Part shown: positions 1-64,000 of the stretch, piece by piece | Layout: every line of letters starts with the position of its first letter | Position numbering within the stretch: the stretch's first letter is position 1 | From: Epilithonimonas sp. JDS | Lineage (GTDB): Bacteria; Bacteroidota; Bacteroidia; Flavobacteriales; Weeksellaceae | NCBI RefSeq assembly: GCF_021261315.1 | Contig: NZ_JAJSAX010000002.1 | Coordinates: 62,001 to 126,000, forward strand | Direction of reading: 5' to 3' | Length of the DNA stretch: 64,000 nucleotides | Made by a program: the position numbers and the translations under genes | Notes under the pieces: model-generated | What the model was told of the DNA's origin: nothing | Seen by the model: the letters and a program-made list of their open reading frames with translations, nothing else | Databases searched by the model: none

Positions 1-80
1 TATTATTTGGCTATTCTTTTGGGACATTGCTTATTACTCTAATTATTGCTGCTCCATTCCTGGTACTAACGGCTTATTAA
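1..80 (+). CDS. C-terminal end of a membrane protein (5' end outside window)
   Basis: An open frame runs from the window edge to a TAA at 78-80. It encodes about 25 mostly hydrophobic residues (Leu-Phe-Gly-Tyr-Ser-Phe-Gly ... Val-Leu-Thr-Ala-Tyr), which would fit a final transmembrane helix. Too little is present to name a family. The next 280 bases hold no gene. Confidence 0.45.
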   Translation, partial: LFGYSFGTLLITLIIAAPFLVLTAY

Positions 81-362
81 AAAATGGATAAAACAAGAGT
101 AAACTACTATCGATAAAAAATTAATATCAGTTTCGCTTAATGCAATGATACAACGCAATCATTTGTGCCATTTATTTATAAAATCATCAGATAAATTTCA
201 CTCTGCAAATTGTATGCTAAAAATAATTATCGCTTCATATAATTTATCGTCAACTTATAAATACGCCGTTTTAATGAAATAAAAAATCTCCTTATTCAAA
301 AACCAATAGCATCCTTTTTGATAAAGTGAAATACAAACATTATATAAAATACATTTATTTTG

Positions 363-1505
363 ATGAAAAAAGTATTAGCCATTTTTTTAGCCGGAACTGC
401 CGCAACAGCAGTAATTTATCTCTCACGTTACAGCTATCTGTTCAAAGCCATTGGAATCAATTTAAAAGAAGGATCACTGACACCTTCCACCGATGATGCT
501 GAGAAATTCCCCTACCACGTTGTCCAGAAATCTTTACCGGAAAAATGGAAAACAGCATCAAATTACAATCAAAAAATCCTGTCTGAGCGCCTTACAAAAG
601 ATCTCAAAAAAACCAGAGCTTCCTCGCTGTTAGTGATTCAAGATGGTAAAATTGTCCTCGAACAATACTGGAAAGATCACAATGCTAGTTCGCTTATCAA
701 TTCTTTTTCTATGGCAAAAGGAATACTTTCTATTCTTGTAGGCTGCGCTATTGCCGATGGTTATTTGGATTCTGAAGATGCGCTCATCTCTTCATTTTTC
801 CCGCAATACAATGAAAGCCATTATGGAAAGCATCTCACTTTGAAACATCTGATGACGATGCAGGCCGGATTGGACTGGGAAGAGGAATATCATCATCCTT
901 TCGCACCCAACTCAGAACAATACTTTGTAGATGATCTTGCTGCGCAGGCACTGGGTGTCGAAGTCAAAGAAATGCCCGGCGAAAAATACGAATACCAAAG
1001 TGTTGCAGCACAACTTATCGGTCTGGTCCTGATCAAAGCAACAGGCAAAAATCTCGCAGACTACCTCTCAGAAAAGATCTGGAAACCTCTGAAAATGGAA
1101 TCATCTGCAAAATGGAGCACCGATGAAAAAAGTATGGAAAAAGCGTTTTGCTGCATCCACGCTACCACAAGAGATTTTGCAAGGATCGGTCAGCTGATTT
1201 TGCAAAACGGAAACTGGGAAGGGAAACAGCTGATAGATCAAGAATTTTGCAAACGAATGCTGACACCTACCAAACAGAACACCGCTTTCTGCTACACAAT
1301 CTGGGCAGATGATGATGACGACGTCAATTATCGTTTCTTTTACGGATTCCTCGGACAGTTTATCATTATCATTCCGGAAGAAAATTTGGTGATCGTAAAG
1401 ACAGGAATGTACAACAGATTGAAAGTTGATGAGAAAAAAAGACCAACACAGGCAAAACTTCTGGTGCAGGAATTTGTCAGAAAAAAACAATCGTCATTAG
1501 ACTGA
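363..1505 (+). CDS. Serine hydrolase, class C beta-lactamase / penicillin-binding-protein-like
   Basis: A 380-residue protein with an N-terminal membrane or signal segment (about residues 3-22), so it probably acts in the periplasm or is membrane-tethered. The catalytic S-x-x-K motif reads Ser-Met-Ala-Lys, with Ser116 and Lys119 counted from the ATG at 363. A Tyr-Gln-Ser stands where the family usually has Y-x-N, and a Gly-Phe-Leu-Gly-Gln stretch near the C-terminus stands for the third motif. This family includes esterases, peptidases and 6-aminohexanoate-dimer hydrolases, so the substrate cannot be given. A TTG at 360 lies directly before the ATG, but the ATG is the more likely start. The gene stands alone. 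Confidence 0.85.
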   Translation: MKKVLAIFLAGTAATAVIYLSRYSYLFKAIGINLKEGSLTPSTDDAEKFPYHVVQKSLPEKWKTASNYNQKILSERLTKDLKKTRASSLLVIQDGKIVLEQYWKDHNASSLINSFSMAKGILSILVGCAIADGYLDSEDALISSFFPQYNESHYGKHLTLKHLMTMQAGLDWEEEYHHPFAPNSEQYFVDDLAAQALGVEVKEMPGEKYEYQSVAAQLIGLVLIKATGKNLADYLSEKIWKPLKMESSAKWSTDEKSMEKAFCCIHATTRDFARIGQLILQNGNWEGKQLIDQEFCKRMLTPTKQNTAFCYTIWADDDDDVNYRFFYGFLGQFIIIIPEENLVIVKTGMYNRLKVDEKKRPTQAKLLVQEFVRKKQSSLD

Positions 1506-1530
1506 TAAAAGATTATTTATCAGTTAAAAA

Positions 1531-1607
1531 CAAAAAATCCCCAAATGAATGGGGATAAAAACTAATAACCATGAAAACCTTTTAAAAAAATTTCCGTTGC
1601 AAATGTA
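1531..1607 (-). ncRNA. Candidate small RNA with its own promoter and terminator
   Basis: On the minus strand TACATTTG (1607-1600) is an exact match to the Bacteroidota -7 consensus TAnnTTTG. About 60 bases downstream lies a hairpin, ATCCCC - 8-base loop - GGGGAT (1556-1537), followed on that strand by a run of T, the form of an intrinsic terminator. Nothing is coded between them on the minus strand. The predicted transcript is roughly 1594 to 1532, about 60 nt. On the plus strand the hairpin has no T run, so it is a poor terminator for the upstream hydrolase. The rest of the 1506-1928 gap shows nothing else. No known RNA family was recognised. Confidence 0.45.
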
Positions 1608-1928
1608 GAAAAAATCGAAAGATTGCACCATCATAAAAGATGTTAATTAAATTATAAAAAAAGCTCAATTTCTAATTTTTCTAAATTTTAATTTGAATGA
1701 TTTTATTTTAGACAGATCATTATAAAAAAGCTGTGATACAATTCATTAAAATAAAAAATAATTATTTTTGTTTTTAGAAGGTATGAAAAGAGCATTTGTG
1801 CTAAAGATCTGACTTTAATATTTCATATTTAATTTAAGGGCATAATTTTAGTTGATTTTCTCGAAGAAAAGATCAAACGGTGAAATAATTTAATTTCGCT
1901 GACTATTATAAAAATAAAACAGTCAACA

Positions 1929-3458
1929 TTGGAAACATATTTTGACAGCGACGCGTTAAATGATGATTTGAATAATAACATTTATCTGCAGGCGCTAAAC
2001 TCAGCAAAATCAGGCATTATCATCACTGATAACAGGCAACCTGACAATCCCATCATCTATTGCAACAAAGCCTTTGAAGATATTACAGGCTATTCTCATA
2101 ACGAAATTATTGGCCACAATTGCCGTTTTCTGCAAGCGCAGGACAGATCACAACCAGAAAGACAGAGAATAAAAGATGCTGTGAAAAATGGAAAAGAATG
2201 CAAACTGGAAATCCGAAACTACAGAAAAAATGGAACTCTGTTTTGGAATGAATTAACTATTTCTCCTGTAAAAAATCAGGACAACAATGTCACTCATTTC
2301 ATCGGCGTTCAGAATGATATTACAGACCGTAAAAAATATGAAACCGAGCTGCGCGAAGAAAAAGCATCTGTAGAGAAGAAAATAGAAGAGCGAACCAGAG
2401 AATTGCACGACAACGAAGCTTTTCTTTCAAGTATTATTCAGACTGTACGAGAAAGTCTTTTGGTATTAGATGCCGATTACAAGGTGCTTAGCGCGAATAC
2501 CCATTTTTTAAATTCATTTAAGGTAACAGCGGAAGATACAGTTGGAAAAATATTATTTGAACTTGGAAATCACCAGTGGGATATTGAGGCACTGAAGGTT
2601 TTATTAACCAAAATATTACCAACGAATAATCCGGTGATCGATTTTGAAGTGGAGCACGATTTTCCTTACATTGGAAAGAAAATTATGCTAGTGAATGCAT
2701 ATCGTGTAGAATTTGAAGGCCAATACAAAGACCGCATTTTAATCGCGATTGAAGATATTACCGATAAAAAGGAGATTGACCGCCGCAAAGATGATTTCCT
2801 CTCGATTGCCAGCCACGAACTAAAAACACCATTGACGACCATAAAAGGATTTGTCCAGCTTCTGGAAAGAATGGTTCCTGAGAATTCATCGGACAAATTT
2901 GTATCAACACTGGGGAAAGTTTCGATGTATGTTGACCGTCTTAACAATTTGATAGGAGAACTTTTAGACACATCCAAAATCCAGTCAGGAAATATTGAAA
3001 TTCATAAAGAACCCTTTCAGATTGACAGGTTAATTCGCGATACTGTCGAAAATCTCGCAATCGCAACCCCAGAATACAACATCAGCATCAGCAGCGATAC
3101 AAAAGCAACCATTCTTGGCGATGAACTGCAAATCTCACAGGTCATCAACAATCTGGTTTCCAATGCGATCAAATATTCACCAGGTACTGATAAAATTGAT
3201 GTTTACTGTAACAGGGTTGGTAGTTTTGTGAAGGTTTCCATTACCGATTATGGTATGGGCATCAGCCAACAGGATCAGACAAAGATTTTTGAAAGATTCT
3301 TCAGGGCCCGGGATATTCAGAAAAAATTCCCCGGTATGGGCATTGGCCTTTATATCTGCTATGAAATCATAGCCAACCACAACGGCACACTTTGGGTGGA
3401 AAGTGAAATAGGTTCAGGATCTACATTCAATTTCACGCTGCCAATTATGCAAAACTAA
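1929..3458 (+). CDS. LOV-domain sensor histidine kinase (putative blue-light receptor)
   Basis: A 509-residue soluble kinase with no membrane segment. Residues about 18-135 form a PAS domain with every hallmark of a flavin-binding LOV domain: Gly-His-Asn-Cys-Arg-Phe-Leu-Gln at 62-69 with the adduct-forming Cys65, then the Phe-Trp-Asn strand and a Phe-Ile-Gly-Val-Gln strand with the flavin-contacting Gln. A coiled-coil linker and a second PAS-like region (about 165-280) follow. The HisKA domain has phosphoacceptor His296 (Ser-His-Glu-Leu-Lys-Thr-Pro) and the HATPase has N- and G-boxes to the end. The start is TTG at 1929; the frame has an upstream stop at 1881 and no ATG before the kinase half. 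It lies three bases before a response regulator, its likely partner. The light role is inferred from LOV chemistry. Confidence 0.88.
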   Translation: METYFDSDALNDDLNNNIYLQALNSAKSGIIITDNRQPDNPIIYCNKAFEDITGYSHNEIIGHNCRFLQAQDRSQPERQRIKDAVKNGKECKLEIRNYRKNGTLFWNELTISPVKNQDNNVTHFIGVQNDITDRKKYETELREEKASVEKKIEERTRELHDNEAFLSSIIQTVRESLLVLDADYKVLSANTHFLNSFKVTAEDTVGKILFELGNHQWDIEALKVLLTKILPTNNPVIDFEVEHDFPYIGKKIMLVNAYRVEFEGQYKDRILIAIEDITDKKEIDRRKDDFLSIASHELKTPLTTIKGFVQLLERMVPENSSDKFVSTLGKVSMYVDRLNNLIGELLDTSKIQSGNIEIHKEPFQIDRLIRDTVENLAIATPEYNISISSDTKATILGDELQISQVINNLVSNAIKYSPGTDKIDVYCNRVGSFVKVSITDYGMGISQQDQTKIFERFFRARDIQKKFPGMGIGLYICYEIIANHNGTLWVESEIGSGSTFNFTLPIMQN

Positions 3459-3461
3459 AAG

Positions 3462-3830
3462 ATGAATAATAAAAAAATAATGATCTGCGATGATGATCCC
3501 GGCATTCTGGAAGTGCTGGAAATGATGCTTGAGATAGAGGGCTACACTGTTTTTACAGAAAGCAACAGCACCAATCTCATTAAAGAGATCAACAATACCC
3601 TACCAGATCTGCTATTAATGGATCTGTGGATGCCAGTACTGTCGGGCGACCAATTATTAAGAACCATCAGAGGAACAAAAGAACTGGAACATCTGCCGGT
3701 GATCATCCTTTCCGCCAGCGTTGATGGTAATGAAATCGCGAATAATGCAGGCGCCAATGGATTTATTGCCAAACCATTTGATATGGATGATGTTTCGACT
3801 AAGATTCAGAATATATTGGTTGGTGTTTAA
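3462..3830 (+). CDS. Single-domain response regulator (REC only)
   Basis: A 122-residue receiver domain with the acidic triad at the N-terminus (Asp-Asp-Asp), phosphoacceptor Asp54 (Leu-Met-Asp-Leu-Trp-Met-Pro), a Ser in the Leu-Ser-Ala switch position and the conserved Lys-Pro-Phe. There is no output domain, so it signals by protein contact, as CheY- or DivK-like regulators do, or passes phosphate onward. It follows the LOV kinase with a three-base gap and is almost certainly co-transcribed and phosphorylated by it. Confidence 0.9.
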   Translation: MNNKKIMICDDDPGILEVLEMMLEIEGYTVFTESNSTNLIKEINNTLPDLLLMDLWMPVLSGDQLLRTIRGTKELEHLPVIILSASVDGNEIANNAGANGFIAKPFDMDDVSTKIQNILVGV

Positions 3831-4252
3831 ATTATCAGCGAGTTTGAGTGAGTTGAAAATGATTGAAACAATTAATCGGAAATAAATCGATTATCGGTTT
3901 AATATAAATTACCAAACTTTATGTCTGAAATATTTCGATATATCAAAACACGGAGTTTTGGAGTGATGTCTATTTTCATATTTATTTTGATAGAAAAGTT
4001 TGATTCTTAGAGTTTTAAAAAATTCCACTACAGCGTCTTCCAGTAGAATTTATGCACAACAGAGTTTAATATTTCTTATCCATTACTTTGTCATTAAAAT
4101 ATTGTATAATACTGAACTACTATGGAGTTCTATTCTTCTAAGATGTAAAAAGTGAGGAGTGGTTGGAAAAAATAATTTTTATAAAATTTAAACATTCTTA
4201 AAAAAAAATAAATTATTTTAGCTAAGTCAACTTAGTTGTTGATAAAGCTCAA
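3831..4252. other. Intergenic stretch, nothing recognised
   Basis: About 420 AT-rich bases between the response regulator and the hybrid sensor. I see no convincing open frame, strong hairpin or exact TAnnTTTG box. The promoter of the downstream hybrid sensor should lie in the last 100 bases. Confidence 0.5.
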
Positions 4253-7195
4253 ATGGTGAAATTTAGGATTTTTAAAAACATATATATTGTACTGTTTTCT
4301 TTAGTACAAGTCTTTCTGTTTGGCCAATCTCCGACTGTTATCCTTACAGACCAACAAATTGAAAAACCAATCCGCTTACAAAAATCCCACTGGAGGTTCC
4401 ATCTAGGAGATCAAGTAGAATTTGCGAGTCCAGCATTTTCTGATGAGTCGTGGCAAATTATTTCCAATACCAATTTCGGGAAAGATAAATACCGCGGGGC
4501 GCCAATGCCAAAAGGCTGGACGGGAATTGGCTGGTTTAGAATTAAGGTTAAAAAATCAGAAGCCAATTTAACTGATACCTGGGGATTGTCAATCAACCAC
4601 GATGGTGCATCAGAAGTCTATCTGGACGGGAAGAAAATAATGAACATCGGAAAAGTTGGTTATTCAGAAAAAAGCATGCAGGCGACACGGCAACCATACC
4701 TGAGCATTCCACTAGCAATTACAGATACCACTACCCATCTTATCGCAATCAGGTATTGCAATTTTAATGCAGCATTTCCCAACTTTTATGGATTTCAGGC
4801 TAGTTTGCAGGATTTTCAAACAATGAATGCGAAGCAAAAAGCAGACAAGTTTGTAATGGATCAACTGCTGATGAGCGTTGCTGCCGCGTGTATTTTAATT
4901 ATTTTACACCTATTGATCTTTATCTTTTATCCAAAACAAAAGATCAACCTTTACTATGTTCTCTTTGTTGCTTGCGTAGCCATTGGTTTGTATTCACGTT
5001 ATCAAACCTTTGTTACTACAAGTCCGGCTCAGCAGGCCTTTTATTGTAAGATCTTTATGGGATTTGTTACGCTTCATCTCACGTTTGGATTTTTATTTTT
5101 ATACTATGCGGCTTTTGGCAAATTACCTATCAAGCGAACCATTGTTATGCTTTTGGCATCAGTACCAATCGCGGTTTATCTTATAATTAATTGGTATGAT
5201 GCGTGGAATGACAGCAAATTAGGGTGGTTGCAGAATTGGCATCAAAATATATTCTTGCTTGTTTTCTTTACTGATGCGGTATTTTTCTTACTCAAAGCCA
5301 TCAAAAACGGAAACAAAAAATTGTGGTTGCTTCTTGTCGGGATGTTCATATTTGTAGTAATGGGAACTGTAGGAGGTTCTAACCAGCTTGGATGGTTTAC
5401 CCTGCAGCAAGTGATGGTTTTGTTTGGTTGGGGCAATCTTTTAATGCCTCTCATGTTTTCGATTTATCTGGCGATAGATATCGCTGCAACCAACAGAAAT
5501 CTTGCTGTTCAATTGGTAGAAAACAAAAAGCTGTCCGAAGAAAATATAGAGAAGGAACAGGAAAAGATCAGACTGATCTCCGAGCAGGCGGATCATCTGG
5601 AAAAAACAGTTTTACAAAGAACGGCGCAAGTTCGGGATCAGGCAGAAAAATTGCAGGAGATGGATGCTGCCAAATCCAGATTTTTTATAAACCTGACGCA
5701 CGAATTCAAGACACCGCTGACACTGATCATTAATCCTGCGAAAGAACTGCTGCAAAATCCAGACAAGGAAATGGCACAACAGTATGCCAAATATATCCTG
5801 AAAAACAGTGAGCGTCTTTTGCAACTCATAAATCAACTTTTGGATCTGAGCCGTCTCGAAAGCGGGCAAATGAAGGTGGATTATCAAAATATCGACATCG
5901 TGAAATGGTTGGAATTGCATGTGAAGCAATTTGGTTCTTTAGCCGACCACCATCATCTTGAACTGAAATTTGAAACTGAGCCACAGGAACTTTGGGTACA
6001 GACGGATCTTGACAAGCTTGAAAAAATTGTACAGAATTTGGTTTCCAATGCAATAAAATTCAGTGAGAAGGATGGTTCTGTTAAAGTCATATTCCAAAAA
6101 TTGAATGAAAATTATGTTGGAATTAAAGTCATTGATAAAGGAATTGGTATTAAAAAAGAAAAGCTGCCCTATATTTTTGATCGTTTTTATCAGGTAGATG
6201 CTTCAGATTCTCGTGATAGAGAAGGTGCAGGCATCGGATTAGCCTTAGTGAAGGAATTGGTGGAACTGTTAGAAGGAAGCATTGAGGTAAATAGCGAAGA
6301 GAATATGGGCTCCACTTTTACTGTAACGCTACCCTATCTCTCTACGGATAAAAATTATGAAGAAACGGTCACATCCTCTTTACCAGAAATATACGACAAC
6401 GACAGCAGGATCGAATTAATTGCCGATGAAAAAAATGTGCAAGCCAAAGAAACCATTTTAATAGCGGAAGACAATGAGCAACTTCGTGAATTTATAGAAA
6501 TTACATTAAAGAAAAACTATCAAGTCCTATCAACCAGTAACGGCGAAGAAGGAATACAAATAGCCCAAGATACAATACCCGATCTGGTGATCACCGATCT
6601 TATGATGCCCAAAAAAAACGGATATGAACTTTGCGATACCCTCAAAAATGATGAGCGCACAAGTCACATTCCGATTGTTATGCTAACGGCAAAAACCGAT
6701 CAGGACAGCAAGATCCATGGGATAAAATCCGGTGCAGACGCATATCTTGCAAAACCGTTTGATAAAACAGAATTGATAGCTATCATCGAAAATCTCATTA
6801 CGACGCGTCAAAAATTAAGATCGAAATTTTCTCAAAATAAAGGTTGGCTAAACGAAATTTCCGAATTACCATCCATTGAACAGTCCTTTCTATCAAAAAT
6901 AAAAGACATTATTAATGATCGAATTGATGATGTGCAGCTAAGTGCAGAATCTTTGGGAAGCGAGGTTGGCCTTAGCAGAACACAACTCCACCGAAAACTC
7001 AAAGCATTGATCAATCAAAGTCCAGGCGAGCTTTTGCGCAGCATTCGTATGCAAAAGGCACACGAACTATTGGAAAGAAAGGCAGGCTCTATTGCAGAAG
7101 TAGGTTTTATGGTGGGCTACGGCAATCCTGCAAATTTTTCTACCAGTTTCGCAAAACATTTTGGCTATCCACCAAGTGTTGTTGGCAAAGAGTAG
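4253..7195 (+). CDS. 7TMR-DISM hybrid two-component sensor with AraC output
   Basis: A 980-residue one-protein signalling system. A signal sequence leads into a periplasmic jelly-roll domain resembling the GH2 sugar-binding or 7TMR-DISM extracellular domain (about 35-190). Seven membrane helices (about 200-410), a coiled coil, HisKA with His483 (Thr-His-Glu-Phe-Lys-Thr-Pro), HATPase, a receiver with Asp782 (Ile-Thr-Asp-Leu-Met-Met-Pro) and a C-terminal AraC-type helix-turn-helix (about 875-980) follow. It should sense a periplasmic ligand and bind DNA itself. No enzyme operon is attached; the next genes are exported proteins of unknown role, which are candidate targets. A strong terminator follows at 7370. 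Confidence 0.9.
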   Translation: MVKFRIFKNIYIVLFSLVQVFLFGQSPTVILTDQQIEKPIRLQKSHWRFHLGDQVEFASPAFSDESWQIISNTNFGKDKYRGAPMPKGWTGIGWFRIKVKKSEANLTDTWGLSINHDGASEVYLDGKKIMNIGKVGYSEKSMQATRQPYLSIPLAITDTTTHLIAIRYCNFNAAFPNFYGFQASLQDFQTMNAKQKADKFVMDQLLMSVAAACILIILHLLIFIFYPKQKINLYYVLFVACVAIGLYSRYQTFVTTSPAQQAFYCKIFMGFVTLHLTFGFLFLYYAAFGKLPIKRTIVMLLASVPIAVYLIINWYDAWNDSKLGWLQNWHQNIFLLVFFTDAVFFLLKAIKNGNKKLWLLLVGMFIFVVMGTVGGSNQLGWFTLQQVMVLFGWGNLLMPLMFSIYLAIDIAATNRNLAVQLVENKKLSEENIEKEQEKIRLISEQADHLEKTVLQRTAQVRDQAEKLQEMDAAKSRFFINLTHEFKTPLTLIINPAKELLQNPDKEMAQQYAKYILKNSERLLQLINQLLDLSRLESGQMKVDYQNIDIVKWLELHVKQFGSLADHHHLELKFETEPQELWVQTDLDKLEKIVQNLVSNAIKFSEKDGSVKVIFQKLNENYVGIKVIDKGIGIKKEKLPYIFDRFYQVDASDSRDREGAGIGLALVKELVELLEGSIEVNSEENMGSTFTVTLPYLSTDKNYEETVTSSLPEIYDNDSRIELIADEKNVQAKETILIAEDNEQLREFIEITLKKNYQVLSTSNGEEGIQIAQDTIPDLVITDLMMPKKNGYELCDTLKNDERTSHIPIVMLTAKTDQDSKIHGIKSGADAYLAKPFDKTELIAIIENLITTRQKLRSKFSQNKGWLNEISELPSIEQSFLSKIKDIINDRIDDVQLSAESLGSEVGLSRTQLHRKLKALINQSPGELLRSIRMQKAHELLERKAGSIAEVGFMVGYGNPANFSTSFAKHFGYPPSVVGKE

Positions 7196-7369
7196 TTCTG
7201 GAATATGTTAGAATTGAGCACAAATCCCAAAATTTCTAGATTTTCAAATATCTTTTTGATGTTGCAGCGCTTGATTTGGTGCCTTAAGATTTTTCATTGG
7301 CAACAAATTCAAATTAATATGCAACAAAATCAAAACACATCATAATCATTCGTTTAGACGCACATTATC

Positions 7370-7404
7370 AAAAGCATTTGCAACATTAGCAAATGCTTTT
7401 TTTT
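7370..7404 (+). terminator. Intrinsic terminator after the hybrid sensor
   Basis: Perfect 12-bp stem AAAAGCATTTGC (7370-7381) with GCAAATGCTTTT (7389-7400), a 7-base loop and a following T run. It separates the sensor from the lipoprotein cluster. Confidence 0.85.
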
Positions 7405-7471
7405 GTCTCTGGATGTAGCTTTGGACTATCGAAATAAAGAAATATCCAATAACTTTTTAAATCTTACAATT

Positions 7472-7852
7472 ATGAAAACTTTAATTTTTAGCCTTATTGC
7501 AACTTGTTTGTTGATGTCTTGTCAGAATAATAATTCCAAAACCGATACTACTGTAATTGGTGATTGGGATGCTCATCTCAGCCATAATGGAAAACCGTAT
7601 GTTTTGAAAGCGCATTTTGATGCAGACAATCATTATGAAGGATTTACCGACGGAAAATTATTTGTAACTGGTAAATATAAGATCGACGGAGACGTTATGA
7701 CCATCTCCGATTCCCTTTGTAATGAGCAATACGAAGGGAAATATAAAATCGCATTTTTCGCTAAGGACTCTTTGCGGTTTTCTGTGATTGAGGATACTTG
7801 TAAAATGAGAAACCAGGGAATAAACGGACTTGCAGTGAAGAGATTAAAATAA
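7472..7852 (+). CDS. Small lipoprotein, function unknown
   Basis: A 126-residue protein. Translation should start at the ATG at 7472, because the peptide from there is a clean lipoprotein signal (Met-Lys-Thr-Leu-Ile ... Leu-Met-Ser-Cys, Cys about residue 17); an upstream in-frame GTG-type extension has no signal character. The mature part is compact, with alternating beta-like stretches (Gly-Asp-Trp-Asp-Ala ... Gly-Lys-Tyr-Lys-Ile) that look like a lipocalin-type beta barrel seen in many Bacteroidota lipoproteins. That fold is a guess. It is the first of a run of exported proteins on the plus strand. Confidence 0.75.
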   Translation: MKTLIFSLIATCLLMSCQNNNSKTDTTVIGDWDAHLSHNGKPYVLKAHFDADNHYEGFTDGKLFVTGKYKIDGDVMTISDSLCNEQYEGKYKIAFFAKDSLRFSVIEDTCKMRNQGINGLAVKRLK

Positions 7853-8000
7853 AAAAATTCCTGCTTCACTCATTCTGATAATGCTTCTAATCAATGTCTT
7901 ACTATGTAGACAAAAACCTGACTAAGTTTAGTTAAGAATTCGAATTCACTTTAGAATTTCTTAACAAAATAATCAATCCGAATAATTAAAAAATACCATT

Positions 8001-8585
8001 ATGAAAACACTTAAAATAATTTTGTTATTACTTCTTATCACTGGATTAATCACTTGCAGAAAGGAAGATGATAACGACAACCTGAAAACATATCCTGAAG
8101 AAAATCCTCTTGCGCTTTATCTGGAGAAATCGGGATTTAATCAAAAAACTACCCCATTTATCGATTCCGTCACTTATGAATTGGGTTACAAGTTCAAAGC
8201 GAAAGTAAAGGGAAAAATCAACGCAGTTACTTTTAAAATCCCGGACAATGCGGCTAATGTGAGAGTTACGATATGGGACGTTTCCACAAAAGGCATTCTT
8301 AGAACTTTTTACATCCCAGTTACTACTGCAAATACAGAAGTGAGGTCAGCGATAGACCCAATGACCGTCAATCCGGACACAGAATATTTAATCACGTACA
8401 GCGGAAACGTTTATTATTTCAGACAGAAAACCGATGGGACTAATACAGTTTATCCCATAGATGCTGGAAATATTACAATCACCGGCTACCATTGGCGGAA
8501 TGGGACAGCACAAATTTTTCCCGAACAAATGGCGGCTTACTACTACACCGGAGATTTGAGCATTGTTTTTCAGCAGGCGGAATAA
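8001..8585 (+). CDS. Lipoprotein of the shared-signal-peptide family, unknown function
   Basis: A 194-residue lipoprotein with lipobox Leu-Ile-Thr-Cys at about residue 19. Its first ten codons are nearly identical in DNA to those of the gene at 8661, and resemble those at 12780 and 13867. The mature region reads as one beta-rich domain (Lys-Ile-Asn-Ala-Val-Thr-Phe-Lys-Ile ... Val-Thr-Ile-Trp-Asp) like a small jelly roll of the DUF4082 kind found in surface proteins; this is tentative. No catalytic motif is visible. It lies between two other lipoprotein genes. Confidence 0.72.
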   Translation: MKTLKIILLLLLITGLITCRKEDDNDNLKTYPEENPLALYLEKSGFNQKTTPFIDSVTYELGYKFKAKVKGKINAVTFKIPDNAANVRVTIWDVSTKGILRTFYIPVTTANTEVRSAIDPMTVNPDTEYLITYSGNVYYFRQKTDGTNTVYPIDAGNITITGYHWRNGTAQIFPEQMAAYYYTGDLSIVFQQAE

Positions 8586-8660
8586 GCAACAACTTTTCAT
8601 CATATCGACGGAAGCCTCAAGATTTCCTTTTTGTTGTTTCTTTTTAAAAATAAAAGCATT

Positions 8661-9296
8661 ATGAAAACACTTAAAATAATTTCGTTATTACTGCTGATGA
8701 TTGGTTTAATGTCTTGCGGAAGAGACAATAACGAACCAGAAGTTGTTGAAGAACCATTTGATATTACGCAATATGTAATCGTATCATTGTCTAAAAAAAA
8801 CTCTAATATACACTATATCCAAACTTTTGAAAAGGATGCTGAAGGTGTATCTATGGATTATTCAGCCTTCTTAGTGATAAAAAATACATTTACTTTTCAG
8901 GATGGCGTTTTAAAAACATTCTCCAATATAACGAGTAATAAAGAATTTAAAATTGAAAACGGATCAATTATTTCAGCTTCAAATTCCGAAGATTATATCA
9001 ACAAGTTGGTTAAAATCCCCTCAACAAATCAGCTAAATGGTAACACCTATTCTGGTAGTTGGAGGAAAGACGGAAGCAATCTTTTACTATATTCCAAATT
9101 AAAATTTACAAATACTCATTTTTCTGAGGGTTCGCTTAATCTGCCTGAACCAAATACCTCCTATGAAATAATAAAAAACATTGGTGCTCTTTCAGTTACG
9201 GCTGGAAAGCGTACACTATGGGTGTTAGTAGATGGAAAACTGGAGGGTTCCAGACTTTTTTCAGGAGTATCTGCAGGCACTTTTACCAAACAATAA
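8661..9296 (+). CDS. Lipoprotein of the shared-signal-peptide family, unknown function
   Basis: A 211-residue lipoprotein. The start is the ATG at 8661 (Met-Lys-Thr-Leu-Lys-Ile-Ile-Ser), which gives lipobox Leu-Met-Ser-Cys; the frame is open ten codons upstream, but that extension is not signal-like. The mature sequence is a beta-rich domain with no motif I recognise and no clear likeness to the neighbour at 8001 beyond the signal peptide. It ends 12 bases before the next gene, suggesting an operon with 9309-12047. Confidence 0.7.
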   Translation: MKTLKIISLLLLMIGLMSCGRDNNEPEVVEEPFDITQYVIVSLSKKNSNIHYIQTFEKDAEGVSMDYSAFLVIKNTFTFQDGVLKTFSNITSNKEFKIENGSIISASNSEDYINKLVKIPSTNQLNGNTYSGSWRKDGSNLLLYSKLKFTNTHFSEGSLNLPEPNTSYEIIKNIGALSVTAGKRTLWVLVDGKLEGSRLFSGVSAGTFTKQ

Positions 9297-9308
9297 AATA
9301 CAATCCTT

Positions 9309-9914
9309 ATGAAAACGAACTTTTTTTTCAATGGATATTTTGGGAGCATACTACGAATCAGTTTACTTCTAATCATAAATATCAGTCAAGTTTTGCAAGC
9401 ACAAGACCTTACAACCCCAGAAGTTGTAGGACAGCCTTCCGGAAGAAGAATGACGACTCCAATGCCATTCGATATCAAAGGAATAGCATTTTCGGAAATA
9501 CGCAATAGTGTATGGTCACCTCAGTCGGAGATTGTGAGTGAATTTCAAGTAACCTATTACAGAGAAGGTGACCCGACACAATACGTAAATAAAAGCATCA
9601 CAAAAGTGAATCTTGCCCTCTACGGAAATTGGCAATTTAAGAACCTCTATGTAGAACCTTTGCCTTACCATAAACCCAATGTAAAGCTTGTTAAAGGAAA
9701 AACAGAATATTCATTATTTATCTATCAACTCTACCAAGGCAGAAAATCTGCACTGTGGAATGCGGCTATAGACATAGACGATTACAAAAGTTGGAAAACA
9801 CCTAAGGATATTACAAGTGGTCCAATCATCGTACATCCGAAGGACAAAGTCATTCTCAATCCTCAACCCATTCCACCGAAAACGCCAGCTAAAAAAAAGA
9901 TAATCATTAAGTAA
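9309..9914 (+). CDS. Exported protein, unknown function
   Basis: A 201-residue protein with a long N-terminal signal segment ending Leu-Gln-Ala-Gln (about residues 5-33) and no lipobox. The mature part has no family signature I recognise. The C-terminus is Pro- and Lys-rich (Pro-Ile-Pro-Pro-Lys-Thr-Pro-Ala-Lys-Lys-Lys), which suggests a flexible tail. It is followed after 17 bases by another exported protein, so the two are probably co-translated from one message. Confidence 0.65.
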   Translation: MKTNFFFNGYFGSILRISLLLIINISQVLQAQDLTTPEVVGQPSGRRMTTPMPFDIKGIAFSEIRNSVWSPQSEIVSEFQVTYYREGDPTQYVNKSITKVNLALYGNWQFKNLYVEPLPYHKPNVKLVKGKTEYSLFIYQLYQGRKSALWNAAIDIDDYKSWKTPKDITSGPIIVHPKDKVILNPQPIPPKTPAKKKIIIK

Positions 9915-9931
9915 TCTTAAAAAATTTCATT

Positions 9932-10930
9932 ATGAAAACAAATATTTTCAATCTATCCAAAGCATTACTTTCATTAATTCTTATAATTATATTTAGTGTA
10001 AATGTTAATGCCCAATTGGGTGATAAACTAAAAAGAAAACCGAAACCGAGCGGTCAGGCAATAGAATACAAACCTGCTATTACCTTTCCAACGGCTGGTT
10101 CTGTAATCGACGGACCGTTTGTAATAATGGGAAAGGCAGAACCCAATTCTTACATCAATCTGAGGGTTTCTCCTATCTATAATTTTCCTGCAAATCCATC
10201 AGGCAAACCCACCTTACGGATAAGCACAAAAGAGCACGATCCACAGGATTTCAGCATCAAAGCAGATGAAAAAGGCATTTGGCAGAGCCCGGCAATCCAG
10301 GTTTTGTTTGACCCGAAAGCTATTAATACCAAAATATTTGCCTTTGTTTCTCAAAAATCAGGGTCAAAATATTATGAAAGTAAAAATATCGAATACAAAA
10401 CTTCCCCAAAATTATTTCTTAAAACCGTCCCGGTGAAGATTCCCGCAAAAAAAGACGATACGAATGAATCCTCAGGACAACCACAAAAAGATGAACCTCT
10501 TATCAAAGGCGGTGTTATTTCCAATTTCAAAATCATTTCACCCTTTGATAACAAAAACGTGGGCAATGATGGGTTTTACATTAGCGGAGAAGCTCCAGAA
10601 GGCGCGCTGGTACGAGTGGAAGTTCGATTTTCCGGTTACAAATCCAAATCGGAAATAAAAATTGGCAATATAGGTCCAATATTTCCAATCCCGACGATTG
10701 ATAAAAATACCACCACAGTCAACAATGCGCTGTGGGGAACTTACAATGTACGTTACAATTCCTTAATGAAAATGTGGATCACAGACGAAATCAAGCTGAT
10801 TAAAAAATCAAATGACTATTCCTACTGGGCAAATACGTACACTATAACTGCTAGTCTAATCAATGAAAAAGGGCAACCGGTGCACTTTAAAACCATCCAA
10901 GTTTCCCGAATGAAAACCAAAGCCATCTAA
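9932..10930 (+). CDS. Exported protein with two Ig-like modules
   Basis: A 332-residue protein with a signal peptide ending Val-Asn-Ala-Gln (about residue 28). Two beta-sandwich-like modules are visible, at about 48-150 (Ile-Thr-Phe-Pro-Thr-Ala-Gly-Ser-Val ... Lys-Ala-Glu-Pro-Asn-Ser) and about 198-325 (Ile-Ile-Ser-Pro-Phe-Asp-Asn-Lys ... Gly-Glu-Ala-Pro-Glu-Gly-Ala). They are joined by a Lys/Pro/Asp-rich linker. The same module occurs once in the protein at 11616. Such modules usually serve in binding or cell-surface assembly. The last base of its TAA is the first base of the next ATG, so translation is coupled. Confidence 0.68.
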   Translation: MKTNIFNLSKALLSLILIIIFSVNVNAQLGDKLKRKPKPSGQAIEYKPAITFPTAGSVIDGPFVIMGKAEPNSYINLRVSPIYNFPANPSGKPTLRISTKEHDPQDFSIKADEKGIWQSPAIQVLFDPKAINTKIFAFVSQKSGSKYYESKNIEYKTSPKLFLKTVPVKIPAKKDDTNESSGQPQKDEPLIKGGVISNFKIISPFDNKNVGNDGFYISGEAPEGALVRVEVRFSGYKSKSEIKIGNIGPIFPIPTIDKNTTTVNNALWGTYNVRYNSLMKMWITDEIKLIKKSNDYSYWANTYTITASLINEKGQPVHFKTIQVSRMKTKAI

Positions 10931-11619
10931 TGAAAAAGCTAATATTAATTAACCTGATATTCTTCCTGATTGCCAATTTTTATCAAGCGCAGGAACTTCC
11001 AGATTGTTTAAAAGAAATTGAAAAAGAAAATGTGGGTAGCCTCAGCAAGATAAAATTTGAAAGAGTGATTGCGCTGAGCGGAAACAGAACGGTCTATGAA
11101 TTTTCTATAAAAAGCGATAGACGCTGTATGGATTGTTATAATGGTCGAATCTTCTATGACGGCCATTGTAAACAAGTCGCACGATTTGGAATTGGAAGAG
11201 GAGTAGACAAATTTGTAGCGGATGGCTATACCGCAGGCGATTTCGGAATGCCTAAACAACCAAATAGAAAACTGGAGAATATAGAAAATACATTGTTTTA
11301 TATTTCTAAAAACGAAGCGAAGGAATTGAAGGGTTTTGAATATGATGACCAGATTGAAATTTCTCCAGAAGAAGGATTAAAACATTTTCGTAAAGGAAAA
11401 TTGATCAACACCTATAAAATCATTCCCAGAAAATTTTCATCCACAGAAATGAATGCTCCCCGTATTTACTATTTGCCCTCATTGCAGTTGTATTTTAAAG
11501 TTGTGGAACGTGTATTTTATGTCACCAAAACAACATTTCAGGACGATGTTTCCACCAATAAAATAGCGGACAATGATTGGGTGAAAGCTTTTCATCTCAT
11601 AAAACAAAAATTAAAATGA
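10930..11619 (+). CDS. Exported protein, unknown function
   Basis: A 229-residue protein with an N-terminal signal segment (about 3-20, ending Tyr-Gln-Ala-Gln). A Cys-Met-Asp-Cys pair (Arg-Cys-Met-Asp-Cys-Tyr) and a further Cys lie in the first half; they could form a disulfide or bind a metal. No family was recognised. It overlaps the stop codon of the upstream gene by one base and the start of the next by an ATGA-type overlap, so the three genes 9932-12047 form one coupled unit. Confidence 0.65.
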   Translation: MKKLILINLIFFLIANFYQAQELPDCLKEIEKENVGSLSKIKFERVIALSGNRTVYEFSIKSDRRCMDCYNGRIFYDGHCKQVARFGIGRGVDKFVADGYTAGDFGMPKQPNRKLENIENTLFYISKNEAKELKGFEYDDQIEISPEEGLKHFRKGKLINTYKIIPRKFSSTEMNAPRIYYLPSLQLYFKVVERVFYVTKTTFQDDVSTNKIADNDWVKAFHLIKQKLK

Positions 11620-12047
11620 TTATGAAGAATATCATCATCTTATGTGGCGCTTTTTTATTCCTCATTACGAGTAACGAAGTCAAAAGCCAAAGCAAGAAAC
11701 AGAAAGAAGTCACGATTGCATACCCTAAAAACAATCAAAAAGTCCGGGGTGCACACAAAATATATGGAGGTTCCGAACCCAACGCCGTGATAAAGCTAAC
11801 CATCATTAGTACTTATTACAAAACCAACAATAATAATGGAACTAAAATTACCAAAGGCGAAGGGCCGTTAAAAAGACTCAACCGTACTTATTCTTTAAAG
11901 TCCGATCGCTACGGCATCTGGAAGATTGAAAATATTGATCTTACCAATGTAGGCTTTGAAGAAAGCTTCGTCATAAAAGCCAGCGATGGTAAGACAGAAA
12001 AAACCATTACGGTGTACGACAGGACCCGACCTGTTTTAATTGATTAA
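11616..12047 (+). CDS. Exported protein with one Ig-like module
   Basis: About 143 residues. The ATG at 11616 overlaps the TGA of the upstream gene (ATGA); a second ATG at 11622 gives the more usual signal start Met-Lys-Asn-Ile. A signal peptide is followed by one module (Ile-Ala-Tyr-Pro-Lys-Asn-Asn-Gln-Lys-Val ... Gly-Ser-Glu-Pro-Asn-Ala) clearly related to the two in the 9932 product. It is probably a partner or a single-module version of that protein. No enzymatic motif is seen. Confidence 0.66.
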   Translation: MIMKNIIILCGAFLFLITSNEVKSQSKKQKEVTIAYPKNNQKVRGAHKIYGGSEPNAVIKLTIISTYYKTNNNNGTKITKGEGPLKRLNRTYSLKSDRYGIWKIENIDLTNVGFEESFVIKASDGKTEKTITVYDRTRPVLID

Positions 12048-12063
12048 TTACAAACTATAGAAA

Positions 12064-12681
12064 ATGAAAAGACGTAATTTTTTAACAACTTCTCTGCTTG
12101 CACTTCCGATATTGTCGTTTGCTAAATGGACAGATTTTGCCTTAAGAAAAAAAATGGGAAAATCACTATTTGTACGGGCTTCTGAAAGCCGTTACTTCGG
12201 GAAAGACACAAAATCGGAAGCCAATTTCGGACGTTGTATCATCTCTTCAAAAGACACGGAAAATCAACTATATATTGGTGCGGATGTAGAAAGATCTAAC
12301 CTGGAAAAAGGAGGCCCCGGTTTGCATATCCATCATCAGGATGACGAGATTTTTTACGTGATTTCCGGAGCATTTTTGTTTCAGATTAATGAAGAAATTT
12401 TTATGGGCAAAAAGGGAGATACTGTATTTGTACCAAGAGGTACGGCACATACCTATTCCAATCCTTATGACAATAATCCCGGTGAACTTCTGATCATCCA
12501 TCAACCAATTTCGCCGAGTTTGGAAAAATTTTATCAGGTATTTTCAAAAATCGGATATATGAATGATGATATGCTTCGGGAAAACTTTGAACCGGAAGTT
12601 TTGACAGATTTAATGAAAAATAACGCTTTTGTAGGTCCTCCTATCGACATAGATGCTGCCCTCAAAAAACTAAAACCATAG
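12064..12681 (+). CDS. Exported cupin-domain protein
   Basis: A 205-residue protein whose N-terminus (Met-Lys-Arg-Arg-Asn-Phe-Leu-Thr-Thr, then a hydrophobic run) looks like a twin-arginine export signal. A single cupin barrel follows, with the metal motif His-Ile-His-His-x-Asp-Asp-Glu at about 88-95 and the second motif Gly-Asp-Thr-Val-Phe-Val-Pro-Arg-Gly-Thr-Ala-His. It resembles quercetin-dioxygenase-like cupins. Tat export would fit a cofactor loaded before secretion. Substrate unknown. A decayed copy of its last codons appears at 14651, two genes downstream. Confidence 0.8.
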   Translation: MKRRNFLTTSLLALPILSFAKWTDFALRKKMGKSLFVRASESRYFGKDTKSEANFGRCIISSKDTENQLYIGADVERSNLEKGGPGLHIHHQDDEIFYVISGAFLFQINEEIFMGKKGDTVFVPRGTAHTYSNPYDNNPGELLIIHQPISPSLEKFYQVFSKIGYMNDDMLRENFEPEVLTDLMKNNAFVGPPIDIDAALKKLKP

Positions 12682-12779
12682 TGATGGAAAGAATAATCAC
12701 TATTTAATTTATCCTATTTCGGATAATTAGGAATATCCAAATATAAAACAGTAAAAATTGACCATTAATTTTTAAGACT

Positions 12780-13814
12780 ATGAAAACATTAAGAATAATA
12801 ACGCTTTTAGTAATAGCATTGAATATAACAGCCTGCCGAAAAGATGACTATATTGAAACTAAGGAAATAATAACCGATGTATATGTTGCTGGTTATGAAG
12901 TAAGAAATGGTAACGCAGTGGCAACACTCTGGAAAAACGGCATTGCCACCCATCTTTCTACCACAGATAAAATGACCAGTGCAAATTCAGTTTATGTATC
13001 CGGTAGCGATGTGTATGTTGTGGGCTATGAAAGTATCAACGGTGCAACTAAAGCAAGATTATGGAAAAACGGAGTTGCATCAGACCTTTCTAATGGCAGC
13101 AATAACCAATCTATCGCTACATCTGTCGCAGTTAATGGTAACAAAGTATATGTTGCTGGATACGAATCTCCTGCTTTTGGAGGTCCTACAAGAGCCATAA
13201 TTTGGGAAAATGGTTTGGCAGTAAGTCTTACCAATGGCGTGTACAGTGCGAGAGCAAATTCGGTTTTCATCTCCGGAAACGATTTTTATGCAGGGGGTTT
13301 TGAATCAAATGGCAATATTTCTGTCGCCAAAATTTGGAAGAACGGAAATTCTACCTCACTCTCGGCCGGGATCAAAAATGCAGGCATCAATGCTGTATAT
13401 GTAAGTGGTAGCGATGTTTATGCAACTGGTACCGAAAATATTGGCACCCAAACCGTGGCAAGAATATGGAAAAACGGAGTTGCAACTACACTGCCAAGCA
13501 CGGCAGGCAATTACTATGGCAGAGCGATTTTTGTTGCAGGAAGCGATGTTTATGCAGCCGGGTACGATATTAAAAATGGCGTGGTAAAGCCCGCATTCTG
13601 GAAAAATAATACTGCAGTCACCATCTCGTCCGACAACAATCAGGGAGAAGTAACTTCTATGTTCGTAATAGGTACTGATGTCTACTTATGCGGCTATGAA
13701 AGCAATAATACTACTATTGCAAAAGTTTGGAAAAACGGGCAAGCGCAAAATCTCACAGACGGTTCTGATACCGCAGTTGCAAGTGGGATTTTTGTGACAC
13801 AAACCCAAAAATAA
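12780..13814 (+). CDS. Lipoprotein with seven propeller-type repeats
   Basis: A 344-residue lipoprotein (lipobox Ile-Thr-Ala-Cys). From about residue 30 to the end it is built of seven repeats of about 44 residues. Each starts Val-Tyr-Val-Ala-Gly-Tyr-Glu, carries a central Ala-x-x-Trp-Lys-Asn-Gly and ends Val-Tyr-Val-Ser-Gly-Ser-Asp. Seven repeats with this beta pattern indicate a seven-bladed beta-propeller closed on itself. No active-site residues stand out, so a binding or scaffold role at the outer membrane is likely. The signal peptide resembles those of the neighbouring lipoproteins. Confidence 0.8.
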   Translation: MKTLRIITLLVIALNITACRKDDYIETKEIITDVYVAGYEVRNGNAVATLWKNGIATHLSTTDKMTSANSVYVSGSDVYVVGYESINGATKARLWKNGVASDLSNGSNNQSIATSVAVNGNKVYVAGYESPAFGGPTRAIIWENGLAVSLTNGVYSARANSVFISGNDFYAGGFESNGNISVAKIWKNGNSTSLSAGIKNAGINAVYVSGSDVYATGTENIGTQTVARIWKNGVATTLPSTAGNYYGRAIFVAGSDVYAAGYDIKNGVVKPAFWKNNTAVTISSDNNQGEVTSMFVIGTDVYLCGYESNNTTIAKVWKNGQAQNLTDGSDTAVASGIFVTQTQK

Positions 13815-13866
13815 GCAGAATTGATCTCATAAATCAGAATATATAACTCACAAAAACATCAACGTT

Positions 13867-14553
13867 ATGAAAATATTAAAATTAATTTCTTTTTTAATAC
13901 TCATTTTAAGCTTACCAGCTTGTAACAGAGAAAATAATGAACCTGAAACTATCAATACCAATGTCTCTGCAGAAGATCTGCTGGGGCATCAAATGTATTG
14001 GGCACTCCAATTTGACGGAGGAGGAGATCCATACCTGCGTTTTATGTATTTTGAGAAGGCAGGAAATACCATTAATGCGACGATAGATGGTGTTAACAAC
14101 CGAAGAATCGTACAAAATGTGAAAGTAGAAAATAACATCCTTTCAATAGACCTCAACAATAATGGATCGGTAATGTACACCTTCGAACTGGAGAAAAACA
14201 ATGATGGTACTGTACTGGTGAAATCTGCCAAATATTACGACATCAACCATCCCAATGATAAGTTAGGAGATGGTGCTGGCATCTTGCCTTTATCTAAATT
14301 TTCTTCGGTAAAGGGAACTACTTATAAAGAGGTTAACGGCTCAACAATCATTCGCTTTAATGCCGATAATACTTTTTTATCAGGACAACATCCTAACAGT
14401 ACCGGAAGCTACTATGAATTTGGCATTGGAGGTTTTAAAGCAAGCATTGACAACGAAACCTACTTTGGTTTTAAAATGACAGACGGAGAAAATATATTTA
14501 TAGTTTTACAATATACAGGGGATTACGAAATATACAGCTACCAAAATTACTAA
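13867..14553 (+). CDS. Lipoprotein, unknown function
   Basis: A 228-residue lipoprotein (Leu-Pro-Ala-Cys lipobox, about residue 19) whose start closely resembles the other lipoproteins of this cluster (Met-Lys-Ile-Leu-Lys-Leu-Ile-Ser). The mature region is beta-rich and acidic with no recognised motif. It is the last intact gene of the exported-protein run; decayed sequence follows. Confidence 0.7.
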   Translation: MKILKLISFLILILSLPACNRENNEPETINTNVSAEDLLGHQMYWALQFDGGGDPYLRFMYFEKAGNTINATIDGVNNRRIVQNVKVENNILSIDLNNNGSVMYTFELEKNNDGTVLVKSAKYYDINHPNDKLGDGAGILPLSKFSSVKGTTYKEVNGSTIIRFNADNTFLSGQHPNSTGSYYEFGIGGFKASIDNETYFGFKMTDGENIFIVLQYTGDYEIYSYQNY

Positions 14554-14650
14554 AGCTTAATTTGTGGATCAAATCCATCTCTTGTATATGTATTTGATTA
14601 TTAACCATTTAACACATTAATGATTCTAGCCGTAAATTCTGGAGGATCTG

Positions 14651-14722
14651 ATGATGAACAATGCATTTTTAAGACCACCAATTGATGTAAACTGGGATGA
14701 AAAAATTAAAATCAAAAACTGA
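14651..14722 (+). pseudogene. Remnant of the 3' end of a cupin gene
   Basis: A 23-codon frame reads Met-Met-Asn-Asn-Ala-Phe-Leu-Arg-Pro-Pro-Ile-Asp-Val and stops at TGA. The last residues of the intact cupin at 12064 read Met-Lys-Asn-Asn-Ala-Phe-Val-Gly-Pro-Pro-Ile-Asp-Ile, so this is very probably the tail of a second cupin copy whose body has been lost. The stretch from 14554 to 14915 holds nothing else I can identify. Confidence 0.5.
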
Positions 14723-14915
14723 AAACTAACAACTATGAAAATCAATCCTGCATCCAGAATATTTGTGATGAAGTGGTAAAATCTGTTACTTTCTTTTATT
14801 TTTTGAACACAAACGACAGAGATTTAACCACAAAATAATTTATGATTTCTGTGAAATTTGGCTCTTAGTTACTTACAGTGACAATAACAATTTTATAATT
14901 AATAACAGAGCAACA

Positions 14916-15083
14916 ATGGACTATAATCTTATCAGAGAAATCATTGATTTATTAACAGATTTTGAAAAATCCTGCAATGAAGGAAATAAATATCCAATCA
15001 CAAAAGAAGGTTTTATTGCATGGATTTCGGAAAATTACATTTATACATTTGAAACAAAAAAAGGCGAAGAACAGATAAAGTAA
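14916..15083 (+). CDS. Small ORF, possible truncated regulator
   Basis: A 55-residue frame (Met-Asp-Tyr-Asn-Leu-Ile-Arg-Glu-Ile-Ile-Asp-Leu-Leu). The helical, acidic N-terminus and Trp-Ile-Ser-Glu resemble the first part of MarR-like winged-helix proteins of flavobacteria, but the DNA-binding core is missing. Downstream to 15250 another frame has short regulator-like pieces but also stops. It is either a decayed gene or a genuine small protein; I favour decay. Confidence 0.35.
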   Translation: MDYNLIREIIDLLTDFEKSCNEGNKYPITKEGFIAWISENYIYTFETKKGEEQIK

Positions 15084-15250
15084 TTCTTTTTCGAATCCAG
15101 GGAGAAATTGTCGAAAAACATATCTAAAACTTCACTGCAAAACGTTAAAATCAGATTTCGCATCAAATAATCTGAACACAAAAAAAAGAGATTAGCATAC
15201 AAATGATCGATAGCATTAGATGAAATTTGCATTTACATCAAACAACAATT

Positions 15251-16363
15251 ATGAATTGGTTTTTAGTAACAGCGATTTCAATATGTATCATCTTACTAAT
15301 TTTTCTAGGATATAGAATAACCGGGATTGGAAATTATTCGTGGATCATTTCCGGGATCAGCATTGGTCTGATTTTATTATATCCGCTCGTCTGGTACGGT
15401 GTTTTACCAGAAAAGATTGACAGAACTGTCAGATTCATCGTCCATATTGATATGGGAATGCTCAGTTTATTGCTTGCTTTTATAATAATCAGAGACTTGC
15501 TGTTCTTTCCTGTTTCTTATTTTAAGCCATCCTGGTCAGATTTTGCTATTTCGAACTATGGAACGTATATTCTGATTTTTTCATCTGCCTTCCTGTTACT
15601 CATCGGTTTTTTACGTGCAAGTAAAGGTCCTGAGTTGGTTGATATACAAGTGCCTGTAAAAGATCTTCTGGGTGAACTTCATAATTTCTCAATATTACAG
15701 ATCAGTGATCTTCACGCAGGCGCAGGGATTGACAAGCAATATGTTGATCGTGTTGTCGAAAAAGCGCTCTACTTAAATGCAGACATCATTGTTCTCACAG
15801 GAGACATCGCGGATGGCAGTTTTGAAAAATATCAGCACAATCTGCAGTCATTGTCAAAGTTAACCGAAAGATTTCAGGTTTTCTATGTTACAGGAAATCA
15901 CGAGTACTTACGGGACAGTGACCTTTGGATTTGCTATTTTAAAAGCATTGGTATCAAAGTTTTGATGAACGAAAATACAACCATAAATTTTAAAGGAAAA
16001 TCTATTCTCATTGCCGGAATTATAGATCCTGCTGCGAAAGAGTTAAAACCCAGTTCAGGACCTGACATTCAAAAATCGTTAGCAGGAAATTATAAGGCAG
16101 ATTTTAAGATATTGCTTGCACACCAACCCAATATTGCGAAAGAAGCTTCAACACACTTTGACCTGCAATTATCCGGGCACACTCATGCCGGACAGTTTTT
16201 TCCGTGGAATATTTTTATAAGCCTAACTCAACCTTTCGCAAAAGGCTTGAAAAAATGTGATAAGATGTGGGTATATACTAATTCGGGAACGGGTTATTGG
16301 GGACCACCTTTCAGATTGGGAACAACATCAGAAATTACACTTCTTCATTTGATACAACAGTAA
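15251..16363 (+). CDS. Membrane-anchored metallophosphoesterase (YkuE-like)
   Basis: A 370-residue protein. Four membrane helices occupy about residues 1-125, followed by a calcineurin-type metallophosphoesterase domain with all metal motifs: Asp-Leu-His (Asp153), Gly-Asp-Ile, Gly-Asn-His-Glu and Gly-His-Thr-His. Two metal ions would activate water for phosphoester cleavage on the face of the membrane next to the helices. Substrate unknown; relatives act on lipid phosphates or UDP-sugar lipids. The ATG at 15251 gives a clean first helix and is preferred over one eight codons upstream. Confidence 0.85.
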   Translation: MNWFLVTAISICIILLIFLGYRITGIGNYSWIISGISIGLILLYPLVWYGVLPEKIDRTVRFIVHIDMGMLSLLLAFIIIRDLLFFPVSYFKPSWSDFAISNYGTYILIFSSAFLLLIGFLRASKGPELVDIQVPVKDLLGELHNFSILQISDLHAGAGIDKQYVDRVVEKALYLNADIIVLTGDIADGSFEKYQHNLQSLSKLTERFQVFYVTGNHEYLRDSDLWICYFKSIGIKVLMNENTTINFKGKSILIAGIIDPAAKELKPSSGPDIQKSLAGNYKADFKILLAHQPNIAKEASTHFDLQLSGHTHAGQFFPWNIFISLTQPFAKGLKKCDKMWVYTNSGTGYWGPPFRLGTTSEITLLHLIQQ

Positions 16364-16417
16364 TTTTTTGCTTCAAAATCGAACCTAATCAATTAAACTT
16401 AATTTAAATACTCAATT

Positions 16418-16834
16418 ATGATCTTAAATCAACTTTCTAATGTCAACTGGCTTGCAATTCTGGTAGCGTTTTTTGTATTCTTTATGCTAGGATATGTATG
16501 GTATCAACTTCTGTTTGTCAAAGCTTACAAAGTCGCTTTGGGGAAAGAGAACGAGGAGCTGCCGAAAAAATCTCTGTATATCATTGGTCCTGCTGTCTGC
16601 TGTATAATGTACATTGTAACAAGTGCAATTTTAATATATGCTCTGAACATAACAAGCTTATTGACTGCTTTGGAGTTCGCTTTAATTGTCGGAATTGGTT
16701 ATTTAGTGACAAACACGACCAATATTGCCATAAATCCCAATATCCCAAAACCATTTTTATACAGTTTAATAAGTGGTGGTTATTTTTTGTTAAGCATCAT
16801 ACTTGTCAGCTTTATATTGGTTCTAATGAAATAA
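16418..16834 (+). CDS. DUF1761-type integral membrane protein
   Basis: A 138-residue protein with four hydrophobic helices. The Asn-Trp-Leu-Ala-Ile start and the Gly-Tyr-Val-Trp-Tyr-Gln motif in helix 1 are typical of DUF1761 proteins. Function unknown for the family. It is three bases upstream of the YdeI-like gene and so probably in one operon with it. Confidence 0.8.
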   Translation: MILNQLSNVNWLAILVAFFVFFMLGYVWYQLLFVKAYKVALGKENEELPKKSLYIIGPAVCCIMYIVTSAILIYALNITSLLTALEFALIVGIGYLVTNTTNIAINPNIPKPFLYSLISGGYFLLSIILVSFILVLMK

Positions 16835-16837
16835 ATA

Positions 16838-17413
16838 ATGAAATCAGAAATCGACATCTATCATCCGGAAACGCTTAATGACTGGAGGAAATGGCTGTCT
16901 GAAAACAGCAGTATGAAGCATGCGGTTTGGGTTGTATTTTATAAAAAAGGTTGTGATATTCCCAGTATTTCATGGAGTGATGCTGTAGATGAAGCTTTAT
17001 GTTTTGGCTGGATTGACAGCAAGAAAATTAAAATAGATGACCAGAAATCTCATCACTATTTCAGTAAAAGAAAAGCAAACGGTACGTGGTCTAAAATTAA
17101 TAAAGATAAGATTGAAAAACTAATGTTGGAAAACAGAATGACTTCGCAAGGACTAGAATCTGTACAGGAGGCCAAAAAAAACGGATCATGGAATCTGCTT
17201 GATGATGTTGAAGCCTTAATTATTCCAACGGATTTACAAATAGCTTTCGAAAAAGAGCCTCAGGCCTTTGAATTTTACAGTGCACTGAGTAAAACGCCTA
17301 AAAAAAATATTCTGCTTTGGATGGTAATGGCAAAACTTTCTGAAACGAGAATCAAAAGAATCGACGCCATCATAGAATGTGCGCTTCTTAACAAAAAACC
17401 GCCTCACACCTAA
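16838..17413 (+). CDS. YdeI/OmpD-associated family protein
   Basis: A 191-residue cytosolic protein with the family's features: Trp-Arg-x-Trp-Leu, Trp-Val-Val-Phe-Tyr-Lys-Lys, Glu-Ala-Leu-Cys-Phe-Gly-Trp-Ile-Asp and a Thr-Trp-Ser-Lys-Ile-Asn motif. Relatives are annotated as bacteriocin-protection or OmpD-associated proteins; the biochemical role is not settled. It directly follows the DUF1761 gene. Confidence 0.82.
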   Translation: MKSEIDIYHPETLNDWRKWLSENSSMKHAVWVVFYKKGCDIPSISWSDAVDEALCFGWIDSKKIKIDDQKSHHYFSKRKANGTWSKINKDKIEKLMLENRMTSQGLESVQEAKKNGSWNLLDDVEALIIPTDLQIAFEKEPQAFEFYSALSKTPKKNILLWMVMAKLSETRIKRIDAIIECALLNKKPPHT

Positions 17414-17437
17414 ACCATAGTAATCATCAATGCCCAT

Positions 17438-17468
17438 ATTAGAACACAAAGTCAAGAGATTAGAACAC
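17438..17468 (+). promoter_or_regulatory. Direct repeat with 21-bp period, likely AraC-type operator
   Basis: ATTAGAACAC occurs at 17438-17447 and again at 17459-17468, exactly 21 bp (two helical turns) apart, the usual geometry of AraC operators. A near-consensus -7 box CAACTTTG lies at 17490-17497, followed by the aldo/keto reductase start at 17519. The AraC gene downstream of that reductase is the likely binder. Confidence 0.6.
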
Positions 17469-17518
17469 TACCGTGCATATTGTATTGATCAACTTTGTAA
17501 TATTAAAATGTATGTATT

Positions 17519-18520
17519 ATGAAAAAAGTAAAATTAGGATCGCAAGGTCTGGAAGTTTCACAGGTTGGCTTAGGATGTATGGGCATGACAAAATTTGCAG
17601 GTCATGATGTTTATAAAACAGCAGACGAAAAAGAAGCTTTGTTAACCATCGAGCGATCATTAGAATTAGGAGGTAATTTTCTGGACACTGCAGATCAATA
17701 CGGACCTTGGGAAAATGAACGTTTTATTGCCAAAGCAATTCACGGCAAGCGGGATAAATACATCATTGCAACAAAGTTCGGACATGAAATTGATGACAAT
17801 GGTGAATTGACATGGGGTATCAATGCAACGCCACAATATGTAAAAAAAGCTGCTGAACGTTCTTTGAGAAATTTAAAAACCGACTGCATCGATCTGTACT
17901 ACCTTCACAGATTGGATCCTAATGTTCCCATTGAAGAAACTATTGGTGCAATGGCAGATCTGGTACAGGAAGGTAAGGTGAAATATTTGGGACTTTCAGA
18001 AGTTTCAGTCAGCACCATTAAAAAAGCTCATGCAGTACATCCGATATCTGCGCTTCAAAGCGAATTTTCACTTTTTGAAAGATCAGTTGAGAACACCGGA
18101 ATCTTGAAAGCCGTCAATGACATGGGGATTGGTTTTGTATCTTATTCACCATTGGGACGGGGATTTCTTACAGGTGACATTAAAAGTGCAGAAGATCTGT
18201 CTGAAGGTGACTGGAGATTAAATATTCCCCGTTTTCAGGGCGAATATTTGCAAAAGAACATTGAACTGGTTAATGAGATCGGAAGGTTGGCATCCAAAAA
18301 GGAAGTCACAACTGCGCAAATCGCATTGGCGTGGGTAATCTCCAAAGGGATTATTCCTATTCCGGGAACGTCTAAGAGAACGAATCTGGAAAAAAATTAT
18401 GCTTCGGCCGACATTCAGTTAAGTGATTCCGAAATAAAAAGACTCGAAGAAATCATTCCTCCGGGAACAGACACTGGTGCACGATACGATGAGCACGGAA
18501 TGGAAAGTATTGATCAATAA
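17519..18520 (+). CDS. Aldo/keto reductase
   Basis: A 333-residue (beta/alpha)8 NADPH-dependent oxidoreductase. The catalytic tetrad is visible: Asp and Tyr in Leu-Asp-Thr-Ala-Asp-Gln-Tyr-Gly, Lys in Ala-Thr-Lys-Phe-Gly, and His in Tyr-Tyr-Leu-His-Arg. It belongs to the YghZ/AKR13-like group that reduces reactive aldehydes and ketones; the actual substrate is unknown. It is followed by a terminator hairpin and then an AraC regulator on the same strand, and preceded by a 21-bp direct repeat, so it is probably induced by its neighbour. Confidence 0.9.
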   Translation: MKKVKLGSQGLEVSQVGLGCMGMTKFAGHDVYKTADEKEALLTIERSLELGGNFLDTADQYGPWENERFIAKAIHGKRDKYIIATKFGHEIDDNGELTWGINATPQYVKKAAERSLRNLKTDCIDLYYLHRLDPNVPIEETIGAMADLVQEGKVKYLGLSEVSVSTIKKAHAVHPISALQSEFSLFERSVENTGILKAVNDMGIGFVSYSPLGRGFLTGDIKSAEDLSEGDWRLNIPRFQGEYLQKNIELVNEIGRLASKKEVTTAQIALAWVISKGIIPIPGTSKRTNLEKNYASADIQLSDSEIKRLEEIIPPGTDTGARYDEHGMESIDQ

Positions 18521-18536
18521 AAATTTATTAATTTTG

Positions 18537-18565
18537 GGAGGCGGAATTTTCTGCCTCCTTTTCTT
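18537..18565 (+). terminator. Intrinsic terminator between reductase and AraC gene
   Basis: GGAGGC (18537-18542) pairs with GCCTCC (18553-18558), the stem extends inwards by three further pairs, and a T-rich run follows. It may reduce read-through into the AraC gene at 18578. Confidence 0.75.
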
Positions 18566-18577
18566 CAATTGCAATTT

Positions 18578-19495
18578 ATGAAAGGTAAAAATGCCCCACA
18601 ACATGTAAATTCTGTCAGTCAGGTACATCGCATTCTGGAAATACCATCTCCCAAACATCCTTTGGTCAGCGTAATTGACCTGAGTACTTTAACTCACTCA
18701 AATCAAGCTGTGCCCGGTAGTTTTGTCAATGAATTCTACTCTATTTTTATCAAAAAAGATTTTGAAGGAAAGATGAGATATGGACAACAGTTTTATGACT
18801 TTGATAACGGCGTTATGATTTTCTGCAGTCCGGGACAGTTGATTTCTGTGGAAGATACAGGAAATAACAAACCTAAGGGTTGGTGGCTACTTTTCCATCC
18901 GGATTTTTTACAGACTTATCCCTTAGCTTCTAAAATTCTGGAATATGGATTTTTAAAATACGAAATGAATGAGGCACTGCACTTATCAGAAGATGAAGAA
19001 ATGATGATTGCAGGAATTATAAAAAATATTCAGAACGAATATATGTCATCGATTGATAATTTCAGTCAGGATGTCATTGTCTCACATATTGAACTGCTTC
19101 TCAATTATGTTAATAGGTATTATAACCGACAATTTATCACCAGAAAATTATCGAACAACGATTTGCTGGTCAAACTAGAAAAATTACTTGATCAGTATTT
19201 CGCAGAGGATCTCCCACAAATGCAGGGGCTGCCTACTGTTGCCTATGTGTCGTCAAAATTAAATGTCTCAGCAAACTATTTAAGCGATCTGCTCAGAGTT
19301 ACGACAGGACAAACTACCCAATTTTACATTCACGAAAAAATAATACAGAGAGCTAAAAATATTCTTTTGAATACGAATCTCACAGCCACAGAAATCGCCT
19401 ATCATCTGGGATTCGACTATCCACAGTCATTCAGTAAATTATTTAAATCTAAAACAAACCTTTCACCAATCGAGTTCAGAAAGTCATTTAATTGA
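18578..19495 (+). CDS. AraC-family transcriptional regulator
   Basis: A 305-residue regulator. An N-terminal cupin-like sensing domain (about 30-170) is followed by a C-terminal pair of helix-turn-helix motifs (about 205-305: Val-Ala-Tyr-Val-Ser-Ser-Lys-Leu-Asn-Val and Ala-Tyr-His-Leu-Gly-Phe-Asp-Tyr-Pro-Gln-Ser-Phe). The ATG at 18578 is chosen over a TTG three codons earlier. It is a clear paralogue of the regulator at 47300, sharing Phe-Ser-Gln-Asp/Glu-Val and Tyr-Lys/Asn-Arg-Gln-Phe-Ile-Thr-Arg-Lys. Both sit downstream of an oxidoreductase. Confidence 0.9.
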   Translation: MKGKNAPQHVNSVSQVHRILEIPSPKHPLVSVIDLSTLTHSNQAVPGSFVNEFYSIFIKKDFEGKMRYGQQFYDFDNGVMIFCSPGQLISVEDTGNNKPKGWWLLFHPDFLQTYPLASKILEYGFLKYEMNEALHLSEDEEMMIAGIIKNIQNEYMSSIDNFSQDVIVSHIELLLNYVNRYYNRQFITRKLSNNDLLVKLEKLLDQYFAEDLPQMQGLPTVAYVSSKLNVSANYLSDLLRVTTGQTTQFYIHEKIIQRAKNILLNTNLTATEIAYHLGFDYPQSFSKLFKSKTNLSPIEFRKSFN

Positions 19496-20093
19496 TATCA
19501 CTGAATGCTCCTAAATTCTTTACTATAATGTTATGGTTTTAAATCTGGCTTCAAGTAAGATTTTAAATTTCTATAAACAAATGATAATCAACTAAAAGAA
19601 ATAAAAGCAAATTTATTTCCCGATACAAAACTTATGAATTCCCTGATTAAAGCAGAAAGCAAAGTTTGAGGGACAAGCGAGGGACATAGGGTATCAAACC
19701 CATAATAACTTCCTCAAAGCTAATCAAATATGACTAAATAACGAAAAATTAAGTTTTTTTAGTTATTTTACGGCATCTTGTTAGGTTGCTATTCTTGTAA
19801 ATATCTATTGAAAAATATTTTATAATTATAGTGAAAAAATATTTCTTTACGAACTCAGTACTATTTAAAACCCTCTATTTATATAGCTAAAATTTGATCA
19901 TTGCTTACTCCATCAAAATCGATTATCATTATTCGCAGATTCTTAAACCTCTAAAAAACCCTCTTAATTAAAATAATCAATATCTATAGAAAACAGCTCT
20001 AAAGGTATTACCAACCAAAAATTAAAAAAGCTGTTCCACAAATTATATTAAATAGTGAAACAGCAATTAAGAAAATAATAATGTGATTTGATT
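19496..20093. other. Non-coding stretch between AraC gene and GH5
   Basis: About 600 AT-rich bases with no convincing gene. One patch near 19667-19690 holds two copies of GAGGGACA eleven bases apart. I cannot assign it to an attachment site or element. The rest holds nothing I recognise. Confidence 0.4.
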
Positions 20094-21224
20094 TTATTCT
20101 AACATGTACGGTACTATATTATTTACGAAAGATGTACCGTTTGTATTGATGAGTGCAAACCAACCTCTGTCATCCCAAACACTGTATGACATAGATTGAG
20201 CCAGCGTTGTTCTTGCCATTGTACGGTAATAATTTCTGACAAGATCGGTATTTCTCTCCGCAGAATTGCTACTTCTTCCTACTCCAAATTCGCCGTAATG
20301 AACAGGAACATTCAATTTTATCGAATGTGCTTTCACATTTTGAATGCCCGTCTCAAAACTGGCAGTTCCAGGAAAAGCAGCATTACTTCCGGTCTCTCCG
20401 CAGAATGCCCAAGGAGAATAAGTGTGAACCTGTATGGATAAATAATCATCGTTGCCGCCACCCGGCAAAGACGATTTAGTTGGATAGACGTTACTGATAT
20501 ATAGCGCATTTCCTTGACCGTTGGTGCCTACCATAATTAATCTTTTTTCATTATTGCCACGCGTTGCACGTATGGCGTCATATCCGATCTGATTAACTTT
20601 TCGAGTATATTGTAAAGCCAAAGCATCTGTGGGTTCGGGAAACGGGCCATTTCCGTCTACTTCTCCCAAATTACCTTCCGGCTCATTCAGAACTTCAAAA
20701 ATCAATTTTTGGGGATAATCTTTAAAATATGTAGCAATACCTGTCCACAAAGTCCGAAACTTACTATCATACAACTCGGATCCATCATAATGATCCTTAA
20801 GCCAAGACTCGTGATGGGTATTTAGTATAACATATAAATCCTGAGACAGTGCATAATCTATAACTGCCTTTAGCTCCAGAAATCTTGGATGATTGACATT
20901 GATATTGCCATTACTATCTGCAAGAGTAGATGCAAATCTATCCATCCAGGTTGTTGGTATTCTTATATGCTTCATTCCTGCATTCTTGTACAGATCGATA
21001 ACCGGTTTGACCGCTGCCAGGTTGGTCGGATGGATACCGTTATCAAAGGTATTACCCAAATTAAAACCTGGTCCCATATCCGCAATTATCTTTTTAGCAG
21101 AAAATGGATCCGGATTTTCTACTTGGCCTGTTTCCCCATTAACAAACTCTACTTTGTCCTCGTGTGTACAAGAGACTAAAAAGAAAAGCATGCTTAATCT
21201 TAGTACTCTAAATATTTTTTTCAT
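20094..21224 (-). CDS. GH5 endo-glucanase-like lipoprotein
   Basis: A 376-residue lipoprotein (Leu-Val-Ser-Cys lipobox, Cys19) with a glycoside hydrolase family 5 TIM barrel. Markers in order are Gly-Phe-Asn-Leu-Gly-Asn-Thr-Phe-Asp (about 53-61), Arg-Ile-Pro, Asn-Thr-His-His-Glu, the acid/base Glu181 in Leu-Asn-Glu-Pro and the nucleophile Glu312 in Gly-Glu-Phe-Gly. The Asn-Leu-Gly-Asn-Thr-Phe-Asp start is typical of beta-1,4-glucanases and related enzymes, so endo-cleavage of a beta-glucan backbone at the cell surface is likely; specificity is inferred. It is the last gene of the minus-strand arm, 13 bases after GH2. Confidence 0.88.
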   Translation of the reverse strand: MKKIFRVLRLSMLFFLVSCTHEDKVEFVNGETGQVENPDPFSAKKIIADMGPGFNLGNTFDNGIHPTNLAAVKPVIDLYKNAGMKHIRIPTTWMDRFASTLADSNGNINVNHPRFLELKAVIDYALSQDLYVILNTHHESWLKDHYDGSELYDSKFRTLWTGIATYFKDYPQKLIFEVLNEPEGNLGEVDGNGPFPEPTDALALQYTRKVNQIGYDAIRATRGNNEKRLIMVGTNGQGNALYISNVYPTKSSLPGGGNDDYLSIQVHTYSPWAFCGETGSNAAFPGTASFETGIQNVKAHSIKLNVPVHYGEFGVGRSSNSAERNTDLVRNYYRTMARTTLAQSMSYSVWDDRGWFALINTNGTSFVNNIVPYMLE

Positions 21225-21237
21225 ATAGAATGAGGTT

Positions 21238-23070
21238 TTATTTATTATTTAATGATTTACTTTTATAATAATTCTGAAGCGTATAAAAAGCTTTCTTTTT
21301 AACTCCAGTTTCCGAAATAAGACCTTTTCTGTTCCAAAAATTCTGATAAATTGGATTTTGACGTCTAGGTGATTTGAAATCGACGAGGATCCAGGGGGTC
21401 ATTCCCCGCAGTCCATCTATTTTTTCAAGCATCTCCAATTGTTTTTCATAGAACAACTGCTGGTGCTCCTCACTCCAGACGGTGTCCTCATCTGCGTGAT
21501 ATCCAGCTAATGCATCGGCTCCAAATTCAGAGATCACCACTGGTTTGTTGAATTTTATCTCCCATTTATATTTTGGCAATTCTTTTGGCTCAGACCAGTA
21601 CCAGCCTCCATATTCATTAAAACTGGCAAGGTCAAGTTTTTCACCTAAAGGATCTTCGACCGTTACGTCATAGCCATTACGTTCAATTTCCAGTGCGGCT
21701 GCAACAAGTCTTGTGTCGTCTAAGCTGCGAACTTTGTCAATTAATTTTCCTATAAAAACATTACGTTCCTTACTGATAGGCGTCTCATTCCCTACTGACC
21801 AAATAATCACTGAAGCTCTGTTTTTATCTCTTTCGATTCCTACGGTCAACTGATCTTCTGCGTTTTTGTAAGTATCAGCATTGCTCCATGAGATAGTCCA
21901 GTAAACAGGAACCTCTGCCCAAACCAATAATCCAATCTCATCTGCAAGACGCAGCATCGTTTCGTTGTGTGTGTAATGTGCCAAGCGGATATAATTGCAA
22001 CCCAACTGCTTCGCCCATCCAAGTATCATCCGCATATCACCTTCCGACCGCAAACGTCCTCCGACCAAAGGATTTTCGTCATGCACAGAAATACCTTTCA
22101 AAAACAGAGATTGATTATTCAGCAAAATATCTTTTCCAACAGTTTTGATTGTTCTAAAACCAATTTTATCATTAATTTTATCTGATTTTGAACTGATCTT
22201 GACATCGTATAGCTTAGGATTTTCCGGCGACCAATAAGCAATATCTTTTGCAGGAATTATAATTTTCGCATAACCATCTGCATCAGTTTCAATGGTGGTT
22301 TTTATCTTCAGTTCAGCAATTTCTATGATCAGTTTCTCTTTGCCTGTATTGCCACTTAATTTTACAAAACCTTCTAATGTAGTAGCATCATTTTTAGCCA
22401 ACTGCACTTTATAATCTTCTATGTATGATTTTGGTGTGTTTATTAATAAAACATCACGTGTGATTCCGCCATAGTTCCACCAATCTGTATTAATAGTTGG
22501 CACCTCATCTTTTTTGCGCACATTATCGACCATCACCACTACATAGTTATTGCCCTTTTTTAGTTTCGATGTCACATCAAATTGAAATGGCGTAAATCCG
22601 CCTTTGTGTGTGCCCACCTTTTCGCCATTCAGATAAACGTGACTTTCATAATTCACCGCTGCGAAATACAAATAGTAATTCTTGTTGGCTTGCGGATCTG
22701 CAACAAAATCTCTTTTGTACCAAACAGTACCTTCATAAAACAGAAGTCTTTGATCTTGAGAGTTCCAATCACCAGGAACTTGTAAAGAAGGCTCAAAATC
22801 AAAATTATATTCAACTCTTGTTTTTTTGTCCGGGGATGTAATATTGTCATAAAAGCCTCCCTTTCCAGATTTACTTTGATCGAAAGGTTTTTGTCTATAA
22901 TCCAAGTAGCCCATTTGGTACGGATCTATTATATACTTCCAAGAACCATTCAGGTTGATATGATCTCTGGCAAAAGCGTGTTGAATCGTTTTTTGTCCCA
23001 TAATCGATATGCAAAATGAATTTAACATAAAGACTATCAACAGCAACGGGGTAATATTTTTTTTAAACAT
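21238..23070 (-). CDS. GH2 beta-glucuronidase
   Basis: A 610-residue exported enzyme with a signal peptide and three GH2 domains: jelly roll (about 30-210), immunoglobulin-like (about 215-310) and TIM barrel (about 315-600). The acid/base is Glu429 (Gly-Asn-Glu) and the nucleophile Glu515 (Ile-Ser-Glu-Phe-Gly). Near the C-terminus Asn580-Arg-Lys582 followed by Gly matches the N-x-K motif with which beta-glucuronidases recognise the uronate carboxylate. It should remove non-reducing beta-D-glucuronic acid. That fits the uronate genes uxuA and the UxuB-type SDR in the same operon. Confidence 0.88.
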   Translation of the reverse strand: MFKKNITPLLLIVFMLNSFCISIMGQKTIQHAFARDHINLNGSWKYIIDPYQMGYLDYRQKPFDQSKSGKGGFYDNITSPDKKTRVEYNFDFEPSLQVPGDWNSQDQRLLFYEGTVWYKRDFVADPQANKNYYLYFAAVNYESHVYLNGEKVGTHKGGFTPFQFDVTSKLKKGNNYVVVMVDNVRKKDEVPTINTDWWNYGGITRDVLLINTPKSYIEDYKVQLAKNDATTLEGFVKLSGNTGKEKLIIEIAELKIKTTIETDADGYAKIIIPAKDIAYWSPENPKLYDVKISSKSDKINDKIGFRTIKTVGKDILLNNQSLFLKGISVHDENPLVGGRLRSEGDMRMILGWAKQLGCNYIRLAHYTHNETMLRLADEIGLLVWAEVPVYWTISWSNADTYKNAEDQLTVGIERDKNRASVIIWSVGNETPISKERNVFIGKLIDKVRSLDDTRLVAAALEIERNGYDVTVEDPLGEKLDLASFNEYGGWYWSEPKELPKYKWEIKFNKPVVISEFGADALAGYHADEDTVWSEEHQQLFYEKQLEMLEKIDGLRGMTPWILVDFKSPRRQNPIYQNFWNRKGLISETGVKKKAFYTLQNYYKSKSLNNK

Positions 23071-23112
23071 AAAATTTAGATTAATGATTGATTCAAATAT
23101 TAAGTTATGATC

Positions 23113-24726
23113 CTAATATCCGATATTAAATTGTGAAGCTGCAGCACCCATAATGTCGATCTGACTTTGGGGAACCGGGCAATTGACATACTGCGCTCTC
23201 CAAGGGGTAAGACTATTAATGGCATCGGAGGCTTCTGAGCTTGTGTTGTCGCCATTTCTGTAATGCAGAGTAATTCTTTCACCCAGAATGCCTAATCTCT
23301 TCAGCAAAAACCAACGTTCATTTTCAAAGGCCAATTCCCTTGCTGATTCTTCCAGATAAGTTTCCTGCGTCCAGCTTGTAAAATCAAATGACGATACTGC
23401 ATTAGGATTCAGCCCATACCCTCTTCTGCGAACTTTATTGATGTACGATAAAGCCAAGGCATCATTTCCAAGATTATGATGCGCTTCCGACGCAAGAAGC
23501 AAGGTTTCCGCATATCGGTAATACATATAATTTTTAAAACTGTTTTCTGTCCCAACCAGCTTTGTTTGGAAATCTGCATATTTTTTAAGGCTCCAGTGGT
23601 ATCTTCTGTAATTATCTTCCGGCTGCGTAATAGGCTGTCCAAAGCGTGGGTGAGCAGGATTATTAACAATGTAAGCCGTATAATTATCCGGCCAGTAATA
23701 AGTTGAAAACCTCTTGTCATTGGTCTTGTCATAAAGGGATTTTAAATAATTATTAGGGTAAAACCACCCTAACGATTGCCCACCGTAATTAACATCTAAA
23801 ACCATCTCATTTCCTGCACTGGCCGATGCTCCCGATGCTTTTTCATAAATTCTTTGGGTAAAAACACTTCCCAGCCAAAATCCACCACCACCTGCAAGAT
23901 CATCACCTTGTCCGAGGCTTTGGTTGCGCTGGTATACAAACAGTGATTCTTTATGGTTGACATCAGCTCCGAAAACCTGATTAATATCTACCAAATCGTG
24001 GGTGGGGTTGACAATAATTGCATCAAATTCTTCTGCAGCTTTCTGCCAGTCTTTGCGCCACATCGCCGCTTTACCACGCAGATGTCTCGCAACTCCTTGA
24101 CCGTATCTGCCTGTTGGCACCTGCCAATCCAAGTTTGCAACAGCATAATCCAGATCTTGATTGATGACCCCGAAAATCTCTTCTTCTGTAGCTGCTTTGT
24201 AAATTACTGCATCATCTATATTTTGTGCATTGGTTGCCACAGTATCTAATAATATATGACCATACATTCTTATCAGATCCAGATAAAGTTCACCTCTGAT
24301 CACGCGTGCCTGTGCTACCAATTTCCTTTTAGCATTATTATCCATAGAAACTGTACGTGCACTGCTGATAATTGCCGAAGCTCTGTCTATAATTTTATAA
24401 GCATTGACCCATTTGTCCTTTGGAAAATTTTGTGGTGTGTGAGTGGTAGCTCCATAGGGCGTAAACCAAGTTCTGTGAAGGCCAAGATCTGTAGCGGCCA
24501 TAAAAAACACATTTGCCTGTAGATTGCTATTATCTCCAGCAGGCGCATTATACTGTCGCATCCTGTTGTATAAAGCATTGACGCCCACATCAAGACCTTC
24601 CGGTGTTGTATAGATATAATCTACAGATACCTGATCTATGATCTGCTCTTCCAAAAAATCGTCACAGGAGATGCAAATTGCTGCCAGAGATATGATTGAA
24701 ATGAATAAACATTGTAATTTTTTCAT
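23113..24726 (-). CDS. SusD/RagB-type glycan-binding lipoprotein
   Basis: A 537-residue outer-membrane lipoprotein (Cys-Ile-Ser-Cys-Asp-Asp-Phe-Leu-Glu, typical SusD start) with helical TPR-like repeats and the C-terminal Leu-Leu-Arg/Lys-Arg-Leu-Gly region of SusD proteins. It forms the lid over the SusC channel and binds the oligosaccharide before uptake. It lies 35 bases downstream of susC. Confidence 0.92.
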   Translation of the reverse strand: MKKLQCLFISIISLAAICISCDDFLEEQIIDQVSVDYIYTTPEGLDVGVNALYNRMRQYNAPAGDNSNLQANVFFMAATDLGLHRTWFTPYGATTHTPQNFPKDKWVNAYKIIDRASAIISSARTVSMDNNAKRKLVAQARVIRGELYLDLIRMYGHILLDTVATNAQNIDDAVIYKAATEEEIFGVINQDLDYAVANLDWQVPTGRYGQGVARHLRGKAAMWRKDWQKAAEEFDAIIVNPTHDLVDINQVFGADVNHKESLFVYQRNQSLGQGDDLAGGGGFWLGSVFTQRIYEKASGASASAGNEMVLDVNYGGQSLGWFYPNNYLKSLYDKTNDKRFSTYYWPDNYTAYIVNNPAHPRFGQPITQPEDNYRRYHWSLKKYADFQTKLVGTENSFKNYMYYRYAETLLLASEAHHNLGNDALALSYINKVRRRGYGLNPNAVSSFDFTSWTQETYLEESARELAFENERWFLLKRLGILGERITLHYRNGDNTSSEASDAINSLTPWRAQYVNCPVPQSQIDIMGAAASQFNIGY

Positions 24727-24761
24727 GGTGTAATGACTTAAAATTTAAATATTATTTTTTT

Positions 24762-27596
24762 TTAAAATCCGAATTTAATTCCCGCAACAATGGTTCTCGC
24801 TTCCGGATATTCGTTTGGATTTTTTTCCGGGCTGTAAGACTGATAATCTGTAATGGTAAATAGATTGCTACCGGTCAAAAAGATCCTGAGGTTGGTAAGA
24901 CCGATCTTCGCCACTGTGTCAGGTTTGAATGAATAACCGCAAGTGATATTTTGCAGTCTGAAGTAAGAAGCATCCTGAAGCCCCATATTGAAAATATTGG
25001 ACGGGTCATTCCCCTCATTTGGTCTTGGATAGTTTCCACCAGGATTTTCCGGCGTCCAATAATCTTGCTTTATACCATTTTTTATTCCTCTCAAGGATCC
25101 GCCTTCCAGATAGCTGTATAGAAAAGGATTATTTTTCACAACACCTTGCACAGTGTAAAAATCTGCATTGATGTCAAATCCTTTATACTCGAATCCAACT
25201 GATAAGGTACCATACCAGTCCGGCATCTGTGATGTGATCACGCGATCTTTATCATTTATGATCCCATCGCCGTTTACATCTCTTAGCTTGATGTCACCTG
25301 GCAAAGCAAGAGGCTGCGCAGAGTTCACAATATCTTCACCCTGTTGAAAAATACCTATGACATCGTACTGGTAGTACACATTGATCGGCTTACCAATGAA
25401 ACGTCTGTTGAGAATATCATCATCTTCCCTACCATCACCGTCTGCATCTCTGCCATACAAGCTGATGATCTTATTTTTGTTTTTCGTATAAGCTAAACCG
25501 ATTTTAAATTTAAAATCTGAAGTTTTGATCACATCCGCATTCAATGATACTTCAAGACCTTTGTTCTCTACTTCGCCAAGGTTGTTCCACCTGTTGCTGT
25601 ATCCGGATGAAAGATCTAACTGCTCCTGAACAAGTAGGTCTTTTGTTCTTGTGTTGTAATACTCAACCGTTGCCGTGATCCTGTCTCTGAAAAAACCAAA
25701 ATCCAATGCGGAGTTGAATGTTGTAGAAGTTTCCCATTTCAAATTGGGATTGGGCAAAGTTGGCCCAGGGATATATCCGGAGACCTGATTACCACCTATG
25801 ACATAATTGCTCTGGTCTGCTGTACTCTGACTCAATCCAGGCGAGATGGCTTCATTGCCCACACTTCCGTAGCTGAATCTAAGTTTTAAATTATTGAGGA
25901 AATTTAAATTTTCCATAAAATTTTCCCTGTGAATATTCCATCCAATATTGGCTGACGGAAAAGAGGCCCATTTGTTATTTTTACCAAATACTGTGGAGCC
26001 ATCAATTCTTCCTGCAATTGTTACATAATATTTGTTATCATAATCATACTCCAGGCGTCCGACAGCAGATACAATTCCTCTGTTATATTCTGTAATGGTT
26101 GGTGTATTGAGTAATGCAGATTGCAATCCATTGATTCCTAAGATATCATTCGGGATGTTTTTAGAAGCATTCTCAAAATCATTTCGGTTAGTTTTGGAAA
26201 TACTCTGGACAACGGTAGCAGCGAAATGGTTTTTTTCTGCCAATTTGAAATTGTAGGTAAAGATATTTTCCAACTGCCATTCTACCTCATCCTGGAATTG
26301 AATACTGCCGCTCCCTTGGTTGTTATTGGCAATCCCAGCAACGGACTGCGTCGTATTATATGATTTTCTCTTGTAATTCCAGGATCTTCTGCTGGCATTC
26401 ATTCTATATTTAAAACCCCTAAAAGGTGTAAAGTCTACAAAGAGGTTGAGAATGTCATTTCTGTTCTGTACAAAATTGGTCGTCTGGTATAGATCGATGA
26501 GTGGATTTTTATTTTCGGCAAAACCTCCGGGCAATAGTCTGAGTGAACCATCATCGTTATAAACGCGTCCAAGAGGCGATGTCGTAATAGAACTTAAAAT
26601 GACGCCTTCATTATTTGGATTATTGGTCTCTGAAAATTGAAAGGAAGTGTTCAAGCCCACTTTCAGGGTGTTGCTGATTTTTTGATCAGCATTCAATCTG
26701 ATTCCTGTTTTGTTAAAATCGGAATTGGGAATCACACCTTTGGTTCCAATGTAATTCACACTGCTGAATATACTGAATTTGTCACTGCCTGATGAAAAAT
26801 TGATCGCGTGGTTTTGTGTTTCACCTGTTCTGAGCATAAGTTTTTCCCAGTCAATATATTTCCCGGTCTGTACACTTTCCAATTCTAATGCAGAAAAAAT
26901 CTCACTGTCTGGCCTGTATACGCCTGCGTTGTTGGTTCTGAAAGCCTCTCTCTTTAATTGGGCAAATTCCTCACCACTGTAGATATCAAAATTTCTGTTG
27001 ATTGTTTGAAAGCCCGAAAATCCATTATAAGTCACTTTGGCTTTACCAGTTTTTCCTCTTTTTGTGGTAATAAGTATGACACCATTCGATGCTCTCGCAC
27101 CATAGATGGATTGTGCAGCGGCATCTTTTAAAACCTCCAAAGATTCTATATCATTTGCATTGACATCATTGATGCTCCCAACCCTTACTCCATCAGCAAT
27201 GACGATTGGATTATTTCCTCCAGAGATCGATCGCTGACCACGGATCTGAATATTTGATGAGCTGCCAGGTGCACCATTGGCAAGTGTCACCTGCACTCCT
27301 GCAGCCTTTCCACGTAACATTTCACCGACGTCCGATGTAGCTACTTTTGTAAGATCCTCCGCATTGACTTTGACCACAGAACTGATGACATCACTTTTCT
27401 TTTTTGCGCCGTACCCAATGATCACGACCTGCTCTATTTCTTTGGAGGCTCCAACCAAAGTGTCTTTATCAGATTTTGGAGTGGTCTGAGCCTGAACAGC
27501 TACGTGCCCTGAGAGTAGAAATGCAACTGCTATGAGTCCTATTTTTTTGCCATTGTAGTGTTTGGAAGGAATAGTATTCTTGTCGAATTTTTTCAT
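24762..27596 (-). CDS. SusC/RagA-type TonB-dependent transporter
   Basis: A 944-residue outer-membrane barrel. After a long signal sequence (to about Val-Gln-Ala-Gln, residue 37) it goes almost directly into a TonB-box-like Glu-Gln-Val-Val-Ile-Ile-Gly-Tyr-Gly, the plug domain (about 65-180, with Gln-Ile-Arg-Gly-Gln-Arg-Ser-Ile and Ala-Ser-Asn-Gly-Val-Ile-Leu-Ile-Thr-Thr-Lys) and the barrel ending in aromatic Phe. The carboxypeptidase-regulatory-like domain that most SusC proteins have before the plug is absent. With SusD it imports oligosaccharides using TonB energy. Its own promoter appears to lie in the 200-base gap after the HTCS gene. Confidence 0.92.
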   Translation of the reverse strand: MKKFDKNTIPSKHYNGKKIGLIAVAFLLSGHVAVQAQTTPKSDKDTLVGASKEIEQVVIIGYGAKKKSDVISSVVKVNAEDLTKVATSDVGEMLRGKAAGVQVTLANGAPGSSSNIQIRGQRSISGGNNPIVIADGVRVGSINDVNANDIESLEVLKDAAAQSIYGARASNGVILITTKRGKTGKAKVTYNGFSGFQTINRNFDIYSGEEFAQLKREAFRTNNAGVYRPDSEIFSALELESVQTGKYIDWEKLMLRTGETQNHAINFSSGSDKFSIFSSVNYIGTKGVIPNSDFNKTGIRLNADQKISNTLKVGLNTSFQFSETNNPNNEGVILSSITTSPLGRVYNDDGSLRLLPGGFAENKNPLIDLYQTTNFVQNRNDILNLFVDFTPFRGFKYRMNASRRSWNYKRKSYNTTQSVAGIANNNQGSGSIQFQDEVEWQLENIFTYNFKLAEKNHFAATVVQSISKTNRNDFENASKNIPNDILGINGLQSALLNTPTITEYNRGIVSAVGRLEYDYDNKYYVTIAGRIDGSTVFGKNNKWASFPSANIGWNIHRENFMENLNFLNNLKLRFSYGSVGNEAISPGLSQSTADQSNYVIGGNQVSGYIPGPTLPNPNLKWETSTTFNSALDFGFFRDRITATVEYYNTRTKDLLVQEQLDLSSGYSNRWNNLGEVENKGLEVSLNADVIKTSDFKFKIGLAYTKNKNKIISLYGRDADGDGREDDDILNRRFIGKPINVYYQYDVIGIFQQGEDIVNSAQPLALPGDIKLRDVNGDGIINDKDRVITSQMPDWYGTLSVGFEYKGFDINADFYTVQGVVKNNPFLYSYLEGGSLRGIKNGIKQDYWTPENPGGNYPRPNEGNDPSNIFNMGLQDASYFRLQNITCGYSFKPDTVAKIGLTNLRIFLTGSNLFTITDYQSYSPEKNPNEYPEARTIVAGIKFGF

Positions 27597-27625
27597 ATTC
27601 TTTAGTTTAATAGCTTTGTTTTTTA

Positions 27626-27695
27626 CAAATATGTCTGATAATCATATTTATTTGGGTGTATAAATATGCTTTTTGCGGGGTCATAATGTATGAAT
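27626..27695 (-). promoter_or_regulatory. susC promoter with ACCCC motif (candidate HTCS site)
   Basis: Read on the minus strand, ATTCATACATTATGACCCC (27695-27677) is followed after 43 bases by CATATTTG (27633-27626), one mismatch from the TAnnTTTG -7 box. The susC start is 27596. The motif matches those ahead of the genes starting at 33978, 34464 and 42244. Confidence 0.6.
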
Positions 27696-27796
27696 CAACA
27701 CAACGTGCTGAAAAACAATACATTAACTTAATGCTTTGAATTTGTTAAAACTAAAATGATGGTGAAGATGTACAAATATGTGAGGTTGTAGATCAA

Positions 27797-30700
27797 TTAT
27801 ACCCCGGAATTCGGATTACTTTTATAAGATGTAGGAGAAACTTTGTACACTTTTTTGAACTCACGGCTAAAATGTTTACGATCATTGAATCCGACCATAA
27901 AAGCAACTTCTGAAATTGGATGGGTTGTATTCAGAATAATATCAGCTGCCTTTTTCATTCTAAGCTGTTTAATAAGACTCGCCACAGAATGGTTGGTAAG
28001 TGCAGTGACTTTTTTGTACAGTATGGTTCTGCTCATACCGATCTTATCAACCAGCATATTGACGTCGAATTCAGAATTCTCCAGATTTTCTTCTATCACG
28101 CGCATCAGTTTTTTGATGAATGCTTCTTCGGGCGTGGTAAGACTGCTCAAGTCTGAGTCTATTATAAAATTACCACTGTATTTCTTTCTGAAAATCTCCT
28201 GGGCAGACAGTAAATTGGCAATACTCAGTTTAAGTTCCTGCGTATTAAAAGGTTTAGTGATATAAGCATCTGCACCTGTAGAAAGCCCTTCTATTTTATG
28301 ATCTATAGATGCTTTAGCGGTAAGAAGCAATACTGGTATGTGACTGGTACTTTCATTGGTTTTTACGATGCGACAAAGTTCTATGCCATCCATCTCAGGC
28401 ATCATAATATCACTGATGATAAGATCTAAGATCTCGGTCTCCAAATAGTTTGCGGCCTCCTTACCGTTGGCAAATTCGACTGTATTGTAATCGCCGGACA
28501 AAATATCGACAATAAATTTGCGTACATCTTCATTGTCTTCGACAACCATTAAAGTCTTCTTATCCTTGTCAGGGAAATCAGCAAATGCAATTTTATCATT
28601 GGTTCCAATGGTCGGAGAATCTATGATCATCTGCTGGAAATCCTCGCCATTACTTTCAATGATCTGATCTTCGGACAAATGTTTGTTACCTAATTGCAAT
28701 TTGATTAGGAAAACAGTCTTGGCCCAGGTGCCTTCTTCATCCGGTGTAGAAATTTCACCTTTATGCAATTCTACAATACTTTTCGAAAGTGCCAGCCCCA
28801 CGCCGCTTCCCATATTTTGTACCCCTCTGTCATCCACTTGAAAAAATCTTTCGAAAACACTTGTGCGATTGTTCTCTGGGATGCCAATTCCGTTATCTTT
28901 AACTTTGATGAATACAGCATTCTCATCAGGAGTACCTTTTTCCACTGCAAAAACTATTTTACCATTTTTTTTAGTGAATTTGAAAGCGTTGGAAAGCAGG
29001 TTGTAAACAACCTTTTCCATCTGATTTTTGTCAAAATAAGCAATGATGACATTGGAGTTGAGTACGAATTTGAAATCGATATTCTTTTCAGCCGCCAATC
29101 CTTTATAGGATTCAAATATTTCAAAACAGAAGGACACTACATCTTGTCTTTGGCAGTAGATTTTCATATAGCCCTTTTCAGCTTTCCTGAAATCCAGCAG
29201 TTCGTTGACAAGTTTAAGAAGACGGTCAGAATTCTGCTTTATTGTTTTGAGTTTAGCATTGGTCTGTGGATCTTTTTCATAAGACAACAATTCTTCCACT
29301 GGCCCTTTGATGAGCGTGAGCGGGGTTCTTATCTCGTGTGAAATATTTGTGAAAAAATTGATCTGTGTTGTAAGAATCTCTTCTTTTCTTTCATTTTCGA
29401 CCTGTTCCATAAATATTTCCCTTCTAAGTTTTAGACGGTATTTTATGAAACGATAAACAGTGTAATTGGCTCCAACAAAAATGATCAAATACAACAGATA
29501 TGCCCACCATGTCCTATACCAAGGTGGCAGTATTACAATTTTCAGTTTTTTAATATTCTTGTTCCAGCTTTGGTCTTCATTGGTAGATTTTATGGATAAC
29601 GTATAATTTCCCGGATCCAGATTGGAAAGATTGATCCTGTTTTGGGTACCTATAAAATGCCATTGATCCTCAGAAAGTGCATTGTCCAACTTGTAGGCAT
29701 ACTTACTCTTTTGCGGATTGATAAAATTAAGACCCGTAAATTCCAATCCTATATAACCTTGGTCATAGTTGATCGTGATCTCCGAAGTTTCAGAGATAGG
29801 CTGCTTTAAAATCCCGTCTGCTTGATCTGCCTCTACGATCTCGTTATTTACTATCAGCTTCGTAAGGACTATTGGTGTGTTATTAGAAGTTTTTATTAAT
29901 TTCTGAGGATCAAAAAGCAAGAGACCTTTGGAAGCTCCGAAAGCTATCATATTGTGATTGATCTTTGCAGCAGAATTGTATAAAAATTGTTTTACAGAAA
30001 GACCGTCCGCAGATGAAAAACGTGTAATTTGAAAGTCGGACGCTTTCAAATTGCTTCCATCGTTTTTAATTTTGATCTTAAAAAGAAAATCTTCTGCTCC
30101 TACCCATAAATTGCCCTGGGCATCTTCGGTAATACTTTTAACAGAGGCATCCGTAAAGCCTTTTTCCTTATTAAGCGCAAAAAACTTTTGCTTGTTCTCA
30201 TTGAGGTAATATAGGCCATCATAATCTGCTCCAATCCAAAGTCTTTTTTTTGAATCTGTATACATGACTGTCAGACTGTTATTATCCAGAGGCTTCGCAT
30301 TGTTTGCCCGATAAATCTTTGAAATTCTGTTGAGTTTCTTATCAAAAAAATTAAGCCCGTTTTGTGTAGTGATCCAAACACCATCGCTCCTGTTTTCTAA
30401 ATCCATTACAAAATTATCGGACAATCCATTCGCAGACCCATCATTTTTATAGTTTAAAACTGTACCGTTTGGCAGAATTTTCGTTAACCCATTGCCATCT
30501 GTTCCTATCCAAATATAGCTTCCATCGACAAGAATGGATGTAATCGGTCTCTCCCCTCTTTCAGCAGAATTTAGAAAAATCTGAGTGAATTTTTTTGAGG
30601 TTTTATTAAATTCATATAGTCCATTGAAGGTGCCACACAGAAGCGTATTGGCATCTTTTGCAGCCAATGATGTGATGATATTTTTAATATTTTTCTCATC

Positions 30701-31918
30701 ATTGTTATCTATTGCGAAATAATTAGAGGTTTTGTTTTGAAGGTTAAGATAGTTCAATCCTCCGCCAGAAGTTCCTACCCAGATGCTTTGATCATTTTCC
30801 TTTAGGATCGCGCTTGTAGCAGCATTGTTGAGACCAAATCCTGCTTTTGTAACCTCTGAGATCTTGGTAAAATTGAGATTGGATCTGTTGTAGATATTAA
30901 TCGCTCCTCCCGAGGTTCCTATCCACACAGAACCAGTATGATCTTTCAGAAAACATTTCAGATCATTATCACTTAGGCTGAAAAGATTATCTGGATTATG
31001 TTTTATTCTTTTAAATGTTTTATTATAATTACTGAAGAGACTTAATCCTCCTTTTGTTGCAAACCAAACGGTATTTTGGTCCCACTGGATGATATCATTG
31101 ATCCAGTTGGATGATATAGAAGCTGTGTTCCCAGGATCGTGCTTGAAATGTGAGAGGATTTTTTGTCCTGAGGAAAATAAAAACGCTCCAGAACTTTCCG
31201 TAGCAAACCAAAGATCGCCTTTGCCGGTCTTTATAATTTTTCTCACCTTGCTATTGATAAGCTCTAGATTTGAGGACAATTCTACAGGTAATGGTTTCTG
31301 ATGGCCAGTTTTCGGATCAAAGCATTTCAGACCTTTTGAAGTTCCTACAAACATCCCATAATTTGAATCATAAAATAAAGAAAGAACCCTGCTTTTGAAC
31401 AATTCGGAATTTTTGTTGAATTTTTCCAGCTTCTTGGTAGACCTTTTAAGTTTTTTGACACCGCCAAACGTTCCCACCCAAAGATTGCTTTGTCCATCTT
31501 CGGCAAATGCAGCGATATAATTACTTCCACCTTTCTCTTTGGTTACATCCAGCGATATAAAATTATTGGCATTTTTATTATAAAAATTGAGTCCGTGGTT
31601 TGTACCGATCCACAGGTTCTGATCGCGGTCTTCAAAAATCACATTGATGTGATTGTTGCTCAGGTTGCCATTCGTTTGTTTATCTCTTGCATACTTCTTG
31701 TAGCTGTAACCATCATAACGGAATAGTCCGTTTTCAGTCCCAATCCACACAAATCCGGATTTATTCTGGATCATACTGGAGATCATACTGGGCGAAAAGT
31801 CATCGTCATAATTGATCTGATCGAAATGAAGTGATGCTTCCTGAGCAGGTGAAATGCCAGAAATAAAAACAAAAACAATATAGATTAATACATCGGTTAC
31901 TTTTTTCAACAGATTCAT
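27797..31918 (-). CDS. Hybrid two-component system regulator (HTCS) of the locus
   Basis: A 1373-residue SusR-like sensor-regulator. A signal peptide is followed by about a dozen Reg_prop propeller repeats (about 35-690, motifs of the type Gly-Leu-x-x-Tyr/Phe and Trp-Ile/Val-Gly-Thr), a Y_Y_Y domain (about 700-775) and one membrane helix (about 795-815). HisKA with His861 (Ser-His-Glu-Ile-Arg-Thr-Pro), HATPase, a receiver with Asp1170 (Ile-Ser-Asp-Ile-Met-Met-Pro) and a C-terminal AraC helix-turn-helix complete it. It binds an oligosaccharide in the periplasm and activates the locus. It sits inside the minus-strand operon between uxuA and susC. Confidence 0.94.
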   Translation of the reverse strand: MNLLKKVTDVLIYIVFVFISGISPAQEASLHFDQINYDDDFSPSMISSMIQNKSGFVWIGTENGLFRYDGYSYKKYARDKQTNGNLSNNHINVIFEDRDQNLWIGTNHGLNFYNKNANNFISLDVTKEKGGSNYIAAFAEDGQSNLWVGTFGGVKKLKRSTKKLEKFNKNSELFKSRVLSLFYDSNYGMFVGTSKGLKCFDPKTGHQKPLPVELSSNLELINSKVRKIIKTGKGDLWFATESSGAFLFSSGQKILSHFKHDPGNTASISSNWINDIIQWDQNTVWFATKGGLSLFSNYNKTFKRIKHNPDNLFSLSDNDLKCFLKDHTGSVWIGTSGGAINIYNRSNLNFTKISEVTKAGFGLNNAATSAILKENDQSIWVGTSGGGLNYLNLQNKTSNYFAIDNNDEKNIKNIITSLAAKDANTLLCGTFNGLYEFNKTSKKFTQIFLNSAERGERPITSILVDGSYIWIGTDGNGLTKILPNGTVLNYKNDGSANGLSDNFVMDLENRSDGVWITTQNGLNFFDKKLNRISKIYRANNAKPLDNNSLTVMYTDSKKRLWIGADYDGLYYLNENKQKFFALNKEKGFTDASVKSITEDAQGNLWVGAEDFLFKIKIKNDGSNLKASDFQITRFSSADGLSVKQFLYNSAAKINHNMIAFGASKGLLLFDPQKLIKTSNNTPIVLTKLIVNNEIVEADQADGILKQPISETSEITINYDQGYIGLEFTGLNFINPQKSKYAYKLDNALSEDQWHFIGTQNRINLSNLDPGNYTLSIKSTNEDQSWNKNIKKLKIVILPPWYRTWWAYLLYLIIFVGANYTVYRFIKYRLKLRREIFMEQVENERKEEILTTQINFFTNISHEIRTPLTLIKGPVEELLSYEKDPQTNAKLKTIKQNSDRLLKLVNELLDFRKAEKGYMKIYCQRQDVVSFCFEIFESYKGLAAEKNIDFKFVLNSNVIIAYFDKNQMEKVVYNLLSNAFKFTKKNGKIVFAVEKGTPDENAVFIKVKDNGIGIPENNRTSVFERFFQVDDRGVQNMGSGVGLALSKSIVELHKGEISTPDEEGTWAKTVFLIKLQLGNKHLSEDQIIESNGEDFQQMIIDSPTIGTNDKIAFADFPDKDKKTLMVVEDNEDVRKFIVDILSGDYNTVEFANGKEAANYLETEILDLIISDIMMPEMDGIELCRIVKTNESTSHIPVLLLTAKASIDHKIEGLSTGADAYITKPFNTQELKLSIANLLSAQEIFRKKYSGNFIIDSDLSSLTTPEEAFIKKLMRVIEENLENSEFDVNMLVDKIGMSRTILYKKVTALTNHSVASLIKQLRMKKAADIILNTTHPISEVAFMVGFNDRKHFSREFKKVYKVSPTSYKSNPNSGV

Positions 31919-31945
31919 AATTACCTCAAATGATTATTATCAATT

Positions 31946-33130
31946 CTAATTTGTATCAAAGCTGCGGACGATACCCAATTCCAAACCTCGTAATTCGGCT
32001 AATCCTCTAAGTCTTCCTATCGCAGAATATCCGGGATTGGTCTTCTTTTGCAGATCATCGAGCATCTGATGCCCGTGGTCCGGACGCATTGGGATCACTC
32101 GGTCACCCCTTCCCTGCTGTTCTCTTTTACGTTCTTCTAAGATCACCTCTTTTACCAACCCGTACATATCGACGTCACCTTCTAGATGATTGGCTTCATA
32201 GAAATTTCCCTTATCATCTCTCTTCGTACTTCGAAGATGTAAAAAATGGACTCTATTTGCAAAGCGCTGAAATATTTTTACAAGGTCATTATCCTCTCGA
32301 ACTCCCAGTGATCCTGAACAGAAAGTCATTCCGTTTGCAAGATCCGGAACTGCTGAAAATAGCAAAGCATAATCTTCCTCTGTACTTACTACTCTTGGCA
32401 GCCCCAATATAGAATATGGCGGATCGTCTGGATGGATGCACATCATTGCATTATTTTTGGAGGCAACGACAACAATTTCCTGGAGAAAGAGAATCAGATT
32501 TTGTCTCAGTTGGTCTGCATCAATTCCTGCATAGTTGTCCAAAATTGCCTGGAAACTCTCCAAACTATAGCCTTCTTCCGCGCCTGGTAAACCCGCAATT
32601 ATATTGTTGACCAGTTTTGTTTTCTCTGTTTGGGATAGTTTTTCAAGATATATTTTGGCTTGTTCTTTTTCCTGCTGTGAGTATTGTGACAATGCACCGG
32701 TTCTTTGAAGCAAATACAGGTCAAACGCAGCAAATGCTGTCTGATCGAACCGCAGGGCTTTGGAGCCATCCTGCAATTCAAATTCAAGATCTGTACGGGT
32801 CCAATCCAGAACAGGCATAAAATTATAGCAAATGATGTTGATCCCGCAATGCGCCAGATTTTCAATGCTTTGCTTATAATTTTCGATAAATTTCTGAAAA
32901 TTCCCAGTACGGGTTTTTATATCTTCGTGAACGGGAATGCTTTCTACAACATTCCATCGAAGTCCTTCATCTTCGATTATTTTTTTTCTTATATTGATTT
33001 CCTCTACAGTCCATACAGAACCGTTTGGAATGTGATGAAGTGCGGTTACAATACCAACTGCTCCAGCCTGTTTTATATCTGCTAAGGAAACTGGATCCTT
33101 CGGTCCATACCAGCGCCAAGATTGTTCCAT
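31946..33130 (-). CDS. uxuA: D-mannonate dehydratase
   Basis: A 394-residue cytosolic enzyme that starts [12 protein letters not shown], as UxuA proteins do. It contains the Ile-Val-Thr-Ala-Leu-His-His-Ile-Pro, Ile-His-Pro-Asp-Asp-Pro-Pro, Phe-Cys-Ser-Gly-Ser-Leu-Gly and Arg-Pro-Asp-His-Gly-His motifs that bind metal and substrate. It dehydrates D-mannonate to 2-keto-3-deoxy-D-gluconate in glucuronate breakdown. It lies 17 bases after the UxuB-type SDR. Glucuronate isomerase (uxaC) and the KDG kinase and aldolase are not in this window. Confidence 0.94.
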
Positions 33131-33147
33131 TTTTTTATTTTTTATAT

Positions 33148-33978
33148 TTAAACACCACTAAATGCGCTAAAACCACCATCCACAGGGATCACAATTCCAG
33201 TAACGAAAGAAGATCTTTCATCACATAGAAACAATACAGAACTGATCAGATCTTCCGGGTTTCCAAATCTTCCCGCAGGTGTATGCGAGATAATAGACTT
33301 TCCTCTTTCCGTCAGACTGCCATCGTCTGATGTTAGCAGGCTTCTGTTTTGATTTGTCAGGAAAAATCCTGGTGCAATAGCATTAACACGGATACCAACC
33401 TTGGAAAAATGAACAGCAAGCCATTGAGTCAAGTTCGCGGTAGCAGCTTTTGCAGCGCTGTAAGCAGGAATTTTGGTTAATGGAGTTACAGCACTCAAAG
33501 ATGAGATGTTGAGAATGCTGCAGCCAGTTTTACCCACCATATCTTTTGCAAATACTTGTGTTGGAAGAAATGTTCCCAAGAAATTCAGATCGAAAACCGA
33601 TCTTATGCCCTCAGATCCGAGATCGAAGATCGTTCTAAATTCAGGATCATTACGATCCAGATCTGTTTGTGAAAGGTAAGGCTCAGATGTAGTTCCAAGA
33701 GGATGATTGCCTCCCGCCCCATTGATCAGAATATCGCAGGTTCCAAACTTTTCTGTGATCTGCGATTTTGCTTTTTCTAAGGCCTCTTTGTTTAATACAT
33801 CTGCTTCAAAAATGTAAGCAATGCCACCATCCTGTTCAATCTCATTTTTCAGACTTTCTGCTTTCCCCATTTCTCTTGCCAACAGAGCAATTCTACAACC
33901 TTCCTTTGCTAAAGATTTTGCTATGACACTGCACAAAACTCCAGTGGAGCCTGTGATAACAACGACTTTGTTTTTCAT
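33148..33978 (-). CDS. SDR-type D-mannonate oxidoreductase (fructuronate reductase)
   Basis: A 276-residue short-chain dehydrogenase with the NAD(P) motif Thr-Gly-Ser-Thr-Gly-Val-Leu, the Asn-Gly-Ala-Gly-Gly loop and the catalytic Ser plus Tyr-Ser-Ala-Ala-Lys. The start is the ATG at 33978 (Met-Lys-Asn-Lys-Val-Val-Val); a longer frame from 34020 would include the -7 promoter box at 34001-34008. Position next to uxuA and similarity to the SDR-type UxuB of Bacillus indicate reduction of D-fructuronate to D-mannonate. First gene of the minus-strand arm. Confidence 0.85.
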
Positions 33979-34000
33979 ATTTTTTTGATAATCAGACTCA

Positions 34001-34069
34001 CAAAAGTAATTTATCACCACAATCTGATGCAGTTCAAATATCTTTTTTTAGGGGTAAAGACGTCCGAAT
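34001..34069 (-). promoter_or_regulatory. Promoter of the minus-strand arm with ACCCC motif
   Basis: On the minus strand ATTCGGACGTCTTTACCCC (34069-34051) is followed after 42 bases by TACTTTTG (34008-34001), an exact TAnnTTTG -7 box. The first gene starts at 33978. The motif belongs to the same set as those upstream of susC and the two plus-strand genes. Confidence 0.65.
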
Positions 34070-34354
34070 TAAAAATATAAAAAAAATATTATATGTCTAA
34101 ATTTAAATTCATTTGACCGTAGAATCATTAAGAATCTGTTTGAAATATGGGGCTTTATCATAAATATCATCAAACAAATTCAGACAGCACTATAATAAGA
34201 TTTACACGCTAAATTTTGGATATAAAAATTTGAGTATTGCAATCTCATCAGGTTTTTTTAACCGTTAAGAATATTTGTCACTACCAATTATTGTAATGAA
34301 TCTATCCAAGTAGAATATCCCTGTCAACCATTCATTATACGGTACGTCTGCCAA

Positions 34355-34422
34355 AATGTACATTTCTTACCCCAATCTAAAATGTTTAAGACCCGTTTTA
34401 TTTATTATTTATATAAAATTTG
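34355..34422 (+). promoter_or_regulatory. Promoter of the plus-strand arm with ACCCC motif
   Basis: AATGTACATTTCTTACCCC (34355-34373) is followed after 41 bases by AAAATTTG (34415-34422), one mismatch from TAnnTTTG, ahead of the gene at 34464. The region between this and the divergent promoter (34070-34354) is AT-rich with no other feature I can support. Confidence 0.6.
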
Positions 34423-34463
34423 TGGCAGATAAAATATAATCAAAATTAAAAACCATTAGAGTT

Positions 34464-35891
34464 ATGAATTTAAAAAATACAGACTTTTTGAAAAGCATAC
34501 TTTTACTTTTGTTTTCTGCACTTTTATTTTCCTGTGTTGAGGAAGAGATAAGAGAGGTCACCCTTTACGACAAGCCTCATACAGAAGCCAGTGCTTCTCG
34601 TACTGATATTAAATTTGGAGAAACTGTAGATTTCAAAAGTACCTCGTTCAAACATCTTACTACAACATGGACATTTGCTGGAGGCAGTCCTGCTTCATCC
34701 GTCAATCCTGATGCTACAGTTGTTTACAATAACCCAGGCACCTATGATGCAAAATTGGTCATAAAATATATAGATAATACAATTGAGACAAAACTGTTTA
34801 AAATTATTGTTAAAGGTATTGATCCGCCTTTGCCGTATGGTGGAACTGCAGTGATTATCCCTGGTACAATTGAAGCAGAGAATTATAATCTTGGTGGTGA
34901 AGGCATAGCTTATCACGATACCGAAGAGCAAAATCTTGCTGTGCTAAACGGAAGTCCACGTTACAGAACAGACGATGGTGTGGATGTTCAAATGGGCAAT
35001 AACATCAATAATATCAGCTACACACAAGCTGGAGAATGGAGCAACTATACAATCACTGTTCCTGCTACGGGTATATATGATTTCGATTTCCGGGTGGCGT
35101 CTGGTGATGCTTCTGGTGGAAAATCAATTAAACTTCAGCTGGTCAATCCTAATACAGGGGTTGCGACTGATCTAGGACAGACAGGTAATTTCCAAAATAC
35201 AGGTAGCTATAATACCTACATTTCCAAAAACGTTACCGGAATTAATCTGACTGAGGGTCAAAACACATTTCGTGTATTATTTACAGGTTCTAACACCAAT
35301 CTTGATAAGATCAACATTAAGGTCAGCGTTCCTGCACCACCGATCGATGGCGTTGGAATTTTTACAGAAAAAGATATTGTGAGTTCAAATCCCGGCATAG
35401 CACCACCACCGAATGGCGGAAATATGGCGATCACAATTGTTACCACCAATACGAATCACGGTACAAAGGCCTTATGGTATCATTTTGATCCTGCAGGAAA
35501 TGGCAGCCCACAGAACGGATTTGCCCTTTCTCATATGGATCTGACTGTTTCTCCTTATAACGCAACAGCTTACAACAATTTGAATGTTGCTGTAAAATCC
35601 AGCACCCCAAAAAAAGTAAGAATAAGATTGAACACCAACTCCGGAAATTATTGGGTAACACTTAATCCTGGAAATCCTGCTTATGGGATGTTGTGGGACG
35701 GGCAATGGCATGAATTGACAATCCCTTTTTCCCAAATTCTGAGAGATGGCAATGGTGCAGCGCTTTCTACTGTTCCTGCAGCCAAGTCGAGCATCAAGCA
35801 ATTTACAATACGTACTGATGACAGCGATTACAGTATTGTGCCGAACTCTTTCGATTATTATATTGACGATATTTACTTTACGCCAAACTAA
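34464..35891 (+). CDS. Surface glycan-binding lipoprotein (PKD, CBM6 and C-terminal binding module)
   Basis: A 475-residue lipoprotein (Leu-Phe-Ser-Cys, Cys24). A PKD/Ig-like domain (about 38-115: Phe-Gly-Glu-Thr-Val-Asp-Phe, Pro-Gly-Thr-Tyr-Asp-Ala-Lys-Leu) is followed by a CBM6 module (about 128-288: Gly-Thr-Ile-Glu-Ala-Glu-Asn-Tyr, Gly-Glu-Trp-Ser-Asn-Tyr) and a jelly-roll module (about 300-475) ending Asp-Tyr-Tyr-Ile-Asp-Asp-Ile-Tyr-Phe. There is no catalytic motif. It fills the SusE/SGBP role of holding the polysaccharide at the surface. The C-terminal module is related to the N-terminal domain of the T9SS-tailed protein at 42244. First gene of the plus arm. Confidence 0.85.
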   Translation: MNLKNTDFLKSILLLLFSALLFSCVEEEIREVTLYDKPHTEASASRTDIKFGETVDFKSTSFKHLTTTWTFAGGSPASSVNPDATVVYNNPGTYDAKLVIKYIDNTIETKLFKIIVKGIDPPLPYGGTAVIIPGTIEAENYNLGGEGIAYHDTEEQNLAVLNGSPRYRTDDGVDVQMGNNINNISYTQAGEWSNYTITVPATGIYDFDFRVASGDASGGKSIKLQLVNPNTGVATDLGQTGNFQNTGSYNTYISKNVTGINLTEGQNTFRVLFTGSNTNLDKINIKVSVPAPPIDGVGIFTEKDIVSSNPGIAPPPNGGNMAITIVTTNTNHGTKALWYHFDPAGNGSPQNGFALSHMDLTVSPYNATAYNNLNVAVKSSTPKKVRIRLNTNSGNYWVTLNPGNPAYGMLWDGQWHELTIPFSQILRDGNGAALSTVPAAKSSIKQFTIRTDDSDYSIVPNSFDYYIDDIYFTPN

Positions 35892-35955
35892 CTTTTGCAA
35901 AAAATTAAAGAAGTAGTATCGAAATGCCCATACTCATCAATATTAAAAATTAGAA

Positions 35956-38232
35956 ATGATCAAAACCACTTTATTCTGTTTTGCTGTCTTCGGTGCTACA
36001 AATCTTACTGCGCAGAACAGATCGCACCTGGATATAAAAAAACCTCTGGAGGAGCGAATTACATTACTGATGGATCAAATGACACTCGAAGAAAAGGTCG
36101 GCCAGATGAATCAGTACAATGGCTTCTGGGAAGTGACAGGTCCTGCTCCTCAAGGAGGCTCATCCAAGATAAAATATGATCATCTCAACAGAGGTCTGGT
36201 TGGATCATTACTCAATGTGCGGGGTGTTCAAAAAGTGCGCGAAGTGCAAAAAATAGCCGTTGAAAAAACAAGATTGGGGATCCCTCTGATCATTGGTTTT
36301 GATGTAATACACGGTTACAAAACACTAAGCCCAATTCCTTTAGCCGAAGCTGCCAGTTGGGATATGGAAGCTATAAAAAGATCAGCTGCCATAGCTGCAA
36401 GCGAAGCTGCTGCAAGCGGCATCAACTGGACATTTGCTCCCAATGTAGATGTTACAACTGATGCCCGCTGGGGGCGAGTGATGGAAGGCGCTGGTGAGGA
36501 TCCGTTTCTCGCCAGTAAGATCGCAGTGGCCAGGGTGGAGGGATTTCAAGGTGATAATTTTTCCGGGACCAACACTATCGCAGCTTGTGCAAAACATTTT
36601 GCAGGATATGGATTTGTAGAATCCGGTAAAGAGTACAACAACGTGGATATGAGCTTATCCCGGTTGTACAACTCCGTCTTGCCTCCTTTCAAAGCGGCTA
36701 ATGATGCTGGTGTCAAGACATTTATGAATGCTTTCAATACATTGAACGGAATCCCGGCCACCGCCAATCGTTTTCTTCTCAGAGATATTCTCAAAACAAA
36801 ATGGAATTTCCAAGGATTCGTAGTATCCGACTGGGCGTCTATACGGGAGATGATCTCTCACGGATATGCGAAAGACGGTGCAGAAGCAGCTCACAAAGCA
36901 GCAGAAGCAGGCTCTGATATGGATATGGAATCTTACTTATATGTGAACGAACTGGCGAACCTGGTTAGGGAAAAGAAAGTAGACATTGAGGTCATTAACG
37001 ACGCAGTAAGGAGAATTCTAAGGTTAAAATTTGAAATGGGTTTATTTGAGGATCCTTACAAATATTGCAACAAAAAAAGGGAAAAAGAAGTGATTGGCAG
37101 TATATCTAATCACGATGGTGTTCTGGATATGGCCAAAAAATCTATTGTCCTTTTAAAAAATGACAATGATCTGCTGCCACTCAAAAAGTCCGGGCAAAAG
37201 ATCGCATTAATTGGTGCTTTGGCAAGCGATAAGACAAGTCCTTTGGGAAGCTGGCGAATTGCGGCAGAAGATGATACAGCAGTTTCCGTTTTGGAAGGGA
37301 TGAAAAAATACAAAAACAGTTCCGTTACCTACACTCCAGGAACAGCAGTCTTTGCAGGGAAGCCAACTTTTACGAAAGAATTAGTGATTAACAATAATGA
37401 TAAGAGCGGTTTTGAAAAGGCCATCGCAACAGCAAAACAGGCAGATGTAGTAGTGATGGTCCTGGGCGAACACGGTTTCCAAAGTGGTGAAGGGAGAAGC
37501 AGAACAAACCTCGATCTGCCAGGCAATCAGCAAGAGTTGCTGGAAGAGGTTTTTAATGTCAACAAAAATATAGTTTTGGTTCTGAATAACGGAAGACCGC
37601 TCGCTATCCAATGGGCAGCAGATCATATTCCTGCTATTGTAGAAGCTTGGCAACTAGGCAGTCAGAGCGGAAACGCTATCGCTCAAGTTCTTTATGGTGA
37701 TTATAATCCTAGTGGCAAATTACCAATTTCATTCCCTCGTAACGTTGGACAGGTTCCCATTTATTATAACCACTATAACACTGGAAGACCTACCAATTCA
37801 GAGAATAATGTTTTCTGGTCGCACTATTCCGATGTAGACAAGACGCCGCTTTTTCCTTTTGGTCACGGATTAAGTTATACCAAATTTGATTATACAGGGA
37901 TGACAATCAATAAAAAGACATTCTCTATCGGAGAGCCTGTAAACGTATCAGTTTCTGTTAACAATATAGGCAGTGTTGATGGTAAGGAAGTGGTTCAGCT
38001 TTACATAAGAGATGTGAGCGGAAGTATTTCCAGACCGGTGAAAGAGCTGAAGGGATTCGAGTTGATATCTCTCAAAAAGGGCGAACAAAAAACCATACGA
38101 TTCACTTTAAATAAGGAAGATCTGGGTTATTACGACAATGACGGCAATTATCTTTTGGAATCGGGTATGTTCAAAGTATTTGTTGGAACTAATTCTGATG
38201 AGCTGCTAGAAACAGAATTCGAATTAAAATAA
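35956..38232 (+). CDS. GH3 beta-glucosidase (first copy)
   Basis: A 758-residue exported enzyme with a signal peptide (to about Thr-Ala-Gln). A GH3 TIM barrel carries nucleophile Asp292 in Val-Val-Ser-Asp-Trp, the alpha/beta sandwich carries likely acid/base Glu512 in Ser-Gly-Glu-Gly-Arg-Ser, and a fibronectin-III-like C-terminal domain follows from about 655. The substrate-binding Lys-His and Arg-Trp-Gly-Arg motifs are present. It probably releases glucose from the non-reducing end of beta-gluco-oligosaccharides in the periplasm. Related to, but clearly distinct from, the second GH3 at 39945. Confidence 0.92.
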   Translation: MIKTTLFCFAVFGATNLTAQNRSHLDIKKPLEERITLLMDQMTLEEKVGQMNQYNGFWEVTGPAPQGGSSKIKYDHLNRGLVGSLLNVRGVQKVREVQKIAVEKTRLGIPLIIGFDVIHGYKTLSPIPLAEAASWDMEAIKRSAAIAASEAAASGINWTFAPNVDVTTDARWGRVMEGAGEDPFLASKIAVARVEGFQGDNFSGTNTIAACAKHFAGYGFVESGKEYNNVDMSLSRLYNSVLPPFKAANDAGVKTFMNAFNTLNGIPATANRFLLRDILKTKWNFQGFVVSDWASIREMISHGYAKDGAEAAHKAAEAGSDMDMESYLYVNELANLVREKKVDIEVINDAVRRILRLKFEMGLFEDPYKYCNKKREKEVIGSISNHDGVLDMAKKSIVLLKNDNDLLPLKKSGQKIALIGALASDKTSPLGSWRIAAEDDTAVSVLEGMKKYKNSSVTYTPGTAVFAGKPTFTKELVINNNDKSGFEKAIATAKQADVVVMVLGEHGFQSGEGRSRTNLDLPGNQQELLEEVFNVNKNIVLVLNNGRPLAIQWAADHIPAIVEAWQLGSQSGNAIAQVLYGDYNPSGKLPISFPRNVGQVPIYYNHYNTGRPTNSENNVFWSHYSDVDKTPLFPFGHGLSYTKFDYTGMTINKKTFSIGEPVNVSVSVNNIGSVDGKEVVQLYIRDVSGSISRPVKELKGFELISLKKGEQKTIRFTLNKEDLGYYDNDGNYLLESGMFKVFVGTNSDELLETEFELK

Positions 38233-38398
38233 TATACTGACCTATCGCAAAAGTGTAGAATTCCATCCAATAAAAATATTGGAGTGTATAACTTATGATA
38301 TTATCCACCACATTGCTGGTTAGAATCAAGAGCTGATCAGCTTAAATAATATTTTCAAATTTTTCTTTTATCAATAATAATCTTATAATCTGTCAATT

Positions 38399-39853
38399 GT
38401 GAAAATTAAAATAAACTGTACGCAAAAAAGTGTCCTTGCGCTTATTGCGCTGATTATTAATCTGTATTCTGAGATCAAAGCACAGGAAGCTGCAACACCT
38501 GAAATTTCAGCAAATCATTACCATAGTGTATTGGCCAGACAGAATGCAGAAGATCCTTTGTGGAAGCCTTATGTTGCAAAAACCATCGACCGGCTACCGG
38601 GATATCAATCATCAAAAGATCCGGCTATCAATAGATTTGGCGGGTACAAAACATTTCAGCTTGAGGCAACTGGTTTCTTCAGAACAGAGAAAAAAGATGG
38701 CAGATGGTGGATCGTAGATCCTTTGGGTAATCCTTTTATACACAAAGGTGTTGCTGTGCTCAACCCTGGAAACTCTGAAAATCAAGCAATTGCATTTAAT
38801 AAAAAATATAAAACCGGTAAAAATTGGATTGCCAAAGAAACAAGATTCCTTAAAAAAAATGGTTTCAACGGTGCAGGTGCCTGGTCGAATGTCGACTTGA
38901 TCCGTTCATCTGCAAAACCTTTAGTCTATACCGTCATCATAAGCCCAATGGGAGCTTACAAAGCCGAACATATAAAAAAATACGGTGGTAAATATGAAGA
39001 AGCGGGCTGGCAAGGCTATCGTTATGATCTGGTGATGGTATTCGATAAAGCATTTGACCGTTATGTGGATCAGGAAATTTCCAAAATCGTAAAATACAAA
39101 GATGATCCATTTCTTCTTGGTTATTTTACAGACAATGAACTGCCTTGGGTAGATGATGCTTTGGACAGACATTTGAAATTTCTTAACAAAGATGAGGAAG
39201 GATATATCGTCGCAAAAAGATGGCTGGACGATCGCAAACAAAAGAATGCATCTTTAGAAGATATTACAGATGCTGACAGACAGGATTTCACAGGTTTTTA
39301 TTTTGAAACCTATATGAAAAAAGTGACTGCCGCGATTAAAAAATATGATCCAAAGCACCTCTATTTGGGCTGCCGTTTCAATCAAGAGCTGGATGAATTG
39401 GACAATCCAAAAATATTTGAGGTGGCGGGAAAATATATGGACATCATTTCCATCAATCATTACAGAAAATGGGAACCCGAACAGCCTATTCTATCCAACT
39501 GGATGGCCTGGTCAGGGAAACCATTCATCATCACAGAATGGTACACCAAAGGTGAAGATTCAGGTTTGCCCAATAAAACTGGCGCCGGATGGAATGTCCA
39601 CACTCAAAAAGAAAGAGGCTATTTTTACCAGAATTTCGTTATTGAATTGTTGAAAAGCAAAGGTTGTGTGGGATGGCATTGGTTTCGGTATCAGGATAAT
39701 GACCCGGACAATTTAAAAACAGACTACTCAAACCGTGATTCTAACAAAGGTATTATAAATAGTGCCTTTCAATATTATACGCCTCTCATCGAAAATATGA
39801 AGATCATAAACGATAATGTCTACGGTTTAACTCAATACTTAGACTCCAAATAA
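38399..39853 (+). CDS. Clan GH-A-like glycoside hydrolase, family uncertain
   Basis: A 484-residue exported protein that starts at GTG (38399) with a good signal peptide ending Ile-Lys-Ala-Gln. The Arg-Trp-Trp-Ile-Val-Asp-Pro-Leu-Gly-Asn-Pro-Phe motif is common in agarase-like and other TIM-barrel hydrolases. Two carboxylates have clan GH-A context: Glu247 in Thr-Asp-Asn-Glu as acid/base and Glu380 in Ile-Ile-Thr-Glu-Trp as nucleophile. I cannot assign a CAZy family from sequence reading alone; GH50-like or GH158-like enzymes are the nearest in feel. Its place between two GH3 genes points to an endo- or exo-acting beta-glycosidase of the same substrate. Confidence 0.78.
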   Translation: MKIKINCTQKSVLALIALIINLYSEIKAQEAATPEISANHYHSVLARQNAEDPLWKPYVAKTIDRLPGYQSSKDPAINRFGGYKTFQLEATGFFRTEKKDGRWWIVDPLGNPFIHKGVAVLNPGNSENQAIAFNKKYKTGKNWIAKETRFLKKNGFNGAGAWSNVDLIRSSAKPLVYTVIISPMGAYKAEHIKKYGGKYEEAGWQGYRYDLVMVFDKAFDRYVDQEISKIVKYKDDPFLLGYFTDNELPWVDDALDRHLKFLNKDEEGYIVAKRWLDDRKQKNASLEDITDADRQDFTGFYFETYMKKVTAAIKKYDPKHLYLGCRFNQELDELDNPKIFEVAGKYMDIISINHYRKWEPEQPILSNWMAWSGKPFIITEWYTKGEDSGLPNKTGAGWNVHTQKERGYFYQNFVIELLKSKGCVGWHWFRYQDNDPDNLKTDYSNRDSNKGIINSAFQYYTPLIENMKIINDNVYGLTQYLDSK

Positions 39854-39944
39854 TATTCTTTCAAAGCAATCTGATCTTCTCGTTCTGGAATTTACTGAAA
39901 ACTTTTCCTCAGAATGGAATTAGCAAAGAAATATAATATTCGAT

Positions 39945-42143
39945 ATGAAAAATATCTTTTACGCAGCAAGCATTCTTGTAATGAGTTGCTCATCGGCCAG
40001 TGCTCAAAAACAGCCACTTTACAAGAACAAAGATGCTCCTGTAGAGAGACGGATCGATGATCTGATAAGTCAGATGACCCTGGAGGAAAAAATAATGCAA
40101 ATGAACCAATGGACGTATGGGAAAAATGCCAACCCCAACAATATTGGTGAGCAGATGAAAGCCGTAAAACCAGAAATTGGTTCTTTGCTATACCGAAGTA
40201 CGAACCCAGAATACCGCAACCAAATCCAGAAAAAGGCTGTTACCGAAACACGCCTGGGAATTCCTATTATATTTGGATTTGATGCCATACACGGATACAA
40301 AACGATTTTTCCAATTCCGCTGGCTCAAGCCTGCTCATGGAATATTGATCTGGTAAAAAGATCCAGTACGATTACCGCAAAAGAAAGCTGGCTGTCTGGA
40401 TTGGACTGGACTTTTTCGCCAATGGTAGATGTTGCCAGGGATGCCCGCTGGGGAAGGATCTCAGAAGGTTACGGAGAAGACACTTACGCCAATTCAGCTT
40501 TTGGTGTTGCTGCCATCCAAGGTTATCAAGGGAAGGATCTGAAAGACAAATATACCATTGCCGCTAGCTTGAAACATTACATCGGTTACAGTATGTCTGA
40601 GGGTGGCCGGGATTATCACTACAGTGACGTATCACAACAGACCCTTTGGGAAACCTTCCTCCCACCTTTCGAAGCTGGCATAAAAGCAGGAGCAGCCACT
40701 GTGATGAGTGGTTTCAATGATATTTCCGGTGTTCCTGCATCAGCCAATCATTACACCCTTACGGAAATTCTCAAGAAAAAATGGAAGCACGACGGTTTTG
40801 TGATCTCAGATTGGGGATCAGTAAAAAATCTCGTAGTGCAGGGCGTCGCCAAAGATCACAGAGAAGCAGCAGAAAAAGCATTGCTTGCCGGTGTGGAAAT
40901 GGATATGGTCGATAACCTTTACCTGGAATATCTTCCGGAATTGGTAGCTACAGGAAAAATTAAGATGCAGACCATTGATGATGCAGTGAGAAGGATCCTG
41001 CGGGTCAAAATGAATCTCGGTCTGTTTGAAAATCCTTACGTCGATATGGTGCCGGAGGCTGAGAGATATTTGCTGCCGGACTATCTGGAGATCGCGGAAG
41101 AATTGGCTCAGGAATCTATGGTTTTATTGAAAAATGATAACCATCTCCTTCCATTGGATTCAAAATATAAAAGCATTGCTGCTATTGGTCCCATGGTAAA
41201 AGATTCTGTGCACATCATGGGATTTTGGGAAGGAATGGGTGATCCTAAAGATGTAAATACCATTTTTGATGGTTTGACCAAAGAATTCGGTAAGCTATCA
41301 AAAATTAATTATGCTATAGGCTGCGATTTTGAAGGCGAGGACAGAAGTGGTTTTTCCAAAGCATTGGAAGTTGCAGATCGATCAGATATCATACTTGTTT
41401 TTCTGGGTGAAAAAAGAAATTGGAGTGGCGAAAATGGTTCCCGCTCCACTATTGCATTACCAAAAATCCAAGAAGATCTTGTTGAAGAACTATCCAAAAC
41501 GGGTAAACCTATTATTCTAGTGCTTTCCAGCGGAAGACCTTTAGAATTAATTCGATTAAACAAACTGGCTGATGCAGTATTGGAAATCTGGCAACCCGGA
41601 ACGATGGCTGGAGCTGCTGTATCGGGCATACTGTCAGGAAGACACAATCCATCCGGGAAACTCTCAGCCACTTTTCCGCAAACGACGGGTCAAATTCCAA
41701 TCTATTATAATATGCGACAGTCAGCAAGGCCAGACGCTGGACATTACCAGGATATACCAAGAGATGCATTGTATTGGTTCGGTCACGGACTCAGCTATAG
41801 TAACTTTGAGTATGGAAAAATAAAACTGTCGAAAAACAAAATTCAGAAAGGTGAAAAAATTGTGGCAGAGATAGAAATTACCAACAAAGGAACTGTGGAT
41901 GGGAAGGAAGCGGTACTTTGGTATATCAATGATCCTGTTGCAAATATTTCCCGACCAATGAAAGAACTCAAATTTTTCGAAAAAAAAATGATCAAAGCAG
42001 GAAAAAAGGAGATTTATCGCTTTGAAATCGATCCTGAAAAAGATCTGGCCTACGTAGACAGCATTGGTGAAAAACACTTAGAGTCAGGGGATTTCTATAT
42101 CATCATCAATAATGAGAAGGTAAAATTTGAGTTAACGGACTAA
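39945..42143 (+). CDS. GH3 beta-glucosidase (second copy)
   Basis: A 732-residue exported GH3 enzyme with nucleophile Asp289 in Val-Ile-Ser-Asp-Trp, likely acid/base Glu496 in Ser-Gly-Glu-Asn-Gly-Ser, and a C-terminal fibronectin-III-like domain. The barrel entrance differs from the first GH3: Met-Asn-Gln-Trp-Thr-Tyr replaces Met-Asn-Gln-Tyr-Asn-Gly, and the acid/base loop is different. The pair may therefore split linkage types or chain lengths. The start of the mature protein (Cys-Ser-Ser-Ala-Ser) could be a lipobox (Met-Ser-Cys), so membrane anchoring is possible. Confidence 0.92.
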   Translation: MKNIFYAASILVMSCSSASAQKQPLYKNKDAPVERRIDDLISQMTLEEKIMQMNQWTYGKNANPNNIGEQMKAVKPEIGSLLYRSTNPEYRNQIQKKAVTETRLGIPIIFGFDAIHGYKTIFPIPLAQACSWNIDLVKRSSTITAKESWLSGLDWTFSPMVDVARDARWGRISEGYGEDTYANSAFGVAAIQGYQGKDLKDKYTIAASLKHYIGYSMSEGGRDYHYSDVSQQTLWETFLPPFEAGIKAGAATVMSGFNDISGVPASANHYTLTEILKKKWKHDGFVISDWGSVKNLVVQGVAKDHREAAEKALLAGVEMDMVDNLYLEYLPELVATGKIKMQTIDDAVRRILRVKMNLGLFENPYVDMVPEAERYLLPDYLEIAEELAQESMVLLKNDNHLLPLDSKYKSIAAIGPMVKDSVHIMGFWEGMGDPKDVNTIFDGLTKEFGKLSKINYAIGCDFEGEDRSGFSKALEVADRSDIILVFLGEKRNWSGENGSRSTIALPKIQEDLVEELSKTGKPIILVLSSGRPLELIRLNKLADAVLEIWQPGTMAGAAVSGILSGRHNPSGKLSATFPQTTGQIPIYYNMRQSARPDAGHYQDIPRDALYWFGHGLSYSNFEYGKIKLSKNKIQKGEKIVAEIEITNKGTVDGKEAVLWYINDPVANISRPMKELKFFEKKMIKAGKKEIYRFEIDPEKDLAYVDSIGEKHLESGDFYIIINNEKVKFELTD

Positions 42144-42145
42144 TT

Positions 42146-42214
42146 GTCCAAACATTTCTACCCCTATTAAAGAACATTTTGATTCCTCTACATTTTAAAA
42201 CAAAATTAATTTCG
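42146..42214 (+). promoter_or_regulatory. Promoter of the T9SS-tailed gene with ACCCC motif
   Basis: ACATTTCTACCCC ends at 42164 and is followed after 42 bases by TAATTTCG (42207-42214), one mismatch from TAnnTTTG. The gene starts at 42244. This suggests that the last gene of the arm can also be transcribed alone. Confidence 0.5.
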
Positions 42215-42243
42215 AACCAGTTAACATTAAAAAATCATACACT

Positions 42244-43083
42244 ATGAAAAAAATTAATCTCATGGTCATGCTGTTTATTTCAGCAGTAACTTATGCCCAA
42301 ACATTCTCGATCTATACAGAGAATTCTACTATTGGAGCAGGTGTCAACTCCTTACGCTTCAGCAATGGATCGGGATTTACACTTTCAGAACCTGGCACTG
42401 CAACATATGAAGGAAATAAAAATCTGCTGCTGACCTACAATGGAACCAGCTCATATTTCCACGCCATTATGTTTCCACGCAACGCAGCCAATACTTCGGA
42501 TGTGGTGCTGGATCTGTCAGCTTACAGTTATTACAATCTGGCCATTAAGACTGCGTCGCCTCATCCTTTTTACATCAGGATGCGTGGGAACAATGTTATT
42601 GCTAAAGTACTGATTAATCCATCCTCCAACAGTTACAATTTCACTAATGACAATCAGTGGCACTTTATGTCTATTCCGCTTTCTGCATTTATTCCCGAGT
42701 CATCCAGCTTTAGTCTTTCCAATGTTTCAGAAATTTTTGTACTAAGAAGCGAGAATACCATCTCTACAGTCGTTGGTTCATCTAACAATTTTCAAGTTGA
42801 CAACATTTATTTATCTGCTACCAGTGCTTTATCTGTAATGTCAGGAGAAAAGAATAAACCATTGAGTATTTTCCCCAATCCGGCATCATCAAAAATTACG
42901 ATTACATCGGATCAGAAAATGGATAAAATATCAATTTATGACTCTACTGGAAAACGAGCAATCGTTACAGATTCAGGCGGAAAAACTTCGCTAATTGACA
43001 TTTCAAAATTAAGCAAGGGAACATATATCATCTCCGTTGAATCCAAGGCTAAAATAACTTCATCGAAATTCATTAAGAAATAG
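42244..43083 (+). CDS. Secreted carbohydrate-binding protein with type IX secretion tail
   Basis: A 279-residue protein: signal peptide (ending Thr-Tyr-Ala-Gln), a jelly-roll domain (about 20-195, ending Phe-Gln-Val-Asp-Asn-Ile-Tyr-Leu) and a C-terminal sorting domain (about 207-279, Leu-Ser-Ile-Phe-Pro-Asn-Pro-Ala-Ser ... Gly-Thr-Tyr-Ile-Ile-Ser-Val) of the type A T9SS family. It is thus exported through the outer membrane and released or anchored on the surface. The jelly roll is related to the C-terminal module of the lipoprotein at 34464. No catalytic motif, so a binding role is likely. Confidence 0.85.
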   Translation: MKKINLMVMLFISAVTYAQTFSIYTENSTIGAGVNSLRFSNGSGFTLSEPGTATYEGNKNLLLTYNGTSSYFHAIMFPRNAANTSDVVLDLSAYSYYNLAIKTASPHPFYIRMRGNNVIAKVLINPSSNSYNFTNDNQWHFMSIPLSAFIPESSSFSLSNVSEIFVLRSENTISTVVGSSNNFQVDNIYLSATSALSVMSGEKNKPLSIFPNPASSKITITSDQKMDKISIYDSTGKRAIVTDSGGKTSLIDISKLSKGTYIISVESKAKITSSKFIKK

Positions 43084-43106
43084 AATTATTGAAATTCTTT
43101 TTTATT

Positions 43107-43137
43107 AAGAGCTGTCTAAAATTTAGACAGCTCTTTT
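43107..43137 (+). terminator. Strong terminator ending the plus-strand arm
   Basis: AAGAGCTGTCTAAA (43107-43120) and its reverse complement TTTAGACAGCTCTT (43122-43135) form a near-perfect long stem followed by a T run. It can also act on the minus strand. Confidence 0.85.
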
Positions 43138-43140
43138 TAT

Positions 43141-43481
43141 TTTCTGAAAAGCTTACATCTCCATTTGTAAAGGAAGTGGCTAAGGTTCGTGCAGTGATCT
43201 CGATATCAGACCTGACCCCACGGGAACTTGGTTGGGAAACCCATATATAAATAACTACCGCTACCCTTCCATTTCTAACAACTAAAAGTTCCCCTGGTAA
43301 AATTACTTTTGGTAATTATTACATTCTTAATTACGGCCAGCTTGTTATACTATTCGCTAAAAGCACTGATCTGCGTAGTTATTCTTTAAGGATGTCGAAT
43401 CGTTCCGTGATCCTTCCAATGCTTCTCTGGTTTAAAAATAAACATATGCTAATTTTTAGCAGATTTTACAATATAAGCTCA
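43141..43481. other. Intergenic stretch, no gene supported
   Basis: About 340 bases between the locus terminator and the next SDR. A 50-codon open frame on the plus strand ends at 43250, but it has no start or family likeness. Nothing else is seen. Confidence 0.4.
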
Positions 43482-44255
43482 TCAGACCGTTGGTGAAGCG
43501 CCACCATCTATAGAGATGTTAGCTCCGGTCATATATTGAGATTCTGATGATGCTAAAAAAGCAACAATGTTAGCAACTTCAGCGGGCTCACCCATTCTTC
43601 CGATTGGCACGCCAACCGTATCAATGATATTTTGAAAGGTCTCTTCAAAACTAGCTCCTGACTGCTGGGCTATATTTTCAACAAACTCATTCATCAATGG
43701 TGTCTGAATGATTCCTGGAGACACTACATTTACTCTGACTCCTTTTGATCCTACCTCGCTTGCCAGTGCTTTGCTGTACGCATTCAATGCCGCCTTGGCC
43801 GATGAATAGGACATTGTCATATTCCAGATCGGCTGTTTGGCAGCTCCTGTGGATATGTTAATGATCGAACCCTCTTTCCGTTCAAGCATAGAAGGTAATA
43901 ATGCTTTGTTGATCCGCACGACTGATAAAAAATTAAGTTCCCAGTCATTAAACCAATTTTCATCTTCCAACGTGCTGTAGCCTCCCCCAGGTCCTAAATT
44001 GGCGCCGGCATTGTTAACGATGATATCTATTCTGCCGTATTTTTCCAATATCTCTTTTGTAATTTTTTCTGCGCTATCTGCCTGGGTAAGATCAGCGGCA
44101 ATAAAGTGATGCCCGTTGTGATCACCCTTGGCTTCTGTTCGGGCAGCTGTTACGACTATTGCTCCACTTGAACTAAGTTTGTCGGCAATGGATCTTCCTA
44201 TTCCCTTTGTGCCACCGGTCACCAAAGCCACTTTTCCTTTTAAAGAATCATACAT
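43482..44255 (-). CDS. SDR-family oxidoreductase
   Basis: A 257-residue classical short-chain dehydrogenase with Thr-Gly-Gly-Thr-Lys-Gly-Ile-Gly, Asn-Asn-Ala-Gly and the catalytic Tyr-Ser-Ser-Ala-Lys preceded by Ser in Asn-Ile-Ser-Thr-Gly. The C-terminal Gly-Ala-Asn-Ile-Ser-Ile-Asp-Gly-Gly is also typical. Substrate unknown. It is divergent from an HxlR regulator with operator-like repeats between them, so it is probably controlled by that repressor and induced by an electrophile or oxidant. Confidence 0.88.
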   Translation of the reverse strand: MYDSLKGKVALVTGGTKGIGRSIADKLSSSGAIVVTAARTEAKGDHNGHHFIAADLTQADSAEKITKEILEKYGRIDIIVNNAGANLGPGGGYSTLEDENWFNDWELNFLSVVRINKALLPSMLERKEGSIINISTGAAKQPIWNMTMSYSSAKAALNAYSKALASEVGSKGVRVNVVSPGIIQTPLMNEFVENIAQQSGASFEETFQNIIDTVGVPIGRMGEPAEVANIVAFLASSESQYMTGANISIDGGASPTV

Positions 44256-44303
44256 AATTTGTTGTATTTTATGAATTAAGTTGTAAATCTATTTCCATTA
44301 CTT

Positions 44304-44351
44304 TACTTTTGCAAGTAGTTACACGAATGTGAACTAATAACCTGAGTGTGA
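44304..44351 (+). promoter_or_regulatory. HxlR promoter with tandem operator-like repeats
   Basis: TACTTTTG (44304-44311) is an exact -7 box for the HxlR gene. Directly downstream are TTACACGAATGTGA (44319-44332) and TAACCTGAGTGTGA (44338-44351), a tandem repeat 19 bp apart. Binding there would block transcription start. Confidence 0.55.
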
Positions 44352-44374
44352 CCTTTGCTATAAATCAGATTCTT

Positions 44375-44704
44375 ATGGAAAAAGAAAAAATTAAAAAACC
44401 TGAAAATAAATGTGAGCTCCAAATGATCCTTGACATTATTGGAGGTAAATGGTCCATGTCGATTATTTATGCGCTAATTCCTGAAAAGAAACGTTTCAAG
44501 GAACTGGAAAGAATGATACCCGGAATAAGCACAAGAATGCTGGTAAAGGAATTAAAGAATATGGAAGAAAATGATATTGTGAATCGCAAAGCTTATGCAA
44601 CCGTGCCGCCGACAGTTGAATATTCATTGACAGTTAAAGGCAGAAAGTTGGAACCCATCATTAATGAGCTTTACAAATGGGGCCTGGAATATGTGAATAA
44701 CTAA
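44375..44704 (+). CDS. HxlR-family transcriptional regulator
   Basis: A 109-residue winged-helix protein. The ATG at 44375 (Met-Glu-Lys-Glu-Lys) is preferred over a GTG at 44348, which would fall inside the operator. Family marks are Cys-Glu-Leu near the N-terminus, Ile-Gly-Gly-Lys-Trp-Ser-Met, Arg-Phe-Lys-Glu-Leu, Gly-Ile-Ser-Thr-Arg-Met-Leu and Pro-Pro-Thr-Val-Glu-Tyr-Ser-Leu-Thr. The N-terminal Cys may act as a redox or electrophile switch, as in related HxlR repressors. Divergent from the SDR at 43482. Confidence 0.9.
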   Translation: MEKEKIKKPENKCELQMILDIIGGKWSMSIIYALIPEKKRFKELERMIPGISTRMLVKELKNMEENDIVNRKAYATVPPTVEYSLTVKGRKLEPIINELYKWGLEYVNN

Positions 44705-44832
44705 AAATAACAATCTATTTTGAATTTTTATTCATCCATTTTATAGCTGGATTAATATTGCAATCTGGCTGTAAAACCCAAAAGAATTGGAGTGATAAGA
44801 TACACTGTTGGGAAATATTTATTACGACAAAA

Positions 44833-44870
44833 AATAGAAGCCTCGACAAAAGTTGAAGCTTCTATTTTTA
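44833..44870. terminator. Bidirectional terminator between convergent genes
   Basis: AATAGAAGC (44833-44841) pairs with GCTTCTATT (44858-44866) with further inner pairs, and A and T runs on the two sides. It serves the HxlR gene on the plus strand and the nitroreductase on the minus strand. Confidence 0.8.
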
Positions 44871-44920
44871 TTATAATTCTTGAAAACCTGTTTGCTAAAC
44901 GTGTTTACCATTTTTAAGAA

Positions 44921-45550
44921 TTAATTGATCTTAGTAGAAAACTTACTGACCGGCAGACGAGATTTCAGAGCCGATGCGAGGTAGTCGTTTTCAGCATCCC
45001 GATAGCCTAAAGATATGATCACCGATGCGTGAAGACCTTTTTCCGATAAGCCTAATACCTCATCAAACAATTTCGGGTCAAAGCCTTCCATAGGCGTTGC
45101 ATCCACCTTTAACTCTGCAGCAGCGATTAAGGCTGTTCCCAGACCGATATAAGCTTGTTTGTCCGACCACACTGTATTTTGTTCCGGCGTTTGCGGTGAG
45201 AAATATTCTATCAAGGTATCTTCTAGTATCTTCAACCCTCCTTTTTCCATATTTCTTTGCTGCTCCATCATATTGATATAGCTTTCAATATATTCAGAAG
45301 TGATTTCATTGAATCCTGCAAAGACCAGTAAGTGGGAAGAAGCGTGGATCTGTGCATTGAATGACCCTTCTCCCAATCTTTTTCTGATCTCGGGATTGGT
45401 GATGACAAACAGTCTGTATGGCTGTATTCCGCATGAAGAGGCGGTAAGATTGATGGATTCAACAATTTGGTCCACCTTGTCTTCGCTGACCTTCTTCTCT
45501 GAGTATTTCTTGACGGCATAACGCCATTTCAGGTTTTTAATTAATTCCAT
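44921..45550 (-). CDS. Nitroreductase-family NAD(P)H oxidoreductase
   Basis: A 209-residue FMN-dependent enzyme of the NfsB/NfnB type. Marks are Arg-Tyr-Ala-Val-Lys-Lys-Tyr near the N-terminus (FMN phosphate contact), Ser-Ser-Cys-Gly-Ile-Gln-Pro-Tyr, and the C-terminal Ser-Leu-Gly-Tyr-Arg-Asp-Ala-Glu-Asn-Asp. It would reduce quinones, nitro compounds or enals. Divergent from the HxlR gene at 45654, which carries repeats in the shared promoter; control by that regulator is likely. Confidence 0.9.
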   Translation of the reverse strand: MELIKNLKWRYAVKKYSEKKVSEDKVDQIVESINLTASSCGIQPYRLFVITNPEIRKRLGEGSFNAQIHASSHLLVFAGFNEITSEYIESYINMMEQQRNMEKGGLKILEDTLIEYFSPQTPEQNTVWSDKQAYIGLGTALIAAAELKVDATPMEGFDPKLFDEVLGLSEKGLHASVIISLGYRDAENDYLASALKSRLPVSKFSTKIN

Positions 45551-45594
45551 TTTGTTATTTATAAATTGAATGGCAAAGTTATCTCTTCAATGTG

Positions 45595-45648
45595 TATATT
45601 TGTAACCAAGTGACAAAAAGTTACAGTGACAAACGGGTAACCAAGTGA
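45595..45648 (+). promoter_or_regulatory. HxlR promoter with three operator-like repeats
   Basis: TATATTTG (45595-45602) is an exact -7 box. GTAACCAAGTGA occurs at 45602-45613 and again, identical, at 45637-45648, with a related GTTACAGTGA between (45620-45629). The repeats cover the start site of the HxlR gene and probably the divergent nitroreductase promoter. Confidence 0.6.
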
Positions 45649-45653
45649 ATGGT

Positions 45654-46031
45654 ATGGAACAAGAATTTGATCTGGTAAAGGATTGCAGTCAAAAAATATT
45701 GGCAATCAGTGATACAATGGAAATTTTAAACGGGAAATGGAAAATGTCCATTATCGCATGTTTGTGCTACAAGCCGATGCGGTATTCTGAATTGCTTAAA
45801 GAAGTCAAAGGCATTTCCGGCAAGATGCTCAGCCGTGAGTTGAAAGATCTGGAGATCAATGAACTGATCAATCGTCAAGTCCTGAACACCGCGCCGGTTG
45901 CTGTGGAATATCAAATAACCGAGTACGGAGAATCACTTAAACAGCTCACAAACACCATAGCAGATTGGGGATTTCTACATAGAAAACGCATTATTTCTGG
46001 AATGAAGAGGGAAATGGACAAAAAATTGTAA
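45654..46031 (+). CDS. HxlR-family transcriptional regulator
   Basis: A 125-residue winged-helix repressor (Lys-Asp-Cys near the N-terminus, Leu-Asn-Gly-Lys-Trp-Lys-Met-Ser, Arg-Tyr-Ser-Glu-Leu, Gly-Ile-Ser-Gly-Lys-Met-Leu, Pro-Val-Ala-Val-Glu-Tyr). The ATG at 45654 is chosen over the GTG at 45645, which lies in the operator. Same family as the product of 44375 but only moderately alike. It probably represses itself and the divergent nitroreductase in response to quinone-like compounds. Confidence 0.9.
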   Translation: MEQEFDLVKDCSQKILAISDTMEILNGKWKMSIIACLCYKPMRYSELLKEVKGISGKMLSRELKDLEINELINRQVLNTAPVAVEYQITEYGESLKQLTNTIADWGFLHRKRIISGMKREMDKKL

Positions 46032-46088
46032 AATGCTCTACATACTCTGAAGAGTTCTAATAGTCTTTCTAATATCTTAAATCCATAA

Positions 46089-46982
46089 ATGGCCAACAAT
46101 CGAAAATCAATTTATAGTGCACTTGCCGCCAACCTGCTCATCGCTTTGACTAAGTTTATTGCAGGAGCATTCACCAACAGCTCTTCTATGATCTCTGAGG
46201 GAATCCATTCCACTGTGGATACTACTAATCAGCTATTGTTATTGTATGGATTGAAAAGGAGCAAAAAGCCCGCAGATGAATATCATCCTTTTGGCTATGG
46301 CAAAGAATTGTATTTCTGGTCTTTTGTCGTTTCGATACTGATATTTGGTCTTGGTGGTGCATTATCCATTTATCAGGGGATCTTACATATTCTGGAACCA
46401 GAAGTGATGAAAGACCCTTTCTGGAACTACATCGTATTGGTGCTCTCACTAATTTTCGAGGGTACTTCTCTATATATTGCAGTTAAAGAATTCAACAAAA
46501 CTCGTAATGGTCTGAAATGGTGGGATGCGATCATCAAAAGCAAAGACCCCGCAAGCTTTCTCGTAGTCTTTGAAGATGGTGCCGCAGTGGCAGGTCTAAT
46601 TGTAGTGATGGTATTGATGGGAATCAGCCATACCTTCCAGATCCCTGAACTTGATGGGCTTGCCTCGATTATTGTAGGATTGATACTGGTGTTTGTTTCT
46701 TTTATTCTGGCAAGGGAAAGCAGAAGCTTATTGATGGGTGAAGGAATCGCCCCTGAAACTAAAGATAAGATTGCGAAACTGGCTGAAAAAGATGTCGCCG
46801 TGGTCAGAACAAAAAATATATTATCTACCTACCAGTCACCCGAGGAAGTTGTACTGATGCTCATCATCGATTTTGAAGACCATCTTGATACCGAGGAGAT
46901 CACTGAAGCCATAAAGCGTATTCGTGAGGATATAAAAAGGGAATTTCCTTTGGTTCATTTTGTTATTATTCAGCCGGAGTAA
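46089..46982 (+). CDS. Cation diffusion facilitator (CDF) transporter
   Basis: A 297-residue inner-membrane protein with six predicted helices, the metal motif His-Ser-Thr-Val-Asp in helix 2, a Phe-Glu-Asp-Gly in helix 5 as the matching acidic site, and a C-terminal cytosolic ferredoxin-like domain (about 210-297). CDF proteins export Zn, Mn, Fe or related divalent ions in exchange for protons. The helix-5 acid pair (Glu-Asp) differs from the classical His-x-x-x-Asp of Zn transporters, so the metal cannot be named. Confidence 0.88.
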   Translation: MANNRKSIYSALAANLLIALTKFIAGAFTNSSSMISEGIHSTVDTTNQLLLLYGLKRSKKPADEYHPFGYGKELYFWSFVVSILIFGLGGALSIYQGILHILEPEVMKDPFWNYIVLVLSLIFEGTSLYIAVKEFNKTRNGLKWWDAIIKSKDPASFLVVFEDGAAVAGLIVVMVLMGISHTFQIPELDGLASIIVGLILVFVSFILARESRSLLMGEGIAPETKDKIAKLAEKDVAVVRTKNILSTYQSPEEVVLMLIIDFEDHLDTEEITEAIKRIREDIKREFPLVHFVIIQPE

Positions 46983-47299
46983 ATAATATATTTGAGATCT
47001 GCAGAAATTTAAACTTTCCGACGGTCACCATTACATAGATGGCGAAGATGCCACTGATTGCCGATCCGCGGTATTCAATGGATTAGCATACAACCCGGGA
47101 GATGGAGAGAGGTCTTCGGGAAAAAATAAATCTAACATTTAGAGAGCCATATCCTGACCAACATGAGATTAGCTTACCAAAGATTAAGATGAATTGAAAA
47201 ATATGAATACTAAATTGCAGCTTCTTATCTCGTTGAATCTATCTTTTATTTTAGGAATTTTTTTTCCTTCATATCACCGATGTAATTGTCAAATAGATC
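46983..47299. other. Intergenic stretch with possible gene remnant
   Basis: About 320 bases between the CDF and AraC genes. From about 46997 to 47143 one plus-strand frame is open and unusually GC-rich (Asp-Gly-His-His-Tyr-Ile-Asp-Gly-Glu-Asp-Ala), without a start codon. It may be a scrap of a lost gene. Nothing else is visible. Confidence 0.3.
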
Positions 47300-48217
47300 T
47301 CAATTGAAAGATTTTCTAAATTCCAATGGAGAAACATTCGTTTTTGTCTTGAACAATTTACTGAAAGACTGCGGATGTTCAAAGCCCAATTCGTATGCAA
47401 TCTCACTAATGGTCAATTCGGTGGTACTCAGTTTTTCTTTTGCTTTATCAATGAGCTTCTCGTGAATATATTGTTTCCCGCTTTTTCCAATGAGAGAGCG
47501 TAACATATCGCTCAAATAACCCGATGATATATGTAATTGATCCGCGACATATTGCACTGTCGGAACACCTAACTCCAAGGTTTTCTGACCAAGATATTCA
47601 TCCAGGATACGTTCTGTATTTTGAAGAATGTCCTTATTGACTGCTTTTCTGGTAATGAACTGCCGCTTGTAAAATCTGTTGACATAGCTCAGCATCAGCT
47701 CCAACTGTGCAATGATCACTTCCTGACTGAATTCATCAACACGGCTGTTCAACTCCTGTTCCATTATCTGGTAAACGGAAAGAATAATCTGTCTTTCTGT
47801 TTCCGATAAATGCAAAGCTTCGTTGGAAGAGTAAGAAAAGTAGCCATACTGCTTGATTTTTTTTGATAAAGGATGTCCTAAAAGAAGATCTGGATGAATA
47901 AGCAAAATATAGCAATGCGTATTTTTATTATATTCCACCGTGCCCACCAACTGATTGGGTGCTAAAAAAAGCATACTGCCTTCGTTATAATCATAGTAAT
48001 TCTGACCATACTTCAGCTTTCCGCTGTTTTTTGTAATAAAAGTTATTTTGTAGAAACTTAGCACATCATAGATCGGCGCCATCTCCGTATTGAATGGATT
48101 TTCTTCATAGAAGTGAACGAGACTGATCAGTGGATGCTGTGGTGCAGGCAATCCAAAAGCCTTATGACTTTCAGATATGGAAATGAACCTTATCAATTTG
48201 TCTTCTTTACTTTTCAT
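47300..48217 (-). CDS. AraC-family transcriptional regulator
   Basis: A 305-residue regulator with an N-terminal cupin-like sensing domain and a C-terminal double helix-turn-helix (about 205-305, ending Phe-Glu-His-Pro-Gln-Ser-Phe-Ser-Lys-Leu-Phe-Lys-Thr-Lys). It is a paralogue of the regulator at 18578 of the same length. It lies downstream of the SDR at 48279, with a terminator hairpin between, just as the paralogue lies behind the aldo/keto reductase. Probably activates that SDR through the direct repeat at 49106-49144. Confidence 0.9.
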   Translation of the reverse strand: MKSKEDKLIRFISISESHKAFGLPAPQHPLISLVHFYEENPFNTEMAPIYDVLSFYKITFITKNSGKLKYGQNYYDYNEGSMLFLAPNQLVGTVEYNKNTHCYILLIHPDLLLGHPLSKKIKQYGYFSYSSNEALHLSETERQIILSVYQIMEQELNSRVDEFSQEVIIAQLELMLSYVNRFYKRQFITRKAVNKDILQNTERILDEYLGQKTLELGVPTVQYVADQLHISSGYLSDMLRSLIGKSGKQYIHEKLIDKAKEKLSTTELTISEIAYELGFEHPQSFSKLFKTKTNVSPLEFRKSFN

Positions 48218-48230
48218 ATTATAAATTTAT

Positions 48231-48269
48231 AAAAAACCTATGGTCATTTGACTATCATAGGTTTTTTTT
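48231..48269 (-). terminator. Intrinsic terminator between SDR and AraC gene
   Basis: AAAAAACCTATG (48231-48242) pairs with CATAGGTTTTTT (48256-48267). On the minus strand it ends the SDR transcript before the AraC gene, mirroring the hairpin at 18537. Confidence 0.75.
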
Positions 48270-48278
48270 AGGTGGATA

Positions 48279-49052
48279 TTACCAGGGAACTGTATGGTCT
48301 GATCCATTGGAATTCGTTGGGCCTGTAAAACTTCCGTTTGGTAGATCTTCTGCCAAAGCTACTCTGATGGGTTCTCTAGATCCTTCTTCCACAGTGTCGG
48401 TTCCCTGAAAGTTATTAAGGGCTGTTGCTGTAAAGCCTGGACTCACCAAATGAACCTTGATATTTGTATTTTCCAGATCGATTGCCAGCGAAATAAAAAT
48501 GCCATTCAGCGCCGTTTTAGAAGCACCATAGGCCGCATCGAACGCTGACCGGTAAGGATTATGAGGATTCGAATTGATCGTGAGAGAACCCAAAGAGCTG
48601 GAAACTGTCACAATCCGTGCAGAAGGTGCTTTTCGCAATAGTGGTAAAAATGCCTGAGTGACGGCAAGTGTCGCAAAAACATTGGTTTCCCACACACCTT
48701 TTAGGTCATCAATCGGGACGATACTGGCACGTTGTGCGCCCAAAACTTCTTCCATTGTACGTCCTGATTTTCCTACATGGGAGACCGCAGCATTATTGAC
48801 CAACAATGTTAAATATCCTGATTCACTTTCAATTGTTTGAACTGCATTATTCACAGAATGCATGTTCGTAATGTCCAGTTGAATGGCTTTTGCATTGCCT
48901 CCCATTTCCGCAACAGCAGTTATCCCGCTTTGAAGATCACGTGAACCTGCATAGACTGTATATCCATTTTCTGCCAAAGCTTTAGCGATCTGAAAACCTA
49001 CTCCTTTATTCGCACCACTTACCAGTGCTACTTTATTTTCATTTGTCTGCAT
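48279..49052 (-). CDS. SDR-family oxidoreductase
   Basis: A 257-residue short-chain dehydrogenase with Ser-Gly-Ala-Asn-Lys-Gly-Val-Gly, Asn-Asn-Ala-Ala, catalytic Ser (Val-Ser-Ser-Ser) and Tyr-Gly-Ala-Ser-Lys. It is of the carbonyl-reductase-like type. The ATG at 49052 (Met-Gln-Thr-Asn-Glu-Asn-Lys) is chosen; the frame continues upstream to 49097 but that part overlaps the -7 box at 49081-49088. A strong 21-bp direct repeat upstream points to control by the adjacent AraC protein. Confidence 0.87.
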   Translation of the reverse strand: MQTNENKVALVSGANKGVGFQIAKALAENGYTVYAGSRDLQSGITAVAEMGGNAKAIQLDITNMHSVNNAVQTIESESGYLTLLVNNAAVSHVGKSGRTMEEVLGAQRASIVPIDDLKGVWETNVFATLAVTQAFLPLLRKAPSARIVTVSSSLGSLTINSNPHNPYRSAFDAAYGASKTALNGIFISLAIDLENTNIKVHLVSPGFTATALNNFQGTDTVEEGSREPIRVALAEDLPNGSFTGPTNSNGSDHTVPW

Positions 49053-49080
49053 AATTTTAAATTGATTTAATTTACTACTG

Positions 49081-49144
49081 CAAAATTGGTCATTCATTTA
49101 TCGGCATTTGTAGCCAAATTGAGACTATTTGAAGCCAAATTGAG
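49081..49144 (-). promoter_or_regulatory. SDR promoter with 21-bp-spaced direct repeat (AraC operator)
   Basis: On the minus strand two 18-base repeats, CTCAATTTGGCTTCAAAT (49144-49127) and CTCAATTTGGCTACAAAT (49123-49106), differ at one base and start exactly 21 bp apart. A -7-like CAATTTTG follows at 49088-49081. The geometry is that of an AraC-family activator site overlapping the -33 region. Confidence 0.7.
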
Positions 49145-49176
49145 GATGAATGATAAGCCAAACAGCCGTTAATATA

Positions 49177-49770
49177 TTATTTGGTTAGAAATGGATAATC
49201 AATATATCTGTCTTTTCCACCTCCGAACATGGTCGTACGGTCAGGTTCGTTCAAAGCAGCATCATTTTCAAAACGCTCGGGCAGATCCGGATTAGCAAGG
49301 AACAAAGTTCCAAAGGAAATTAATTTTGCAATACCTCTTTCCAATTCTGCTTCTCCTGATATTTTGTCATAACCCGCATTGGCAATCACCGTTTGCTTAA
49401 TTTTTTGCCCGAACAGATCCATTTCATCACCAGTGGGATAATGCTCTGGAGAAGGAAAATGTGGGCTGCGTTCATCAATTCCACATAATTGAAGTCCAGT
49501 TGGTTCAGTTCAGAAATCAAATAAGTATAGGTTCCCTCCGGATCATTCAAAATCATATCTCCATACGGATGAAGTGGTGAAAGCTTGATCCCTACTCTTT
49601 CTCCTCCAACAGCATTGATCAATTCCTGCATTACCTCAATCACAAAACGAGATTTGTTCTCGAAACTTCCTCCATATTCGTCAGTTCGTTGGTTGGAACT
49701 TTCCGCCAAAAACTGATTGGGCAAATATCCATTCGCAGCTTGTAGTTCAACGCCATCAAAGCCTCGTATT
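49177..49770 (-). pseudogene. Broken Old Yellow Enzyme-type ene-reductase
   Basis: The minus strand encodes the C-terminal half of an Old Yellow Enzyme: Gly-Phe-Asp-Gly-Val-Glu-Leu-Gln-Ala-Ala-Asn-Gly-Tyr-Leu at the 5' end, then Arg-Thr-Asp-Glu-Tyr-Gly-Gly-Ser and, in another frame after a frameshift near 49400, Ala-Asn-Pro-Asp-Leu-Pro-Glu-Arg-Phe. The N-terminal half is absent; a stop codon precedes the first recognisable residues near 49770. It cannot be functional. Intact relatives are NAD(P)H-dependent flavin reductases of enones. Confidence 0.85.
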
Positions 49771-49834
49771 GAACTTCATCTTTATTTAAAATGTTTCCAA
49801 ATAAAATAAATTTTGATGGGAATCATTTTTTTTC

Positions 49835-49867
49835 GATATTTGCATAATCAGTTATGTAATTGATTAT
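49835..49867 (+). promoter_or_regulatory. Promoter with inverted repeat (likely MarR operator)
   Basis: GATATTTG (49835-49842), one mismatch from TAnnTTTG, is followed at once by ATAATCA (49844-49850), 10 bases, TGATTAT (49861-49867), a perfect 7-bp inverted repeat. It precedes the operon that includes a MarR-GNAT regulator, which probably represses its own operon here. Confidence 0.55.
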
Positions 49868-49882
49868 AATAAAAATTTTGAT

Positions 49883-50302
49883 ATGCTAGCATCTCACACA
49901 GAATATATCAGGGAAGGAATTCAGAAACAAAATCTGATGAAATTATACAATGCCTATGCAGGGGAAATTGAAGATGGTTTTGTGGAAGTTATCATTCCAC
50001 GTCAGCAATCTTTGATCAGAGGTGCCGGATTTTTTTATGGAGGTGTCTTGGCAGCGGCGGTTGATACGGCTGCCTACTTTTCTGCTGCTACACTTCAGGA
50101 AGAAGACGCTTATTTTGTTACGGTCGATTTAAAAATAAATTATCTGAATCCTGCTCAAGGTGAATTACTTGTAACAGCAGGTGAGGTAATGAAAAACGGA
50201 AAGACCTTGATTATTTGTAAGGCCGATTGCTTCACCATTAATGCTGGCTCAAAAAAACTCGTTGCGACTTCACTGGTGACTTTGATGAAAATCCATAAAT
50301 AA
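49883..50302 (+). CDS. PaaI-type hotdog thioesterase (first)
   Basis: A 139-residue hotdog-fold protein. The helix begins Gly-Gly-Val-Leu-Ala-Ala-Ala-Val-Asp-Thr-Ala, with the catalytic acid in Val-Asp-Thr, and the core strand reads Val-Thr-Val-Asp-Leu-Lys-Ile-Asn-Tyr-Leu. Relatives hydrolyse acyl- or aroyl-CoA. A related thioesterase lies three genes downstream. First gene of the panB operon. Confidence 0.85.
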   Translation: MLASHTEYIREGIQKQNLMKLYNAYAGEIEDGFVEVIIPRQQSLIRGAGFFYGGVLAAAVDTAAYFSAATLQEEDAYFVTVDLKINYLNPAQGELLVTAGEVMKNGKTLIICKADCFTINAGSKKLVATSLVTLMKIHK

Positions 50303-50320
50303 AACAAAAAAATAATTGAG

Positions 50321-51139
50321 ATGTCTATCCATACAGAAAATAAGAAAAAGGTAACCACGGTTCAGTTAACTAAAATGAAGCAAAACCGAGAAAAGATCAG
50401 TGTTCTCACCGCTTACGATTTTACAATGGCACAGATCATCGATAATGCAGGAATTGATGTGATCCTTGTAGGCGATTCCGCTTCCAATACAATGGTAGGG
50501 AACGCCACTACCCTTTCCATCACGATTGAACAGATGATCTTTTACGCAAAGTCAGTGGTAAACGGGACGAAGCGTGCATTGGTCATCGTCGATATGCCCT
50601 TTGGAACCTGTTCCGGTGACCCGCTGAGATCTTTGGAATCTGCTATCAAAATGATGCGTGAAACCGGTGCTGATGCGATAAAGGTTGAAGGCGGATCGGA
50701 GATCAAAGACGATGTAAAGAAGATCATTGATGCAGGAATTCCTGTGATGGCTCATTTAGGTTTGATGCCTCAATCGATCAATAAATACGGAACGTATGCC
50801 ATCCGTGGAAAAGATGAAAAGGAAGCGGAGAAGTTGATGCAGGATTGTCTTCTGATGGAGGAACTCGGTGCATTCGGTATTTTGCTGGAGAAAATTCCGG
50901 CTAAACTTGCAACTGAAATTTCGGAAAAGATAAAAATCCCAACCATCGGGATCGGTGCAGGCTCAGGAACGGACGGACAGGTTTTGGTCATCCAGGATGT
51001 GATGGGAATGAACAAAGAATTCTCTCCCAAATTTTTACGAAGATATGCAGACCTTCACACCATAATGACCGAAGCGACGCAACATTATATTTCTGATGTG
51101 AAAGCACAGAAATTCCCTAATGAAAATGAAAGTTACTAA
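50321..51139 (+). CDS. panB: 3-methyl-2-oxobutanoate hydroxymethyltransferase
   Basis: A 272-residue (beta/alpha)8 enzyme with the metal-binding Asp residues in Val-Gly-Asp-Ser and Val-Asp-Met-Pro-Phe-Gly, Lys in Ile-Lys-Val-Glu-Gly-Gly, and the catalytic Glu in Leu-Leu-Glu-Lys-Ile-Pro. It transfers a hydroxymethyl group from methylene-tetrahydrofolate to 2-oxoisovalerate, the first step of pantothenate synthesis. panC and panD are not nearby. The setting between two thioesterases and a MarR-GNAT protein is unusual for housekeeping panB, so it may be a second copy with a special use. Confidence 0.92.
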   Translation: MSIHTENKKKVTTVQLTKMKQNREKISVLTAYDFTMAQIIDNAGIDVILVGDSASNTMVGNATTLSITIEQMIFYAKSVVNGTKRALVIVDMPFGTCSGDPLRSLESAIKMMRETGADAIKVEGGSEIKDDVKKIIDAGIPVMAHLGLMPQSINKYGTYAIRGKDEKEAEKLMQDCLLMEELGAFGILLEKIPAKLATEISEKIKIPTIGIGAGSGTDGQVLVIQDVMGMNKEFSPKFLRRYADLHTIMTEATQHYISDVKAQKFPNENESY

Positions 51140-51159
51140 TCAAATAAATATATTCTAAA

Positions 51160-52119
51160 ATGGATTTTTTTAATAGAACAGGCAAAATGGCTTTAGGAAG
51201 CAGACTCCGCTTATTGACCTCAAAAGTGACAGAAGATGCCGCAAAGATCTACGAGTTGTATAATATCGATTTTTCACCAAAATGGTTTCCCGTCTTCTTT
51301 ATTCTTTCTGAGGACGGCGAAAAAACAATCTCAGAGATCGCTGAACAGATCGGGCATTCTCAACCTTCTGTCACCAAAATAGTAAAAGAAATGGCAGCAG
51401 CAGGAATCATCGAAAACAACCTTGAATCCACCGATAAACGCAGAAATGTAGTGGGTCTGACTGAAAAAGGCGTTCAGATCTCACATCAAATTATTAAGGT
51501 ACAATGTGCAGACATCGATCTGGCGATTGACGGAATGATCAGTGAAGCCAACCATAATCTTTGGGAAGCCTTGGCAGAATGGGAATTTTTACTTGAGCAG
51601 AAATCACTTTTGAAGAGAGTGCAGGAACAGAAGAAACTTCGTGAAAGTAAAGATGTAATGATCGTTCCATACGAGCCAAAATATCAATCCGCATTTAGGT
51701 CTCTGAATGAAGAATGGATCTCCAATTATTTTGAAATGGAGGAATCCGATTACAAAGCACTGAATAATCCTGAGGAATATATTTTAAATAAGGGCGGGAA
51801 AATTTTTGTCGCTTTGTACAAAGATGAACCTTTGGGCGTTTGCGCTTTAATTAAAATGAACGACCCGGAATATGATTATGAAATGGCAAAAATGGCTGTT
51901 TCTCCGAAAGCACAGGGGAAAAGTTTAGCTTCTCTGTTGGGAAATGCGGTCATTGATTCTGCCAAGGAATTGGGAGCATCAAAACTGTATCTGGAAAGCA
52001 ACACGATCCTTAAACCTGCCATCAACTTGTATCACAAATTGGGTTTTGAAAAGATAACCGGAAGACAGACACCTTACCAACGCTGCAACATTCAAATGGA
52101 ACTAAAACTGAAAGACTGA
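51160..52119 (+). CDS. MarR-GNAT fusion (regulator plus N-acetyltransferase)
   Basis: A 319-residue two-domain protein. The N-terminal MarR winged helix (about 1-145: Ile-Ser-Glu-Ile-Ala-Glu-Gln-Ile-Gly-His-Ser-Gln-Pro-Ser and the wing Ser-Thr-Asp-Lys-Arg) is joined to a C-terminal GNAT domain (about 165-319: Met-Ala-Lys-Met-Ala-Val-Ser-Pro-Lys-Ala-Gln-Gly-Lys as the acetyl-CoA loop). Such fusions are known in Bacteroidota, but their substrates are not. It lies 20 bases after panB and one base before the next thioesterase, inside one operon. Confidence 0.9.
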   Translation: MDFFNRTGKMALGSRLRLLTSKVTEDAAKIYELYNIDFSPKWFPVFFILSEDGEKTISEIAEQIGHSQPSVTKIVKEMAAAGIIENNLESTDKRRNVVGLTEKGVQISHQIIKVQCADIDLAIDGMISEANHNLWEALAEWEFLLEQKSLLKRVQEQKKLRESKDVMIVPYEPKYQSAFRSLNEEWISNYFEMEESDYKALNNPEEYILNKGGKIFVALYKDEPLGVCALIKMNDPEYDYEMAKMAVSPKAQGKSLASLLGNAVIDSAKELGASKLYLESNTILKPAINLYHKLGFEKITGRQTPYQRCNIQMELKLKD

Positions 52120-52120
52120 T

Positions 52121-52522
52121 ATGTACGACAGAATTAAAGAAAGCTTCGATAAACAAGGTTTGATGAAAACCCTGAATGCCAAACTAGTGAGCGTAGAAAA
52201 AGGTGAAGTGAAGATCTCCAGCGAATTCTCGGAAGCTTTGACGCAGCAACACGGTTTTTTCCACGCCGGAGTTGCCACAAGCATTGTAGACAGTGCCTGT
52301 GGCTATGCTGCATTGACGATGATGCCCGATGATATGGAGGTATTGTCAGTAGAATTTAAGATCAATTTTATAAAACCTGCTAAAACTGACAAACTGATCG
52401 CCATTGGAAAGGTTTTGAAGTCCGGAAGAACCTTGACCATTTGCGAAGGCTACGTTTATGACAGTTCCGAAGAAAAACTGATCTCTAAAATGACCGCCAC
52501 GATGATCGCTGTTAAAAAATAG
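52121..52522 (+). CDS. PaaI-type hotdog thioesterase (second)
   Basis: A 133-residue hotdog-fold thioesterase with Gln-Gln-His-Gly-Phe-Phe-His-Ala-Gly-Val (catalytic loop) and Val-Asp-Ser-Ala-Cys-Gly-Tyr-Ala helix, then Val-Glu-Phe-Lys-Ile-Asn-Phe. It keeps the His-Gly-x-x-His motif that the first thioesterase lacks (Gly-Ala-Gly-Phe-Phe-Tyr-Gly-Gly there), so the two probably differ in substrate. One base after the MarR-GNAT stop; co-translated. Confidence 0.88.
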   Translation: MYDRIKESFDKQGLMKTLNAKLVSVEKGEVKISSEFSEALTQQHGFFHAGVATSIVDSACGYAALTMMPDDMEVLSVEFKINFIKPAKTDKLIAIGKVLKSGRTLTICEGYVYDSSEEKLISKMTATMIAVKK

Positions 52523-52530
52523 TTTGGTTT

Positions 52531-52785
52531 ATGGTACAGATAATTGGTTACGCCGCTTTAACTTTAAATCTCATTTCGATGTCGATGAAGAGTGTTCTCT
52601 ATCTAAGGGTTTGCTCGCTCATCGCCAATGCGATATATATTGTATATGGTGTTTTGATGAATGCTCCTCCTGTATTTATCGGATGTTCGATAGGTGTGCT
52701 TCTGCATTCCTATTATATTTATAAAATAATGAGATCGAGACTTAGGAACAGCGAACAATCATTTAATAATCAGAACATTAATTAA
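52531..52785 (+). CDS. Small three-helix membrane protein (SemiSWEET/YgjV-like)
   Basis: An 84-residue protein with three hydrophobic helices and a basic tail (Arg-Ser-Arg-Leu-Arg). The pattern Gly-Tyr-Ala-Ala-Leu-Thr-Leu-Asn and Val-Tyr-Gly-Val-Leu-Met-Asn-Ala-Pro-Pro recalls SemiSWEET or YgjV-like small membrane proteins. Function unknown. Eight bases after the thioesterase, so last gene of that operon. Confidence 0.6.
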   Translation: MVQIIGYAALTLNLISMSMKSVLYLRVCSLIANAIYIVYGVLMNAPPVFIGCSIGVLLHSYYIYKIMRSRLRNSEQSFNNQNIN

Positions 52786-52860
52786 ATTACAAAAGCATAA
52801 TGACATCTTAAAAATGCCTTAAATTTTACACAAGTCAACTGTTATTAGGATAAGAGTTTA

Positions 52861-52868
52861 TAAGTTTG
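52861..52868 (+). promoter_or_regulatory. -7 box for the ATP-grasp gene
   Basis: TAAGTTTG at 52861-52868 matches TAnnTTTG exactly, 32 bases before the ATP-grasp ATG. This makes that gene a separate transcription unit from the panB operon. Confidence 0.55.
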
Positions 52869-52899
52869 CAGAAGAATTGATAATTAATAAAGATCAAAA

Positions 52900-53955
52900 A
52901 TGAGTAAGAGTGTTGCAATTTTGTATCAGGCGCAAGAACCACCTTTAGTAGATGGCATTAAAAAGCCGATGAAACCGGGCGGATATTCCGACAGCGGTGC
53001 AGATATCGCTTACTCGTTACATCAGCAAAGCATTGAAGTCATAACACCTATAGAAATTCCTGCGGTAGAGAACGATCTCGATTGGGTTTTTCCTGATACA
53101 AAGGAAGGCATTCAAAACGCAATGGAAAAGGGAGCGAATGTACTGTGGCTGAACACTGTTCTTTTTACAGGACATCCGATCGAAAAGGTAATTGCAGAAG
53201 GGATTTCCATTGTCGGGCAAATTCCCGCAGATGCAGAAAGGTTTGATGACAAGTGGCAAACCAATTTACTCCTTACAAAGCATCACATTCCAATTCCAAA
53301 ATCTGTATTGATCACCCAGGATAATTACAATGATTTTAGCATAGACTTTCCATTTCCCGTTGTTGCAAAACCCATCAGAGGAAGAGGAAGTCAAGGCGTT
53401 TCTATCGTCAATAATGATTCTGAACTAATTTCGGTGATCAAAAATATGTTTGATTCTCATCAGTTTGGAGATGCTTTATACTTAGAAGAATTTCTTCAGG
53501 GAGAAGAGATCACTATTACCATAATGCCACCGGGAGACTATGTGATCGGTAATAAAACTGTCAAAAAAGATAAACATTGGTCACTTCCTCCGGTTAAGAG
53601 ATTCAACCATCAAAACGGAATCGCCCCGTACAACGGAACGGTAGCGGTCATCGACAACAGCGCTGTACTGACTGACGAAGAGATACAAGATCACGAAATT
53701 GAAAAAGCAATGATTGAGTGTGAAAAAGCTGCAGCTATTGTCCAGGCAAAAGTGCCTGTCCGTATCGATTGCAGGGCCAATGACAAAGGTGATTTCCTAT
53801 TGTTCGATTTGAATATGAAACCCAATATGACCGGCGCATCCCGACCTCAAAGGCAGGATCAGGACAGCTTGACTGCGCTTTCTGCAAGGAAGATCGGCTG
53901 GACATTCGATGATTTAATTTTGAATATGCTGAATCAAAGCTGGCATATTTCATAA
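52900..53955 (+). CDS. ATP-grasp ligase, D-Ala-D-Ala-ligase-like
   Basis: A 351-residue cytosolic protein. The central and C-terminal parts show an ATP-grasp fold: Pro-Val-Val-Ala-Lys-Pro-Ile-Arg-Gly-Arg-Gly-Ser-Gln-Gly-Val as the nucleotide loop, Tyr-Leu-Glu-Glu-Phe as adenine contact, and Asp-Leu-Asn-Met-Lys-Pro-Asn near the C-terminus with the metal-binding Asp and Asn. It joins a carboxylate to an amine through an acyl phosphate. Substrates unknown. It stands next to the panB operon but has its own promoter. Confidence 0.82.
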   Translation: MSKSVAILYQAQEPPLVDGIKKPMKPGGYSDSGADIAYSLHQQSIEVITPIEIPAVENDLDWVFPDTKEGIQNAMEKGANVLWLNTVLFTGHPIEKVIAEGISIVGQIPADAERFDDKWQTNLLLTKHHIPIPKSVLITQDNYNDFSIDFPFPVVAKPIRGRGSQGVSIVNNDSELISVIKNMFDSHQFGDALYLEEFLQGEEITITIMPPGDYVIGNKTVKKDKHWSLPPVKRFNHQNGIAPYNGTVAVIDNSAVLTDEEIQDHEIEKAMIECEKAAAIVQAKVPVRIDCRANDKGDFLLFDLNMKPNMTGASRPQRQDQDSLTALSARKIGWTFDDLILNMLNQSWHIS

Positions 53956-54017
53956 TTCCCATTGCATTCATTATTTACTACTTATTCATTTTGATGATAT
54001 CAGAATGACAAAACGCT

Positions 54018-54974
54018 ATGAAAAATCCTCTATATATTTTACTTTCCTTCTTCGTATTGACAAGTTGTGTTTCGCAGAAGAAACAAAGTCTGATGCAGAA
54101 CATCTTAACCTTAAAAAACAGTTACTGCCAACCACCGGAATCTTATGATTATGAATACAATTTACCTTCAAAAAATTCAGATTCCATTTTGTACGCCAAT
54201 CGAGACCTTAAACCTTATTTCAAAGACCAGAGTATTTTAATTCTCAATGCGCTGAGCAGTGTAGATGAAGCAAAAGCGATTGTTGACCTTAAAAAAAATC
54301 CCAGTCCCAATTCTCAGCTTGAAATTTTGACACTTAAAAGTCAAATCGATGGAAAAGTGAACATTGCTTTGACCGAACTGAGTTCCGTGACCGCAGAATT
54401 TGACTGTGAAGGAGAACGGGTTGAACAAATGGCGCGGTACGTTGACAATCTCAACCAATCCAGAAACAACAAACTGATCATTGCATCAATCGTCACTGGT
54501 GCGGTATCATCGGTCGTTGGTGGAATTGCCAGCAATAACTCCTGGAAAGACGGTTCTCAGATTGCCGGAGGTGTTTTGGGAGCAGGCTTCGGTTTAGCAA
54601 CACTCAGTCCCAAAGGTCGTAAAACAGAATTTTATCATCACAGAAATATCCTGCGAGATATTTGGACAGAGAATTTGAAGGACAAAAACTTCCCACCATT
54701 CATCTGGTATATGTACACCGAGAAAAAATTCTCTCCCGTTGCCGGAAAATCAATGCTGGAAAACATTAAAAGCAGATGGCTTCAATACCAGTTCGATGAC
54801 AAAAAAGAATTGGCAGACCAATCGGTCATCTTTTCTGACGGCGGAAAATATTACTCCGAAGAACTTCACAACCGCGTACAGATGCTCAACCAAATGCAGT
54901 CTATCACCCGAACGATCAACCAGAGCATCAATTACCTTCTGCTAGACCTTGATAGAATGTTGTATAAAAATTAG
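54018..54974 (+). CDS. Lipoprotein with glycine-rich membrane segment, unknown function
   Basis: A 318-residue lipoprotein (Leu-Thr-Ser-Cys, about Cys17). Residues about 155-195 form a Gly/Ala/Ser-rich hydrophobic stretch (Ala-Val-Ser-Ser-Val-Val-Gly-Gly-Ile-Ala ... Gly-Gly-Val-Leu-Gly-Ala-Gly-Phe-Gly) like a glycine zipper, flanked by helical regions. No family recognised. It overlaps no neighbour; an esterase lipoprotein follows 28 bases later. Confidence 0.72.
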   Translation: MKNPLYILLSFFVLTSCVSQKKQSLMQNILTLKNSYCQPPESYDYEYNLPSKNSDSILYANRDLKPYFKDQSILILNALSSVDEAKAIVDLKKNPSPNSQLEILTLKSQIDGKVNIALTELSSVTAEFDCEGERVEQMARYVDNLNQSRNNKLIIASIVTGAVSSVVGGIASNNSWKDGSQIAGGVLGAGFGLATLSPKGRKTEFYHHRNILRDIWTENLKDKNFPPFIWYMYTEKKFSPVAGKSMLENIKSRWLQYQFDDKKELADQSVIFSDGGKYYSEELHNRVQMLNQMQSITRTINQSINYLLLDLDRMLYKN

Positions 54975-55002
54975 AAAAACAATTCCTTCAAAATTTAGAA
55001 AA

Positions 55003-55776
55003 ATGAAATTAAAAAAAAGGGCACCGCTTGCATTCCTGTTAATTACGACCAGTTTTTGCTTTGCGTGTGAAAAAAATAAAGCAGATATCAATATTCCTAC
55101 TCATCAAAAAAATGACGAAGAAGGTTTATTGCTCTATAAAGTCCGTGAAGCAAAAGAAGCCGAAAAACCTGTTCTCGTAATCCTGATGCACGGATTTGGC
55201 GCCAATGAATATGACCTGCTGCCACTTTCCCAATCCTTTCCGGAAAACTACATCATCGTAACACCACAGGCACCTTTTAAGATCGGGAGCGAGCATTATC
55301 AATGGTACACCAACGAAAGAAGCAAAGAAGGGAATCCTGAAGCAAACATTGAAGAACTTCGATCGAGCATTGAAAAAATGCAGACTTTAGTTAAACATTT
55401 GCAGTCAAAATATAAAGTTTCTGCACAGCGAACTTTTATAGGAGGATTCAGTCAGGGTGCCAATATGAGCTATAAACTGGGATTGAAGTTCCCGGACCTT
55501 ATGAACGGCATCGCTGTGATGAGCGGAACTATTTTTAATTCATTGAAGACAGAGCATGATAAAACGAAAGCCTCAGCAACAAGTTTTTTTATTGCCCACG
55601 GTGATCGTGATGAAAGAATTCCGTTCAGTGAGGCAGAAAATTCTAAAAAGTGGATGGACAGTCATCATTATCAGTCAGAATTTCACGTGTACAAAGGAAT
55701 GGGACATTCTATTTCTGATGAGGAAATCAAAGATCTGGTATCATTTGTTCAACAAAAGGTTGAAAAAATTAAATAG
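55003..55776 (+). CDS. Alpha/beta-hydrolase lipoprotein, carboxylesterase/phospholipase type
   Basis: A 257-residue protein with a lipoprotein-type signal (Phe-Ala-Cys, Cys about 20). Motifs are His-Gly-Phe-Gly-Ala-Asn-Glu for the oxyanion region, nucleophile Ser in Gly-Gly-Phe-Ser-Gln-Gly, Asp in His-Gly-Asp-Arg-Asp-Glu-Arg-Ile-Pro and His in Gly-Met-Gly-His-Ser. This matches the LysoPL/carboxylesterase (YpfH-like) group. The ATG at 55003 gives a proper signal peptide; the longer frame from 54949 overlaps the preceding gene. It likely cleaves esters at the outer membrane. Confidence 0.85.
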   Translation: MKLKKRAPLAFLLITTSFCFACEKNKADINIPTHQKNDEEGLLLYKVREAKEAEKPVLVILMHGFGANEYDLLPLSQSFPENYIIVTPQAPFKIGSEHYQWYTNERSKEGNPEANIEELRSSIEKMQTLVKHLQSKYKVSAQRTFIGGFSQGANMSYKLGLKFPDLMNGIAVMSGTIFNSLKTEHDKTKASATSFFIAHGDRDERIPFSEAENSKKWMDSHHYQSEFHVYKGMGHSISDEEIKDLVSFVQQKVEKIK

Positions 55777-55806
55777 CAGAGTGAGTTATATTACAAGATA
55801 CAAATA

Positions 55807-55835
55807 GCGCCAACTGTCTTCAGTCGGCGCATTTT
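55807..55835 (+). terminator. Intrinsic terminator after the esterase
   Basis: GCGCCAACTG (55807-55816) pairs with CAGTCGGCGC (55821-55830), one mismatch, followed by ATTTTCT. Strong GC stem in an AT-rich setting. Confidence 0.7.
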
Positions 55836-55904
55836 CTATTTTTAACATATTGTTTTCTGCCAGCCCTGCTTCAATATTAGAAACTATAGATAAATCACTA
55901 AATA

Positions 55905-56363
55905 TTAATGACCAGACCTTTCAATAAGTAAAGACATATAATTATTGAAAAAAGATATTTCATTACCTAGGACAGAAAAAAATTCAAGATCGCTATTTTC
56001 TACTTCAACCAATGCTCTCTGTAAAACTACTTCACCTGCACTTGTCAATCTAATTGTTTTTGCTCTGGTATCCTTCCCATGCTCTTTTCTTGTTACAAAC
56101 CCTTTTTCTTCCAATGTACGCAAGACTTTTGACACCATCATTCTGTCAGTATTGCTTTGATTGGCAATATCTACTTGGGTCACTGACTCACTGGCCTTGG
56201 AAAGCCAGCCTAAGGCAGCCAATAAAACGAACTGGGTCTGAGTCAAATTCAAGGGATCTAAACATTTTTTGATCTTACGCTGCCACAGCATTGTTACCTT
56301 ACCAAGTAAATAACCTGGACTATCCTTTGGGCTCTTAAAGTGAAATTCAATTTCTTCTGACAT
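55905..56363 (-). CDS. MarR-family transcriptional regulator
   Basis: A winged-helix protein of about 152 residues when started at the ATG at 56363 (Met-Ser-Glu-Glu-Ile-Glu-Phe); the frame is open to 56477, but that part is not typical. Marks: Gln-Thr-Gln-Phe-Val-Leu-Leu-Ala-Ala-Leu, Asn-Thr-Asp-Arg-Met-Met-Val-Ser-Lys-Val-Leu, and wing Gly-Lys-Asp-Thr-Arg-Ala-Lys-Thr-Ile-Arg-Leu-Thr. It follows the VOC gene on the same strand and probably represses the pair at the inverted repeat 56862-56890. Confidence 0.85.
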   Translation of the reverse strand: MSEEIEFHFKSPKDSPGYLLGKVTMLWQRKIKKCLDPLNLTQTQFVLLAALGWLSKASESVTQVDIANQSNTDRMMVSKVLRTLEEKGFVTRKEHGKDTRAKTIRLTSAGEVVLQRALVEVENSDLEFFSVLGNEISFFNNYMSLLIERSGH

Positions 56364-56485
56364 TAGATAAAGCATTTTTGATATAATTAACTCGAAATCT
56401 TGTTTGCTGGTCTCAAAAAATGAGCGGAATCGATATGCTCGTTTCTTTATTGAAGATAAAAACAAGTCTTGAAACACTTTTAAAG

Positions 56486-56845
56486 CTATTTCGATTCCAA
56501 AAAAGTGAGTTTATAACCATCAAGATCCAATACATGAAATGCCCTTCCGAAAGGAGTTACTATAACTGATCCAGCGGTCTGTATTCCTTTTTTAATCAAT
56601 TGTTCTTTTAATTCATCTACGTTCTGATCTACAGCAAACCAAAGCGCTACCCCGGTACCCAGTTCTCGATCGTCAATTGGCTCAAGCGGTGTACGAATAG
56701 CAAAACTTGCCTCACCCTCATTATATTTAAAGACACATGCCTGAGGATTGACATCTTGTATCTCAAATCCTAGTTTTTCGGTGTAAAATATTTTTGATGC
56801 TTCTAAATTTTTTACCTGTAAAGATGCGAATGTTAATTGTTTCAT
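56486..56845 (-). CDS. VOC-family (glyoxalase/bleomycin-resistance-like) protein
   Basis: A 119-residue vicinal-oxygen-chelate protein with paired beta-alpha-beta-beta-beta units (Phe-Ala-Ser-Leu-Gln-Val-Lys-Asn-Leu, Phe-Tyr-Thr-Glu-Lys-Leu-Gly-Phe, and Phe-His-Val-Leu-Asp-Leu-Asp-Gly-Tyr at the end). It could be a lyase, dioxygenase or drug-binding protein; the substrate cannot be named. It is first in an operon with a MarR regulator, suggesting inducible detoxification. Confidence 0.85.
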   Translation of the reverse strand: MKQLTFASLQVKNLEASKIFYTEKLGFEIQDVNPQACVFKYNEGEASFAIRTPLEPIDDRELGTGVALWFAVDQNVDELKEQLIKKGIQTAGSVIVTPFGRAFHVLDLDGYKLTFLESK

Positions 56846-56861
56846 TGTTTTGTATTAAAAT

Positions 56862-56890
56862 GTTGTCGCAAATATAGTATATGCGACAAC
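56862..56890 (-). promoter_or_regulatory. Inverted-repeat operator over the VOC/MarR promoter
   Basis: GTTGTCGCA (56862-56870) and TGCGACAAC (56882-56890) form a perfect 9-bp inverted repeat. An exact -7 box TATATTTG reads on the minus strand at 56876-56869, inside the repeat. A bound MarR dimer would block the promoter. Confidence 0.7.
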
Positions 56891-57058
56891 AATATTCTAA
56901 TTTTTTTTGTTAAACTTAATTTAAAACTAGTTGATGACGATACCAACACGTATCAAAATACCTCGCAATAGCAATCATTACCACTACCATGAATATCTCC
57001 TAAATATTGAACTAGACACCAATAAATCGATTTAGAATTACAGGCATTCTCAGGCCGG

Positions 57059-57958
57059 TTATTTAAACAAGATGATCGATAAGATAGATGTGTTGCTTTT
57101 GTTGTGCTCAACGACGTTTTTGTACGCACTGTTTACAGTGGTCATTACTTCCTGTGCATCGTAATTGTAATCAGACAAAATAAAGCCCATTGACACATGC
57201 AATGGTACGCCTTTGCGGTTGAGATTGAAGGCTAACAGATGAACGAAATTATTGCGATTGCCATTGATATATCTTTCTTTTTTTTCTCTGTAAATCTTAC
57301 GCAATGCTCATAAATAGGCAGGAAGTCGGAAGATGGATGCTGGAATTTGTTGAGCTAAAATCTTCGATTTTAGTTTCTGGGATTGAATTTGGAGAAAATT
57401 CTTCGACAGGCTCAGAATTACCGGCTTCTATAACAGGGAAAATGCTTGCATTTTCATTCAGAAATAAATCGGTGTCGAAAGACACGAAACAAAGTCGTGT
57501 AACGTCTTTGCCCGATTTGTCTATTGGAAAAGCCAATAGTTCTTAATAGTATTTTTGCAAAGCCAAAAAAGCATCTTAATGATTTTCCTGTGCTGAATTG
57601 ACTTCTACAAAAATTTTCAACCCATTTCCGGACGGACTTGTGAACGATGCGAAGGTATATGGCGATTGGCTTGCCAATGCTTTAGCATTGGTCAATTGTT
57701 CTTTAGAAAGTTTGTCTATATCCAACACTACTATTTGCGTATAAGATGTAATAAATTCTAATTTTCTACCGCCTTTGAAACACGCCGAAGGCGTGAGATT
57801 TCTTGCCCTTTCGTAAGCTTCCATCTTGCTTTCTGCTAACGACTTTCTCAAATAGGTAATCACGTTTTTGTATTTACCCGTTTTGATGTCTTCCAATACC
57901 TCAATGATTTTTTGGTTTGCACCACTTCATTGAAGTTTTTAAAAATACTTACTACCAT
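57059..57958 (-). pseudogene. Broken BT4734/VirE-type mobile-element gene
   Basis: Fragments in order on the minus strand: Met-Val-Val-Ser-Ile-Phe-Lys-Asn-Phe at 57958, a frameshift in a run of six A near 57913, then Thr-Tyr-Leu-Arg-Lys-Ser ... Val-Val-Leu-Asp-Ile-Asp-Lys-Leu ... Ser-Pro-Ser-Gly-Asn-Gly-Leu-Lys. Two in-frame TAA codons follow near 57575 and 57545. The reading then continues as Leu-Leu-Ala-Phe-Pro-Ile-Asp-Lys and Asp-Val-Thr-Arg-Leu-Cys-Phe, and after another frameshift near 57300 as Asn-Gly-Asn-Arg-Asn-Asn-Phe. These are marks of the BT4734-like N-terminal/VirE family of ICE-encoded primase-like proteins. The 3' part is missing. Confidence 0.8.
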
Positions 57959-58052
57959 TCTTTTTAGAATTTAGATATTAGACTTGAGATTTTAGATTTT
58001 CATTTCTGGGTCGGAAAGATTTCTCGACAAGCTCGAAATGACGATGAACGAG

Positions 58053-58895
58053 CTACTTCTTAGCGAAAGATTTGTTGTAGTGTTCGTTCAAGAGTTTTTC
58101 TACATCTGAAAGTTTGTAGTAGATTTTATTGCCGACTTGTGAGAAAGAAATACGCCCTTCATCACGCCAAATTTGTGCGGTGCGCTTGGAGATTTTCATC
58201 AGGATAAGAAATTCCTGGTTGTCTAAGAAGGTGTCTTTCTTAGGTTCGTTTTTGGCATTGGGACGTGTAGTGATTTCATCTAACCGTGCTACCAAAGCCT
58301 GAATAATTTTACCAACTCTCGGACTTCCTGTGAAAAATATAAGGTCAAATCGCTCGTCTAACACACGATTAATCAACTCTACATCGCCTAAAATACATTT
58401 TACATAATTTGGAGAAAAAGTAGCTTCCACAATTTCATTAATTACTACGCCACAAGCAGGCGCATCAGACGAAGGCTTTACCACGGCTGTGTTCCCGGCT
58501 GCAATTGCACCAAGCAAAGGCCCGAAAATTTGCCAGTTTGGAAAATTCCAAGCACTCAGAATAAATACCGTTCCTAAAGGTTGGGGTTTTATGATGCTTT
58601 CATTTGCAGCAAAATTTGCAGGCGTTTTCACGTGCTGGTCTTTCGTCCAATCTTTCAGATTTTTGATGGTATTATTGAGTTCATCCATTACCCAACCCAA
58701 TTCAATCAAATACGTTTCCATTTCATTTCTGCCCATATCTTTTTTTACGGCTTCGAGAATTTGTGGTTCGTATTTTACAAAGTTTGATTTTAGTTTTTCC
58801 AGTTGTACTAATCTAAAATCAACATCCAAAGTTGCTCCCGAAAGGAAATACTTTCTTTGGCTATCTAATAAATTCTTGATTTGTTCTTTGTTCAT
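58053..58895 (-). pseudogene. Chimera: aldehyde dehydrogenase N-terminus fused to excisionase-like HTH
   Basis: One open frame of 280 residues. Residues 1 to about 200 are the N-terminal NAD-binding part of an aldehyde dehydrogenase (Ala-Trp-Asn-Phe-Pro-Asn-Trp, Val-Val-Lys-Pro-Ser, Phe-Phe-Thr-Gly-Ser-Pro-Arg-Val-Gly-Lys). At about 58290 it switches in frame to Leu-Val-Ala-Arg-Leu-Asp-Glu-Ile and a helix-turn-helix (Leu-Met-Lys-Ile-Ser-Lys-Arg-Thr-Ala-Gln-Ile-Trp-Arg-Asp-Glu-Gly) of the excisionase type used by ICEs. The ALDH catalytic Cys and Glu lie beyond the break, so there is no dehydrogenase activity. Expression of the fused HTH from the ALDH start is possible but unproven. Confidence 0.85.
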
Positions 58896-59070
58896 AATTT
58901 TTGAAATTAAGATTGTTTTATTATTACAAAGGTCAAGTACTTTAGATTGTTTGGTGTTTGTGAGAGGTTCAATTTTGTATTGTTGGGAAGTTTAGGGGTT
59001 GACTAATTCGCAACATTTTACCCGCCTTTTTAAGTAAAGACCGATAAGTTACTGGTTGATTATTGGATTT

Positions 59071-60264
59071 TTAATTGATGTATTTATCAACCGCATTGTC
59101 CAATTCCTTGCTTACAATTTTTGCATACACCTGTGTTAGCTGGATAGAAGAATGGTCGAGTAATTTGCTCATATACTCAACCCGCATTCCGTTGCTCAAA
59201 GCATTGGTAGCAAAAGTATGACGGCTTAAATGGAAATGCAGGTTGAAAGACAATTTCAAATCTTCGCCCATTTTTTTCAGGTGCACATCGCCCAAACGGA
59301 TTTTGGAACGGATGCGTGTACTCTTGTTAATTTCATTGGCAAATATCTTTTCCGGATGTTCTAAAACAGGAAATACAAAAGCTTAGGGGTCTATCGTTTC
59401 GGTTTGTATTTATTGAGAATGACAATCTATTTTGCACCTAATTTAAAACTATGCTGTTTTTGTGTTTTCTGAATAACCTTGGTGCTTTTTTTGGTTTCTT
59501 CGTCATAACATTTCCACTGCAATAGCATCACATCGTTGATACGCAAACCGCCACCAAAGGCACTAAACAAAAACATATCCCGATGCACCTGAGCTTTTGG
59601 TCTTTGGCTTAAATCTAAATTTGCTAATTCTTCAATCTGCTTTTTATTGAGGTATTAGCGTTCTACTTTACTTTTCGAAATATTGACTTTGTAGAAAGGA
59701 GAGGGTGCCATTTCAATTAATTCTTCTTCCATTGCATCGTTATAAAAGAAACTCAAAATTCTTATTGAGGTAAAAATGGTGGTATTCTCATTTTTTAATA
59801 TCTTCTTGCAATACGTTGCATAATCGTTCAAAATACCCACATTGATATCCGAGAAATAAAACTCCCAATGTCCTAAGAATTTTTGAAACTTATTGATGTA
59901 AACACCATAAATAACGGTTGTACGGTAAGCAACAATGCCTTTCAATACTTCCAATCGCTGTTCACATTACTCGAAGAAATTGGGGTCTGTTTTTCCTTTA
60001 ATGGCTTCTTTAAGCTTACGTGCTGAAACTGATTTTTTGGTGCGTTCATGGTCGGCTACCTGCGCTTGCAGCGGCTACATTTTGCGAAAGGAAAACATTC
60101 ATCCTGGCGCTGTTGGTATAATTCTTTTTTAGCCTTTGCTTTTCATCGTCCCACTCGTTTGCTTTTGCCTTAACGCCAGTTGCAACAAATTTGGCTTTGC
60201 GGTCTTTGATTAACCGAATATAAATAGGGCTTTGACCTGTGGCATCTTCCTGCTGTGTACGCAA
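59071..60264 (-). pseudogene. Decayed tyrosine recombinase (integrase)
   Basis: The N-terminal arm-binding part (Ser-Pro-Ile-Tyr-Ile-Arg-Leu-Ile-Lys-Asp-Arg-Lys-Ala-Lys-Phe) lies near 60230, the core-binding part near 59950-59660 and the catalytic end at 59295-59071, with His-Leu-Ser-Arg-His-Thr-Phe-Ala-Thr and Leu-Leu-Asp-His-Ser-Ser-Ile-Gln ... Val-Tyr-Ala-Lys. The pieces are in different frames and separated by stops (for example TAA at 59385-59383), so no full enzyme is made. The full length would be about 400 residues. Confidence 0.85.
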
Positions 60265-60272
60265 GTACTAAT

Positions 60273-60725
60273 TTAATTGAAGCCATAATAAAGAAGTATT
60301 TGATTGTTGTACTTACTAAACTCAGTGAGTGCAATTAGTTTTTCCCCTTTTTGCAAAAAAGGGAAGAAGGTCTTTCGTATTGCAAGAATGTTTTCTGCTA
60401 ATTCTAAAGTTTCCTTGTTCTCTTTTTTCTCTTTTGGATTTTTGGGTTCAGCAATCAAATACATCTTCAGGTACTCAAATTCTCGGAGATGTATTCTTTT
60501 ACCGTTATTGTCGATTGACGAACCTTTGTAGAATTCCAAATAAAGACTGATTCGTCCGTCTTTAATTTTTTTTGTTTTAAACTTATTTTCATACTGTATT
60601 TGTTGAGATGTACACTTGTACAACTTTGTACTACTTTCTATGTTAAAGGTGTACAAAAGCTGTAACAAAGGTATAAACAAACTCTGACAAAAGAAATAAA
60701 ATCTACATAAAATGCTGTAAATCAA
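60273..60725 (-). pseudogene. N-terminal fragment of a second tyrosine recombinase
   Basis: A 150-residue frame whose middle (Gly-Arg-Ile-Ser-Leu-Tyr-Leu-Glu-Phe-Tyr-Lys-Gly ... Arg-Glu-Phe-Glu-Tyr-Leu-Lys-Met-Tyr-Leu-Ile-Ala) is the arm-type DNA-binding start of Bacteroidota integrases. After Leu-Ala-Ile-Arg-Lys the likeness ends and the frame stops before any catalytic domain. The first 40 residues read as AT-rich noise, so the true start is probably internal. It butts against the other integrase relic. Confidence 0.75.
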
Positions 60726-60761
60726 ATAAAAGAAAACAAACTAAATTAAAAGAAAACCGAT

Positions 60762-60896
60762 TTATTTCCCTTCACAAAATTTATCAAATTTTTCAACTGA
60801 ATAATTATCATCAGTAATTGATAATTGACTATGCCACCCCATAGCAGAGCAAAAAAGTAAATTGAGTTGTGATTCAGTTAAATTTTTAATTTCCAT
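60762..60896 (-). CDS. Small ORF next to the toxin-antitoxin pair
   Basis: A 44-codon frame (Met-Glu-Ile-Lys-Asn-Leu-Thr-Glu-Ser-Gln-Leu-Asn-Leu-Leu-Phe-Cys) begins 29 bases downstream of the RelE-like stop on the same strand. The composition is protein-like and it could be a third cistron of the module, but there is no family match I can name. Confidence 0.4.
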   Translation of the reverse strand: MEIKNLTESQLNLLFCSAMGWHSQLSITDDNYSVEKFDKFCEGK

Positions 60897-60925
60897 CTTA
60901 TAGTTTTTTAGATTAGTTAAATATA

Positions 60926-61195
60926 TTATTTCGGAAAAACATTGTAAATATCACTCCTTTTTAGAAATCTTGCTAATTCAATAGAGTTTTCATTCTTATA
61001 AAAACCTAAACGATAATCTCCGGTTCTCCATCTAAAAGCAGTCGTATATCCAGTCATTTTTTTAACATTTCCAACATCTTCTAATGTTAGAGCATTTTCA
61101 AGTTCTTCAATAAAACCTTTGATTTTAATTTTCAATTTTTTATCGTTCAGCTTCTTAATATCTGCTAGAAAACTTCGTAAAAAAATTACTTCCAT
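60926..61195 (-). CDS. RelE/ParE-family toxin
   Basis: An 89-residue basic protein with the RelE fold pattern: Phe-Leu-Ala-Asp-Ile-Lys-Lys-Leu, Lys-Met-Thr-Gly-Tyr, Phe-Arg-Trp-Arg-Thr-Gly-Asp-Tyr-Arg-Leu-Gly-Phe and a C-terminal Phe-Leu-Lys-Arg-Ser-Asp-Ile-Tyr. It probably cleaves mRNA on the ribosome or poisons gyrase. Its ATG overlaps the antitoxin stop by one base (TAATG), so the two are coupled. Confidence 0.85.
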   Translation of the reverse strand: MEVIFLRSFLADIKKLNDKKLKIKIKGFIEELENALTLEDVGNVKKMTGYTTAFRWRTGDYRLGFYKNENSIELARFLKRSDIYNVFPK

Positions 61196-61443
61196 TAGTC
61201 TAAAGCGTTCATTATTTCTTCACGACTTACAACATCTGTTCTGTCCGCTTGTAGCATAAGCAAAAGCAACCCAATGTCTTCTCTATCTTCTTCCGATAAA
61301 GATTTCAATCTTTCATTTTCTCTGTATTCAACATAGAAAGAAACAGCTTTTTCCATAACAGATTTAACACTTAATTCTTCAAAAGCAGAAATGATTTTCA
61401 ATTTTGTTAAAAGGCTATCGTCAATATCAATATTCTTACGCAT
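61195..61443 (-). CDS. Antitoxin of the RelE-type pair
   Basis: An 82-residue acidic protein starting at the ATG at 61443 (Met-Arg-Lys-Asn-Ile-Asp-Ile-Asp-Asp). The N-terminus (Leu-Leu-Thr-Lys-Leu-Lys ... Ser-Val-Lys-Ser-Val-Met-Glu-Lys-Ala-Val) fits a ribbon-helix-helix DNA-binding domain, and the acidic C-terminal half would wrap the toxin. Operator repeats overlap its promoter. The frame is open upstream to 61491, but that region is the operator. Confidence 0.82.
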   Translation of the reverse strand: MRKNIDIDDSLLTKLKIISAFEELSVKSVMEKAVSFYVEYRENERLKSLSEEDREDIGLLLLMLQADRTDVVSREEIMNALD

Positions 61444-61462
61444 TGTAATAATTTTATTTATC

Positions 61463-61494
61463 CAAATATACAAAATGTATATAATATACAAAAT
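61463..61494 (-). promoter_or_regulatory. Toxin-antitoxin promoter and operator
   Basis: On the minus strand TATATTTG (61470-61463) is an exact -7 box. ATATACAAAAT occurs twice on the plus strand (61466-61476 and 61484-61494), 18 bp apart, and TGTATAT-A-ATATACA (61476-61490) is a perfect palindrome. This suits binding by a ribbon-helix-helix antitoxin dimer. Confidence 0.6.
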
Positions 61495-61496
61495 AC

Positions 61497-61661
61497 TTAT
61501 TTGTAATTTACTATTTTATAAAAAGTTGTTTTACTACCAATATTAAATGCCTTCATAATATCCTCTATTGTGAGTTCTTTACTTTCATACGAAGCTTTAA
61601 CCAAAGGAGCAATTTTCTTGTATTTTTCGTTAAGTCCTTTGGGTCTACCACCGTTTTTCTG
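61497..61661 (-). pseudogene. C-terminal fragment of a serine recombinase
   Basis: An open minus-strand frame of 54 codons reads Gly-Gly-Arg-Pro-Lys-Gly-Leu-Asn-Glu-Lys, then a helix-turn-helix (Leu-Thr-Ile-Glu-Asp-Ile-Met-Lys-Ala-Phe-Asn-Ile-Gly-Ser-Lys-Thr-Thr-Phe-Tyr) and stop. This is the end of a resolvase/invertase; a stop directly upstream shows that the catalytic part is gone. From 61662 to 61886 I see nothing. Confidence 0.7.
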
Positions 61662-61886
61662 TTAGGGTTATCAAATTGAAATTATTTTAAATCATTTATC
61701 ATAACTGCTTCAAATATTTAGATTCCAAGATTAAGGTACTTATAAAAATTATATAATATCAATGAAACATATGATTTTATGATTTAGTAAATCATCCTTT
61801 TTTCTTAAAACTCTAATAATTCACCAAAAGTATTAATTTTGGAAACTGTCTATTAATTACTGTAAGATTACTAAGTTATGTTTTAT

Positions 61887-62072
61887 TTACTGATTTAAGT
61901 CCATTATTCTCATTAAGAAAAATCTGATTAATTTTTTAAAAATCAAATTTATTGCTCTTTTATCTGTAATGGGATTCGGAATCCAATCAATATATTTATT
62001 AATAATTTTCAGATATATTTTCGATATAGTAGATGCTTTTGAAATCATTGAAGTGTGATTTTCTTCATTCAT
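61887..62072 (-). CDS. Small ORF directly after hsdR
   Basis: A 61-residue frame (Met-Asn-Glu-Glu-Asn-His-Thr-Ser-Met-Ile-Ser-Lys) starting one base after the hsdR stop. Basic C-terminal half (Ile-Phe-Lys-Lys-Leu-Ile-Arg-Phe-Phe). The tight spacing favours translation with hsdR, but no family is recognised; it may be the truncated start of a longer gene cut by the mobile region. Confidence 0.4.
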   Translation of the reverse strand: MNEENHTSMISKASTISKIYLKIINKYIDWIPNPITDKRAINLIFKKLIRFFLMRIMDLNQ

Positions 62073-62073
62073 C

Positions 62074-64000
62074 TTAAGCAGTTTCAGCCCTACGGTGGAT
62101 TTCTTCTACCAACTTGATGATTCTAGCCGATTTTTGATTCTCTTCAAAAACACCAAAAATCCCTTGGTCATCCAAATCTGTAAATGGGGCCTGAGTGAGC
62201 ATATGTTTTTCTAGGACACCATTTTTATTGAGATAATCAATTATTTTCTGAACAAATAAAATTTGATTGGCATTGAGGTTTTCTTCTTGTATAAAGCTTG
62301 CAAAGTGTTGGTTTGCGGCTTCAATGTCCAAACCTAAAACACGACGTACAAATACGCCCAGAGATTTGGTTCCGTATTCTTTTTCTATTTCCTGAGTATA
62401 GAATTTTTGATAGGTAAGGAACTCTTCCAAAGCCACCAAATCACTTGGTGAAATAGGAACATTCTTATAAATTTTATCTATAACCAAATGGTTTTTGTTT
62501 TTTCTTATAAAATTCTCAACACGGTCTTTATAACTTTGTAATGATGTGTAACTATTTATAAGGTTACGCTCTTTTACCATATCAACATTCAGACTGTCTT
62601 TGAAATTGGAATAGACGGGCAATTCTTTTTCGTCATCTTTTAATAATTGAATCAAGCCTCTCAAATCTTCCCTTATTCTTTCCAGTTTTTTAAGATTGAT
62701 GGATTCCCAAAATTCATCTGAAACTACGGCATCGATTGTATTTTCTTTTGCTTTGACAGCGGTAATATTTATTTTCTTGTGCAATAGTTTCCCTACCTTT
62801 CTAATATTCTGAATAAGATTGCTCTGTCTTTGAGAGGTATTCAATATTGCGAACTGAAGCTGGTAAATCAAAAGATCAAATTTTTTCGCCATTTCATCCT
62901 TATCCTCTGTATAGGAAACCAAATGTGAAAGATGATTTTCTATTTCTATGACAGAAGTATTAGTCAGATGCTCCCAAGATTTCTGATTTTTGTACTTCAT
63001 CACAAACTCCCAATGTTTGCGAACCTCAAAGCGGTTTTCGTCAAGATTCAGAATTTTCCTAAACAATTCGTTTGCATAGAGATTAGCAAAATCCAGGTCC
63101 TCCTCGTTCGCATCTTGGTTTGTTCTAATACTTTGGATAACTTCCAATTGTGCAATAAAAAGCTGTTGCTGTAAAGGTTTTGCCTTGGTAGCTGACATAC
63201 CTTCGGGAAACTCATCAAAAAATTCAAAATTTCCGCAAATATCGAAGATCAGAAAACAGGTTTTGTCTTGCCTAGGTCCAAAAATATTCTTGCAAAGACG
63301 TGTTCCTCGACCGATCATCTGCCAATATTTGGAATAGGATTTTACTTCCTTGAAAAAAACTAAATTAAGAACTCTTGGCGCATCTACTCCCGTATCCATC
63401 ATATCTACAGACACTGCAATCTGAGGTTCTTTCTCGTCGCCTTTATCGAAGCAAAATTTTTCCAAAAGATCTTGTGCTTTGTCTTCATAGTTATCAATAA
63501 CACGTAGAAATTTTCCATTATATTCCGGATAATTTTTATTAAATCTATTCTCTATAAAAAGTGCGTGTTTATGGTTTTTTGCAAAGATTATGGTTTTTCC
63601 CAGTTTATCCCCTTGCTCTATGTGAAGCCCGTTTGTCATTAGATAATCTAAAACCAAATCCACAGTATCAGCATTGAAAAGGAAACTGTTTATTTTACTT
63701 TTATTAATAATCGGACTATATTCATCCTCTTCTGTGGAGACAGTATCTATTCCGAAGAGATCATCAAAATGCTTTTTGTCTTTTTCGCTAAGTTCTTTAT
63801 ACTTTACGCCTTCGCGCGGGAATTTTACAGGAACTGAAAAAGCCTTCGGAGGAACCAGATAATTGTTGCTCACGGCTTCATCCAATTCATAAGAAAAGGT
63901 AGGATTATCATCTTCGATTTCAAAAAGATGATAGGTATTGATGTCTATATCTTTTTTTGGCGTTGCCGTCAGTCCTATCAGAACAGAGTCAAAATAATCA
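62074..64000 (-). CDS. hsdR: Type I restriction enzyme R subunit, C-terminal part (5' end outside window)
   Basis: The minus-strand frame is open to the window edge, so the gene is partial. Near the edge Gly-Leu-Thr-Ala-Thr-Pro is helicase motif III. It is followed by the second RecA lobe with Ile-Ile-Phe-Ala-Lys-Asn-His, Val-Asp-Met-Met-Asp-Thr-Gly-Val-Asp-Ala-Pro and Gln-Met-Ile-Gly-Arg-Gly-Thr-Arg-Leu (motif VI), and a long helical C-terminal region for assembly with HsdM/HsdS. It translocates DNA in an ATP-driven restriction complex. The nuclease domain and partner genes lie beyond 64000. Confidence 0.9.
   Translation of the reverse strand, partial: DYFDSVLIGLTATPKKDIDINTYHLFEIEDDNPTFSYELDEAVSNNYLVPPKAFSVPVKFPREGVKYKELSEKDKKHFDDLFGIDTVSTEEDEYSPIINKSKINSFLFNADTVDLVLDYLMTNGLHIEQGDKLGKTIIFAKNHKHALFIENRFNKNYPEYNGKFLRVIDNYEDKAQDLLEKFCFDKGDEKEPQIAVSVDMMDTGVDAPRVLNLVFFKEVKSYSKYWQMIGRGTRLCKNIFGPRQDKTCFLIFDICGNFEFFDEFPEGMSATKAKPLQQQLFIAQLEVIQSIRTNQDANEEDLDFANLYANELFRKILNLDENRFEVRKHWEFVMKYKNQKSWEHLTNTSVIEIENHLSHLVSYTEDKDEMAKKFDLLIYQLQFAILNTSQRQSNLIQNIRKVGKLLHKKINITAVKAKENTIDAVVSDEFWESINLKKLERIREDLRGLIQLLKDDEKELPVYSNFKDSLNVDMVKERNLINSYTSLQSYKDRVENFIRKNKNHLVIDKIYKNVPISPSDLVALEEFLTYQKFYTQEIEKEYGTKSLGVFVRRVLGLDIEAANQHFASFIQEENLNANQILFVQKIIDYLNKNGVLEKHMLTQAPFTDLDDQGIFGVFEENQKSARIIKLVEEIHRRAETA

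Follow-up and report, generated by a model that had tools for sequence, protein, structure and literature searches.

A polysaccharide utilisation locus occupies positions 20094-43083 of the window, by which we mean the whole stretch of 64,000 nucleotides of Epilithonimonas sp. JDS DNA analysed here. The locus encodes an HTCS. Which transcripts does this regulator control, and which bases does it bind? The original prediction proposed that the HTCS recognizes a short string, ACCCC, found at a fixed distance from the -7 box of four promoters. Answered at this level, the question gives a locus whose sensor has no known ligand a defined regulon, together with predictions down to single bases for the half-sites, the register to the promoter and autoregulation.

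The locus consists of a minus-strand arm, from GH5 to uxuB, and a plus-strand arm, from the PKD/CBM6 protein to the T9SS-tailed protein:

20094..21224, minus: GH5, endoglucanase-like
21238..23070, minus: GH2, beta-glucuronidase/beta-galacturonidase-like, near structures 6d1n and 7vqm
23113..24726, minus: susD (PF07980)
24762..27596, minus: susC (TIGR04056)
27797..31918, minus: HTCS, with Reg_prop propeller, Y_Y_Y, HisKA, HATPase_c, receiver and AraC-type HTH_18 (PDB relatives 4a2l and 12aw); the proposed binder
31946..33130, minus: uxuA, mannonate dehydratase (TIGR00695, 586.4 bits, cut-off 199.55)
33148..33978, minus: UxuB-type SDR (D-mannonate oxidoreductase), first gene of uxuB-uxuA-HTCS (NF006132, 415.5 bits, cut-off 281)
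34464..35891, plus: PKD and CBM6 protein, the putative surface lipoprotein of the original prediction
35956..38232, plus: GH3
38399..39853, plus: g10, hydrolase related to PDB 5t3b, its C-terminal part also to agarases
39945..42143, plus: GH3
42244..43083, plus: protein with T9SS sorting tail

Since UxuA and the UxuB-type SDR exceed their NCBIfam cut-offs, the substrate would be expected to contain uronate; these mannonate pathway genes, together with GH2, GH5, the two GH3 proteins and the 5t3b-like hydrolase, suggest a uronate-bearing glycan. The hydrolase g10 has no Pfam match; it may be a GH50 enzyme. The longest uxuB reading frame begins at a GTG (34020) upstream of the promoter's -7 box and so contains the box (34008-34001) within it; the ATG at 33978 is likely the better start.

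A direct repeat in register with the -7 box

The four promoters carry the following sites, each given with its box:

34029..34063, minus: candidate uxuB operator; half-site 34063-34051 ACGTCTTTACCCC, 9-nt spacer, half-site 34041-34029 ATATTTGAACTGC
34001..34008, minus: uxuB -7 box TACTTTTG, 42 nt after ACCCC, 0 mismatches to TAnnTTTG
27655..27689, minus: candidate susC operator; ACATTATGACCCC, 9 nt, ATATTTATACACC
27626..27633, minus: susC -7 box CATATTTG, 43 nt after ACCCC, 1 mismatch
34360..34395, plus: candidate operator of the CBM6/PKD arm; (A)CATTTCTTACCCC, spacer, TGTTTAAGACCCG
34415..34422, plus: CBM6-arm -7 box AAAATTTG, 41 nt after ACCCC, 1 mismatch
42152..42186, plus: candidate operator of the T9SS-tailed gene; ACATTTCTACCCC, 9 nt, ACATTTTGATTCC
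42207..42214, plus: T9SS gene -7 box TAATTTCG, 42 nt after ACCCC, 1 mismatch

Each ACCCC string was found, base for base, where the original prediction had placed it and on the strand it had named, and the predicted distances to the box (42, 43, 41 and 42 nt for uxuB, susC, the CBM6 protein and the T9SS gene) were borne out. All four boxes lie within one mismatch of the TAnnTTTG consensus, three of them one base off it. As a description of the motif, ACCCC held in part: the four sites are real, but the string is only the distal half of a longer element. Each promoter has two related 13-bp elements arranged as a direct repeat, 22 bp apart. When the four sites are matched against themselves, an offset of 22 gives 30 of 52 identical bases and the next best, 20, gives 22 of 52; none of 20000 shuffles attained 30 at any offset from 13 to 39. 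Thirteen sites listed from other genomes also peak at offset 22 (90 of 169 bases, followed by 79 at offset 23). In the CBM6-arm operator the TTT-to-ACC distance is one base longer than in the uxuB, susC and T9SS operators. The site, so redefined, is a direct repeat of 35 bp that keeps a nearly constant distance of 41-43 nt to the -7 box.

ACCCC occurs 32 times in the window, counting both strands, and in a scan of distances from 30 to 51 nt only these four of the 32 have a box (at most one mismatch) at 41-43 nt. With the downstream 70 nt shuffled, the chance of such a box is 0.015-0.049 per window site; boxes at all four sites by chance are unlikely, as the original prediction held, though its sites were picked with the box in view. 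Further one-mismatch boxes lie 26 nt after ACCCC at susC and 24 nt after it at the T9SS gene.

Recurrence of the sites with the HTCS

Are the sites scattered over the genome? In the 4.17-Mb genome of strain JDS (G000) the 13-mer form of the motif has exact matches at three places only, each within the locus. Since the pattern derives from those very sites, that they match is built in; what counts as the result is that no other exact match exists. With up to two mismatches there are seven matches (three for the reversed control), and the CBM6 form with up to three mismatches has one (control, none). Across 23 genomes of the genus we found 12 exact matches, three each in G000, G015, G017 and G022; these are the four genus genomes that encode this HTCS (91-100% identity). 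The other 19 have no exact match, two of them (G001 and G020) being only 73% and 88% complete. When one mismatch is allowed, a match appears in nine of the 23. The motif is thus not scattered: its exact matches lie in the locus alone and, genus-wide, in HTCS-bearing genomes alone. Because the exact sites lie in the same locus as the HTCS gene, this co-occurrence by itself does not single out the HTCS, nor can it fully separate it from another regulator.

The one-mismatch match outside the locus in the JDS genome, at C1:385033, looks like another conserved sequence and was set aside. It lies on the minus strand (385033-385060, in L115), where a small ORF has its 5' end; the flanking genes, named by eye, are sugar-transferase-like on one side and T9SS-tail-like on the other. 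A ATATNTTTACNCCTTGAAAATNATGTTT-like string of this kind, unrelated to the present locus, is found in four genus genomes (G000, G003, G013 and G015); of these, G000 and G013 were inspected, and in both the string stands where a small ORF begins.

The twelve genes of the locus are syntenic in G015, G017 and G022 and also in G170, which belongs to another genus (HTCS identity 71-72%). In alignments the operators and boxes stand out as conserved islands. All four operators are conserved upstream of the orthologous targets in G015, G017 and G022; G170 has a site at three of the four targets, susC weakly among them, and there the T9SS operator was found neither by alignment nor as a matrix match. 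The core reads ACCCT instead of ACCCC in the CBM6 arm of G015 and G017 and before g10 of G170. Between G000 and G170 (uxuB, CBM6 arm, susC) the half-sites match at 8-11 of 13 bases and the 60 bases upstream at 22-27 of 60, in ungapped comparison; the half-sites are likewise better kept than the 60 upstream bases between G000 and Flavobacterium sp. DG2-3, the nearest named relative, whose HTCS orthologue is about 55% identical. Sites precede susC in DG2-3, G449 and G618 and, weakly, in G430. When the whole DG2-3 genome was searched by pattern with up to three mismatches, the matches did not rise above noise (72, against 91 for the reversed control); the search was used solely as a pointer to the susC site, which its position then confirmed.

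A matrix built from the genus's four promoters with the box left out was run over the other loci. It returned eight non-training matches scoring at least 15; two are registers of one DG2-3 site, leaving seven sites in four of the five other loci with HTCS orthologues. In G170 these precede uxuB (29.7), the CBM6 arm (22.9) and g10 (21.0); susC has one in G449 (15.9) and in G618 (21.2), where a gene after GH2 has another (17.2). The last is the susC site of DG2-3 (L158:19640-19696, minus strand): the register counted scores 19.7 and has the box, while a register one repeat upstream scores 20.6 and is without such a box, so that this site may consist of three tandem half-sites 22 bp apart. Each of the seven has a box, at most one mismatch off, at a distance of 42 or 43 nt; in flanking sequence a 3-nt window offers a box at a rate of 0.056. 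Because the three susC sites share ancestry, the seven amount to about five independent events. The stretches scanned held no other match of at least 15. The fifth orthologous locus, G430, reached 13.4 at most, and none of five control loci, with HTCSs of 32-34% identity, exceeded 14.2. Two susC sites score lower: 12.1 in G170, the top of its stretch, with half-sites out of register and the box at 42 nt, and 8.2 in G430, at rank 4 below matches in coding sequence, with the box at 43 nt. On leaving one site out, uxuB, susC and T9SS each ranked fourth, behind the three training sites; the CBM6 site ranked 130 unless shifted by one base. The search in homologous loci bore out the original prediction: the motif recurs at the same spacing beside HTCS orthologues of 72% and about 55% identity.

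In DG2-3, G430, G449 and G618 the HTCS gene is itself preceded by a site, with the core ACCCC and the spacer ttaaaaaga; each of the four has a TAnnTTGC box, and the distance is 42 nt without exception. Autoregulation in these genomes is no more than likely, given the low scores (9.6 in DG2-3, 13.4 in G430, 11.4 in G449 and 11.2 in G618, at ranks 3, 1, 3 and 4) and the poor proximal halves. The HTCS and susC genes are neighbours in G430, G449 and G618; in DG2-3 they are split between two contigs. A 76-base sequence is identical at the ends of both, but it is repetitive and does no more than suggest adjacency.

A common list of 17 selected sites comprises the four of the window, the seven matrix sites of at least 15, susC in G170 and in G430, and the HTCS promoters of DG2-3, G430, G449 and G618. 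The last two groups, six sites in all, were taken by position and in part with the box already known. Every site on the list has a box at 41-43 nt when TAnnTTGY counts as well as TAnnTTTG with one mismatch; with TAnnTTTG as the only pattern the number falls to 15, the HTCS promoters of G430 and G618 failing.

Two further observations concern the placement and reach of such sites. The G170 site before the 5t3b-like hydrolase gene (L111:7141-7175, box at 42 nt) has no counterpart before g10 in the window, and from one genus to another the operators seem to change place within the locus. In G437 a 22-bp repeat with an ACCCC core, CTAAAAACACCCC-9-GCATTTCCACCCC (L177:7458, minus strand), lies just after a gene for an HTCS of about 32% identity and 135 nt before a 407-aa ORF; it scores 10.6 and has a box, TAGTTTAG, at 43 nt. 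The ACCCC core may be shared more widely.

The HTCS as the probable binder

What binds the repeat? The HTCS combines a propeller with Y_Y_Y, HisKA with HATPase_c, a receiver and an AraC-type HTH in one chain. The receiver has the motif SHIP in G000, G015, G017 and G022 and NHIP in G170 and DG2-3; S or C stands at this S/CHIP motif in 84% of HTCSs (PMC11253607). The DNA-binding domain is 96-98% identical to those of G015, G017 and G022, 81% to that of G170 and 59% to that of DG2-3. The predicted recognition helices, IGMSRT[IV]LYKKV and VGFNDRKHFS[RK]EFKK, which we assign from knowledge of the family, are present in all six proteins aligned (G000, G015, G017, G022, G170 and DG2-3); three outgroup HTCSs (G105, G104 and Polaribacter) differ at these positions. 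The offset of 22 bp also fits predicted HTCS operators of Bacteroides, which are direct repeats averaging 21 bp and are read as dimers two helical turns apart (PMC3878776). Genome specificity, recurrence in orthologous loci and the direct-repeat shape support the original prediction that the motif is the operator of the locus HTCS (27797-31918), and we consider it very probable, on these sequence comparisons, that this protein binds the 35-bp site as operator of the four transcripts.

The predicted regulon, which comprises both divergent arms together with susC and the last gene, is supported as well, with two amendments: the T9SS site is missing in G170, and the HTCS gene should probably be added. 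With gaps of 17 nt between uxuB and uxuA and 27 nt between uxuA and the HTCS gene, the uxuB operator should drive the HTCS too, and the gene is probably subject to positive autoregulation.

Could another protein bind the repeat, with the HTCS acting at other sites? Dedicated regulators are common for genes of uronate catabolism, and an AraC-type regulator is encoded at 47300-48217, about 4 kb beyond the locus; either this protein or a uronate regulator of another family might recognize the sites. The distribution of the AraC protein does not follow the sites among the genus genomes, and we reject it as the binder. Near copies (95% and 83%) occur in G003 and G013, both of which lack exact sites, whereas G015 and G017 have exact sites and AraC relatives of only 53-55%; G022, which has the sites, holds a 79% copy. 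Moreover, the sites persist with the HTCS in DG2-3, G430, G449 and G618, in which the stretches compared contain no uxuA or uxuB relative. A regulator encoded elsewhere is on this evidence an improbable binder.

Still less probable is that the sites are real HTCS operators that serve mainly for repression or poising instead of activation. The Bacteroides HTCS BT2391 represses its own locus (PMC11253607). Here, however, about 20 nt separate the end of the proximal half-site from the -7 box, which is left uncovered, and 15 of the 17 listed promoters have no TTG at the -33 position; both features suit an activator, and the receiver's SHIP is the motif of most HTCSs. That the shared motif and its spacing reflect chance or promoter composition is hardly credible. 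The boxes are degenerate enough that 124 of 2210 upstream-flank positions (5.6%) offer one in a 3-nt window, but the shuffles never reproduced the repeat, every one of the seven sites found blind to the box has one, and the half-sites outlast the 60 bases upstream in the comparisons of G000 with G170 or DG2-3. We return, then, to activation by the HTCS.

The promoter geometry is consistent with an activator that substitutes for the -33 element of promoters: at 15 of the 17 listed sites no TTG is found between 17 and 26 nt ahead of the box. In F. psychrophilum the -7 box covers -12 to -5 (PMC9723704); counted on that scale, the distal half-site would run from about -67 to -55 and the proximal one from about -45 to -33. 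We propose that the propeller senses the target glycan in the periplasm by binding one of its oligosaccharides, as its family would suggest, and that phosphoryl transfer to the receiver then frees the AraC-type domain, as described for Bacteroides HTCSs (PMC11253607). Two DNA-binding domains, presumably of a dimer, would sit head to tail on half-sites two helical turns (22 bp) apart. The proximal domain would occupy the place of the -33 element and recruit polymerase. Four transcripts, with limits drawn from gaps and strand, would be switched on together: uxuB-uxuA-HTCS, susC-susD-GH2-GH5, the CBM6/GH3 arm and the T9SS-tailed gene.

Comparison with known operators

Does the geometry extend to other HTCSs? 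Of 80 relative loci we used L023 and L024-L062, leaving out L063-L102 (L051 and L060 are non-Bacteroidota by title). Among 25 susC-like upstream regions (59 loci, other HTCS-like proteins), self-similarity before the eight exact boxes peaks at a period of 21-22, a maximum reached in 1 of 200 shuffles; two of the eight regions, L006 and L181, are near copies. The effect is weaker and small for the 46 one-mismatch boxes, and 313 control ORFs of the same loci give a smaller peak at 21. These data are suggestive, a lead only as regards all HTCSs. That operators across Bacteroidota share half-sites 21-22 bp apart, a proximal half-site replacing the -33 element and a near-fixed distance to the box is conceivable, and we put it forward tentatively, with rather more doubt than confidence. 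If it is true, the regulon of an unstudied HTCS could be read from DNA alone.

A mechanistic parallel is E. coli AraC at araI1-I2 of pBAD. There too AraC-type domains occupy direct-repeat half-sites, with a separation of about 21 bp and with the proximal half-site adjoining the -35 region; AraC differs in being a soluble one-component regulator that works with another sigma factor and other promoter boxes.

The promoters themselves resemble the sigma-A promoters of F. psychrophilum, which have a TAnnTTTG box at -12 to -5 (PMC9723704). A TAnnTTGY variant, SM5, is found at that position as well (PMC9723704), and it is this form that the boxes before the HTCS genes of DG2-3, G430, G449 and G618 look like. 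The parts of that study on which we draw describe no HTCS operator, and in the open-licence literature we found none for flavobacteria (PMC7366714 and PMC12125979, in the parts drawn on, are not on them).

Direct-repeat HTCS operators are already known. Those of Bacteroides thetaiotaomicron and its relatives likewise have two direct-repeat half-sites about two helical turns apart in promoters of the cognate locus; HTCS_Rgu-1, for instance, has two 12-bp sites with a 9-bp spacer (PMC3878776). The likeness is one of shape, taken from the descriptions in the parts of that paper drawn on here; identity of motif or register with any one HTCS lies outside the comparison. The present operators differ in their 13-bp halves, their period of 22, their ACCCC core and the bacteria in which they occur, in their register of 41-43 nt to the -7 box and in that uxuB-uxuA-HTCS would itself be under an operator. 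What is added to the known structure is this register, the recurrence of the sites in Flavobacterium sp. DG2-3 and relatives, and probable self-activation. An operator structure known from Bacteroides is thereby extended to these bacteria, and the nearly constant distance to the -7 box may serve as a rule for reading the regulons of other glycan loci.
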